The position numbers were made by a program, and so were the translations under genes. Positions 1 through 38,348 of a stretch of DNA of 38,348 nucleotides are shown in pieces. The stretch lies in the NCBI GenBank assembly GCA_017510425.1, contig JAFWNJ010000012.1:1-38348 (forward strand). The letters run 5' to 3'. Source of the DNA: Candidatus Saccharimonadota bacterium (GTDB lineage Bacteria > Patescibacteriota > Saccharimonadia > Saccharimonadales > Saccharimonadaceae). The notes beneath the pieces are model-generated. The model ran no database searches and was not told the DNA's origin. It saw only the letters and a program-made list of their open reading frames with translations. Positions within the stretch are counted from its first letter, which is position 1. Every line of letters starts with the position of its first letter.

Positions 1-64
1 ACGAAAAGATTGAGTCGTTCTTCGAATCGATTCCTCTATCGCCCACTAGAGCATTTAACAATTT

Positions 65-141
65 GGGTCGGTAGCTCAGCAGGTTAGAGCACGGGCCTTT
101 TAAGCCCGGTGTCGAGGGTTCGAGCCCCTCCCGACTCACCA
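65..141 (+). tRNA. tRNA-Lys (anticodon UUU), CCA encoded
   Basis: A full cloverleaf can be folded. The acceptor stem GGGTCGG pairs with CCGACTC (one G-U pair), followed by discriminator A and an encoded CCA. The D arm is GCTC/GAGC. The anticodon stem CGGGC/GCCCG closes the loop CTTTTAA, which puts TTT at the anticodon, and the T arm is GAGGG TTCGAGC CCCTC. It would read AAA and AAG codons. A terminator-like hairpin follows, and a 21-base copy of its 3' end lies 57 bases further on. Confidence 0.97.
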
Positions 142-149
142 GATGTATG

Positions 150-175
150 TAACGCCTCCAGAGGGCGTTATTTTG
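150..175 (+). terminator. Terminator after tRNA-Lys
   Basis: TAACGCC (150-156) pairs with GGCGTTA (164-170) and is followed directly by TTTTG. This is a compact rho-independent terminator just after the tRNA. Confidence 0.7.
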
Positions 176-198
176 TTGGGGACTCGAATCTAAAGATG

Positions 199-219
199 CG
201 AGCCCCTCCCGACTCACCA
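199..219 (+). repeat. Partial second copy of the tRNA-Lys 3' end
   Basis: Positions 199-219 repeat positions 121-141 exactly for 21 bases, covering the 3' half of the T arm, the acceptor 3' strand and CCA. The rest of a tRNA is missing. It can also form a hairpin with the GGGGACTCG just upstream. It may be the remnant of a tandem tRNA or an attachment-site scar; the sequence alone does not decide. Confidence 0.8.
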
Positions 220-252
220 AATTCATGTTAAAATCACCCGGATGGGCATTTT

Positions 253-291
253 TTTGTGAAAAAAATATCCCCGAATTTAGTCGGGGATATT
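253..291 (-). terminator. Terminator of the DUF4282-like gene
   Basis: AATATCCCCGA (264-274) and TCGGGGATATT (281-291) form an 11-bp stem with a 6-base loop. Read on the reverse strand it is followed by a run of T, 14 bases past the stop codon of the reverse-strand gene. Confidence 0.8.
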
Positions 292-304
292 AATGAAAAT
301 GTGA

Positions 305-769
305 TTATTTCTTCTTGGTGTTTTCAGCAATGTCGCGAGTATTGCGCCAAATCATGATGAACATCATGGTCATTTCGTAGGCGATACGAACTGCGACTGG
401 CCCAAGAATAAGGCATGAGAAGAATGCTAAGATTGCAAAGCCGCCACTGACACCGATAGTTCCAAGGAAGGTGAAGGAGAACAGAATGACAAAGATCGTA
501 GCGATGTAGTAGACTACTTTCAAGATTGGCTCAATCCACATAATCTTGAAGGCTAGGAAGTCCTTAAGCCACTTGGCGAATTTGCCTTTTGGCTCGGTCT
601 TAGATTTGACAAATAAGAAATAAACTAAAATACCACCAACAATAGCAAGAATAAGAGCAATGATGCCCCAGATTCCGACACCGGCAGCGGTATTATACAT
701 ACTAGATGTATAATCACTTCCGCCATATAGGCCCTGTGTTAATGTTTCGTAGTCATTATAGTAGTCCAT
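305..769 (-). CDS. DUF4282-like integral membrane protein
   Basis: This 154-residue protein has a polar N-terminus of about 30 residues rich in Tyr, Asp and Ser. Three predicted membrane helices follow, around residues 31-54, 80-105 and 108-130, and the tail is basic (ends TKKK). The last two helices, with ILGPVAVRIAYEMTMMF and then NTRDIAE, resemble the DUF4282 pattern of a G-rich helix followed by R...E and a small polar end. The function of that family is unknown. The start is set by AAGGAG (reverse complement of 775-780) five bases before ATG. It is divergent from rarA and has its own terminator. The family call rests on motif memory only. Confidence 0.75.
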   Translation of the reverse strand: MDYYNDYETLTQGLYGGSDYTSSMYNTAAGVGIWGIIALILAIVGGILVYFLFVKSKTEPKGKFAKWLKDFLAFKIMWIEPILKVVYYIATIFVILFSFTFLGTIGVSGGFAILAFFSCLILGPVAVRIAYEMTMMFIMIWRNTRDIAENTKKK

Positions 770-797
770 TTTAACTCCTTTAGTTATTATTAGTTTA

Positions 798-827
798 ATT
801 CTAGCATAAAAAAATTATAAATGTAAA
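798..827 (-). promoter_or_regulatory. Promoter of the DUF4282-like gene
   Basis: On the reverse strand TTTACA (822-827) is separated by 18 bases from TAGAAT (798-803), which is preceded by TGC as an extended -10. The predicted start lies about 22 bases before the ATG, leaving room for the Shine-Dalgarno site. Confidence 0.5.
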
Positions 828-865
828 GTATTTGGTGACATTTTATTGTGGAAAAGTGATTATGT

Positions 866-893
866 TTGATAAGTACACTATATTATATATAAT
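866..893 (+). promoter_or_regulatory. rarA promoter, leaderless type
   Basis: TTGATA (866-871), a 16-base spacer, then TATAAT (888-893). The ATG at 901 starts 7 bases after the -10 box, so transcription should begin at or next to the start codon. Confidence 0.6.
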
Positions 894-900
894 ATATAGC

Positions 901-2169
901 ATGAATAGAATACCCCTAGCGGAGAGGATGCGCCCGAAGAAGCTTTCTGAAGTAGTTGGACAGGAAGAGATTATTGGTAGTGGCAAGATTTTGACGGAGA
1001 TTGCTAAGAAGGGGGAACCGGTGAACCTGATTTTTTGGGGGCCGCCGGGGACTGGTAAGACGACACTGGCACGAATTCTGGCGCACGAGTTTAAAGCGGA
1101 TTTTGTTGAAATCTCAGCTGTGACGGCGAGGAAGAAGGATGTCGAAGAGGTGGTAGAGCGAGCGAAACTAAACTGGAATTTGAAGACACGTACGGTTCTC
1201 TTCGTGGATGAAATCCATCGTTTCAATAAGGCTCAGCAGGATGCCTTCTTGCCGCACGTGGAATCAGGGTTGATTATATTGATTGGTGCGACGACCGAAA
1301 ATCCTTCGTTTGAAGTGATTTCGCCGCTCTTATCGAGGTCGCGCGTGGTGGTGCTGCAACCGCTATCCAAGAAGGCGATTTTGAAGGTATTGAAGCGTGC
1401 CTGTGAAGCTGAGGGAGTGGTGATTGAGTCGGATGCAACACGAGAAAAGCCAGCTAAGAGTAAGGAAGCAGGTGCCAAGAAGCGAAAAGCTCAAAATGAA
1501 GGGCCTATTATTACTAAAGAGGCCCTGGATTTAATTTCCGAGCTATCGGGCGGTGATGCTAGGGGCGCTTTGGGTGATTTGGAGCTTGCCCTTTCACTAT
1601 CCAGCGAAGTAGATGAGGAGACTGTGCTGGAAGCGGCTGGGAAGAAAATGCCTGGTTATGATAAGAAGGGCGACAAGCATTATGATACGATTTCGGCGTT
1701 TATAAAATCAATGCGGGGTTCGGATACAGATGCGGCGCTTTATTATCTTGCGCGAATGGTGCAGGCGGGGGAAGACCCAAAATTCATCGCGAGGCGGATG
1801 GTGATTTTTGCATCGGAAGATATTGGGCTTGCGGGGAATGGGGCTTTGTCGCTCGCGACGGCATGTTTCCAAGCGGTGGAAAGGGTTGGAATGCCGGAAT
1901 CGGGATTGATTCTGGCGCATACTTGTATTGCGCTAGCTAAATCCAAGAAGAACCGAGATTCGGCAGATGCGTGGTACAAAGCGCAGGATTTGGCAAAAAA
2001 GACAATGGGGGAACCAGTGCCAATTTGGCTTAGAAATGCACCGACGAGATTAATGAAAGATCTAGGATTTGGTAAGGGTCAGAAATGGGAATCTGGATTC
2101 CATCTGGATAAAAGCTATTTGCCGGATAGTATCAAGAACGAGAAAATCTTTCGTAGCACGATGAAATAA
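901..2169 (+). CDS. rarA: Replication-associated recombination protein A (RarA/MgsA AAA+ ATPase)
   Basis: A 422-residue clamp-loader-like AAA+ ATPase of the RarA/MgsA/WRNIP1 family, which acts at stalled replication forks. The Walker A motif GPPGTGKT is at 47-54, Walker B FVDEIHRF near 101-108, and sensor 1 is IGATTENPSFEV with the LLSRSRV arginine region near 143-149. The C-terminal oligomerisation region contains GGDARGALGDLE and the family segment YYLARMVQAGEDPKFIARRM. A Lys/Ala-rich stretch at about 179-202 interrupts the lid region and looks like a linker insertion. An upstream in-frame ATG would add 23 poorly conserved residues encoded by the promoter, so 901 is the preferred start. Confidence 0.95.
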   Translation: MNRIPLAERMRPKKLSEVVGQEEIIGSGKILTEIAKKGEPVNLIFWGPPGTGKTTLARILAHEFKADFVEISAVTARKKDVEEVVERAKLNWNLKTRTVLFVDEIHRFNKAQQDAFLPHVESGLIILIGATTENPSFEVISPLLSRSRVVVLQPLSKKAILKVLKRACEAEGVVIESDATREKPAKSKEAGAKKRKAQNEGPIITKEALDLISELSGGDARGALGDLELALSLSSEVDEETVLEAAGKKMPGYDKKGDKHYDTISAFIKSMRGSDTDAALYYLARMVQAGEDPKFIARRMVIFASEDIGLAGNGALSLATACFQAVERVGMPESGLILAHTCIALAKSKKNRDSADAWYKAQDLAKKTMGEPVPIWLRNAPTRLMKDLGFGKGQKWESGFHLDKSYLPDSIKNEKIFRSTMK

Positions 2170-2215
2170 TAGGCTTCTTGAGGATGTAAGATTTTTGGAT
2201 AGTATGATGGGGTGA

Positions 2216-2908
2216 TTAGTCGCTATCTAGCCCGGCTTGGAAGAACATGAGGACGTCTTGCCAATCGCCGGCGAGGTCGAAACCGGAGCTTACGAATTTA
2301 TTGAATTTAAAATAGGGCATACCGCTGACTAATTTGGCGGATTTAGCGGCGTTTTGTTTGATTTCGTCGAGTGGGTCTTGATTTTCAATACAGGATTCGA
2401 ACTCTTCGCCGAGGCCGATTTTTTTACCGATGGCGGTCCAGTATTCTTGTCCGTAGCTACTCATTTTACTAAAGCCGGATTTGCCGGTGGATTTGAAAAA
2501 GTCATTCCAGACGGTGGTAATTGCGAGATTGTAATAATCCCAGAATTTACCTTCGTTCTTGGCGCAGTAGGTGGCAATTGCGGAGTACCGAGAATGATCG
2601 GGGTGGGTCTCGCCGTATTCGTAGAGGAAATCGGAGAGCCGGATTTCGACAAGGATGTCGTTACTCTCAATGTATTCCTTGAACTCTTCCTCGTGTTCAA
2701 CAATGGCATTCTCGAAAGCGACACAGTATGGACAGACTAAATCGGAGTAAATAATGAAATAGTTCTCGGCCTCGGGATTGCCGATAGACATCTCGGTGTC
2801 CCAGACTTTATCGCTGTTGCTGGGTTTGACATTCATGCTGGCGGCGATGGCGGCAATGATGAGTGCGATGATGGCAACGATTCCGATGATTCTAAATATT
2901 TTTTTCAT
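2216..2908 (-). CDS. DsbA-like thioredoxin-fold protein, membrane-anchored
   Basis: A 230-residue protein with an N-terminal membrane anchor or signal (about residues 5-26), then a thioredoxin fold with the active-site motif CPYC in YSDLVCPYCVAFENA. A cis-proline segment, SGMPYFKFNKF, lies near the C-terminus. This is the Thioredoxin_4/DsbA arrangement, with a helical insert between the two motifs. It should act outside the membrane as a thiol oxidase or isomerase for exported proteins. Its start codon overlaps the end of the upstream membrane-protein gene by 17 bases, which indicates co-translation. No signal-peptidase site is obvious, so it is probably tethered. Confidence 0.88.
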   Translation of the reverse strand: MKKIFRIIGIVAIIALIIAAIAASMNVKPSNSDKVWDTEMSIGNPEAENYFIIYSDLVCPYCVAFENAIVEHEEEFKEYIESNDILVEIRLSDFLYEYGETHPDHSRYSAIATYCAKNEGKFWDYYNLAITTVWNDFFKSTGKSGFSKMSSYGQEYWTAIGKKIGLGEEFESCIENQDPLDEIKQNAAKSAKLVSGMPYFKFNKFVSSGFDLAGDWQDVLMFFQAGLDSD

Positions 2909-3521
2909 TTTTCTCCTTTGGATTGCTGGCTTTACTGGCTTTTTTGGCTAAATACCTTTCATTTATTATTGTAACATATGTTTCGACACCGAGGCGCTTA
3001 AGTGAGAGGATTGCGATTACGATAGCGAGAATTGTCACGATGGTGGAAATGGTTCCAGCCATGGCGAGTCCGCCTGTGGAAAAGATCGCGCCAAGAAGCG
3101 GTGTGAGAAGCGTGGTGCCGCAGGTGGGGCAGCCGGCGCCAAGGGCAATTAGCCCGGTAATAATGCCGGCATTGCCGAGATTGGCGGAGTTTTGTTCGCG
3201 CTTTTTATTCCAGAGTAGAACGATGAGGCCGATCAGGATTCCTTGTAAAATACAAATGCTAAAAACTGGTAGCCAATCTAGGAAAGGTTGATTAATACCA
3301 AATATACCAATGAAACTGTCGAAAAGAATCTGAAGATTATGTGGAAAACCTAAAGCAAAGATTAGATTAAACTTGGATGTGCCGCCGGACAGCAGGTTCA
3401 TCAGAAGGCCGAAAAACAGGAAAGACGGAATAAAACCATACCAGAAGCGCTTTTCTTTGGTGGCGAGAAGAATGCCTCTGCCAGCAATCGCAAAATCGTC
3501 TAACCATTTCCTCCAATTCAT
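2892..3521 (-). CDS. Polytopic membrane protein with a CPTC motif, partner of the DsbA-like protein
   Basis: A 209-residue protein with about four or five hydrophobic helices (near residues 28-45, 80-100, 113-135, 143-165). The helix around residue 130 contains GAGCPTCGTTLLTP, a CxxC pair at the membrane edge. The C-terminus is charged (ends KEKNEKNI). It overlaps the DsbA-like gene, so the two form a two-gene operon. I do not recognise the family with certainty. The intramembrane CxxC and the partner suggest a redox role, for example re-oxidising or reducing the DsbA-like protein in place of DsbB, VKOR or CcdA; that role is inference. The start is supported by a -10 box 6 bases upstream. Confidence 0.8.
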   Translation of the reverse strand: MNWRKWLDDFAIAGRGILLATKEKRFWYGFIPSFLFFGLLMNLLSGGTSKFNLIFALGFPHNLQILFDSFIGIFGINQPFLDWLPVFSICILQGILIGLIVLLWNKKREQNSANLGNAGIITGLIALGAGCPTCGTTLLTPLLGAIFSTGGLAMAGTISTIVTILAIVIAILSLKRLGVETYVTIINERYLAKKASKASNPKEKNEKNI

Positions 3522-3527
3522 AATAAT

Positions 3528-3536
3528 ATTGTATCA
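3528..3536 (-). promoter_or_regulatory. Extended -10 promoter of the CPTC-dsbA operon
   Basis: On the reverse strand TGATACAAT is an extended -10 (TGn plus TACAAT). It ends 6 bases before the ATG, so the mRNA is predicted leaderless. No good -35 is seen. Confidence 0.5.
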
Positions 3537-3627
3537 TGTTTGTCAACAATATTTTGTTCGGTTTTTTGGAGTTTACCTCTGTTGTGACTGAAACTAGTTA
3601 TGACATATTTTTGTTCAGAAAACAATG

Positions 3628-3655
3628 TTGACATTGAATATGGCTATGCTAAAAT
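3628..3655 (+). promoter_or_regulatory. Promoter of the candidate small RNA
   Basis: TTGACA (3628-3633), a 16-base spacer, then TAAAAT (3650-3655). No plausible start codon with a reading frame follows; the next gene has its own -10 at 3825. Confidence 0.6.
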
Positions 3656-3661
3656 AAAATC

Positions 3662-3797
3662 AGTTTGGACTCGTGTTGAGATGAGCCCAAGCCGGTATTG
3701 AGAGGTGCCATAAGGGTGGAGAGTGTAGTGTTGTTTTGGTTAAATGTGTGTCCGCCTAGAATTTTTATGAAAGCCTTTTACAAGAAGGCTTTTTTAG
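3662..3797 (+). ncRNA. Candidate small non-coding RNA, about 135 nt
   Basis: The 318-base gap between two divergent genes holds a promoter, about 110 bases of G-rich sequence with no convincing reading frame, and a strong terminator, all on the forward strand. Possible local stems include CTC/GAG near 3669-3679. A longer-range pairing of the GGAC near 3667 with the GTCC near 3750 would close the molecule into one domain. I see no SRP GGAA tetraloop region, no tmRNA tag and no RNase P core, so it is not one of the standard small RNAs that I can recognise. A 6S-like role is possible but unproven. Confidence 0.5.
3770..3797 (+). terminator. Terminator of the candidate small RNA
   Basis: AAAGCCTT (3770-3777) pairs with AAGGCTTT (3785-3792), followed by more T residues. 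It lies before the -10 of the next gene, so it ends a separate transcript. Confidence 0.8.
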
Positions 3798-3821
3798 TCA
3801 TTAGGATTTTTCTTCATGATA

Positions 3822-3830
3822 TGGTATAAT
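3822..3830 (+). promoter_or_regulatory. Extended -10 promoter of the YabE/RpfB-like gene
   Basis: TGGTATAAT is a perfect extended -10. It ends 9 bases before the ATG at 3840, so only a base or two of leader is expected. No clear -35. Confidence 0.6.
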
Positions 3831-3839
3831 GATATTTGT

Positions 3840-4925
3840 ATGAAACTGCCGAGGAAGATCGAACGAATTCTTGGTTTTGTGATTACTACTTCATTAGTGG
3901 TGGTTTTTGTTGTTTTGATTGGGGTTTTCTCTCGGAGGACTTTTGCACAGGGGGACGGTGATGATAGTTTTGTTAGCGACGAGGCTAGATATGTGACTTT
4001 TTATGATAGTGGGGAGAAGCTTACGGTGAAAACTAAGGCGCCTACTGTGGGTGAAGCTCTAAGTCGGGTCGGCATACTGATTAATGATGGTGATATTGTC
4101 GAACCGGAGCTTACTGCGGAGATTAATGCTGATAATTTTTACATTAATATTTACAGGGCACATCCTGTGGTGGTGAAAGATGGGTTAAATGATAAATATT
4201 TGATGACGGCGAGTTATGATGCGAAGACGATTGCTCGTCAGGCTGGATTTACGGTTTATGATGGGGATGAGGTGGTATTGGTGCCGAATGCGAGCTTCTT
4301 GGAGCTAGGAGTAGCAAGTGTTTATGAGCTAAAGCGTAACGGTGGAAGGACGATTACGGTGGAGGAGGAAATCCCGTTCGGCGAGGAGACGGTGAAGAGT
4401 TATACTTTAGAGCCTGGCAGACAGGAGGTGCAGCAGCTGGGCGAGCTAGGCTTAAAGAGGACTAATTACAATGTATTATATATTGATGGTGAGGAAGTAT
4501 CGAGAGAGTTCGTAAGTGAAGAAGTTGTAAAGGAACCGGTGTCAAGAGTGGTGGCGGTGGGAGCTAATAGGATTGAGATGAACCCGCTGACGGCATCTAA
4601 GGGAGTAAATCGGTACACTGTTACCGTGAATGGGGTGACACTGGAGCGGAAGGAGACCTATTATGATTTGCCGATGTCCGGGGTGATGTCTTTAGTGTCT
4701 GGTGCTTGTGGGGTGCCGGCGTATTATTCAGTGAGAGAGGACGGAGTGAAGATCGATGCGGATGGATATGTGTTAGTGGCAGCGCACCTTGGTAGGTATC
4801 CGCGCTGTTCGATCGTGGAGACGTCGCTCGGGCCGGGTAAAGTGTATGACACGGGGACTTTCGCGGAGACTAATCCGGAGCAGTTCGATATAGCGACCGA
4901 CTGGACGATTCGGGACGGACGGTAG
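3840..4925 (+). CDS. YabE/RpfB-like cell-wall protein (DUF348, G5 and 3D-like domains)
   Basis: A 361-residue exported protein with an N-terminal membrane segment (about 12-32). DUF348-type ubiquitin-like repeats lie near 50-150 (pattern VTFYDSGEKLTVKTKAPTVG and a second copy). A G5-like strand-rich region around 165-245 follows (EEEIPFGEETV...GVNRYTVTVNG). The C-terminal part resembles the 3D double-psi barrel of MltA/RpfB-type wall hydrolases, with VYDTGTF and FDIATDW supplying the expected Asp residues. Known homologues remodel or cleave peptidoglycan. Being immediately before ksgA matches the yabE-ksgA and rpfB-ksgA neighbourhoods of Bacillus and actinobacteria. The ATG at 3840 is chosen because the longer frame runs through the promoter. 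Confidence 0.82.
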   Translation: MKLPRKIERILGFVITTSLVVVFVVLIGVFSRRTFAQGDGDDSFVSDEARYVTFYDSGEKLTVKTKAPTVGEALSRVGILINDGDIVEPELTAEINADNFYINIYRAHPVVVKDGLNDKYLMTASYDAKTIARQAGFTVYDGDEVVLVPNASFLELGVASVYELKRNGGRTITVEEEIPFGEETVKSYTLEPGRQEVQQLGELGLKRTNYNVLYIDGEEVSREFVSEEVVKEPVSRVVAVGANRIEMNPLTASKGVNRYTVTVNGVTLERKETYYDLPMSGVMSLVSGACGVPAYYSVREDGVKIDADGYVLVAAHLGRYPRCSIVETSLGPGKVYDTGTFAETNPEQFDIATDWTIRDGR

Positions 4926-4927
4926 AG

Positions 4928-5686
4928 ATGTCAATGAAGAATAAGAAGGAACTAGGACAAAACTGGTTAAAAAATCGGACAATTCTGAATGAGATTGCGA
5001 GGCTAGCCGCGGAGGGAGATACGGAAGTGGGGCTATGTGTGGAAATTGGTCCGGGACTAGGATATTTGACTTCGTCACTGCTAAGGAAATTTGAAAAGGT
5101 GATTGCGGTGGAATATGACTCAGATTTGGCGCGGAAATTGCCAGGGTCATTTCCTGGGACCAACTTAACGGTCGTAAATGAGGATATTTTAAAGTATGAT
5201 TTCTCGAGGATAAACGAGCCATATGTGATAGTGGGAAATATACCATATTATATTACTAGTCCGATTATTCGGAAGGTCCTGACTCTAACGAACAAACCGA
5301 GGCGAGTGGTGCTACTGGTGCAGAAAGAGGTGGCAGAGCGGATTGTGAACGATAAAGAGACAATGCTTTCGTTATTTGTGAAGGATTATGCGAAGGTGAC
5401 AGCTGACATGGTGGTGCCGAAGGAGGAATTCGTGCCAGTACCGAAGGTAGATTCGCAGGTGATAGTAATGGAGTCATATGAGCGGCCGCTGGTGGACGAA
5501 AAGGTGTTTGATCTAATAAAGACGGGTTTCAAAGCCCCGAGGAAAAAATTAGTTCATAATCTGGCGGGACTGAGATCAAGAGAGGAATTGGAGCGAATTA
5601 TGGAGGAGTGTGGGATTTTGGGAGATGCTAGGCCGGGGGATGTGGGGATTAGTGAATGGGGAAAATTGGCTGAAAGACTAGTTTAG
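4928..5686 (+). CDS. ksgA: 16S rRNA (adenine1518-N6/adenine1519-N6)-dimethyltransferase
   Basis: A 252-residue SAM-dependent enzyme that dimethylates two adjacent adenines in the 3' hairpin of 16S rRNA during 30S maturation. The family signature LGQNWL is at residues 9-14, SAM motif I VEIGPGLGYL at 38-47, and the catalytic NIPYY at 104-108, followed by ITSPI. The C-terminal helical domain is short but present (GFKAPRKKLVHNLAG). It starts 2 bases after the stop of the YabE-like gene and is surely co-transcribed. A second ATG lies two codons in (4934). Confidence 0.95.
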   Translation: MSMKNKKELGQNWLKNRTILNEIARLAAEGDTEVGLCVEIGPGLGYLTSSLLRKFEKVIAVEYDSDLARKLPGSFPGTNLTVVNEDILKYDFSRINEPYVIVGNIPYYITSPIIRKVLTLTNKPRRVVLLVQKEVAERIVNDKETMLSLFVKDYAKVTADMVVPKEEFVPVPKVDSQVIVMESYERPLVDEKVFDLIKTGFKAPRKKLVHNLAGLRSREELERIMEECGILGDARPGDVGISEWGKLAERLV

Positions 5687-5733
5687 CTGGGATAGAAGTT
5701 ATTATTTATATCGCTATGAATGGTGAAGGATGT

Positions 5734-5775
5734 GAAATCGCGAAAATCGCGAAATTTCTGGACTTTCGCGATTTC
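5734..5775. repeat. Hairpin repeat A (CGCGAAA family)
   Basis: GAAATCGCGAAA (5734-5745) pairs with TTTCGCGATTTC (5764-5775). The 18-base loop contains a further partial copy of the arm. It is a diverged member of the repeat family described at 5824 and 7137. Confidence 0.8.
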
Positions 5776-5823
5776 AAAAAATAACAATAGCGGATTCACC
5801 ACTGTAATTACTGCACATTTCCA

Positions 5824-5862
5824 ATTCGCGAAAGTCACGGATTTTCTAGACTTTCGCGATTT
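5824..5862. repeat. Hairpin repeat B, left of the AAA ATPase
   Basis: CGCGAAAGTC (5827-5836) pairs with GACTTTCGCG (5849-5858). Positions 5826-5862 are identical over 37 bases to 7140-7176 on the other side of the ATPase gene, so the two copies are direct repeats that are each internally palindromic. Confidence 0.9.
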
Positions 5863-5877
5863 CAACTTAATAAGCTA

Positions 5878-5906
5878 TTGATTTTAGTGCAGAATTGCGC
5901 TATAAT
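5878..5906 (+). promoter_or_regulatory. Promoter of the AAA/DUF4143 ATPase
   Basis: TTGATT (5878-5883), a 17-base spacer, TATAAT (5901-5906). The ATG at 5913 is 6 bases downstream, giving a leaderless transcript. Confidence 0.65.
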
Positions 5907-5912
5907 GATGCT

Positions 5913-7130
5913 ATGGAAAGAATGTCATATTTACGATTATTGGACAATTTACGAGATACTCAAGTGATAAAGGTAGTGACCGGTGTACGCCGTTCTGGTA
6001 AGTCTACTTTACTGGAGCAATTTCGTGAGAGATTGATCAAAGGTGGTGTGCCGGAATCTAGAGTTCAGTTTTATAATCTTGAGGATAAACTTAATAAAAG
6101 ATACACCCTGGATGCTGATTTGCTACATGATGATATTTTGAGTGTTCTAGTGCCTGGTGTTATGAATTATATTTTTATAGATGAAGTTCAGCTGATTCCG
6201 GAGTTTGAAAAAACGTTGGACAGTTTGCATTTACGCCAAAATGTTGACCTATATGTCACTGGTTCCAATGCCGATATTACGAGTAGCGAGATTGGGACTT
6301 TGCTTTCGGGCAGATATGTTGAAATTAAAATGCAACCGTTGACTTTTAGCGAATTCTTGCAGTTTTTCCCAGATGGTGAAGTGGATAAATTTGCTAAATT
6401 TCAGACTTTTATGAGATTTGGCGGTTTTCCAGAGGTGGCAAAGTTACTTGCTGCTGGTAGGGATATCGCGGTTGCTCCGTATCTTCGTGGTATTTATGAG
6501 ACAGTTCTTGAAAAAGACATTAAGACAAGAAAAAATATTCGCTTTATGGATGATTTCCGCAATCTGATAAGTTTTACCTTTAACAATATAGGTAGTGTAA
6601 CCTCGCCGAATAATATATCAAATGTTCTTCGTAGTGAAAATCAGGTAATTGACAAATCTACGGTGTCTAACTATCTAGATGCTTTATCGGATTGTTATAT
6701 AATGTATCCGGTTCAAAGATTTGATGTTCGCGGTAAACAGCTCTTAAAAACCTTAGAAAAATATTATGCTGTGGATTTGGGGTTGGTCGATGCGGTGCTT
6801 GGTATGCCTAGTGGCGCTGATGTGGGACATCGTTTGGAAAATATAGTTTTTCTCGAATTATTTAAGCGTTACGATGGTAAAGTGTGGGTGGGTAAGAATT
6901 ACGAGAAGGAGATAGATTTTGTTTGCAAGGATCTGGATGGGACATTGGACTATTATCAGGTTGCTGAGACCGCGGCGAACCCGGAGACGCTTATGCGGGA
7001 ACTCTCTAGTATTGAGAACACTGGAGATAAGTATCGCAAAACTCTATTAACGTTAGATTTAATTGAGACCGATGAATCTGGAGTGGCTAGGCGCAACATT
7101 GTTAATTGGCTTTGCGATGTCGACAAATAA
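5913..7130 (+). CDS. AAA_14/DUF4143 ATPase
   Basis: A 405-residue protein of the widespread AAA plus DUF4143 family, whose cellular role is unsettled. Walker A GVRRSGKST is at residues 24-32 and Walker B YIFIDEVQ at about 86-93; a sensor-like segment, LYVTGSNADI, follows. The middle has the family run of LSGRYVEIKMQPLTFSEFL. The C-terminal DUF4143 part carries a winged-helix-like stretch (STVSNYLDALSDCYIMYPVQRFD) and a nuclease-like end with EIDFVCKD. Such genes are often strain-variable and behave like accessory cargo. Identical 37-base hairpin repeats on both sides fit that view. The ATG at 5913 is chosen from the promoter; the ATG at 5922 is an alternative. Confidence 0.9.
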   Translation: MERMSYLRLLDNLRDTQVIKVVTGVRRSGKSTLLEQFRERLIKGGVPESRVQFYNLEDKLNKRYTLDADLLHDDILSVLVPGVMNYIFIDEVQLIPEFEKTLDSLHLRQNVDLYVTGSNADITSSEIGTLLSGRYVEIKMQPLTFSEFLQFFPDGEVDKFAKFQTFMRFGGFPEVAKLLAAGRDIAVAPYLRGIYETVLEKDIKTRKNIRFMDDFRNLISFTFNNIGSVTSPNNISNVLRSENQVIDKSTVSNYLDALSDCYIMYPVQRFDVRGKQLLKTLEKYYAVDLGLVDAVLGMPSGADVGHRLENIVFLELFKRYDGKVWVGKNYEKEIDFVCKDLDGTLDYYQVAETAANPETLMRELSSIENTGDKYRKTLLTLDLIETDESGVARRNIVNWLCDVDK

Positions 7131-7136
7131 TGCTTG

Positions 7137-7176
7137 AAATCGCGAAAGTCACGGATTTTCTAGACTTTCGCGATTT
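7137..7176. repeat. Hairpin repeat C, right of the AAA ATPase
   Basis: A perfect 14-bp stem: AAATCGCGAAAGTC (7137-7150) with GACTTTCGCGATTT (7163-7176). The 12-base loop is identical to that of repeat B. It begins 7 bases after the ATPase stop codon and could also work as a bidirectional terminator, though no T-run follows. Confidence 0.9.
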
Positions 7177-7197
7177 GGTAGTAATAATGTGCAGCAC

Positions 7198-7226
7198 TTG
7201 ACTCCATAATGATTATGCTATAAAAT
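7198..7226 (+). promoter_or_regulatory. Promoter of the FISUMP protein gene
   Basis: TTGACT (7198-7203), a 17-base spacer, TAAAAT (7221-7226) within TATAAAAT. The ATG at 7233 lies 6 bases downstream, so the message is predicted leaderless. Confidence 0.6.
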
Positions 7227-7232
7227 GAAAAC

Positions 7233-9173
7233 ATGAAATCTAGATTTGTGAGCTTCTTGTTGCCTGGCGGTATGGTAGGAGTGACTGTACTGGTGGGCGG
7301 AATACTAACTCTACCTAAGGCTATGGCAGACGATTCTAGTGTATCTACAGCTACAATTACAGTACCTATGGCCTGTTCTATGTCTAGTACGACCGATACT
7401 GCTCATACAGCAGAAGTCCCTAATGGTATAGATTCCCGTGGACAAGATTATTATCCTGATGGTATTGGACAAACTACACTTAAAGTCTATTGTAATGATA
7501 ATGAAGGATTCTCTGTCTATGCAGTAGGATATTCTGATGATACATTAGGAAATACATATCTTAGAGATAGTACCTTAGGACAAACTAGTGATATTCTAAC
7601 TAGTACTACATTCACTGGTAATACTTCAGCCTGGGCGATGAAGATAGGTGTAACATCTGGTACTTACACTCCTACTATTGCCGGAAGTACTGGAGACTCT
7701 GAGAAACAATCTGGCGATACTGACTATAGTAATTGGGCAGCCGTACCATCTACCTATAATAGAGTAGCCTATAGAAATTCTGGTACTGATGTAGATAATA
7801 ATAGTATCTATACAGAAGGAGCTAGAGTTACTACTACCTATGCTGTCTACATTAGTCCTACCCAGAAAGCTGGTACATATATCGGACAAGTTAAATACAC
7901 CCTACTTCATCCTGCTTCTGAAGAACCATTAAGACCACAACCCTCTACTGCAGGATATATTAATTACTATGCTAATGCTAAGACTGCTGAAGGTACGATG
8001 GGAAGGCAAGCGGCTACTGACGGCAGTACTAAGACATTGTTCGCTTCCAATTTCTCCCGCGAAGGCTATGGCTTCGCAGGCTGGAGTGATGCTTATGATT
8101 ATGAGACTAATCCAAATGCCAACTTCTATGGTCCAAATGAAGACATCACAGTCCCTACTGGTACTACTGCTAATGGACTAGCCCTTTATGCTGTCTGGAT
8201 TAAATCCGCCGGTAATCTTCAAGACCCAAGTAAAGTCGCTGAACTTTGTGGTACTAATGGTAGTTTAACTGCTGCAGTCTATAATGATGAAGACGACCAA
8301 GACGAATCCACTTGGTCCATTAATGCAAATCTATCCAGTATCTCCGCTCTCACCGACACACGAGATAACCAGACCTATGCTATCGCCAAACTCACGGATG
8401 GTAACTGCTGGATGATAGAAAACTTAAGACTAGCTGATACCCATCAGGAAGGAGTAAACACTATACCTACTACTCTTACCGTAGCTAATACTAATAATCC
8501 ATTAAACGATAATGATCCAACTAATCCAACCGTCACACTAAAACATAATTATAGTGACACCGATACCTATCCGACACTCTCCGCTACCAGTTCAGATGCT
8601 ACTAGTTGGTGTACAACTAACTCTGCCGCCTGCTTTGACCAATCTAGACTTAGAACTGATAGTACTGCTAGTAGGGTCTCATACACCAATACCCAGACCA
8701 TGTCTACTAGTGCAAATCTATACTCATATGGCAACTATTATAACTGGTATTCCGTCACAGCAGGAAATGGCACCTATAGCAAGTCTAGCGGTAACACTGC
8801 TGGTGATCTTTGTCCAGCTGGTTGGCATCTTCCGACTGGTACTGGTACTGGTGAATTCGGTGTACTTAGTAATAGCCTTGGTGGCTTGCAAAGCAATGGC
8901 ACGGCACAAACAATGTCCAGCTCAACTTCTCCAACTGTAGCTATAATGCTTAAGAGAATTCGTCATTTCCCGAATAATCTTCTCTACTCGGGCTACGTGA
9001 ATGGCGCCTCCATTAGCAATCGTGGTAGCAACGGGAGCTATTGGTCGTCTACGGCGAACGGTATTAGCAGCGCCTACAACCTGGCCCTCTACTCTTCTAA
9101 CATCTACCCAGGTACAAACGGCAGCAGCAAGTATACCGGAAGGGCGGCCCGCTGTATAGCTAGTGCGCAGTAG
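7233..9173 (+). CDS. Secreted FISUMP-domain protein with InlB-type repeat and variable-looking C-terminus
   Basis: A 646-residue exported protein. The N-terminus is a signal peptide (membrane stretch about 9-27, likely cleavage after MA at 31-32). A beta-rich Ser/Thr domain occupies about 33-235. At about 241-325 lies an InlB B-repeat/Flg_new-like unit (INYYANAK...FAGWSDA...LALYAVWIK). From about 362 to the end is the 'Fibrobacter succinogenes major paralogous domain', seen as TRDNQTYAIAKL, NCWMIENLRL and LCPAGWHLPTGTG, ending in YWSST and AARC. This C-type-lectin-like fold is a common surface-binding scaffold. Base composition changes sharply near 8950, from A/T-rich codons to GC-rich NNC codons. 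Confidence 0.85.
   Translation: MKSRFVSFLLPGGMVGVTVLVGGILTLPKAMADDSSVSTATITVPMACSMSSTTDTAHTAEVPNGIDSRGQDYYPDGIGQTTLKVYCNDNEGFSVYAVGYSDDTLGNTYLRDSTLGQTSDILTSTTFTGNTSAWAMKIGVTSGTYTPTIAGSTGDSEKQSGDTDYSNWAAVPSTYNRVAYRNSGTDVDNNSIYTEGARVTTTYAVYISPTQKAGTYIGQVKYTLLHPASEEPLRPQPSTAGYINYYANAKTAEGTMGRQAATDGSTKTLFASNFSREGYGFAGWSDAYDYETNPNANFYGPNEDITVPTGTTANGLALYAVWIKSAGNLQDPSKVAELCGTNGSLTAAVYNDEDDQDESTWSINANLSSISALTDTRDNQTYAIAKLTDGNCWMIENLRLADTHQEGVNTIPTTLTVANTNNPLNDNDPTNPTVTLKHNYSDTDTYPTLSATSSDATSWCTTNSAACFDQSRLRTDSTASRVSYTNTQTMSTSANLYSYGNYYNWYSVTAGNGTYSKSSGNTAGDLCPAGWHLPTGTGTGEFGVLSNSLGGLQSNGTAQTMSSSTSPTVAIMLKRIRHFPNNLLYSGYVNGASISNRGSNGSYWSSTANGISSAYNLALYSSNIYPGTNGSSKYTGRAARCIASAQ
8955..9161 (+). other. 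Candidate DGR-type variable region in the FISUMP gene
   Basis: The last ~65 codons, around the invariant YWSST, are dominated by AGC, AAC, TAC, GCC, CTC, ATC and GGC. These are the codons expected when adenines of AAC-rich template codons are randomised. The region ends in the GC-rich AGGGCGGCCCGC, which sits where an IMH-like site would. There is no reverse transcriptase or template repeat in this window, so the system would have to act from elsewhere. Confidence 0.45.
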
Positions 9174-9281
9174 TTTTAGCGTAGTTCGGATCAAACAAAG
9201 TCTAATTGAAGCCTTCGATAAGGAGTGTAGGTTTGGGATAAGGATTAGTGAAATTGCCGGTTTAAAATAATGCAAAGATAG

Positions 9282-9289
9282 TGTATAAT
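9282..9289 (+). promoter_or_regulatory. serS -10 promoter element
   Basis: TATAAT (9284-9289), preceded directly by TG. It ends 9 bases before the serS ATG. No convincing -35. Confidence 0.5.
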
Positions 9290-9298
9290 GGCTATATC

Positions 9299-10543
9299 AT
9301 GTTAGATATAAAATTTATTCGAGAAAATTTGGATTTGGTAGAGAAATCCACGAGAGAAAAGGGGTATAAAACAAACATTGGTGATATCCTGAAGCTTGAT
9401 GACGAGCGCAAGAAGGTACTGATTGAAGTAGAGACACTACGTAAGGAACGCAATGAGATTGCGGCGAAGATGAAGGGTGGCAAGCCGGCAGCGGAGCTGA
9501 TTGAGCGCGGTAAGGCGATTAAGGAAGAGCTGGCGGAGAAAGAAAGCGCGCTTTCATCTGCCGAATCTAGGTTAAATGAAGCCCTGAAGACGGTGCCTAA
9601 TATTATTTTCGATGACGTGCCGCTAGGGGGTGAAGAATGCTCAGTAGAGGTGAAAAAATGGGGTGAACATCACAAGACTGGTGTGGACCATCTGGATTAT
9701 GCGGTGAGCCGGGATTGGCTGGATTTTGAAAGGGGAGCGAAGGTCGCGGGGGCGAAGTTCTACTACCTGAAGGGTGGCTTGGCCCTACTTGAGAATGCGT
9801 TGTTACAGTATGGACTATCGAAAGTACTTGAGCACGGCTTTACCTTCATGACGGTGCCGGATATGGTGTGTGGTAGAGTACTGGAGGGGTGTGGATTCAA
9901 TCCGCGAAGCTCGGAGCAGTCGGATGAGTATTATATCGAAGGTGAGGATTTAGCCTTAATCGCGACGGCCGAGATGCCACTTACTGGTTACCATATGGAT
10001 GAGATTATTGATGAGGATAAGCTGCCGCTATTCTATGCAGGGTATTCGCCGTGTTTTCGTAAGGAAGCGGGGGCAGCTGGTAAGTATACGAGGGGGCTAT
10101 TTAGAGTACATCAGTTTAATAAGCTGGAGATGTATGCTTTCTGTTTGCCAGAGCAGAGTAAGGAGATTCATGAGAAGATTCTGACGATTGAGGAAGAGAT
10201 TTGGCAAGAGCTGGGGGTGCCGTACCATATTATTAATATAGCGGCGGGGGATCTCGGGGCGCCAGCGGCGAAGAAGTATGACATGGAATACTGGTCGCCG
10301 GTGAATCAGAAATATCAGGAGATTACTTCGTGTTCCAACTGTACCGATTTCCAGGCTCGGTCGGTGAACTGCAGGGTGAGGCGTAAGGATGGTACGATTG
10401 AGTTTGTACATACTCTCAATGGGACGGCTATTTCATTAGCGCGGGCTTTGGTGGTGATACTGGAAAACTATGCCGTAGAGGGTGGGAAACTAAAAGTGCC
10501 GAAAGTTTTGCAGCCGTATCTAGGTGGTAAAGAAGAATTATGA
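9299..10543 (+). CDS. serS: Seryl-tRNA synthetase
   Basis: A 414-residue class II synthetase that charges tRNA-Ser. The N-terminus (MLDIKFIREN) leads into a long antiparallel coiled coil at about 28-100. Motif 2 is seen as CFRKEAGAAGKYTRGLFRVHQFNKLE and motif 3 as NGTAISLARALVVILENY, the usual seryl forms. The start at 9299 is chosen because the family begins MLDI and because the six codons upstream belong to the promoter. It ends in TGA, evidence that UGA is a true stop here. hpf follows after 10 bases. Confidence 0.96.
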   Translation: MLDIKFIRENLDLVEKSTREKGYKTNIGDILKLDDERKKVLIEVETLRKERNEIAAKMKGGKPAAELIERGKAIKEELAEKESALSSAESRLNEALKTVPNIIFDDVPLGGEECSVEVKKWGEHHKTGVDHLDYAVSRDWLDFERGAKVAGAKFYYLKGGLALLENALLQYGLSKVLEHGFTFMTVPDMVCGRVLEGCGFNPRSSEQSDEYYIEGEDLALIATAEMPLTGYHMDEIIDEDKLPLFYAGYSPCFRKEAGAAGKYTRGLFRVHQFNKLEMYAFCLPEQSKEIHEKILTIEEEIWQELGVPYHIINIAAGDLGAPAAKKYDMEYWSPVNQKYQEITSCSNCTDFQARSVNCRVRRKDGTIEFVHTLNGTAISLARALVVILENYAVEGGKLKVPKVLQPYLGGKEEL

Positions 10544-10553
10544 AAGGAATAAA

Positions 10554-10919
10554 ATGATAGAAAAAATCGATATTACTGGTAATGGTTACAGGATAGAAGA
10601 GCCGTTTAAGAAGTATGCTCAGAAAAGAATCGGCAAGCTGGATAGGTACATGCCGAGGGGCTACAAGAAGGACATTGTTTGTAAAATAGTAGTGGCGGAA
10701 ATCGGGAAAAGCAAGAATAGCGACAAGTACGAGATTTCGGCAGCAATGGAGATTCCTGGTGGCAAGGTAATCGCAGCGCGGGATGAATGTACTAACGTAT
10801 TTGCGGGGGTGGATTTAGTGGAGGCGAAGCTGCTTGGTCAGATTCGTAGATATAAATTAGAGGTGCAACCACATCGCCAGAAAAGAGGATTAAAAGGTCT
10901 CTTTATTAAGAGAAAATAA
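10554..10919 (+). CDS. hpf: Ribosome hibernation promoting factor, short form (HPF/YfiA family)
   Basis: A 121-residue protein with the beta-alpha-beta-beta-beta-alpha plan of the S30AE family. It starts IDITGNGYRIEEPFKKYAQKR, includes KLDRYMP, and ends in a helix followed by a basic tail (HRQKRGLKGLFIKRK). Family members bind the 30S decoding region and idle the ribosome. The length fits short HPF, without the dimerising C-terminal domain of long HPF. AAGGA lies 5 bases before the ATG at 10554; the longer frame would overlap serS. It is in an operon with serS and perhaps secA. Confidence 0.9.
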   Translation: MIEKIDITGNGYRIEEPFKKYAQKRIGKLDRYMPRGYKKDIVCKIVVAEIGKSKNSDKYEISAAMEIPGGKVIAARDECTNVFAGVDLVEAKLLGQIRRYKLEVQPHRQKRGLKGLFIKRK

Positions 10920-10921
10920 TG

Positions 10922-10930
10922 TGGTAAAAT
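10922..10930 (+). promoter_or_regulatory. Possible internal promoter before secA
   Basis: TGGTAAAAT is an extended -10 form just after the hpf stop, 20 bases before the secA ATG. A GGAG ribosome-binding site lies between them. There is no clear -35. Confidence 0.35.
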
Positions 10931-10950
10931 AGGGGGAAATTGGAGTTAAT

Positions 10951-13674
10951 ATGGCACGAAAAGAAAAGAAACCGACAGACAAGTTGGCAGATAAGACTGC
11001 ACTTACGAAATTCTTACAAGGGGTGTTTGGTGATGCCCAGAAGAAGACCTTAAAGAGGCTCTGGAAGCGAGCGCAAGAGATTACTAAGCTAGAGCCTAAA
11101 TATGAGGCGATGAGCGATGAAGATTTGCAAGCTCAGACTGATATTTTTCGGGCGAAGATTGATAAAGCTCTTAAGACCGCAAGAGCCGAGCAGGGTATTA
11201 ATAAGACCGGCAAGAAGCGTGCCCCGATTGATGATAAGAAGATTTTGAATGATTTACTACCTGATGCTTTCGCGGTAGCTAGGGAGGCGGCGAAGCGTAC
11301 GATAGGGCTTAGGCCATACGATGTGCAGCTGATTGGTGGTATGGTACTACATGAAGGCGCGGTAGCCGAGATGAAGACTGGTGAAGGTAAGACTCTCGTG
11401 GCCATGCTCCCGGCTTATCTTAATGGTTTGACTGGGCGTGGTGTGCATGTAGTGACCGTGAACGATTATCTGGCGCAGCGTGATGCGGGATGGAACGGAC
11501 CGATTTATGACTATTTGGGCTTATCGGTAGGCGTGATTATTAATGAGGCTTCGTTTATTTATGATAGTGATTATGAGAATGAGGGGCATGATGATGAGAG
11601 GTTTTTGCATCTGAAACCCTGTACACGTAAGGAAGCTTATAATGCGGATATTACCTATGGTACCAATAATGAGTTCGGGTTTGACTATCTGCGTGATAAC
11701 ATGGCGAGCGAGGTGCAATACCTGCGCCAGCGGGAGTTGAATTTTGCGATCGTGGATGAGGTGGATTCGATCTTGATTGATGAGGCGAGGACACCGCTGA
11801 TTATCAGTGCACCGGCAGGAGACAATCCGGAGAGCTATTATCAATTTGCGAAGGTGGCGGCGAGGCTGACACCAGAAGATTATATTTTCGACGAGAAGAG
11901 GCGTTCGGTGACCTTGACGGATAAGGGGATTGAGAAGGTTCAGGAGATACTGGGAGTCGACAATCTATATTCGACGAAGAATATGAGACTGGTCTATCAT
12001 TTGGAACAGGCAATTCGGGCCGAAGTTATCTTCAAGCGTGATAAGGATTACGTGGTAACAAATTCTGGCGAAGTGATTATTGTGGACGAGCACACTGGTC
12101 GTTTAATGCAGGGGCGGCGCTATAATGAGGGATTACATCAGGCGATTGAGGCGAAGGAAGGCGTGGTGGTAAAGCAAGAATCGATGACACTGGCCACGAT
12201 TTCGTTCCAGAATTTCTTTAGGTTATATAAGAAGTTATCTGGTATGACGGGTACGGCTTTCACGGAGGCGGAAGAATTCCAGCAGATTTATGCGCTGGAC
12301 GTAGTGCAGATACCACCGAATAAACCGATTATTCGTGTGGATAAGGATGATTTAATTTATAAGACGAAGGCTGGTAAGCTGAAGGCGATTGCGGATGAAA
12401 TTGCGAAATATCATAAGAAGGGTCAGCCGGTATTGGTTGGCTCTGGCTCGATTGCCAATAACGAAGAGATTGCGAGATACCTAGACCAGTATAATTTGCC
12501 GTATGAAATATTGAATGCGAAGAACAATGAGCGTGAAGCAGCGATTATTGCGAAGGCAGGCGAGAAGGGTGCGATTACGCTAGCTACTAACATGGCGGGG
12601 CGTGGTACAGATATTAAGCTGGGTGAGGGCGTACGTGAACTGGGCGGGCTAGTGGTGATTGGTTCGGAGAGGCATGATTCCAGGCGAGTGGACAATCAGC
12701 TAAGAGGTCGTGGTGGACGTCAGGGCGATCCTGGCACGACACAGTTCTTTGTTAGCTGTGAAGACGATTTGATGCGAATTTTCCAGGGTGATAGAGTAAA
12801 GATGTTAATGACGAGACTAGGTGTGGATGAGGATACGCCGATTCAGACTAAAGCGATTTCGAAGACCCTTGAAGCAGCCCAGAAGAGAATCGAAGGATTT
12901 AACTTTGATTCACGTAAGAATGTGGTGCAGTACGATAACGTGATTAATCGGCACCGCAAGGTTGTGTATATGATGCGCCGGAAGATTCTGGAGGGTGACG
13001 ATATTTATCCGGAGATTCAGAGATTAATGCGCGACGAGGTGAAGATGCTGACTGAATTCTCATCAAGGGTGAATAAGAATTTCGACGAAGAATTTAAGGC
13101 GGTGTTTGATTTTGACGATGACCTAATTCATGGTATTGGGCTGAAGCGCAAAGAGAAGGAGCGTGAGAAATTGGCGCTCGAGGCGGTCGAAGAGGCTTAC
13201 AGCAAGAAGGAAGACGAGTTTGGGTCGGAGACTATGCGTAAAGTGGAGCGCGAAGTGTATCTTAAAGTCCTAGATACTCTGTGGATGCAACATCTTGAGA
13301 ATATGCAGCACCTGCGCGAGGGGATTCATTGGCGCTCAGTAGGGCAGAGAGACCCACTAGTAGAGTACCGCTCGGAATCCCAGAAGCTGTTCGATGGACT
13401 ACAGAGAAACTTGCGTGAAGAAGTACTGAAGATTTTGCTCACGATTACTCCGGCTGAAGCTGCGGCTGATAATGCAATGGATGGCGAGGAATACGAATCC
13501 GAGCTGACTAAGATGGCTGAGACTCAGACTGAGCGAGGTGTTAACGAAATATCTAAAGGCGAGAAGAACTTGGACGATGAATTTAGGAAGTCCGCTCCAA
13601 AGCGTACTGTGGTAAAGAGCAAGAAGAAGAAAGCTAAATCGAAGAAGAAAAGATCTAACCATAAGAAACGATAG
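10951..13674 (+). CDS. secA: Preprotein translocase ATPase SecA
   Basis: A 907-residue motor that drives unfolded preproteins through SecYEG. It shows GGMVLHEGAVAEMKTGEGKT (Walker A), VDEVDSILIDEARTPLIIS (DEAD-like Walker B), SGMTGTAFTEAEEF, then TNMAGRGTDIKLG and QLRGRGGRQGDPGTTQF in the second nucleotide domain. The helical wing and scaffold follow (RRKILEGDDIYPEIQ; LDTLWMQHLENMQHLREGIHWRSVGQRDPL). The C-terminus is a lysine-rich tail (KSKKKKAKSKKKRSNHKKR). It lacks the usual CxCxSGxxxxxC(H/C) zinc finger for SecB and lipid binding. An insertion around residue 85-100 near the N-terminus is rich in Lys. Confidence 0.97.
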   Translation: MARKEKKPTDKLADKTALTKFLQGVFGDAQKKTLKRLWKRAQEITKLEPKYEAMSDEDLQAQTDIFRAKIDKALKTARAEQGINKTGKKRAPIDDKKILNDLLPDAFAVAREAAKRTIGLRPYDVQLIGGMVLHEGAVAEMKTGEGKTLVAMLPAYLNGLTGRGVHVVTVNDYLAQRDAGWNGPIYDYLGLSVGVIINEASFIYDSDYENEGHDDERFLHLKPCTRKEAYNADITYGTNNEFGFDYLRDNMASEVQYLRQRELNFAIVDEVDSILIDEARTPLIISAPAGDNPESYYQFAKVAARLTPEDYIFDEKRRSVTLTDKGIEKVQEILGVDNLYSTKNMRLVYHLEQAIRAEVIFKRDKDYVVTNSGEVIIVDEHTGRLMQGRRYNEGLHQAIEAKEGVVVKQESMTLATISFQNFFRLYKKLSGMTGTAFTEAEEFQQIYALDVVQIPPNKPIIRVDKDDLIYKTKAGKLKAIADEIAKYHKKGQPVLVGSGSIANNEEIARYLDQYNLPYEILNAKNNEREAAIIAKAGEKGAITLATNMAGRGTDIKLGEGVRELGGLVVIGSERHDSRRVDNQLRGRGGRQGDPGTTQFFVSCEDDLMRIFQGDRVKMLMTRLGVDEDTPIQTKAISKTLEAAQKRIEGFNFDSRKNVVQYDNVINRHRKVVYMMRRKILEGDDIYPEIQRLMRDEVKMLTEFSSRVNKNFDEEFKAVFDFDDDLIHGIGLKRKEKEREKLALEAVEEAYSKKEDEFGSETMRKVEREVYLKVLDTLWMQHLENMQHLREGIHWRSVGQRDPLVEYRSESQKLFDGLQRNLREEVLKILLTITPAEAAADNAMDGEEYESELTKMAETQTERGVNEISKGEKNLDDEFRKSAPKRTVVKSKKKKAKSKKKRSNHKKR

Positions 13675-13703
13675 TTTCTTCGTGGATGGCGGTGGAATAA
13701 TAG

Positions 13704-14975
13704 ATGAAACATTCAGTTGAAGAGATAACGCTTAAAAATGGTGCAAAGGGGCTTCTAATAGATGTTCCTGGTGCAAGTGTGATGTCGACTAGGATTCAGT
13801 TCCGGGCCGGGATGATGTATGCCAAGAATAAAGATGTTTATGAGATACCACACTTAGTGGAACATTTAGCCTTCGGTGCGAATGCGAAATTTAAGGATGA
13901 GCAGGCTTTCGAGGCGGAGTTTACGAAGAATGGTGCCTATCATAATGCCTGGACATCGGATATTTCGGTATGCTACGAGACGGAATGTGCGGATTTCGAG
14001 TGGGAAAGGATAATGGATTTGCAACAAGTCTCGATCGCGGAGCCGAGATTTAACGAGGAGGAGCTACGTTCGGAGAAAGCCAATGTGAAGTCGGAACTAA
14101 CTGGCTACATGAATGATTATTATAGATTATTGTGGCCGCGGGTGCAGCAGGCGGTAGGCGAGGATATTTTAGATTTGCCGGAGAGAATCAAGACTATTAG
14201 TAATATCGAGCTGAAGGATATTCGGGAACACTACAGGCGCACGCATACGGCGAAGAATATGATGTTTATCATTGCTGGTAAGATACGTGGGCGCAAACAT
14301 AAAATCATTAAGACTTTAAACGATTGGAAGCTAAGAGAAGGGGAGAAATTTGAGATTCCGCTTTCGGATCTACATTCGTCTGATGCAGTGTCAATCAGGC
14401 GAAAAGATGCCTCGAACATTACCTTCGGCTTTTCCTTGGTAACGCCTAGACATTTGGAGCCGAGCGAGGTCTTTGCGATGAATTGTCTCAACCATATCCT
14501 AAACGGGACAATGAATTCGAAAATATTCGGAGCCGCAAGGAAGCGAGGATTGGTATATGGGATGGGGTCGTCGGTGGCATCGAATGCGCATAATTCGTAT
14601 TGGGATTTCGACGGGGAAGTGAACGTGGAAAATGCCGAGGCGCTGTTCGAGTTAATCCAAACTGAGCTAATGAAAACATTAAATGGTGAAATCCTGGACA
14701 TGGATTTTCTAGCGGCGAAATCGTATGCGCTGGGTAGATTCCAGATGGGGGCACAAACGGTAGGGCAGATTGCAGATTACTATGCGGATAGTTACTTTAC
14801 CAACGAGACGATTGAGCGCTATGATGATATGCCGAATCTGATTAAAGGGATTGATAAGTTCAAGATGATTGAGCTAGCACGAGAGTTTGCGGGGTCAGGA
14901 ATTAAGGGTTTCGCGGCAGTGTCATCGGTGGAAAAAGCGGTGATAAATGAACTGGAAAATAGGTTGAATTTCTAA
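13704..14975 (+). CDS. M16 family zinc peptidase (insulinase-like)
   Basis: A 423-residue two-lobed M16 protein. The inverted zinc motif HLVEH is intact at residues 50-54, and the distal glutamate region EEELRSEKANVKSEL follows about 75 residues later. The C-terminal half has the GAARKRGLVYGMGSSV and GRFQMGAQTVGQIADYY segments typical of the second lobe. Family members degrade peptides or process proteins; the substrate here cannot be read from sequence. No signal peptide is seen, so it is probably cytoplasmic. It follows secA closely and ends 21 bases before the convergent murD. Confidence 0.9.
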   Translation: MKHSVEEITLKNGAKGLLIDVPGASVMSTRIQFRAGMMYAKNKDVYEIPHLVEHLAFGANAKFKDEQAFEAEFTKNGAYHNAWTSDISVCYETECADFEWERIMDLQQVSIAEPRFNEEELRSEKANVKSELTGYMNDYYRLLWPRVQQAVGEDILDLPERIKTISNIELKDIREHYRRTHTAKNMMFIIAGKIRGRKHKIIKTLNDWKLREGEKFEIPLSDLHSSDAVSIRRKDASNITFGFSLVTPRHLEPSEVFAMNCLNHILNGTMNSKIFGAARKRGLVYGMGSSVASNAHNSYWDFDGEVNVENAEALFELIQTELMKTLNGEILDMDFLAAKSYALGRFQMGAQTVGQIADYYADSYFTNETIERYDDMPNLIKGIDKFKMIELAREFAGSGIKGFAAVSSVEKAVINELENRLNF

Positions 14976-14996
14976 TTGGTTTGGTTTGTTCAATGT

Positions 14997-16223
14997 CTAC
15001 AAATTAGCAATTAGAGATTTGTATTGGCTACCTCGATCGTAGACATTCTCAAACATGTCGAAGGATGCAGCGGAAGGTGACATTAAGACGATGGCGGGTT
15101 TGAGTCTTTCGGCTGACTCACGAGCTTCATTAATAGCTTCTTGTAGAGACTCTGTGACAATAAATCTATTATCCTGATATTTTGCGGCTAGAGCGTGCCC
15201 GGATTCGCCGATTAGAACGATGGATTTGACTTGGGGGGCTTGCAAGATTTCGTAGATTTCGGGCAAATCTTGATTGTCGGTCTTATCGCGACCGCCGATG
15301 ATGACGATGAGATTGTCGTTGGGGAAGGCGTTGACAGCTACTCTAGTGGAAGATGGATTGGTGGAGAAATTGTCATCGTAATATTTAATGCCATTTAGTT
15401 CACGTAAGAATTCGAGCCGATGTGGTAGACCTTTGAAACTAGCTAAGCCCTGGATGATTTCGTCTTGGTATTGTTTTAAGTATTCATCTGGTGAGATATT
15501 TTTATAGCTGGCTACGGCGGCGAGAGCAGCCATGGCATTATTTAGATTATGCTCACCGGGAATTTTGACTGCGCTTTTTATGTCTTCGGGTAGATCAAAT
15601 GGATAGGGGATTTTCTGGGCTGGACTTTTGTCTGCGATTTTGACGGATTCGGGGTTCTTACTATAGTAAATTAGGTAATCATCTGGAGTTTGATAACGAC
15701 AGATGTTGGTTTTAGCACTAATGTAATCATCATAGCCGTTATGGACGTTTAAGTGGTCGGGTTCGATGGTTCCGACTACGGCGATATGAGGGGACTCTTC
15801 TAAATCCCAGAGTTGGAAGCTGGATAATTCATAGACTATAACCGAGTTTTCCTTGAGGTCGTCTAGGTTATCGATGGCAGGCTCGCCGATGTTGCCAACG
15901 AGGTGGGCATCTTGGTGACTGGCATCGAGCAGGGATTTAATGAATGAGCAGGTGGTACCTTTACCCTTGGTGGCGGTAACACCGATGATAGGGCAGGGGC
16001 AATGGTCGAAGAAATACTTCGTAACTGAGGTTTCGTTCTTCAAATGAAAAGGCGGGACGGAGGGACTACGAAAAACATAATCAAAAGATGAGAAATCTTC
16101 TTTTTTAAGTTCGTTTGGATTGAAGTTCTCGTAAATGCGACACTCGAGATTATCGTAATGTTTTTTGAAGTAGGCCTCTACGGATTTTCCTTCTTTGCCG
16201 TAGCCAAGTAATAGTATTTTCAT
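14997..16223 (-). CDS. murD: UDP-N-acetylmuramoylalanine--D-glutamate ligase
   Basis: A 408-residue Mur ligase that adds D-Glu to UDP-MurNAc-L-Ala in peptidoglycan precursor synthesis. The N-terminal nucleotide-binding fold is LLLGYGKEGKSVEAYF, the ATP loop is TATKGKGTTCSFIK (near 100-113), the central motif ELSSFQL follows, and the hinge is GEHNLNNAMAALAA. The C-terminal domain begins near DDNFSTNPSSTRVA. It is shorter than the usual ~450 residues. It follows murI by 8 bases, and the pair couples D-Glu production to its use. Confidence 0.92.
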   Translation of the reverse strand: MKILLLGYGKEGKSVEAYFKKHYDNLECRIYENFNPNELKKEDFSSFDYVFRSPSVPPFHLKNETSVTKYFFDHCPCPIIGVTATKGKGTTCSFIKSLLDASHQDAHLVGNIGEPAIDNLDDLKENSVIVYELSSFQLWDLEESPHIAVVGTIEPDHLNVHNGYDDYISAKTNICRYQTPDDYLIYYSKNPESVKIADKSPAQKIPYPFDLPEDIKSAVKIPGEHNLNNAMAALAAVASYKNISPDEYLKQYQDEIIQGLASFKGLPHRLEFLRELNGIKYYDDNFSTNPSSTRVAVNAFPNDNLIVIIGGRDKTDNQDLPEIYEILQAPQVKSIVLIGESGHALAAKYQDNRFIVTESLQEAINEARESAERLKPAIVLMSPSAASFDMFENVYDRGSQYKSLIANL

Positions 16224-16231
16224 AACTATAA

Positions 16232-16891
16232 TTATAATACATTTTTTAAGTCTTGGACCCTTTTAACGATGCCAGCGTTCCCGTCGATAAGCTTAGAGTT
16301 CGAAAAGAACATCCGAATTTGATCCTTGATGAGCAAATAGTGTGTACAACCGATAACAATGGCATCTGGGGTCTGGTCAATTTCTTCAAATAATGTCGTG
16401 AGATAGTTTGTGATTGGCTCGAGATTGTGTGACGGGTAGTTTTTCTCAATTAAATCAGCGAGCCCAGGGCAGGCGAGTAGCTTAATAGTTTGATTTGATT
16501 TTTGGTTTTTCTTGAGGAGATAACGAAGTCGCTCGGATCTAATGGTGCCTGGAGTGGCCATGACCAAGATGTTCTTGGCGCCAGACTGAACAGCGAGCTT
16601 GATGGCTGGCTCGGTGCCGACGAATTGTAGTTCTGGAAACTTTTTTCTTAAGTAAGAGATACACCTTGTCGTGGCGGTATTACAGGCAACGACGATGATT
16701 TTGGCACCCCATTTCTGGAGCGTTTTGACATTTTTAGTGACAATTTGCCGCAACTCTCTGTCGGATTTCTCGCCGTACGGGCAGTTCTTGGAATCGGCGA
16801 TATATTTGTACTCTTCGTCTGGAAGGATTTCTTGGATGGCGTTTAAGATGGTAGTTCCGCCGATGCCGGAGTCAAATAAACCAATTTTCAT
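16232..16891 (-). CDS. murI: Glutamate racemase
   Basis: A 219-residue enzyme that converts L-Glu to D-Glu, the substrate of MurD encoded next to it. The start IGLFDSGIGGTTIL is the family signature. The two catalytic cysteines are in VACNTAT (about residue 70) and IGCTHY (about 181). It is shorter than the usual 250-270 residues but has all the key motifs. It has its own promoter and is the first gene of the murI-murD unit. Confidence 0.94.
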   Translation of the reverse strand: MKIGLFDSGIGGTTILNAIQEILPDEEYKYIADSKNCPYGEKSDRELRQIVTKNVKTLQKWGAKIIVVACNTATTRCISYLRKKFPELQFVGTEPAIKLAVQSGAKNILVMATPGTIRSERLRYLLKKNQKSNQTIKLLACPGLADLIEKNYPSHNLEPITNYLTTLFEEIDQTPDAIVIGCTHYLLIKDQIRMFFSNSKLIDGNAGIVKRVQDLKNVL

Positions 16892-16897
16892 GAAATA

Positions 16898-16926
16898 ATC
16901 TTACTATGGATTGGGAATAAAAGCAA
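16898..16926 (-). promoter_or_regulatory. murI-murD promoter, leaderless
   Basis: On the reverse strand TTGCTT (16921-16926) is followed by a 17-base spacer and TAAGAT (16898-16903). The ATG at 16891 starts 6 bases further on. Confidence 0.55.
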
Positions 16927-16963
16927 TTTCGGGATTGCAGTGATGCTTCTGTAAATGGTTAAA

Positions 16964-18001
16964 TTATGTATTTTTAATGATTTCACAGGCCTCAGAAACA
17001 GAGTGGGTTTCCATGAGTTTGGCGCGAAGCTCTTTGGCGCCTGGAAAATTATTGACGTAGATTTTGAAAAAATGCTTCAAAGGTTCATATGAGGAAGTAT
17101 ACGAATAGGTTTTTTCGTCGCCGCTTCGCGCCAGCCCGTCGTTACGGGTGGCGCTCGCTAGGAGCTCCCCGTTGGTCGCTATGCTCCTTAAAAACCCATT
17201 CGTATACTTTTCATATAAATCTAAATGTAGTTTCAAGAGTTCCATCAACTCTTTCCGAGTAGGGATGTGATCGGTGAAGCAATATGGGTTTTGAAAGACA
17301 CTGCGGCCAATCATGAAGCCGTCAACCTCGGGGTATTGTTGATGTAACTCTAGGGCGTGAGCATGATCTCTTATATCACCATTGATGATTAATTTGGTCT
17401 CGGGACTAATTTCGTCACGGAGCTTGATAATATCTGGAATAAGTTCGTAGTGTGCGGGAACTTTGCTCATCTCCTTCTTAGTGCGAAGGTGTACGGTAAG
17501 GGCGGCTGGGTGTTCGGCGAGGAGGATCGAGAGCCAGGTCTTGTATTCATTAAGGTCTGACCAGCCGAGGCGGGTTTTGATTGATACTGGCAATTCGGTA
17601 CTTTTATGCGCATTACGAAAGCACTCTACGGCGAGTTCTGGGGTCTTAATCATAGCGGCACCACCACCAGCTTTATTGACGTGCTTATCGGGACAACCAA
17701 AATTGAGATCTACCCCTGAAAAACCGAGCGATAAAAGCGCGGATGAAACTTCCGAGAAATGGTCTGGATTTTTGCCCCAAATCTGAGCAATAATCGGTGG
17801 ATCAGTAGGGGCGATTTGGAGCCTCTCTAGAGCATTCGCGCGACCTTTTTCGGAAGCATAACTTGACACGTTGGTAAATTCCGTGAAAAATAAATCTGGG
17901 CGGCCAGCACTGGCAATAACTTGACGAAACAAAATATCCGTCACGCCTTCCATAGGCGCCAGAATTAAAAATGGTTTAGGTAATTGTTGCCAAATATTCA
18001 T
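16964..18001 (-). CDS. dus: tRNA-dihydrouridine synthase, with in-frame palindromic insertion
   Basis: A 345-residue FMN enzyme that reduces uridines in tRNA D-loops. The TIM-barrel motifs are LILAPMEGVTDILFRQ at the start, DLNFGCPDKHVNKAGGGAAM with the catalytic Cys of NxGCP, SIKTRLGW, and INGDIRD with the phosphate-binding GFMIGR. The C-terminal helical domain (EPLKHFFKIYV) is split by about 38 extra residues at about 264-302, reading KYTNGFLRSIATNGELL and on to EKTYSYTS. They are encoded by a palindrome-bounded element. The reading frame is preserved through it, so the enzyme is probably made with the extra segment. Confidence 0.92.
   Translation of the reverse strand: MNIWQQLPKPFLILAPMEGVTDILFRQVIASAGRPDLFFTEFTNVSSYASEKGRANALERLQIAPTDPPIIAQIWGKNPDHFSEVSSALLSLGFSGVDLNFGCPDKHVNKAGGGAAMIKTPELAVECFRNAHKSTELPVSIKTRLGWSDLNEYKTWLSILLAEHPAALTVHLRTKKEMSKVPAHYELIPDIIKLRDEISPETKLIINGDIRDHAHALELHQQYPEVDGFMIGRSVFQNPYCFTDHIPTRKELMELLKLHLDLYEKYTNGFLRSIATNGELLASATRNDGLARSGDEKTYSYTSSYEPLKHFFKIYVNNFPGAKELRAKLMETHSVSEACEIIKNT
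17095..17209. mobile_element. Palindromic element inserted in frame in dus
   Basis: The 20-base ends AAGTATACGAATAGGTTTTT (17095-17114) and the reverse complement at 17190-17209 match at 19 of 20 positions. Between them are two inner hairpins: GCGCCAGCCCGT with ACGGGTGGCGC (one bulge), and AGGAGC with GCTCCT. TTCATAT lies just outside both ends (17084-17090 and 17210-17216), either a target duplication or an extension of the inverted repeat. It is far more GC-rich inside than the gene around it. Confidence 0.75.
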
Positions 18002-18025
18002 AAGTTTGATATATTAAATATGGGG

Positions 18026-18096
18026 TTGACGTATAAATTGGTGTGCGTTAGAATAATAGCAGGTTTTGTTAATTGCTCTTCTTACGAGGGGCAATT
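18026..18096 (+). promoter_or_regulatory. Forward promoter with immediate hairpin
   Basis: TTGACG (18026-18031), a 17-base spacer and TAGAAT (18049-18054) would start RNA near 18061. Ten bases on, AATTGCTCTT (18071-18080) pairs with AGGGGCAATT (18087-18096, with G-U pairs), followed by TT. It could make a ~40-base RNA, or serve as a distant leader for the gene at 18407. No gene lies directly downstream. Confidence 0.4.
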
Positions 18097-18140
18097 TTCA
18101 GTTTGATTGTAACTTTTATGTTTTCAACCTCAACTTCCAT
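18069..18140 (-). CDS. Possible 23-residue peptide with a perfect Shine-Dalgarno site
   Basis: The reverse strand has AAAGGAGGT five to six bases before an ATG at 18140, opening a 23-codon frame: MEVEVENIKV, TIKLKIAPRK, KSN. The N-terminal half alternates charged and hydrophobic residues (a beta-strand pattern) and the end is basic. It is unlike any family I know. It lies between dus and the 82-residue gene, where nothing else is annotated. The unusually complete ribosome-binding site is the main support; the short length keeps this uncertain. Confidence 0.4.
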   Translation of the reverse strand: MEVEVENIKVTIKLKIAPRKKSN

Positions 18141-18179
18141 AAACCTCCTTTCTTCAAATCGCTCTTAATTGTAAAGTGT

Positions 18180-18243
18180 CAACCCCATGGGAAGATACTA
18201 CTATATTCCCTGTGTAAAAACAACCCCATTGGAACCACTATAT
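18180..18243. repeat. Imperfect tandem repeat with CAACCCCAT cores
   Basis: CAACCCCAT begins two similar units (18180-18206 and 18221-18243), each ending CTATAT and differing by a small indel. An inverted copy, ATGGGGTTG, lies at 18020-18028 overlapping the -35 of the forward promoter. The arrangement resembles repeated operator sites around the small ORF. Confidence 0.5.
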
Positions 18244-18252
18244 TAAAAATAA

Positions 18253-18261
18253 TGTTATAAT
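18253..18261 (+). promoter_or_regulatory. Extended -10 promoter of the 82-residue gene
   Basis: TGTTATAAT (TGn plus TATAAT at 18256-18261). It starts an untranslated leader of about 139 bases. Confidence 0.5.
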
Positions 18262-18267
18262 TAAATT

Positions 18268-18406
18268 GCTCACATTACACTTCGGTCACTGATGTTGAGA
18301 AAAGTTAAAAGGTTGCGACTGTTTGTCATTTGCAGGCGTAGCTATGAGCCAATAAAGTAGCGGCTCACATAAATGACTCTAATAAATTTAATTTAAAGGA
18401 GTCTTT
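18268..18406 (+). promoter_or_regulatory. Structured 5' leader of the 82-residue gene
   Basis: An outer stem GTCATTT/AAATGAC (near 18326 and 18371) encloses an inner stem TGAGCC/GGCTCA (near 18346 and 18361), ending 25 bases before AAGGAG. This is long and structured for a genome where most genes look leaderless, so it may be a cis-regulatory RNA. It matches no riboswitch class I can name. Confidence 0.45.
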
Positions 18407-18655
18407 ATGAAAAACTTTAACAAAAACAACCAAGAACGGGTCGAGGTAATGGCTCTGTTTGGGTATGAGATGACACCGTGTCAGCCACTAACTTTTAGGC
18501 GACGTGGGGAATCTGAAACCGAAATAACAGAGCTTCTCCGCACACAAATACGTTTTGTGGGTGGGGTGGCACTTCATATTTTCGACATCTTGGTTGGCCG
18601 GGAGCAAATGCGCCTAGAGTTTAACTCGCGCGATCTTACCTGGCACATTCTTTAG
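18407..18655 (+). CDS. Small protein of unknown function (82 residues)
   Basis: The start ATG has AAGGAG five bases upstream. The protein is soluble, with no signal or membrane segment, and has mixed charge. PLTFRRRGESETEITEL, HIFDILVGREQMRLEF and DLTWHIL alternate like the strands of a small beta-sheet protein, with a conserved-looking Trp near the end. I do not recognise the family. It stands alone between its own structured leader and two strong hairpins, so it is a single-gene transcript. Its codon use is not unlike its neighbours. Confidence 0.7.
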   Translation: MKNFNKNNQERVEVMALFGYEMTPCQPLTFRRRGESETEITELLRTQIRFVGGVALHIFDILVGREQMRLEFNSRDLTWHIL

Positions 18656-18700
18656 GCCTTGAACTCTTTTCCGGAGGAAAAGAGTTCAGTAGAAAAGGCC
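18655..18700 (+). terminator. Terminator-like hairpin after the 82-residue gene
   Basis: GAACTCTTTTCC (18661-18672) pairs perfectly with GGAAAAGAGTTC (18676-18687) around a GGA loop. It is nested in GGCCTT/AAGGCC (18655-18660 and 18695-18700). No T-run follows, but a second hairpin lies just downstream. Confidence 0.6.
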
Positions 18701-18707
18701 AGTAAGA

Positions 18708-18744
18708 AAATCAAGTCGGAAGTGAATTTCGACTTGATTTTTAT
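18708..18744 (+). terminator. Rho-independent terminator
   Basis: AAATCAAGTCG (18708-18718) pairs perfectly with CGACTTGATTT (18730-18740), ending in a T-run. Confidence 0.8.
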
Positions 18745-18750
18745 TGATGA

Positions 18751-18777
18751 CTATTTAGTCGCGCTGTGACTAAATAG
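18751..18777. promoter_or_regulatory. Perfect inverted repeat in the prfB promoter
   Basis: CTATTTAGTC (18751-18760) and GACTAAATAG (18768-18777) form a 10-bp inverted repeat with a 7-base gap, covering the -35 position of the prfB promoter. The size and placement suit a dimeric repressor's operator, or an RNA hairpin on read-through transcripts. Confidence 0.5.
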
Positions 18778-18779
18778 AG

Positions 18780-18788
18780 TGGTATAAT
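18780..18788 (+). promoter_or_regulatory. prfB extended -10 promoter
   Basis: TGGTATAAT is a perfect extended -10. The ATG starts 6 bases after it, so the mRNA is predicted leaderless. No -35 is apparent. Confidence 0.6.
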
Positions 18789-18794
18789 AGTTTT

Positions 18795-19871
18795 ATGCAA
18801 GATTTACAGAAAAGATTAGATGTTTTGAGGGGAGATTTTCTGAAGTTGTATGAAAGACTAGGGATTGAAGAGAAATTGAAACAAGTTTCTGATTTGGAGA
18901 AACAGGTGGCGGAGCCAGAGATTTGGCGAGATGTTAAGAAAGCGACGGAATTAAATCAAGATTTAGCGAATTTGCGAGATGAGACGGAGCCGTTCGTATT
19001 GCTTAAGGCGCAGATTGAAGATTTGGGTGAATTGATGGAAATATCGGATGAGAGCATGGAGGGCGAATTTGACGAGCAGATTTCGGCGATGGAGAAGGAA
19101 CTGGCGGAATTAAAGAAAGCTTTGAAATTTCAGGGTCCATATGATAAGAATGATGCGATTGTCCGGATTACGGCCGGGGCTGGTGGTACCGAGGCGATGG
19201 ATTGGGCCGGGATGCTCGAGCGAATGTATTTAAGGTTTTTCGAGAAGAAGGGTTTTAGGGTTAGCTGTCTTGAGAAGGTCGTCGGGGAGGAGGCTGGAAT
19301 TAAAACTGTTGTATATGAAGTCTCTGGTGTGAACGTATACGGGTTTTTGAAGTCTGAGCACGGCGTGCACCGCTTGGTGCGGCTTTCGCCGTTTAATGCG
19401 AATAATTTGAGACAGACTTCATTTGCGCTGGTGGAAATTTTACCGGTGATTAAGACATCGGATGAGGTGGTAATCGATGAGAAAGATCTTAGAATTGACG
19501 TATATCATAGTGGTGGACACGGTGGACAGGGGGTAAATACGACCGATTCGGCGGTGAGGATTACGCACTTACCAACCAATACGGTGGTGGCGATTCAGAA
19601 CGAGCGGAGTCAGCACCAGAATAAAGAGAAAGCGATGGAGATTTTGAGGGGGAAATTGGCGCAAATGCAGATGGAACAGCATGCGGCGACGATTGGAGAA
19701 CTGCGGGCGGGGGAATCGGCTGGATGGGGACAGCAAATTCGAAATTACGTACTACAACCATATAAATTAGTAAAGGATACGCGCACGGGATATGAAGAGA
19801 CCGACCCGGAGGCAGTATTAGACGGAAAGATTGATGGGTTTATTGACAGTTATCTAGAATCAATGGTTTAG
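18795..19871 (+). CDS. prfB: Peptide chain release factor 2
   Basis: A 358-residue release factor for UGA and UAA stops. The tripeptide SPF that defines RF2 is in LVRLSPFNANN, and the catalytic GGQ is in SGGHGGQGVNTTDSAVRI. The N-terminal coiled-coil domain (1-110) and the C-terminal WGQQIRNYVLQPYKLVKD are typical. It is one continuous frame from the ATG, without the programmed +1 frameshift that regulates prfB in many bacteria. An RF2 gene fits the standard code with UGA as stop. Confidence 0.96.
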   Translation: MQDLQKRLDVLRGDFLKLYERLGIEEKLKQVSDLEKQVAEPEIWRDVKKATELNQDLANLRDETEPFVLLKAQIEDLGELMEISDESMEGEFDEQISAMEKELAELKKALKFQGPYDKNDAIVRITAGAGGTEAMDWAGMLERMYLRFFEKKGFRVSCLEKVVGEEAGIKTVVYEVSGVNVYGFLKSEHGVHRLVRLSPFNANNLRQTSFALVEILPVIKTSDEVVIDEKDLRIDVYHSGGHGGQGVNTTDSAVRITHLPTNTVVAIQNERSQHQNKEKAMEILRGKLAQMQMEQHAATIGELRAGESAGWGQQIRNYVLQPYKLVKDTRTGYEETDPEAVLDGKIDGFIDSYLESMV

Positions 19872-19874
19872 CCA

Positions 19875-19903
19875 TTGACTTTTATCTGTTTATATGCTAT
19901 AAT
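19875..19903 (+). promoter_or_regulatory. Strong promoter of the 262-residue gene
   Basis: TTGACT (19875-19880), a 17-base spacer, then TATAAT (19898-19903) with TGC before it. It predicts RNA start near 19910 and an 82-base leader. Confidence 0.65.
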
Positions 19904-19913
19904 ATGGTTATAG

Positions 19914-19945
19914 CGATTTCTGCCTTTGCACAGGGGTAGAAATCG
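19914..19945 (+). promoter_or_regulatory. Leader hairpin of the 262-residue gene
   Basis: CGATTTCTGCC (19914-19924) pairs with GGTAGAAATCG (19935-19945), 11 pairs including one G-U, with a 10-base loop. It sits right at the predicted 5' end of the transcript and could protect the RNA or regulate it. Confidence 0.5.
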
Positions 19946-19991
19946 TGTTGCTTAACAGAATGGAATGAACATGATTTTGGAGGTAAAGTAT

Positions 19992-20780
19992 ATGAAAAAG
20001 AATGAAGTGCTATTCTGCAAGAGAGCAGAAGACTTCAGCCTTGAAGAGCTCAACCTTTCTCAGGAGGACTATGAACTTCTGAAGGGTATTGCATCAAAGC
20101 TGAAACGTCCGTTGTCTTATTGGTTAAAAAAAGCCAGAAGAGAGCATTGCTTCCTTGGAAAACAGATTCGCGATTGCCTGAAGAAGGCGAAGCGTAACGG
20201 TGGTGGTTGTGACCCTTGGTCTGTTGTTTGCGATCGAATCTATAACGCAATCATTGATGCCGGTTACATTAGAGAAACTTATAGTTTCAAAAATTATGAA
20301 GTTTTTCTCTTCGCCGCCAGTCGTGCAGCACTTTGGTTTAAAAAAGGGTCTTATGTGAAAAAAACCGTCAATTGCCTTATTCGTGATAGTGGTGGTTATT
20401 CTGCCTATCTTGACGATGATTGTGTCGAAAAACGCGTTCGTGTGACGAGAGAGATTAAACGTCTTCTTCCGTTTCCGATTCTTTTAGCATTTTCGAGGCA
20501 GTATGAGTCTTATGATTACTCTAGGTTGGATAATAAACTTAACGAGATTATGGAGATAATTTGGTCTCCTGAACAGAGAAGGGTAATCGAGTGGGTTGCG
20601 AATGTGGGACCTGATTATAGTATTTCAAAAATTTTTACTACTGCTGAATACGAATTGTTTATTGCGGGAGTGTATAGCCTGATTTACAATGCAGAGAGGG
20701 TTAAATACTTCTTACGAGATTACTTTCCTAAGTATTCACAGGCAGAGCTGAACTATTTGAATACTTATTGGCCGGAGTAA
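19992..20780 (+). CDS. Protein of unknown function (262 residues)
   Basis: The ATG at 19992 is chosen because GGAGG lies 8 bases upstream; an in-frame ATG at 19965 has no such site. The protein is mainly helical and basic, with many Lys, Arg, Tyr and Trp residues and no signal peptide or membrane helix. Segments such as DFSLEELNLSQEDYELL, LSYWLKKARREHCFLGKQI and SQAELNYLNTYWPE look like ordered helices. No catalytic motif or family is recognised. It is a single-gene unit with a strong promoter, a hairpin at the 5' end of its leader and its own terminator, between prfB and the ribosomal cluster. Confidence 0.75.
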   Translation: MKKNEVLFCKRAEDFSLEELNLSQEDYELLKGIASKLKRPLSYWLKKARREHCFLGKQIRDCLKKAKRNGGGCDPWSVVCDRIYNAIIDAGYIRETYSFKNYEVFLFAASRAALWFKKGSYVKKTVNCLIRDSGGYSAYLDDDCVEKRVRVTREIKRLLPFPILLAFSRQYESYDYSRLDNKLNEIMEIIWSPEQRRVIEWVANVGPDYSISKIFTTAEYELFIAGVYSLIYNAERVKYFLRDYFPKYSQAELNYLNTYWPE

Positions 20781-20813
20781 CACGTTATTTACTATTTCAT
20801 TCTGTGTGCATGA

Positions 20814-20845
20814 GAAGGGCGCTAGCTATATCGGCGCTCTTTTTC
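20814..20845 (+). terminator. Terminator of the 262-residue gene
   Basis: GGGCGC (20817-20822) pairs with GCGCTC (20834-20839, one G-U), followed by TTTTTC. Confidence 0.7.
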
Positions 20846-20882
20846 ATTTTGCTAAAACTGCCAATTTTGTCAAAATTAGGGG

Positions 20883-20911
20883 TTGGCAAGGGGGAAAATT
20901 CGTGATATAAT
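20883..20911 (+). promoter_or_regulatory. Promoter of the L3 ribosomal-protein operon
   Basis: TTGGCA (20883-20888), a 17-base spacer, TATAAT (20906-20911) preceded by TGA as an extended -10. It predicts RNA start near 20918. Confidence 0.7.
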
Positions 20912-20917
20912 GTGGTA

Positions 20918-21076
20918 GTTACCTAGACATAAGGTGAGGTCCGTGGTTATAACAAGCGGAAACCGGCCTAAAAGTCTAGTTTTAATAGTGCAGTTTTACC
21001 TGTTGTACAGAGGTAAAACTCCTTAGGAGCGCTTATAGGGCGCGTGGAGTAAAAAGTAATAAAAGAAAGGAATAGA
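20918..21076 (+). promoter_or_regulatory. Structured leader of the L3 operon, candidate ribosomal-protein autoregulator
   Basis: About 159 untranslated bases. CTAGAC (20923-20928) pairs with GTCTAG (20974-20979), enclosing GGTCCG/CGGaaACC. AGTTTTACC (20992-21000) pairs perfectly with GGTAAAACT (21012-21020). CTCC/GGAG with an inner GCGC/GCGC can form before the start codon. In E. coli the leader of the matching operon is bound by L4; whether L3, L4 or another product binds here is inference. Confidence 0.55.
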
Positions 21077-21697
21077 ATGCAAGTCATTCTCGGCACCAAA
21101 ATTGGTATGACCCAGATCATCGGTGATGATGGTATTGTGACTCCTGTTACAATTCTGCAAGCCGGTCCGTGCACAGTGACTCAGATAAAGACTATCGATA
21201 GCGATGGTTATAATGCTGTGCAAGTGGGCTACGGTCAGGGTAAGAATCTGAGCAAGTCGGTTTCCGGTCACGTTAAAAAGGCCGGTGAAAATATTAATCC
21301 TAAAGTCCTAAGGGAATTCAGAGTTTCGGAGATTCCAGAAGGTATGAAGCTAGGTGATAGCCTCACGGTCGAGAGCTTTAAATTAGGTGATAAGGTTGCA
21401 GTAACCGGTACTAGCAAGGGTAAAGGCTATGCTGGTACGGTGAAGCGCCATAATTTTAATGAATCACGCAATACTCACGGTTTCAAGGGAGATATTCGTA
21501 AGGTTGGTTCAATCGGTTCGATGTATCCACAGAAAGTTTGGAAAGGCAAGAAAATGCCTGGTCGGATGGGTCACGATACAGTGACGGTGAAGAACTTGGT
21601 GGTATCTTACATTGACGTTGAGAAAAATTTGATTGGACTGAAAGGCGCAGTGCCTGGTCCAAACAAAGGTATCGTAAGTGTGGAGGGAAAGGAGTAA
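21077..21697 (+). CDS. rplC: 50S ribosomal protein L3
   Basis: A 206-residue protein that binds near the start of 23S domain VI and reaches the peptidyl-transferase centre. The start VILGTKIGMTQI, the internal SKGKGYAGTVKRHNF and the loop GSIGSMYPQKVWKGKKMPGRMG are characteristic. First gene of the operon. rpsJ (S10), which precedes L3 in most bacteria, is not here; the upstream space holds the leader RNA. AAAGGAATAG is the ribosome-binding region. Confidence 0.97.
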   Translation: MQVILGTKIGMTQIIGDDGIVTPVTILQAGPCTVTQIKTIDSDGYNAVQVGYGQGKNLSKSVSGHVKKAGENINPKVLREFRVSEIPEGMKLGDSLTVESFKLGDKVAVTGTSKGKGYAGTVKRHNFNESRNTHGFKGDIRKVGSIGSMYPQKVWKGKKMPGRMGHDTVTVKNLVVSYIDVEKNLIGLKGAVPGPNKGIVSVEGKE

Positions 21698-21698
21698 T

Positions 21699-22298
21699 AT
21701 GGCTACTTTGAATAAAGATATTTTCGGGTTGACCGTAGAAAATCATGAACTCGTCAAGCTCGCTTATGATTCTTATCTTGCTAACTCACGAAGCTCCCAC
21801 GCTAAAACTTTGAAGCGTGGCGAGGTAAGTGGCGGTGGCAAGAAGCCATGGAGGCAGAAGGGTACTGGTAGAGCACGTTTCGGTTCGACCCGTAACCCAA
21901 TTTGGCGACATGGTGGCGTGGCATTTGGTCGCACTGGTGAGGAAAATTTCACTAAGAAATTGGCCAAGTCGTCGAAGTTGCTCGCCGTAAGGCAGGCACT
22001 TTCGATGAAGAACGCTGATAAAGCGGTATTTATACTTGACAAGACCGTGAAACTAGATGGTAAGACTAAGACAGCTGCGAAGGTTCTGAAGGACATGAAA
22101 CTTGAAGGCAAGAATGTCTTAGCTGTAGCTAACGAGAAGACTCCTGAAGTTCTACGTTCGACCAATAATTTACCAAATGTAAAATTAGTGCGTGCTACGT
22201 ATTTAAATGTCTTTGATATTTTAAATGCAGATGCGATCGTATTCTCAGAATCAGCTCTTAAAGCGACTGAAGATTGGCTACTAGGAAAGGAGAAGTAA
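21699..22298 (+). CDS. rplD: 50S ribosomal protein L4
   Basis: A 199-residue exit-tunnel protein. The extended loop GGGKKPWRQKGTGRARFGSTRNPIWRHGGVAFG is clear at about residues 44-76. The ATG at 21699 is chosen (AAGGAG just upstream); the longer frame would overlap L3. In other bacteria L4 is the autogenous repressor of this operon, so it is the first candidate ligand of the leader at 20918. Confidence 0.96.
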   Translation: MATLNKDIFGLTVENHELVKLAYDSYLANSRSSHAKTLKRGEVSGGGKKPWRQKGTGRARFGSTRNPIWRHGGVAFGRTGEENFTKKLAKSSKLLAVRQALSMKNADKAVFILDKTVKLDGKTKTAAKVLKDMKLEGKNVLAVANEKTPEVLRSTNNLPNVKLVRATYLNVFDILNADAIVFSESALKATEDWLLGKEK

Positions 22299-22299
22299 G

Positions 22300-22704
22300 A
22301 TGGCAAAGAATGATAATACCAATATTCAGCTTCATCTGATTGAACCTCGAGCTACTGAGAAGAGTTATTTGGAGCAAACTAACCGGATTTACGTTTTTCC
22401 AGTTAAGAAAACCATGGGTAAGCAAGAAATTGCTAAAATGGTTGAGAAAGAGTTTAACGTCACAGTAACTGATGTCAGAACTCTGATTCGTGACGGCAAG
22501 AAGACTAAATTCAGCAAAGGTAAGCATGCTTATCCAGGCATTACTCACCGTCAGGACAAGAAATTTGCTTACGTAAGATTAAAGCAGGGCGATTCGATTA
22601 AGGTATTTGATGAACCCGAAAGTGAAACCAGCGCAAAGGAAGCCAAAAAAGCTGATAAAGTAGCTAAGAAGGCGGACAAGAATGCAGGGAAGGAGAATAA
22701 ATAA
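22300..22704 (+). CDS. rplW: 50S ribosomal protein L23
   Basis: A 134-residue protein at the tunnel exit that docks SRP and trigger factor. The core is recognisable as IEPRATEKSYLEQTNRIYVFPV, then EFNVTVTDVRTLI and a basic loop KKTKFSKGKHAYPGITHRQDKK. About 30 extra residues at the end are rich in Lys, Ala and Glu. Its stop codon overlaps the L2 start codon (TAATG). Confidence 0.93.
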   Translation: MAKNDNTNIQLHLIEPRATEKSYLEQTNRIYVFPVKKTMGKQEIAKMVEKEFNVTVTDVRTLIRDGKKTKFSKGKHAYPGITHRQDKKFAYVRLKQGDSIKVFDEPESETSAKEAKKADKVAKKADKNAGKENK

Positions 22705-23540
22705 TGACAATTAAGGCTTACCGCCCAGTCACACCGGCGCAAAGGCAGAAGACTACACAAGATTTTGATCAGATTACGACCAAGAAGCCAATGAAGTCTT
22801 TGACCCTTGCCAAGAGACAGCAGGCGGGTAAAAACAATCAAGGTCGTATCACGGTACGACATCGTGGTGGTGGTGTAAAGCGCCATTACCGAATTTTGAC
22901 TTACAAATTACCGGAAAATTTGACTTTTACGGTTGAAGAGATTGAGTATGATCCAAATCGTTCGGCTCGGATTGCAAGAGTTAAGGACGAAAATGGTACA
23001 TATTATTATGTGCTTGCTGATACCAAGATGGTAAAAGGGACTACTTTTAAGACTGGTAAAGAGATAGAAGTCGAAGAATCAAGCAGAATGCCACTTGAGA
23101 ATATTCCAGTGGGTACGTTCGTGTACGCAGTGGAGCTTACTCCTGGTAAGGGTGCACAAATGGTACGTGCAGCAGGAGCTTCGGCGCAGCTAATGGCTAA
23201 GGAAGATGGCTATGCTACACTTAGGATGCCATCCGGTGAAGTACGTAAGGTGCTAAGCGAGTGCGAGGCATCGATTGGTACAGTTTCGAATTTGCAACAT
23301 CAGAATGTAAAGATCGGAGCGGCGGGTCGTCGTCGTCGCAAGGGTATTCGTCCGACCGTACGTGGTGTCGTGATGAATGCTACGGATCACCCACACGGTG
23401 GTGGTGACGGTGGTCGTCACGGTTCTGGTAAAGCTCCGCGTACTCCGTGGGGTCAGCTCACGCTTGGTTACAGAACTCGTCACAATAAGAAAACCAATAA
23501 AATGATCGTGCGCAGTCGCCACGAAGGAAAGAGGAAATAA
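22704..23540 (+). CDS. rplB: 50S ribosomal protein L2
   Basis: A 278-residue protein near the peptidyl-transferase centre. [31 protein letters not shown], and [23 protein letters not shown] with the conserved His region are diagnostic. Full length. TAATG overlaps join it to L23 upstream and S19 downstream. Confidence 0.98.
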
Positions 23541-23836
23541 TGTCTAGGAGTCTTAAGAAGGGTCCATTTGTGGACTTCAAACTCGCAAAGAAGATTGCCG
23601 CACTTTCCAGCGAAGATCGCACCATTGTGAAGACTTGGGCAAGGCAATCAACTATTTCCCCTGAAATGGTTGGCCGAACAATTGCTGTGCACAACGGTAA
23701 GGTTCATGTCCCGGTGTTCGTATCGGAAAACATGGTGGGTCATAAGCTTGGTGAATTTGCGCCAACTCGTAAATTTAAACGCCATGGTGGTAAGAAGGCG
23801 GCCGAAGCTGCTGCAGCTGAGAAAGGAGCTAACTAA
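23540..23836 (+). CDS. rpsS: 30S ribosomal protein S19
   Basis: A 98-residue head protein of the 30S subunit. It opens [14 protein letters not shown] and contains [28 protein letters not shown] and [18 protein letters not shown] short Ala-rich end ([12 protein letters not shown]) is slightly longer than usual. The start codon overlaps the L2 stop. Confidence 0.97.
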
Positions 23837-23838
23837 TT

Positions 23839-24258
23839 ATGGCGGAAACATATTTTGCACATGCATATGAGAAAGGTATCGATTCTCAGCCGAGAAAGAC
23901 CAGCATTGTAGCATCTCTCGTGAGAGATCGTTATGTGGCTGATGCTGTGGTGATTCTAGAAAATACACCAAGGCGTGCTGCAAGAGCAGTGCTAAAGGCT
24001 GTAGAGTCAGCGAATGCTAATTTATTGAATAACACTAAGGTTTCGATTGATCCGAAAAGTATCAGGATTGCTCGAATTTTTGTCACAAGTGGTACTAGGA
24101 TGCGCAGATACAAGCCAGCTTCACGCGGGCGTGCGCTTCCATACGAGAAGATTAGTAGTAATATATTCGTCGAGGTCGCAGGCGAAGAAAAAGTAAAGAA
24201 AACTGCTGGAAAGGCCGAAGCTAGCCCTAAAGCAGGAGCGAAGAAGGAGAAAAAGTAA
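23839..24258 (+). CDS. rplV: 50S ribosomal protein L22
   Basis: A 139-residue tunnel protein. The core is YAHAYEKGIDSQPRK-like followed by SLVRDRYVADAVVILENTPRRAARAVLKAVESANAN in the family order. The tunnel loop carries GTRMRRYKPASRGRALPYEKISSNIFVEV. About 25 Lys/Ala-rich residues extend the end. The first ten residues are less typical than the rest. Confidence 0.93.
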   Translation: MAETYFAHAYEKGIDSQPRKTSIVASLVRDRYVADAVVILENTPRRAARAVLKAVESANANLLNNTKVSIDPKSIRIARIFVTSGTRMRRYKPASRGRALPYEKISSNIFVEVAGEEKVKKTAGKAEASPKAGAKKEKK

Positions 24259-24259
24259 T

Positions 24260-24886
24260 ATGGGTCAGAAGGTTAATCCCATCTCTTACCGTCTCCAGGT
24301 CAGCAAAGATTGGTCTTCGAAGTGGTTCACTCGGAAATCAGATTTTCGCCATTGGCTAGTGGAAGACGTCAAGATTCGCAAATTTATTGAGGACAGATAT
24401 AAATCTCGTCCAACAATTGCGCGAATCGGTATAGAGCGTTCGGCAAATCTTACTACGATTACGATTCTAACAGCTAAGGCTGGTAGCGTGATTGGTAAGC
24501 AGGGTGCCGGAATCAATGAGCTGAAAAAGGAGCTCGAAAAGATGATCAAAGGGCCGATTCGTATTAATGTCGAGGAAGTTAAGAAGCCAGAACTGAATGC
24601 AAAATTAGTTGCAGAAAACATTGGTTTCCAACTTGGCAAGCGTATGAATTTCCGCCGTGCGGTCAAGATGGCTCTACAATCTACGATGAATGCTGGAGCT
24701 AAAGGTGTTCGTATCGAGGTTTCTGGACGTCTAAACGGCGCCGAGATGAGTCGTCGAGAAAAGTTTATTGAAGGTTCAGTGCCGCTACACACTTTGCGTG
24801 CTGACATTGATTTTTACTGTCATCACGCTCCGACGATTGCCGGAATTGTGGGTGTAAAGGTTTGGATCTATAAGGGGGAGAAATAA
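24260..24886 (+). CDS. rpsC: 30S ribosomal protein S3
   Basis: A 208-residue protein at the mRNA entry site. MGQKVNPISYRL opens it, the KH domain has VIGKQGAGINELKKELEKMI, and the C-terminal domain has FRRAVKMALQSTMNAGAKGVRIEVSGRLNGAEMSR. It is complete and starts one base after the L22 stop. Confidence 0.97.
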   Translation: MGQKVNPISYRLQVSKDWSSKWFTRKSDFRHWLVEDVKIRKFIEDRYKSRPTIARIGIERSANLTTITILTAKAGSVIGKQGAGINELKKELEKMIKGPIRINVEEVKKPELNAKLVAENIGFQLGKRMNFRRAVKMALQSTMNAGAKGVRIEVSGRLNGAEMSRREKFIEGSVPLHTLRADIDFYCHHAPTIAGIVGVKVWIYKGEK

Positions 24887-24887
24887 G

Positions 24888-25307
24888 ATGGCAATTTTAC
24901 TTCCAAGAAAGACTGCTCACCGCAAGGTGCGCAAGGGTAAGAACGAGGGTGTAGCTACGCGTTGCAACACGGTGGCTTTTGGTGATTATGGTTTGATGTC
25001 GCTTGATAACGAACGTGTCACTTCAAAGCAAATCGAGGCCGCACGTCAGGCAATTACTCGTTTCATTAAGCGTGGTGGTAAAATTTGGATTCGAATTTTC
25101 CCACATACACCGGTTACCAAGAAACCACTTGACGTAAAAATGGGTTCTGGTAAAGGTGAACCACAGTTCTTTGTAGCTAAAGTAAAAGCTGGTACTGTGA
25201 TGTTTGAGATTGCAGACGTGACCGATGAACAGGCAAAGGAAGCCCTAAGGCTTGCTTCGCATAAGTTGCCGATGAAATGCAAAATAATTAAGAAAGAGGA
25301 GTTTTAA
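24888..25307 (+). CDS. rplP: 50S ribosomal protein L16
   Basis: A 139-residue protein in the A-site region of the 50S. LLPRKTAHRKVRKGKNEG opens it; IRIFPHTPVTKKPLDVKMGSGKGEP and YFFVAKVKAG-like residues follow. Only one base separates it from S17, leaving no room for rpmC (L29), which normally sits here. Confidence 0.96.
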   Translation: MAILLPRKTAHRKVRKGKNEGVATRCNTVAFGDYGLMSLDNERVTSKQIEAARQAITRFIKRGGKIWIRIFPHTPVTKKPLDVKMGSGKGEPQFFVAKVKAGTVMFEIADVTDEQAKEALRLASHKLPMKCKIIKKEEF

Positions 25308-25308
25308 A

Positions 25309-25692
25309 ATGGCACACACTTTAATTGGTATTGTGACTAGTGAAAAGCGCGATAAGACCATTACCGTCTCTATCGTGAGTAGGGAAACTCATCCACTCTA
25401 TCGTAAGCAATATACGAAGACTCGTAAATACACTGCGCATGACGAAAAGAACGAGGCTCATGAGGGTGATAAAGTGCAAATTGCAATGACTCGTCCGATA
25501 TCTAAGACTAAGGCTTATACTTTAGTCAAGGTGCTCGAGCGTTCTCGTGGCAGGGTTGAACTAAAAGACGATGTGAATGAGGTTGAGTTGCCGGAAAAAG
25601 TAGGCGCAGATAAGATTGCCGAAGTTAAGAAAGCTGAAGAATCGAAGCGAGCCGAAAAATCAGAACCGGCTGAAGAAGGGGAGGAAGCATAA
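25309..25692 (+). CDS. rpsQ: 30S ribosomal protein S17
   Basis: A 127-residue protein; the S17 fold is in the first ~85 residues ([49 protein letters not shown]). About 40 acidic/Lys-rich residues follow ([23 protein letters not shown]), unlike the compact E. coli form. Its stop overlaps the L14 start region. Confidence 0.94.
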
Positions 25693-26060
25693 TGATACAG
25701 CAAGAAACAAGATTAAAAGTAGCTGACAACAGTGGCGCCAAGGAACTTGGAGTGATTCGAGTGCTAGGTGGTACTCATGCTCGCTATGCCAAGGTTGGCG
25801 ACGTGGTCACTTGCTCAGTGAAGGATGCGACACCGACTGGTGGCGTGAAGAAGAAAGCTGTGGTTCGTGCGGTGATCGTCAGGACTGTAGCTCCGATTCG
25901 TCGTCCGGATGGCTCGACGATTCGCTTTGACGAAAACGCCGCAGTGCTCGTAAACGAAGACAAGACTCCTAGGGGTACTCGTGTATTCGGTCCAATTCCT
26001 AGGGAAATACGTGATGCTGGATTTACTAAGATTATCAGCTTGGCACCGGAGGTACTCTAA
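25692..26060 (+). CDS. rplN: 50S ribosomal protein L14
   Basis: A 122-residue protein at the subunit interface. [20 protein letters not shown] is the standard start; [39 protein letters not shown] closes it. Usual length, no tail. The ATG overlaps the S17 stop, and its TAATG overlaps L24. Confidence 0.98.
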
Positions 26061-26359
26061 TGAAAAGTTTGAAGATTGGAGATAAGGTTGCGGTGATTGC
26101 TGGCAGTCACAAAGGCGAGACTGCTAAGATTGTGAAAATTGATCGCAAAGCTGGTAAAGCATGCTTAGAAGGTATCAATATAATCGAACGTCATGTCAAG
26201 AAGTCATATTTGAACCCGACTGGCGGTAAGAAGACAGTCCACATCGGTATCGATTTATCTAATTTGAAGCTGGTCGAGGCTTCAAAATACGTGAAGTCGG
26301 CTGTGAAAAAAGTTGACAACGACAAAAAGGATAAGAAAGCTAAGAAAGGAGCTAAGTAA
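26060..26359 (+). CDS. rplX: 50S ribosomal protein L24
   Basis: A 99-residue protein of early 50S assembly. The KOW motif is KIGDKVAVIAGSHKGETAKIVKI, followed by EGINIIERHVKK. The end is a Lys-rich tail (KKVDNDKKDKKAKKGAK). It overlaps both neighbours by TAATG. Confidence 0.94.
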   Translation: MKSLKIGDKVAVIAGSHKGETAKIVKIDRKAGKACLEGINIIERHVKKSYLNPTGGKKTVHIGIDLSNLKLVEASKYVKSAVKKVDNDKKDKKAKKGAK

Positions 26360-27027
26360 TGGCGGAAAAGAAAACGGCTGCTACGAAAAAGGCTGTAAAG
26401 CCGGCTGTTAAGGCTGAAAAACCGGCTGTTAAGGCTGAAAAGCCAGCTGCAAAATCAGCTAAAACCGTAGCACAACCACGTCTTAAAGCTCTTTATAATA
26501 ATGAATTTAAGGCGAAACTTCAGAAGGAACTGGGACTAAAGAATATCAATCAGGTTCCAAAACTAGAAAAGGTTGTAGTTTCCTCTGGAGTTGGTAAGAA
26601 ACGTGAAGACAAGCGCTTCACCGAGACGGTGGCATTGACACTGGCTAAGATTACGGGTCAAGCAGCTACGTCTAGATTGGCAAAGAAATCAATTGCGACA
26701 TTTAAGATTCGAAAAGGCATGGGTGCACCAGTTGGATACCTCACGACTCTTCGAAATGATAAGATGTATGAGTTTGTCGATCGTTTAATTAATATTGCTT
26801 TACCACACGTGCGTGATTTCCACGGCGTTTCACGTAAGGCTTTTGATGCGCAAGGCAATTACAGCTTGGGCCTGAGGGAGCAGACGGTGTTTCCAGAGAT
26901 TACTTTTGAGGATGCATCGGTCCTACATGGTCTTGAAGTAACGTTTATAATTAAAAATGGCTCAAAGGAAGGAAGTCTAAAATTGCTAGAACTATTCGGA
27001 ATGCCGTTTGAGAAGGAGACAAAGTAG
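26359..27027 (+). CDS. rplE: 50S ribosomal protein L5 with repeat-rich N-terminal extension
   Basis: A 222-residue protein that holds 5S rRNA and contacts P-site tRNA. The L5 core starts near residue 42 ([21 protein letters not shown]) and runs through [15 protein letters not shown] and [11 protein letters not shown]. The first ~40 residues are a Lys/Ala/Pro tandem repeat based on [13 protein letters not shown], encoded by a 21-base repeat near 26393-26455. No alternative start near the core has a good ribosome-binding site. Confidence 0.94.
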
Positions 27028-27028
27028 C

Positions 27029-27298
27029 ATGGCAAAGAAATCTGCAGTTCTCCGCGATGAAAAACGGCAAAAGATGTATAACAAGTATAAAGAAAAACGT
27101 GCGGCGTTGAAGATGGCAGGTGACCTTGAAGGTCTACAAAAGCTGCCACGCAATTCTTCACCGACAAGACTAAAGAATCGTGACATGCTGGACGGTCGTC
27201 CACGCGGTTACATGCGTCGATTTGGTCTTTCACGTATTAATTTCCGGGAAAAAGCATCGAAAGGTGAGATTCCTGGCGTAACTAAGAGTAGCTGGTAA
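27029..27298 (+). CDS. rpsN: 30S ribosomal protein S14, zinc-free type
   Basis: An 89-residue S14. The family end is [32 protein letters not shown]. There is no cysteine, so this is the C-minus (zinc-independent) form of full length rather than the 61-residue zinc form. The ATG at 27029 lies 2 bases after the L5 stop. Confidence 0.96.
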
Positions 27299-27310
27299 GA
27301 AAGGAGAAAT

Positions 27311-27712
27311 ATGTCAATACAATCTACTGATCAAATTGCCGATCTTATCACGCGAATTCGTAATGCGGTGATAGTAGGCAAAAACGAAATATTAGTTCCG
27401 GCTTCTAAGCTTAAGGCTGGTCTGGTGGAAGTTCTAGCTAAGAATGGCTACGTTAAAGGCTTTGAGATTGTGGAAGAAACTCCACGGAAGCTATTACATG
27501 TCGTAATTAATGAGCCTGGTATGAACGCTAAGATAAGTGAGATTACCAAGGTGTCTAAGCCAGGGCGAAGAGTATATTCATCGGCAGATGAAATACCTAC
27601 GATCAAGTCTGGACGAGGTATGGTTATCGTGTCAACATCGAAGGGCTTGATGACTGGTAAAGAAGCCAAGAAGAATCGGCTGGGCGGTGAAATACTAGTA
27701 AAGGTTTGGTAA
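27311..27712 (+). CDS. rpsH: 30S ribosomal protein S8
   Basis: A 133-residue protein that binds helix 21 of 16S rRNA. TDQIADLITRIRNAVIVGK opens it and GRGMVIVSTSKGLMTGKEAKKNRLGGEILVKVW closes it. AAGGAG lies before the start. It ends the first half of the cluster: a strong terminator follows, instead of rplF. Confidence 0.96.
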   Translation: MSIQSTDQIADLITRIRNAVIVGKNEILVPASKLKAGLVEVLAKNGYVKGFEIVEETPRKLLHVVINEPGMNAKISEITKVSKPGRRVYSSADEIPTIKSGRGMVIVSTSKGLMTGKEAKKNRLGGEILVKVW

Positions 27713-27722
27713 AACGAAAATA

Positions 27723-27771
27723 GCCGGGTTTGGCAAAGCCTAGAAATAGGTTTCTGCCACCCGCTTTTTTG
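27723..27771 (+). terminator. Terminator after rpsH
   Basis: CGGGT plus TGGCA (27725-27735) pair with TGCCA plus CCCG (27755-27763). An inner AAGCCT/AGGTTT stem and a run of six T follow the outer stem. It ends ribosomal transcription before the surface-protein genes. Confidence 0.85.
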
Positions 27772-27800
27772 TTTTGCCAGTTTTGTCATTACGCTTATCG

Positions 27801-27829
27801 TTGCCCCTGTTTGACGGGTATGATATAAT
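27801..27829 (+). promoter_or_regulatory. Promoter of the 1705-residue surface protein gene
   Basis: TTGCCC (27801-27806), 17 bases, then TATAAT (27824-27829) with TGA before it. The leader is about 37 bases and contains a TGTTAT/ATAACA hairpin at 27841-27855. Confidence 0.6.
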
Positions 27830-27872
27830 GGCGACAAATTTGTTATCATAATAACAGAGCGAAGGAGTTATT

Positions 27873-30800
27873 TTGGGAAAAGTGAAAAAGAATCTGCAAA
27901 AATTGATGCGCTTTTTCTTAGCATCATTACTTGCAGTCGGTAGTTTGCCGTTAGATATTATTAGTGTTTATGCGGTGGGCGCTACAGATGCTGCGGATTC
28001 ACCAACTGTTGTGTCTGCTAAGGGTTTAACCGATGCACCTGCGCACGAAAAGAAATTGGTTGACAATGGCGATGGCACATATACGCTTAGCCTTAGTGTT
28101 ACCGGCAAGGCATCTTCATCGGTTACCCAAGAAGTCACGAAATCTAATGTGATTTTATTGATTGATACATCCAGTAGCATGATAAGAAATTCTGCTACTG
28201 GTTATGATGGTAATAGACTTGAGGCTGAAAAGAATGCACTAACTAAAACCAATGGTATTATTGATAAACTCCTCGCTAATAATACTGAAGAAATAAGTGA
28301 TAATATTGAATTATATGGCATTAATTTCGGGACTGGCGGTACAAGGGCTTGGGATTGGTCAACTAATGGCACGACGATTAAAAATGCTATCAACGGTCTT
28401 ACTACGAATAGTGGGACAAACTGGGAGGAAGCTTTAAGCTTGGCTAAAGATGCCGCTGACTCTAAACGTGCTGCTGAACCAGACGATAATACCTTCGTGA
28501 TTCTTTTGACTGATGGTCAACCGACTACCGATCAAACTCGCCCGGAAACTGGTCCTAACAATAGGCACACGGTGAGTACCGACTATGCGACTGAATGGGG
28601 TTATGCAAGCGATGATGCTCGCGCCATTGTTGCTGCTGGAAATACTTTTTACGGAGTTTATACGTTTGGACCGACGGGAAGCAGCCCTAATTGTAATACA
28701 TACAATACCGGCGGTATTACTTGTTTAAAAAGTTTAATTAACTATGCGTATACTGGCACTGGTAATGCCAATTCGGCATTATCATCAGATTACGCTGGAT
28801 ATTTCTATGATGCCACTAGTACTCAAGCTCTTATCGATGCGCTCGAGGCTATTGTAGATGAGATATCGTCAAGCGTTGGTTATACTAATATTGTGATGAC
28901 TGATGGTCTTACGGACCTTACTTCATCGATGAAAGTTGACGGAAAAATTTCTAATCTCACTTATACTCGTAGTGGCGGTAGTTATGGGGATGGCACTGTT
29001 TGGACTAATGCGCCGCAGGCGACTACTACTAATAGTAGTATCAATTGGAATCTTGGTTCGACCGTGTTAGAAGATGGCGTGACTTATACGGTTTCCTTCT
29101 TGGTCTGGCCAAAACAGGAATCATACGACCTTGTTGCTGACCTTAACAATAGTAAAAAGACTTACGATAGCCTCACTGATTCACAAAAGACTTCTATAGT
29201 AGAAAATCCAGATGGTTCGTATACTCTAAAGACTAACACCGATTTTCCAACGTTGACCTATTCGACCGTTACCACTACGACGAGTAATGCCGGTACCGAG
29301 ACCGTAGTTTCTATTCCAACTACTATAGATATTGATAATCCGAGACCGGTTGGACTTAAGAATGAAAAACTCACGCTTAAGAAGATTTGGGAAGATTCTT
29401 TGGATCCATCGCAGCGAGAAGAGGTTGAGGAAGTAGTGCTCGATTTTTATAAAGATGGTGCTAAATATGAAAAGGATGTCCATCTCAATGCGAACAATGA
29501 TTGGGAATTAACCAATTATATTTCCATCGCACCAGGTGTTATGCTAAGCAATGCTTCTCAAAACTATAATGCCTTAAAACCTGGTCATACTGAATACGAG
29601 TTTGATGGTAAAACTTATATTATTCTTGAAGAAGGTCACGATTATTATTTCGATGAACATGATATAAATAGCCATTTCGAGTTGACGAACTATGTTTATC
29701 ATCCAATGATTGTCGACAATGTGTTAAAGAACGTGTTTTTCACTCGCGACGAGGCTGGTAACATTACTAATATTGAAGAATTTAGAGGGATGGATTCGGT
29801 TTCCGCTACTAATACTCTGAAGGGCGGTATTAATATCCAGAAAAAAGTGGTCGATGTGGAAGGTAATGAGGTTGACACTGATGATTCGTTTAAAATCACA
29901 GCGCATCTTCTTGGTACCGATGGAAAACCATATGAGTATGATTATCGTATTTATTACGGAGAGAAAAACCCAGAGTATGAATCGCACATTGTGTATAACG
30001 ACGATGGTTCGATTAGGTATAGCCGTTCTGGACATATCTACGGAACTGGCGACATCGCTGAGACTTTATATATAGGAGATGTTATCCGTGTCGTGAACGT
30101 AAATACGGGCGTGCAATACTACGTAGAGGAAGCCGAGAAGAATGGCTATGCTACGAACCCTACTATAACTTATAAGGAAGCGTATGGCACTGGTAGCTTG
30201 GTAAATGCTGCTCAGACGGAAGATGGTTATTATGTTGTTTCTGGTAATACGGCTTCTTCTGTTACTGTTATAAATAAATTCCTCGATGAAAAAACTAAGG
30301 TTGATTTTGAAAAAACTTGGTATGGTGTGGATGGTAATGTACTAAGCGGCAAAACCCTTCCTGGCAGTATTACAATTGAGCTTTTCAAGAAGGGTGCCGA
30401 TGGCAAAAAAGTTTCGACTGGTCAAACTAAAAAAGTAACCGCTGGTACCGAATGGAAGGGGTCGTTTACCGAACTTCCGAAATACGACAATGGCGTAACG
30501 ATTGTATATTCAGTTGAAGAAAGTGCTATTGAAGGTGCTACTTATGACGATCAAAGAGAGGCCTTCTTTGAGTATGATTCTGAGGAAAACAATGGTAAGC
30601 ATGCTGTGGTTGGTAGATGGACCGTTATGACTCTTGAGGATCTTATTATTAAAAATACTTGGAAGCCGGCTACCGAAAGCGTTACTGGTCGTACTAGCTT
30701 TAACATTATAAAGATCGACAAGGACACCAAAGAGCCACTTTCGGGAGCAGTTTTTGAATTGAAACTTAAAGATGGCACTGTCTTTACAGCAACTACTAAT

Positions 30801-32990
30801 TCAGAGGGTAAAGCTGTCTTTAATAATTTGGATTCTGGTGAATATACTTTGAAGGAGACTAATGCGCCAGAAGGTTACAGATCGATTTCTACTGAGCCGA
30901 ATATTAACATTACTAAAATCAAGAGGCTTAATTCTATTGACCTTGATAATCTGAAAAATTTTTACGAATATATCTTCTCATTTAGCACTTCGCAGGTGGA
31001 TGGATATGAATACGATGTTCAGAGCCGCACATTTACAGTCAAGAATGAACCTATTCCTTATAGCAATATCACTGCCGCTAAGATTTGGAATGATGATGAT
31101 GACCGTGATGGCTTGCGTAAGAATTATGTAAACTATTATGTGGCGGTAAGGAATAATAGTGGTAAGTATGTGGCATATGAAAAACTGGTGCTTGAGGATA
31201 AGGATAATTATGAGTTCAAGCATTTGCCATTGAAAACCACGGATGGTGAAGATATTAGCTATGAAATTGTAGAGGCATCTTCTTGTAGTGGCAGTGGAAA
31301 TTCAATTAAATGTACGGAGTTTAAGAGTGATAATGATTACACCGTGACGGTTGAGAATGGCGTGATTACGAATAAACATATACCAGAATTGATCAATGAG
31401 GATGATGATGACCCGGAAAATGATGGAAAGTTGACTGTACAAAAGGTTTGGACTGGCGAAGGGAATGAGTTAGTCAGGCCAGCTGCAGTGACAATTGAGC
31501 TTCATGCTGAGACTATTAATGATGACGGTGAGATTAAATCGTGGATGGTGGGTCAGCCTGTGATGATTTCTCAGGTAAATGATTGGTCGTATACCTTTGA
31601 GAGGTTGTATCGTTATGATAATGGCCTAGAGATTACTTATTCGGTGCAGGAATCGAAATTGGGCGAGACTGCATTTGGTGAAAACGAGAGTACGATTGTG
31701 GTCTATGGGGAGGATAATGCAATTGCGGGTAGTTGGACTAGAAGTGTTAGTGGATATGATGTGACTAATAGTTGGAAGAAGGCTACGGATGAGATTAGAT
31801 ATAGTGGTGCCGATAAATTCTATATCAAGAAGGTCGATGAACAGTACAAAGAGATGAAGGGCGTAACGTTCTTGATTAATAAGAAAGAAAAAGTGACGGA
31901 TGAAGATGGAATGGTTAGCAAGAGTGTACCCGTGTCAACTATTGAAAAGGAAGAGAGTTTTAAATTTGTAATTAGCGAAAAGGAGACTTTGGAAGGTTAT
32001 GACTTAGTAGAGGGTTCGGCGGCGATAGAGGTAGTTTGCACTAGTGTATTAGCTGATACCGATACGGCGACATTAATAAATACCTACGATAAGACTTGCC
32101 TTTTCAATAAAACTGGAAGCGATAAGTATATTTGGAATGATGCTAATAAAACTTTGACGGTAGTAAATAAGCGAAGTTTGGCAGCCTCGCTGAAGATTCG
32201 AAAAGAAATATCTGGTATTACGGAGGAGGCATTAATTAGAAATGGATTGATGTTTACTTTGACCGGACCGGAAGATTTTGAAACACAAGAGATAATGTTC
32301 AGCGATTTTGAGAGGGGCGAAGATGGTGTGTATGAGTATGCTGTAACTGGTAGAATCCCGACTGGTAAATATACAGTTGTGGAGTCGAATGCTGATTTCG
32401 AAGATATGCTTGACTTGACTATTTCGGGCGATAATGACATCGAAAAAACGGTTGGTAAGAATGATAAAGTAGAATTTGTGATTAAGAATAGTTATAAGAA
32501 AATTCGCGACGTAGCGCTTGCGGTCGAGAAGGTATGGGATGATAGTGATGACCGGGACGGTATTAGACCGACGGAACTTGCGATTATCCTTCTTAGGAAC
32601 GGAGAAGAATATAGGACGATTGCGCTTAGCGATAAGAATGAATGGCGTTATGAATGGACAGATTTGCCGAGGGCGGATGAAAATGCTGAATACTATGAGT
32701 ATAGTGTAATTGAGGAAGATGTAGATGGATATGAATCGGACGGTGGGGTACTCGATGAGGATGCTGTGTTTGTATTTACCAATACGCATGAACCAGAGCC
32801 GCTCGACCCTTGCCTAGATGGTGGAGGTTGTGGTGGACCGATTGCGCCGGATACTGGTCTGATTACCAAGGGGCGTGTTGGTAGTGCTACGGTTGGCGTT
32901 TCGTTAACACAATATGCAATTGGCGGTATAATGACGGTAATTATGGGGCTATCAATGATTGTACTGTCGCGTAAAAAGATAAAAAAATAA
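27873..32990 (+). CDS. Giant surface adhesin: VWA domain, about nine Cna-B/SpaA-type repeats, APDTG sorting signal
   Basis: A 1705-residue exported protein starting at TTG, six bases after AAGGAG. Residues 1-35 are a signal peptide. A von Willebrand A domain begins near 91 with the metal-binding DTSSSM (MIDAS) and ILLTDGQP. Collagen-binding-B/SpaA-like domains start near 499, 650, 809, 943, 1064, 1185, 1316, 1439 and 1545 (for example KIWNDDDDRDGLR and KVWDDSDDRDGIRP). These folds often carry Lys-Asn isopeptide bonds that stiffen pilins. The end is a sortase-type signal: APDTG at 1658-1662, a hydrophobic helix, then RKKIKK. It is inserted in the ribosomal cluster. It probably binds a host cell or matrix, but the ligand cannot be read from sequence. 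Confidence 0.9.
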   Translation: MGKVKKNLQKLMRFFLASLLAVGSLPLDIISVYAVGATDAADSPTVVSAKGLTDAPAHEKKLVDNGDGTYTLSLSVTGKASSSVTQEVTKSNVILLIDTSSSMIRNSATGYDGNRLEAEKNALTKTNGIIDKLLANNTEEISDNIELYGINFGTGGTRAWDWSTNGTTIKNAINGLTTNSGTNWEEALSLAKDAADSKRAAEPDDNTFVILLTDGQPTTDQTRPETGPNNRHTVSTDYATEWGYASDDARAIVAAGNTFYGVYTFGPTGSSPNCNTYNTGGITCLKSLINYAYTGTGNANSALSSDYAGYFYDATSTQALIDALEAIVDEISSSVGYTNIVMTDGLTDLTSSMKVDGKISNLTYTRSGGSYGDGTVWTNAPQATTTNSSINWNLGSTVLEDGVTYTVSFLVWPKQESYDLVADLNNSKKTYDSLTDSQKTSIVENPDGSYTLKTNTDFPTLTYSTVTTTTSNAGTETVVSIPTTIDIDNPRPVGLKNEKLTLKKIWEDSLDPSQREEVEEVVLDFYKDGAKYEKDVHLNANNDWELTNYISIAPGVMLSNASQNYNALKPGHTEYEFDGKTYIILEEGHDYYFDEHDINSHFELTNYVYHPMIVDNVLKNVFFTRDEAGNITNIEEFRGMDSVSATNTLKGGINIQKKVVDVEGNEVDTDDSFKITAHLLGTDGKPYEYDYRIYYGEKNPEYESHIVYNDDGSIRYSRSGHIYGTGDIAETLYIGDVIRVVNVNTGVQYYVEEAEKNGYATNPTITYKEAYGTGSLVNAAQTEDGYYVVSGNTASSVTVINKFLDEKTKVDFEKTWYGVDGNVLSGKTLPGSITIELFKKGADGKKVSTGQTKKVTAGTEWKGSFTELPKYDNGVTIVYSVEESAIEGATYDDQREAFFEYDSEENNGKHAVVGRWTVMTLEDLIIKNTWKPATESVTGRTSFNIIKIDKDTKEPLSGAVFELKLKDGTVFTATTNSEGKAVFNNLDSGEYTLKETNAPEGYRSISTEPNINITKIKRLNSIDLDNLKNFYEYIFSFSTSQVDGYEYDVQSRTFTVKNEPIPYSNITAAKIWNDDDDRDGLRKNYVNYYVAVRNNSGKYVAYEKLVLEDKDNYEFKHLPLKTTDGEDISYEIVEASSCSGSGNSIKCTEFKSDNDYTVTVENGVITNKHIPELINEDDDDPENDGKLTVQKVWTGEGNELVRPAAVTIELHAETINDDGEIKSWMVGQPVMISQVNDWSYTFERLYRYDNGLEITYSVQESKLGETAFGENESTIVVYGEDNAIAGSWTRSVSGYDVTNSWKKATDEIRYSGADKFYIKKVDEQYKEMKGVTFLINKKEKVTDEDGMVSKSVPVSTIEKEESFKFVISEKETLEGYDLVEGSAAIEVVCTSVLADTDTATLINTYDKTCLFNKTGSDKYIWNDANKTLTVVNKRSLAASLKIRKEISGITEEALIRNGLMFTLTGPEDFETQEIMFSDFERGEDGVYEYAVTGRIPTGKYTVVESNADFEDMLDLTISGDNDIEKTVGKNDKVEFVIKNSYKKIRDVALAVEKVWDDSDDRDGIRPTELAIILLRNGEEYRTIALSDKNEWRYEWTDLPRADENAEYYEYSVIEEDVDGYESDGGVLDEDAVFVFTNTHEPEPLDPCLDGGGCGGPIAPDTGLITKGRVGSATVGVSLTQYAIGGIMTVIMGLSMIVLSRKKIKK

Positions 32991-33002
32991 TAGAAAATGA
33001 AG

Positions 33003-33039
33003 CAAAGTATTCACCGATTAAGTCGATGAATACTTTGTT
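33003..33039 (+). terminator. Terminator-like hairpin after the giant adhesin
   Basis: CAAAGTATTCA (33003-33013) pairs perfectly with TGAATACTTTG (33027-33037). The tail is only TT, so termination may be partial. Confidence 0.6.
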
Positions 33040-33074
33040 GGTGGAAAAATCTCCTAAATTGCTTATTTATATTA

Positions 33075-33103
33075 TTGACTTAAGGATTTTGCCAATATAT
33101 AAT
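33075..33103 (+). promoter_or_regulatory. Promoter of the 569-residue surface protein gene
   Basis: TTGACT (33075-33080), 17 bases, TATAAT (33098-33103). GGAGGA (33118-33123) precedes the ATG, a leader of about 19 bases. Confidence 0.7.
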
Positions 33104-33128
33104 CTAAATTAGTAATTGGAGGAAAAAA

Positions 33129-34838
33129 ATGGCTAAATATAGAATAGCTCGTGTCTTATCAGCGGCTGCCTTAGTTGCTGGTTCGGGTGTTTTTGCGCCA
33201 GCAGTCTGGGCTGACGGCGAGTGCGTGGCGGCTGATCTGGAAGGGTTGGAAACCTGCCTCGCAGATACAGAATCAACATCTGTTACTACGACGGATACAA
33301 TTGTGGTGTCAGGTGTTCAGAAAACACTATTAATTAATAAAGACATAAATGGCGTAAGTGGCAAAGATTTCATCAATGTCACGGACGGAGCATCGCTTAC
33401 GTTGCGTGGTAGTGGCATTATCACGGCCGGGCGCTATGGTGCGCGCGTGGATGGTGCGGAGCTAATGATTGACGGTGTGACCATTAGTGCAACTAACCCG
33501 ACGATGTATGGTGTATATGCCTTGAATAATGGTCGCGTTACGATGGAAAGTGGTCAGGTGGTAGCTGATTATGCAGCTTTTGCTGGTAATAATACTACTG
33601 GTGATATGAATTTTTATATTCATGGGGGACAGCTAATCTCCAATAGATATCCGGCAGTTTATATGCCTGGTCAAGTGTTCTTGGAAATGCGTGGTGGGAC
33701 TTTGTCTGGTGGCATTGTGGCCAGAATGGGTCAGATTACGATTGAAGGGGGTACTATTAATGTGCAGTCAAATCCAGTCGAAGGTGATGGTTTGGATGTA
33801 AATTATAATGGTATGCCAAGTATGGCGAATGAGGCGATCACTCTAATTGCGGGTTCGTATAGTAGCACTACTACTGACTATGGTAATAGTATGAATGTTT
33901 CTATTTCTGGTTATAATACTCAGATTAATGGCGACATTGTGCTCTATGATTTGGGTAATACTGCGGCTGGTTTTGAACAGAATGTCAACGTTTCGATTGA
34001 AGACGGGCGTTTAACTGGATTTAAGACTAAGTATACTGAAGAAGAAATTGGTTTTGCATTGAAGAGCGGTTATACTGCGGGCTTAAATAATGATGCGGGT
34101 AGGATAAATGTTGAAATTACTGGCGGCGATTTCTTGGTCGAGCCGGCTGAGGAAGATTTGGTCCCTGGTTATGAGGCAGATTTAAATGAAGATACTGGCG
34201 TATATGAAGTTTGGCCGAAGCAGGTTGACTATAAGGATGACTATCTTGAGGCGCTTTATGGTGATTATGCAGTTTATGTAGATTTCAATAGTGAACTGAT
34301 TGCAGATCGCAAGGCTGATCTTGCAGCGGAGACGATTGATCCAAGTGAACTTAAATTGACCGGTGATGGCGAACTTATAGGTGCAATTGATATCAATATG
34401 GTAGATCGGGATGGCGTAAGAATAGAAGTAAACGATGTTGATATGAGGGTTTATATCGATATCGATGAAGACACATATAATCAGCTTGCTGAGTATGACA
34501 AGATTGAGGCTGTCTACTTTGATGAAGATGGGAATGAGGTGGAGCGGCTTGAGGCCGATCTAAATGCTGAGACTTACGATTATGTGGATCCGATAACTGG
34601 CGAGTCAGAAACTTGGTATTTCTACTGGGTTGAGTTTAGCACGACACATCTTTCGACTTATGGCATAGTTGGTGTTAATGAGGAAAGTGAAGAAGCGGCC
34701 GAAGAAGCTTCAGCACCTGAGACTGGTGTCATAACGATGGCTGGTGCTTCGGCTATGAATGCAGCAGTTGTCACGGCTGTAGTAATAGGAATTCTTACTT
34801 CAGTAGTGAGCTTTGCTTATCTGATTCGTCGTAGATAG
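33129..34838 (+). CDS. Surface protein with beta-helix-like repeats and APETG sorting signal
   Basis: A 569-residue exported protein. The signal peptide is MAKYRIARVLSAAALVAGSG with likely cleavage after WA near 28. Residues ~60-260 are short beta-strand repeats with G, T and N turns (SLTLRGSGIITAG, VTMESGQVV, EMRGGTLSGG, ITIEGGTINV), as in right-handed beta-helices. An acidic region follows to about 520. The end has APETG (529-533), a hydrophobic helix and RRR, a sortase-type wall-anchor signal matching that of its neighbour. It is likely surface-displayed; function unknown. Strong promoter and ribosome-binding site suggest high expression. Confidence 0.85.
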   Translation: MAKYRIARVLSAAALVAGSGVFAPAVWADGECVAADLEGLETCLADTESTSVTTTDTIVVSGVQKTLLINKDINGVSGKDFINVTDGASLTLRGSGIITAGRYGARVDGAELMIDGVTISATNPTMYGVYALNNGRVTMESGQVVADYAAFAGNNTTGDMNFYIHGGQLISNRYPAVYMPGQVFLEMRGGTLSGGIVARMGQITIEGGTINVQSNPVEGDGLDVNYNGMPSMANEAITLIAGSYSSTTTDYGNSMNVSISGYNTQINGDIVLYDLGNTAAGFEQNVNVSIEDGRLTGFKTKYTEEEIGFALKSGYTAGLNNDAGRINVEITGGDFLVEPAEEDLVPGYEADLNEDTGVYEVWPKQVDYKDDYLEALYGDYAVYVDFNSELIADRKADLAAETIDPSELKLTGDGELIGAIDINMVDRDGVRIEVNDVDMRVYIDIDEDTYNQLAEYDKIEAVYFDEDGNEVERLEADLNAETYDYVDPITGESETWYFYWVEFSTTHLSTYGIVGVNEESEEAAEEASAPETGVITMAGASAMNAAVVTAVVIGILTSVVSFAYLIRRR

Positions 34839-34862
34839 TCGCAATCGATAGTAGCTAGCATT

Positions 34863-34889
34863 AGAACCCCCAGATTGTCTGGGGGTTCT
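34863..34889 (+). terminator. Strong hairpin after the surface protein
   Basis: AGAACCCCCAGA (34863-34874) pairs perfectly with TCTGGGGGTTCT (34878-34889) around a 3-base loop. There is no T-run, but the stem is very stable. It isolates the adhesin unit from the L6 operon. Confidence 0.65.
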
Positions 34890-34927
34890 GAGATGTTGTG
34901 GCTTTTGCGGTTTAACCTTGCGGCCTC

Positions 34928-34956
34928 TTGCGGAAAATACTAAAGTGTGATATTAT
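34928..34956 (+). promoter_or_regulatory. Promoter of the L6-L18-S5-L15 operon
   Basis: TTGCGG (34928-34933), 17 bases, TATTAT (34951-34956) with TGA before it as extended -10. It gives the second half of the spc-like cluster its own start after the adhesin insert. Confidence 0.5.
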
Positions 34957-34984
34957 TATAGATAATATTAACAAAAGGAGACAA

Positions 34985-35521
34985 ATGAGTCGTATCGGAA
35001 AACAACCCATCGAGATTCCGGCGGGAGTGACAATCACGGTCGGCGACAGCGAAGTTACTGTTGCGGGCCCGAAGGGTTCACTCGTAGTTCCAGTGCAACC
35101 TAGAACTAAGGTTTCTGTCGATGGTGCTACTTTGACCGTCACTCGCGAAGATGACGAGCCAAAGTCTCGTGCTTGGCACGGCTTACAGCGTGCACTTCTA
35201 AACAACGCTGTAAAAGGTGTAACTAAAGGTTACGAGAAGAAATTAGAGATTAACGGTGTCGGTTTTCGTCTTTCTGGCGGTGGTCAGGAGATTGAGATGG
35301 CGCTTGGGTTTTCTCACCCAGTTAAGTACAAAGCACCTGAAGGTGTACAACTTGCTACTAACAAGATGGAGATTACGGTATCTGGCATCGACAAGCAGAA
35401 AGTTGGTCAGGTTGCCGCAGAAATTCGCGCACTGAAGAAGCCTGAGCCTTACAAGGGTAAAGGTATTAAATATGTCGACGAAGTAATTATTCGTAAGGCA
35501 GGAAAGGCGGGTAAGAAATAA
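34985..35521 (+). CDS. rplF: 50S ribosomal protein L6
   Basis: A 178-residue protein of the GTPase-associated region. MSRIGKQPIEIPAGVTI opens it; LNNAVKGVTKGYEKKLEINGVGFR and the C-terminal GIDKQKVGQVAAEIRALKKPEPYKGKGIKY are diagnostic. AAGGAG lies upstream of the ATG at 34985; the longer frame would start inside the promoter. Confidence 0.97.
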   Translation: MSRIGKQPIEIPAGVTITVGDSEVTVAGPKGSLVVPVQPRTKVSVDGATLTVTREDDEPKSRAWHGLQRALLNNAVKGVTKGYEKKLEINGVGFRLSGGGQEIEMALGFSHPVKYKAPEGVQLATNKMEITVSGIDKQKVGQVAAEIRALKKPEPYKGKGIKYVDEVIIRKAGKAGKK

Positions 35522-35850
35522 TGAAAGCTGAATTTAGAGCAAAAAGAACTCGTGCCAAGATTCACGGTACCGTTGACAGGCCGAGGCTCGCTGTGCATTT
35601 TTCGAATTTGCACATCGTCGCACAAATAATTGATGATGACAAGAAGGTAACACTTTGCTATGCGACTACGGTTGGCGGCAAAATGACTGGTACCAAGGCG
35701 GAAAAAGCTGCCAAGATTGGTGCAGAGATAGCTAAGAAAGCAAAAGCTGCTAAGATTTCCAAGGTAGTTTTCGATCGTGGTTCTAAATTATATGCTGGGC
35801 GGATGTCGGCATTTGCTGATGCAGCTCGCAAAGAAGGATTGGAGTTTTAA
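35521..35850 (+). CDS. rplR: 50S ribosomal protein L18
   Basis: A 109-residue 5S-rRNA-binding protein. RAKRTRAKIHGTVDRPRLAVHFSNLHIVAQIIDD and VVFDRGSKLYAGRMSAFADAARKEGLEF are the family ends. Its start overlaps the L6 stop. Confidence 0.96.
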   Translation: MKAEFRAKRTRAKIHGTVDRPRLAVHFSNLHIVAQIIDDDKKVTLCYATTVGGKMTGTKAEKAAKIGAEIAKKAKAAKISKVVFDRGSKLYAGRMSAFADAARKEGLEF

Positions 35851-35852
35851 TT

Positions 35853-36725
35853 ATGGCTGATACAGAGAAGAAAGCCCCAAGAGTTATTAATAAGTCCGGT
35901 ACCCTTAAAATGGAAGATAAGGTTGCCGCGACTAAACAGACTCGTGATATATCTGGTAGGCGGATGGATCGACGTAATCGTCGCGATCGCGTGCGCGCAG
36001 ATGCGGGCAAGAAAGAATACGATTCAATTACCATTGCGGTGGACCGCGTGTCGAGAACTGTAGCTGGTGGGCGTAGAATGCGTTTCAAGGCTTTGGTGGC
36101 AATCGGTAATCATAAGAATAAGGTCGGCATTGGTGTCGCTAAGGGTAACGATGTGACGACTGCGGTTTCTAAGGCCGAGCGTAAGGCTAAGAAATCGATG
36201 ATTGCGTTTAACATGGACAAAGAAACGATCTGCCATGAGACTCGCGTTAAGATAACTGGTGCAGATGTATTGATGAAACCGGCAGCTCCTGGTACGGGTA
36301 TTATTGCTGGTGGTACAGTACGCTCGATTATGGGTCTTACTGGGGTGAAGAATCTGATTTCGAAGTCCTTGGGGTCAACCAATAAGGTAAATATCGCCTA
36401 TGCGGTGATTGAGGGCCTGAGGCAACAAACACCTAGAAATGAGTGGGTTGGTAATGAAGGTAAAGTTTTGAAGCCAAAGCTAAAGAATGTTGCCACTGAA
36501 GAGACGAAAGAAGCTAAATCCGTGAAGAAGCCAGTGGCCGATAAGGAAGCTGCCACTGAGAAGGCTACCGTTAAGAAAGCTACTGTCAAGAAGGCTACGT
36601 CGGTCAAGGAGGCTGCGCCAGCTGAGAAGACTACTTCAGCTAAGAAAGCTACGTCAGCCAAGAAGGTTACCTCTACTAAAAAGTCTACCTCGGCTAAAAA
36701 GTCTTCAGAGAAGGAGAGTAAGTAA
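35853..36725 (+). CDS. rpsE: 30S ribosomal protein S5 with long Lys/Ala tail
   Basis: A 290-residue S5, against about 166 in E. coli. The core is in the middle: EYDSITIAVDRVSRTVAGGRRMRFKALVAIGN, KVGIGVAKGNDV, and VLMKPAAPGTGIIAGGTVRSIMGLTGVKNLISKSLGSTN. An N-terminal extension of ~50 residues is basic. The last ~85 residues are a repetitive Lys/Ala/Thr/Ser tail (AEKTTSAKKATSAKKVTSTK). The stop overlaps the L15 start, leaving no space for rpmD (L30). Confidence 0.95.
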   Translation: MADTEKKAPRVINKSGTLKMEDKVAATKQTRDISGRRMDRRNRRDRVRADAGKKEYDSITIAVDRVSRTVAGGRRMRFKALVAIGNHKNKVGIGVAKGNDVTTAVSKAERKAKKSMIAFNMDKETICHETRVKITGADVLMKPAAPGTGIIAGGTVRSIMGLTGVKNLISKSLGSTNKVNIAYAVIEGLRQQTPRNEWVGNEGKVLKPKLKNVATEETKEAKSVKKPVADKEAATEKATVKKATVKKATSVKEAAPAEKTTSAKKATSAKKVTSTKKSTSAKKSSEKESK

Positions 36726-37189
36726 TGAAATACAATGATTTAGAGGTCGTGAAGAATGCTCGCCCGTCGCGTAAGGGTCGTGGTATTTCGGCAGGGCAGG
36801 GTAAGACTGCTGGCCGTGGTACCAAAGGTCAGAAAGCTCGTACCGGCCATCGTAAAATGCCAACTGGATTCATGGGTGGTCAGCGTGCTATCATGCAGGC
36901 CGTGCCGAAATTGAAAGGTTTTAAATCTTTTCATCCAAAGGCTGAAATTGTCTATACTGACAGATTAAATGAACTTTCGGGCAAGGTTGATAACTTTGTA
37001 ATGGCTGAGGCCGCGCTGATTTCTTCGCCTTTTGTTAAGGTGAAGGTGATTACTCGTGGTGAGTTGAAAGCTAAGATTGAGCTCGAAACACAATTCGCTT
37101 CGAAATCCGCCATCGAGGCAATTAAGAAGGCAGGTGGCTTGTTCAAACAAGTAGCAATCTTAAAGAAACCTGAGAAAAAAGCAGAATAA
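36725..37189 (+). CDS. rplO: 50S ribosomal protein L15
   Basis: A 154-residue late-assembly protein. RPSRKGRGISAGQGKTAGRGTKGQKARTG is the glycine-rich N-terminal motif, with FMGGQRAIMQAVPKLKGFK next. It directly follows S5 (TAATG), so L30 is absent from its usual place. A terminator follows; secY, which often comes next, is not seen. Confidence 0.96.
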   Translation: MKYNDLEVVKNARPSRKGRGISAGQGKTAGRGTKGQKARTGHRKMPTGFMGGQRAIMQAVPKLKGFKSFHPKAEIVYTDRLNELSGKVDNFVMAEAALISSPFVKVKVITRGELKAKIELETQFASKSAIEAIKKAGGLFKQVAILKKPEKKAE

Positions 37190-37194
37190 TTCCA

Positions 37195-37222
37195 AAATAA
37201 CCCCTCCAAAGGGGTTATTTTT
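37195..37222 (+). terminator. Terminator after rplO
   Basis: AATAACCCC (37196-37204) pairs with GGGGTTATT (37211-37219) and a T-run follows. Confidence 0.85.
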
Positions 37223-37223
37223 G

Positions 37224-37232
37224 TGGTATAAT
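37224..37232 (+). promoter_or_regulatory. Promoter of the FKBP gene
   Basis: TGGTATAAT is a perfect extended -10 just after the terminator. The leader is about 26 bases and includes GGAG. Confidence 0.6.
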
Positions 37233-37264
37233 TATATCTAATAACGATTAAGTGGAGATTCTGT

Positions 37265-37990
37265 ATGGACCAAAAAGAACTAAAAACAAGTCCGAAGCAA
37301 CGTATTTTTATTGGTTTAATTGCTATAATTATGGTTGGCTCGATTATAGCGAGTTATGCGGCAATTGTTTTAAATGGTGGTATGTCTAGTGCTAACAGTG
37401 GCGAGATAGACCAAGCTAAGATTGCCGAATATGAGGAGGCTTATAATGCGAAGGTCAGCGAATTTAGTGCGGCGACGGCAGAGGATTATAATGAATTTAT
37501 CGCATTTAAGGGGGAGATAAAGGCCTACAATGAGAATTCTGCCAATGAGAACGGGATTCAGAAGCGCGATTTAAAGAAGGGCTCAGGAGAGAAGCTAGTT
37601 GAGGGTGATACGAATTATTTGGCTTATTATGTAGGGTGGTGCGCGGATGAGTCGATTTTTGACTCGTCATTCGATGATAATAATAATCCGCAGGCTTTCT
37701 CTAAGATACTAGATGCTTCTCTCGGTATGATTGAGGGGTGGAATCTAGGGGTGGAAGGCATGAGGCTGGGCGGTATTCGGGAAATTACGGTTCCAGGGGA
37801 GCTTGCTTATGGTGATTCGATGGAGATTTGTGGTGGTATGAATAAACCTCTGAAATTCATTGTGATGGCAGTGGCTAAGGAAGATCCGTTAAAGACTCTG
37901 GCGAGTGAACTGGACGAGGCTTATATGAGGCTGCAATATGCGAATTATGGCATAGATTATGATGAAATGATGGCGGGTGGGGAAGAATAG
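37265..37990 (+). CDS. Membrane-anchored FKBP-type peptidyl-prolyl isomerase
   Basis: A 241-residue protein. A single membrane helix lies near 15-37, a helical/charged linker follows to about 105, and then an FKBP fold occupies about 107-220 (GSGEKLVEGDTNYLAYYVGW, IFDSSFDD, IEGWNLGVEGMRLGGIREITVPGELAYGD, PLKFIVMAV). It should help exported proteins fold by prolyl isomerisation on the outer face of the membrane. The FKBP aromatic pocket is only partly conserved, so activity is likely but not certain. It is transcribed alone from its own promoter. Confidence 0.88.
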   Translation: MDQKELKTSPKQRIFIGLIAIIMVGSIIASYAAIVLNGGMSSANSGEIDQAKIAEYEEAYNAKVSEFSAATAEDYNEFIAFKGEIKAYNENSANENGIQKRDLKKGSGEKLVEGDTNYLAYYVGWCADESIFDSSFDDNNNPQAFSKILDASLGMIEGWNLGVEGMRLGGIREITVPGELAYGDSMEICGGMNKPLKFIVMAVAKEDPLKTLASELDEAYMRLQYANYGIDYDEMMAGGEE

Positions 37991-38107
37991 GGCTGATTTA
38001 GTGATTTTCGGGTGGTTGTTGGGCCTGTTGTGTTTATTGGGGTCGTTGGATATATTGGGTTTATTGGGTGTTTATGCTTGAGTTGTCTCTGGAGTATGGT
38101 GAAATAG

Positions 38108-38136
38108 TTGACATTTTAGCATAAGTGTGATATAAT
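38108..38136 (+). promoter_or_regulatory. Consensus promoter next to the IS boundary
   Basis: TTGACA (38108-38113), a 17-base spacer and TATAAT (38131-38136), with TGA before it: a near-perfect sigma-70 promoter pointing right. The transposase remnant on the opposite strand begins within 30 bases. No gene in the window fits it as a target. Confidence 0.7.
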
Positions 38137-38163
38137 ACGGGTTAATAGACATTTTGTGTGTAT

Positions 38164-38348
38164 TTATACCTCTGTTCTTCCAGAGAAGAAAATTCGTGCG
38201 AACTGAATTTTTTGGTTCTTTTTAAGCCCGCGATGGTTATTTAGTCGTCGTTTTAGTTCACTGTGCAAACCTTCTATTTGGTTGTTGGTATTTGGTATGT
38301 TTAGTCCTAGACTCTCTTGATATGTAAAAAGATAAGGAAGATTCATAA
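38164..38348 (-). CDS. Transposase C-terminus, cut by the window edge
   Basis: At least 60 residues on the reverse strand, continuing beyond the window. The segment NIPNTNNQIEGLHSELKRRL, followed by HRGLKKNQK, matches the C-terminal end of the DDE transposases related to IS1249/IS256, where TTN-IEG and HRGL are hallmark motifs. The visible ATG at 38346 is probably internal. The stop at 38164 places the IS end at about 38140-38160. Whether the element is intact cannot be judged. Confidence 0.75.
   Translation of the reverse strand, partial: MNLPYLFTYQESLGLNIPNTNNQIEGLHSELKRRLNNHRGLKKNQKIQFARIFFSGRTEV

Follow-up and report, generated by a model that had tools for sequence, protein, structure and literature searches.

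The 3′ end of a FISUMP gene of Candidatus Saccharimonadota, at positions 8985–9160 of the 38,348-nt stretch analysed here (the window), is very probably a variable region (VR) on which a diversity-generating retroelement (DGR) acts in trans, its template (TR) lying outside the assembly. The window is contig C22 of an 840-kb genome in 30 contigs, which is 94% complete. The gene (7233–9173, plus strand) encodes a secreted-type protein of 646 aa with a C-terminal FISUMP (Fib_succ_major) domain, as defined by the ORF and by matches to Pfam Fib_succ_major PF09603 (40.5 bits, curated cut-off 33.9) and NCBIfam FISUMP TIGR02145 (60.2 bits, curated cut-off 41.65). With both curated cut-offs passed, the identity that a preliminary description had read from the sequence is confirmed. 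A signal-like stretch at the N-terminus was seen by direct reading of the sequence, without a prediction tool, and a sequence search of the PDB gave no match for the protein.

The preliminary description had singled out 8955–9173 as a GC-rich C-terminus full of NNC codons, unlike the rest of the gene. These coordinates are correct: they comprise the final 72 codons of the ORF and its stop codon (9171–9173), and the VR sits at the 3′ end of the same ORF. The composition was borne out as well, with a GC content of 0.53 in 8955–9173 and 0.55 in the 59 codons 8985–9161 vs 0.42 in the remaining gene, where no 177-nt window of the gene body exceeded 0.50. The share of NNC codons is 49% in the VR core vs 20% in the gene body, and stays at or below 31% in every 59-codon stretch of ten other genes of the window.

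The genome holds a DGR, consisting of a reverse transcriptase (RT), an adjacent non-coding TR and five VRs. Its RT is the sole RVT_1 match of the genome in a profile search (54.7 bits, over the cut-off) and is located on the minus strand of contig C15 (46111–47274), in a 389-aa ORF with the DGR motif IGNLTSQ and the motif YVDD, which fit (I/V/L)GxxxSQ and YxDD. The best PDB sequence match was 8ub7, labelled only “Reverse transcriptase”, which we take to be the BPP-1 DGR RT; no second RT was detected in the assembly by protein search up to an E-value of 10. Directly 3′ of the RT, on the opposite strand, lies the C15 TR, a non-coding sequence of ~230 nt that reads YSGNFNGSSANNRGSNGNYWSRSANSNNNSYNLNLNSTNLNPSNNNNKNNGFSVRCLIGS. 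Five VRs on four contigs, C15, C10 (two VRs), C18 and C3, all in FISUMP-type genes, match it. Template A accounts for 110 of the 137 mismatches with these VRs, A making up only ~30% of the TR, and each VR shows 4–7 non-A differences. The preliminary description had noted that the window holds neither RT nor template, and indeed a search of the window gave no RT match and its self-comparison no repeat of the VR with adenine-biased differences. It had further proposed that a DGR-type RT elsewhere in the genome serves the target in trans; one such RT was found, with its TR, on a contig other than that of the window gene.

Two of the five VRs (C10:25665–25861 and 27596–27772) are found within one frame of 1207 codons, and 17/22 and 23/28 of their mismatches to the C15 TR, respectively, are at A. 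The C10 protein thus seems to have two FISUMP domains with a VR at the end of each, and the C3 protein may be similar.

In the window gene, the VR core (8985–9143, plus strand) comprises 53 codons that align without gaps to ten TRs from C15 and congeneric genomes. The variable codons are spread over 8994–9136 (plus strand), where 19 positions are AAC/AAT in at least eight of the ten TRs. According to a codon table over these ten TRs, the window copy has retained Asn at 7 of the 19 and is changed at 12, to TAC, AGC, GCC, GGC or ACC; all 12 end in C, which explains the earlier impression of an NNC-rich stretch. Between them stands a conserved scaffold of YSG, RG, YWSS, PGT and RC. At its 3′ end the VR is nearly invariant up to and beyond the stop codon (9137–9191, plus strand), and this part is a candidate region for initiation of mutagenic homology (IMH), as suggested by TR/VR homology that extends beyond the stop codon in both C15 and the congener G185. 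Further downstream of the stop codon, positions 9195–9215 are close to AAGTCYAATTGAAGCC, a sequence common to the C12 paralog of the window gene and to the G185 VR (L130:1432–1455). This stretch falls outside the G185 TR homology and is possibly part of a terminator or homing signal.

Searching the genome with 8900–9173 at the DNA level identified paralogs on C12 (90% identity), C29 (78%) and C4 (74%), so that the near-identical repeat anticipated in the preliminary description exists, though not as the template: the C15 TR is not that of the window VR (see below). Comparison with the C12 paralog was the most informative. The two gene bodies (codons 1–536) differ mostly by silent changes (pS 0.32, pN 0.05), whereas nearly all differences in the VR cores are replacements, 22 of them nonsynonymous (pS 0.03, pN 0.18). 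Within 8967–9164, A is involved in 22 of 25 differences. The core differences are concentrated at codon positions 1–2, with the third-position base kept, and 20 of 23 coincide with columns where eight or more of the ten TRs have A (Fisher P 3.3e−9), a test that sets VR against VR and draws its columns from homologous TRs of this and congeneric genomes, not from the window gene's own TR. The same test with the C15 TR of this genome alone gave P 3.0e−7 and is free of circularity, as that TR was found independently of the C22/C12 comparison. This agrees with the earlier expectation that differences would lie at template adenines, and synonymous drift is nearly absent. Throughout 8844–9191 (plus strand), the two genes show few differences other than at template-adenine columns; this tract is homogenised with the C12 paralog and lies next to a diverged gene body. 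No such homogenisation was seen in the more distant paralogs on C29, C4, C1 and C13, and the DGR system may therefore not act on the whole FISUMP family. As judged from these comparisons, the window gene belongs to a second VR family, apart from the targets of the C15 TR.

For the template of this second family, the assembly was searched with the window VR, with the C15 TR and with an inferred template, i.e., the window VR with AAY codons restored, a query that is thus itself built on the DGR hypothesis. Apart from VRs within ORFs and the C15 TR, this recovered nothing but short, weak matches, so that the cognate TR is absent from the 94%-complete, 30-contig assembly. Among 174 congeners, the best match of the inferred template outside its own genome was G185:C46:3769–3958, 88% identical. 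This repeat is non-coding in the VR frame, its peptide in that frame being YSGNVNGASINNRGSNGNYWSSTVNNSNNAYNLNLNSSNVNPGTNNNNKYNGR. An accessory ORF and an RT follow downstream of it on the same strand. The repeat differs from the FISUMP VR across the operon at template adenines (30/30), and at 19/132 non-A positions from the window VR, which makes it the closest of the 11 TRs tested. Circularity is avoided only where the G185 TR is compared with its neighbouring VR and where the Fisher test uses the C15 TR. Based on these alignments, a TR of the window VR family is present in the genus, in G185. We infer that the TR of the window VR, perhaps together with a dedicated RT, is in the unassembled ~6% of the genome, or that the C15 RT serves a second, unassembled TR.

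The window VR might instead be a relic, diversified by a past DGR whose TR and RT have since been lost, the gene now drifting like any other. This concerns present activity and not DGR origin, and the probability we assign to it, which is rather low, overlaps with that of the reading preferred here. It is in line with the cognate TR not being found in the assembly and with the resemblance of the C29, C4, C1 and C13 copies to older VRs. It also corresponds to the situation in the congeners G003, G018, G026 and G010, whose assemblies contain VR-like FISUMP genes but yielded no RT. G003, at 97% completeness, retains two pairs of such genes with low core pS (0.08 and 0.12) and high pN, the former with a body pS of 0.63; a DGR footprint can thus occur without an assembled RT. 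Against a relic stand the intact-looking DGR RT on C15 and the low pS of the C22/C12 cores beside their nonsynonymous changes, which implies that the gene body had accumulated nearly all its synonymous divergence before copying from a shared source took place.

That no retroelement acted on the window gene, and that positive selection together with gene conversion among its paralogs produced the pattern, is very improbable. The family is indeed large, with 63 matches to the FISUMP domain spread over roughly 30 genes (a count of distinct frames), and the C22/C12 tract is homogenised beyond the VR, as expected of gene conversion. At ~348 nt it is longer than the TR/VR repeats of 207–278 nt in the cassettes examined, and ordinary recombination between paralogs may therefore also have contributed. 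Yet neither selection nor conversion predicts a concentration of changes on template-A columns, at codon positions 1–2 and with the third base kept, and a template predicted by the DGR hypothesis was found beside the DGR RT operon of a congener. Also very improbable is that the C15 TR templates the window VR directly. No other TR was found in the assembly, it aligns gap-free with all 53 codons of the core, and 19/23 C22/C12 variable columns are A in it; yet it differs at 43/136 non-A positions, vs 4–7 per VR in its true targets, and was rejected.

Under diversification in trans by a DGR, the reading we favour, a DGR RT that misincorporates opposite template adenines would copy a non-coding RNA template with many AAC/AAT (Asn) codons. 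The mutated cDNA would then replace the homologous 3′ end in both the window gene and its C12 partner while the scaffold motifs stay unchanged, and by analogy with the known DGR mechanism the invariant end of the VR around the stop codon would act as homing site. The product is inferred to be a displayed or secreted binding protein with a varied ligand site, plausibly serving host-cell attachment or evasion.

Relatives of the C15 RT were detected in 38 of the 60 congeneric species searched, with up to four matches in some, and a DGR rewriting dispersed FISUMP proteins is thus found across the genus. Viral contigs yielded no relative of either this RT or the FISUMP domain. In the cassettes examined, 83–100% of the TR/VR mismatches are at A. 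The cassette of a named relative, Candidatus Saccharibacteria RGIG5788 (JAFWJE010000021.1), combines RT, accessory ORF, TR and FISUMP VR, and 96% of its 25 TR/VR mismatches are at template A. Comparing the layouts of C15, G185:C46 and further congeners, we found the TR 3′ of the RT and convergent with it in most. In G185:C46, the TR is upstream on the RT strand, the VR is at the 3′ end of the RT, and the two form inverted repeats; compared with C15, the accessory-RT segment between the two is inverted. One guess is that the inversion arose by recombination of TR with VR.

The accessory ORF directly upstream of the RT (L010:11275–12300 in the C15 stretch) has related ORFs that could be aligned from 11 cassettes, C15 included, and share a conserved core. 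Six of the 11 have an N-terminal HTH_3 domain. Searches of Pfam and PDB and against MutS_I revealed nothing beyond this HTH, with no match to Avd, HRDC or MutS_I by sequence. The DGR accessory proteins known so far are Avd, HRDC and MSL (PMC10053308). Similar ATPase-like genes, with the motif GVRRSGKSTLLEQ / GIRRAGKSSLLEQ, adjoin the window target (window 5895–7130), the C15 TR (L010:8132–9346 in the C15 stretch) and the G185 DGR (L130:4464–5669 in the G185 stretch). Near such genes we additionally observed a short inverted repeat of about GAAATCGCGAAAGTCACGAGATTTCTGGAGTTTCGCGATTTC, at 7130–7180 in the window and at L001:600–725.

Saccharibacteria depend on binding to host bacteria, and the source bacterium is tiny and probably host-dependent, too. 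A DGR acting on dispersed FISUMP proteins offers a concrete, testable mechanism by which such organisms could vary their binding surface. More speculatively, the genus might keep a set of ~30 dispersed FISUMP surface proteins. Several TRs, served by a single RT or a small number of them, would rewrite parts of this set, and the targets would outlast an RT cassette that comes and goes and was detected in about two thirds of the searched species. We consider this extended scheme rather doubtful. If true, species lacking the RT may be re-diversified by incoming cassettes, and the whole would constitute an open, modular system of binding-protein variation in a host-dependent bacterium.

Several elements of this system have precedents. 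DGRs with remote or multiple targets have been surveyed (PMC3521204, PMC6642488), and TRs on the strand opposite to the RT as well as remote VRs (PMC3521204) and multiple target genes (PMC6642488) are already known. The system described here resembles them in its (I/V/L)GxxxSQ RT, its AAC-rich TR, the A-directed differences, and the C-terminal VRs in several targets, some of them far from the RT. It differs in that the genome did not yield the TR of the window target, in that the targets belong to one large family of FISUMP paralogs in a small-genome bacterium, and in that at least one protein apparently has two FISUMP domains, each with a VR.

Fib_succ_major and DUF1566 proteins have been described as DGR targets of the human microbiome, on contigs from human metagenomes (PMC4159848). 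Common to these and the window gene is a C-terminal Fib_succ_major domain of a secreted or surface protein as the presumed diversified domain; here, unlike on those contigs, it is part of a dispersed set of ~30 FISUMP genes in a Saccharibacteria genome. A description of FISUMP DGR targets in Saccharibacteria was not found in the largely open-access literature searched.

The DGRs of CPR/Patescibacteria form a clade of their own, clade 2, in a survey whose approach could not detect remote targets and in which CPR targets were typically without recognisable domains (PMC8144416). Ours is likewise a cellular DGR in a bacterium of the candidate phyla radiation, and in contrast to those its targets are remote and carry a recognised domain. 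Surveys limited to the neighbourhood of the RT miss targets of the kind represented by the window gene.

With inverted (group 4) DGRs (PMC3521204), the C15 cassette shares a TR opposite to the strand of the RT gene. In group 4, TR and VR are on one strand, whereas in the C15 cassette and those of several congeners they flank the accessory-RT operon as inverted repeats facing each other. DGRs as such, targets of the FISUMP type, remote targets and inverted cassettes were thus all known before, and the target in the Saccharibacteria window is a well-supported addition to them.

Follow-up and report, generated by a model that had tools for sequence, protein, structure and literature searches.

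A palindromic element within a Saccharibacteria dus gene, probably one copy of a mobile family with a shared core and copy-specific terminal stems

The window (the whole stretch of DNA analysed, 38,348 nt) belongs to a genome assembly of 840 kb in 30 contigs (G000, about 94% complete). Its dus gene holds a palindromic element with the following features, the arms being named in element orientation.

16964 to 18001, minus strand: dus gene for a tRNA-dihydrouridine synthase of 345 aa, which holds the element in frame (translation; matches to DusC structures at E 5e-25 and to a DusB model at E 2e-40)
17084 to 17090, minus strand: TTCATAT, native codons on the SYEP side (Dus alignment with relatives)
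17095 to 17114, minus strand: 3' arm of the copy-specific terminal stem, 20 nt (matches only its own partner in the genome)
17115 to 17189, minus strand: conserved core, 75 nt, with a multi-branch junction and two hairpins; the GA junctions are slightly degenerate in this copy (fold, comparison with other copies)
17123 to 17158, minus strand: hairpin 2, GCGAGCGCCACCCGTAACGACGGGCTGGCGCGAAGC (fold, alignment to other copies)
17135 to 17148, minus strand: tip of hairpin 2, CCCGTAACGACGGG, the most conserved part of the family (alignment to other copies)
17161 to 17187, minus strand: hairpin 1, GGAGCATAGCGACCAACGGGGAGCTCC on the coding strand (fold, alignment to other copies)
17190 to 17209, minus strand: 5' arm of the copy-specific terminal stem, 20 nt (inverted-repeat scan, fold)
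17210 to 17216, minus strand: TTCATAT, native codons on the LYEK side (Dus alignment with relatives)

The inverted repeat 17095-17114/17190-17209 (20 nt, 95% complementary, 75 nt apart) was detected by a repeat scan of the whole window. The coding strand of the element folded with -62.3 kcal/mol (z = -8.0, dinucleotide shuffles) and the plus strand with -55.8 kcal/mol (z = -6.0); for neither strand was any shuffled sequence as good. Two hairpins were placed within the element by the fold (17123-17158 and 17161-17187), and the dus ORF remained open across its whole length without a stop. A palindrome of about 115 bases with 20-base ends, two internal hairpins and an insertion without frame break had been described in a sequence-only reading of the window. 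All three were borne out, the inverted repeat in two scans.

Elsewhere in the window, a nested inverted repeat with 47-nt arms (79% complementary, TCGCGAAA/TTTCGCGA units) lies between two ORFs at 5733-5864; its sequence is unrelated to the element. A long run of small co-directional ORFs (22300-38000) surrounds an ORF of 1705 aa (27873-32990, TTG start), whose product matched one PHROG of unknown function (E 3e-28). Five other proteins tested from this run had no PHROG match.

For presence and absence at the dus site, Dus proteins of 26 relatives were aligned. The element was found at the same place in G003 and G006, and the other relatives were without it, so that the predicted Dus orthologues lacking the inserted residues do exist. 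G013 and G014 carry an unrelated, shorter insertion at this site. Compared with the element-bearing gene, dus is shorter by exactly 93 nt in four of the five closest empty-site relatives and by 72 nt in the fifth; the earlier figure of about 38 added residues was thus corrected to a net 31 for these four. A target duplication had been proposed from TTCATAT on both sides. Read on the coding strand, the motif is ATATGAA and forms part of native LYEK and SYEP codons, and because the pair is also present in relatives without the insert, it is not a target duplication. Between the three copies at the orthologous dus position, which may or may not descend from one insertion, 6-8 arm positions are changed on both sides yet paired.

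For the other host genes, seven relatives were compared: some or all of them had an empty site, and at times a different subtype occupied it. Four clean empty/filled pairs (L275, L276, L281 and L288) were obtained from a clade of three genomes with about 91% DNA identity. In G112, the copy within obg (L323) contains a second element, nested in its hairpin 2. These patterns of presence and absence suggest that the family is actively mobile.

Several further observations were made at such sites. The copy at L276 (G112) lies just upstream of the start codon of a phosphoglucosamine-mutase-like gene starting MKYFGTDG, and the ribosome-binding-site region there may be imperfectly duplicated. The alaS copy L112 (G000 C24:81687) holds a nested unit in or beside hairpin 2 and is still in frame. 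A different large palindrome of GGCGGGTCCTGCCG...CGGGTGACGGC type occupies sites that hold the element in another genome (L331, L333 and L335 in G112, L332 in G115, L334 in G067), apparently as a second palindromic superfamily that shares sites with the element. About 1 kb in the mnmA neighbourhood of G112 C2 (L221; alignment columns 11562-12567) is missing from G067 and G115.

For copy number, a 133-base query was searched against its own genome. Besides the query and its two arms, 21 places were matched, seven of them at E < 1e-5, and the aligned matches have a common core. A covariance model (R1), in which only hairpin 2 was captured as paired and which was used as a finder only, yielded 32 matches in this genome at E < 1e-3, which puts the number of copies at about 32. 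With the same model, copies were detected in 59 of 60 sampled genomes of the genus (1-33 each). The dispersed copies predicted from the sequence, most of them in frame within other genes, were therefore found; the element is clearly not unique, and its residues are clearly not common to all Dus proteins, most of which are without the insert. In an order-wide search of 149 genomes, covariance-model matches were confined to this genus and to one sister genus (g20), in which three genomes scored. The sister-genus copies inspected appear to sit outside genes; in g20 (L459 and L460), model matches are inverted pairs about 60-180 nt apart, apparently intergenic, with near-identical copies beside the same gene start in two genomes. 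Among the matches listed in an exact-pattern scan of public genomes, all were from Candidatus Saccharibacteria, most of them from ruminant or other gut samples. A literature search of open-licence papers found palindromic elements reported neither for Saccharibacteria nor for the candidate phyla radiation.

The copies, of roughly 110 bases, follow a shared plan: an outer stem, a GA-opposite-GA junction (CGAG/CGAG), hairpin 1, and hairpin 2 with the tip CCCGTAACGACGGG. The core of 65-80 nt is near-identical at unrelated sites and the terminal stem measures 15-25 bp, perfect or nearly so. That this stem is copy-specific became visible by comparison with other copies. GA/GA mismatches are present on one strand only, which hints at, and does not prove, use of the structure as a single strand. 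Pairing was quantified in 25 type-D copies of equal length, with pairs counted on an ungapped alignment. Here, 94.5% of cells were paired (74.4% in shuffles), the covariation score was 0.555 (0.182 in shuffles) and 21 of 23 outer-stem pairs were changed on both sides. When the partner was slid by one base, pairing dropped to about 38%. Since the outer arms differ between insertions, this covariation means that each copy is self-complementary, not that compensatory evolution took place at one locus.

Most copies leave the reading frame of a protein gene intact and lengthen its product by 30-40 amino acids. In the own genome, 25 of the 30 best copies lie in frame within ORFs without a stop; one more, in an ORF of 96 aa, was not counted. 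Host genes were assigned with NCBIfam and are mostly housekeeping. Multiple copies are held by argS (three), obg, valS, ileS and mnmA (two each). Further hosts are alaS, gyrA, gatA, gatB, uvrB, typA, queA, tatD, ychF and dus, as well as genes for a NifS-type cysteine desulfurase, a P-type ATPase, an aminotransferase and a methyltransferase (weak match). Genus-wide, 128 of 150 copies (85%) were located inside ORFs of at least 180 codons, compared with 76% of random windows. Sense-orientation copies (n = 73) used mainly two frames (43 and 28), and the frame that reads TAA in the hairpin-2 tip was used by 2 of 73. A preference for the sense strand, as seen in the own genome (20:5), was not upheld genus-wide (73:55) and was dropped; orientation thus gives no support to a role as sense RNA. 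Gene-breaking copies have probably been removed by selection, so that those in frame remain. The inserts are presumably tolerated as surface loops, given that the dus site is length-variable in relatives, and intact ORFs of essential genes suggest that host proteins with the insert are active.

The arms behave differently from the core. Identity was profiled across 76 copies that form 128 non-orthologous pairs whose cores are at least 0.95 identical. It was 0.97 within the core, dropped to about 0.5 and further to 0.25-0.4 just past the junction on both sides, and was at random level about 20 nt outside the core. In 26 orthologous pairs, it was 0.7-0.9 across core and arms. Movement of the whole element would give copies with the same core the same arms; the arms differ and were therefore not inherited with the core. 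Bases nearest the core retain weak similarity, so that about 5-10 bp of the stem may travel with it as part of the mobile unit.

Several sources of the arms were considered and rejected. Fast arm change after insertion was not supported: in orthologous copies from relatives of about 91-95%, arms and core change at similar low rates, and some arm changes are uncompensated. Capture from elsewhere in the genome was rejected, as the arms of own-genome copies had no match beyond chance elsewhere in the genome (assembly about 94% complete). Long palindromes pre-existing at the target were rejected since empty sites show none. A fixed-offset arm comparison by local alignment was set aside because arms were mixed with native flank. 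Fold-back copying next to the core, core exchange between old palindromes, or something else are retained as candidates.

The dus element very probably belongs to a family of mobile, non-autonomous palindromes that inhabits a gut-associated genus of Saccharibacteria, and in which the core is copied and sits at the tip of a stem. This core (65-80 nt; on one strand a multi-branch fold that contains two hairpins and GA/GA mismatches) would be copied to new places and end up there capping a stem of 15-25 bp whose pairing is perfect or almost so. Movement may take place as a single-stranded hairpin (DNA or RNA) recognised through the core. The donor's terminal stem would not be brought along; a new one would instead be made at or about insertion, perhaps when the strand adjoining the core folds back and is copied (snap-back copying). 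Selection would then remove gene-breaking copies, and survivors would be those in frame in permissive loops, tolerated as a hydrophilic peptide. A cellular function of the element is unnecessary to explain the data. That the core alone is copied, and that a new near-perfect self-complementary stem of 15-25 bp is made per insertion from neither the donor nor the rest of the genome, is put forward tentatively. We know of no insertion chemistry in any described transposon that makes a new terminal stem per site, and of no mechanism that explains a constant core with different long paired ends in each copy.

Alternatively, the arms could be templated by the target, with native host-gene sequence as the 5' arm and an inverted copy of it, made during insertion, as the 3' arm. 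This is possible, though doubtful. The 5' arm aligns to native protein at several sites (dus, argS, ychF and uvrB), and in the nested element in obg of G112, the youngest event seen, we read native GACGG as the 5' arm, CCGTC as the 3' arm and GACGG again beyond. The obg and valS sites, however, favour the other arm. When arms were scored against the empty-site sequence of relatives, the 5' arm reached 8.09/12, the control 7.82 and the 3' arm 7.73, a marginal overall signal that gives at most a slight hint of a partly native 5' arm. In the four close empty/filled pairs neither arm was clearly native and arms were mostly absent from the empty allele, both being largely missing in L276, L281 and L288. 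Different cores at the same site also carry unlike arms, which does not favour templating. As the sole origin of the arms, templating was rejected: it is favoured by divergent relatives and weakened by the close pairs and the arm statistic.

Core homogenisation is a rather unlikely explanation. Old palindromes would be fixed in place and their cores swapped by gene conversion, with arms that keep the history of the locus. It accords with the valS copies of two relatives of about 91% identity (L064 and L265), which have related arms but different core hairpins, and with the different core subtypes often carried by close relatives at the same sites. Clean empty sites in close relatives, on the other hand, indicate gain or loss of whole units including arms. 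Where the same site holds different cores, mean arm similarity is at baseline (0.40 vs 0.39), in a comparison that is sensitive to register.

It is improbable that the element is a functional structured RNA (regulatory or processed) maintained by selection and not selfish. Covariation is strong, loops are conserved and the GA-rich strand folds better than its complement; but most sites are not common to relatives, host genes are very different, both orientations are common (73:55), and a search of the Rfam covariance models gave no family match to the element even at E 1. Folded inserts in genes of yeast mitochondria act as bypassing elements, and by this precedent the insert might be absent from the protein through translational bypass or intron-like removal; this is very improbable, as the inserts keep the frame and avoid stops, which would be needless if they were removed. 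Least probable of all are units of a TIGR-Tas stem-loop array, known in Patescibacteria. Such arrays recall the element in that their guide units are flanked by variable palindromes and short motifs are conserved (PMC12045711), but their units stand in tandem with unpaired dual spacers of 8-12 nt, whereas the copies are dispersed single units, mostly within genes, and their inner segments pair with each other and so leave no free spacers of this kind.

The element was compared with known systems. Bacterial MITEs (Correia/NEMIS, ERIC, RUP, YPAL) are likewise small non-autonomous repeats, some of them in frame in genes. They have fixed terminal repeats and usually target duplications. The element differs in having no conserved terminal inverted repeats; there is no target duplication at dus and a possible 5-nt repeat in one nested copy. 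REP/RAYT units and IS200/IS605 palindromes are also short palindromic units possibly recognised as folded single strands, but their defining traits are conserved foot sequences together with a Y1 transposase. Of 60 genus genomes, two encode that transposase family (PF01797) and 58 do not; G000 is without it, and control genomes were positive. A RAYT or IS200 origin is therefore unlikely, as is a Y1 transposase as the mobilising enzyme. Long inverted repeats in coding genes of Nematomorpha mitochondria are species-specific, and their arms change in concert (PMC6649704). No conserved mobile core is described for these, and orthologous arms of the element change slowly, some without compensation.

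The Rickettsia palindromic elements (RPE; Ogata et al. 2000) are palindromes of about 105-146 bp, present in many copies, in frame in conserved genes and without a known transposase (PMC2229807, PMC10969869). They have a 12-bp terminal inverted repeat (PMC2229807, Table 1), and a Rickettsia guanylate kinase with an RPE insert was reported to be active (PMC2229807). Size class, many dispersed copies, in-frame residence in conserved genes and lack of a known transposase are common to the element, RPE and Wolbachia palindromic elements. The likeness to RPE drawn in the sequence-only reading held in that the element is a dispersed palindrome of 100-150 bp with a long stem-loop fold, in frame in unrelated genes and absent from orthologues. 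It did not hold for the ends: the terminal stem differs in every copy and only the core is conserved. Lacking a family-wide terminal inverted repeat, the element is not an RPE in the strict sense, in a comparison with RPE as they are described. It also differs in its host, a Saccharibacteria genus, and in that its copies are mostly inside genes (85%).

To our knowledge, in-frame palindromic invaders of protein genes are known mainly from Rickettsia and Wolbachia. The present family is found in bacteria of the candidate phyla radiation with reduced genomes: nearly all sampled species of the genus have it, and a single essential tRNA ligase holds up to three copies. The family accounts for odd insertions in proteins of Saccharibacteria and offers natural tests by the hundred of where a protein loop can take 30-40 additional residues. 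It also raises the question of how a constant core gains different yet self-complementary ends at each site. If the stem is indeed made anew per insertion, this would be an insertion chemistry that we know from no described transposon, belonging to selfish palindromes housed mainly in essential genes of one genus of Patescibacteria.
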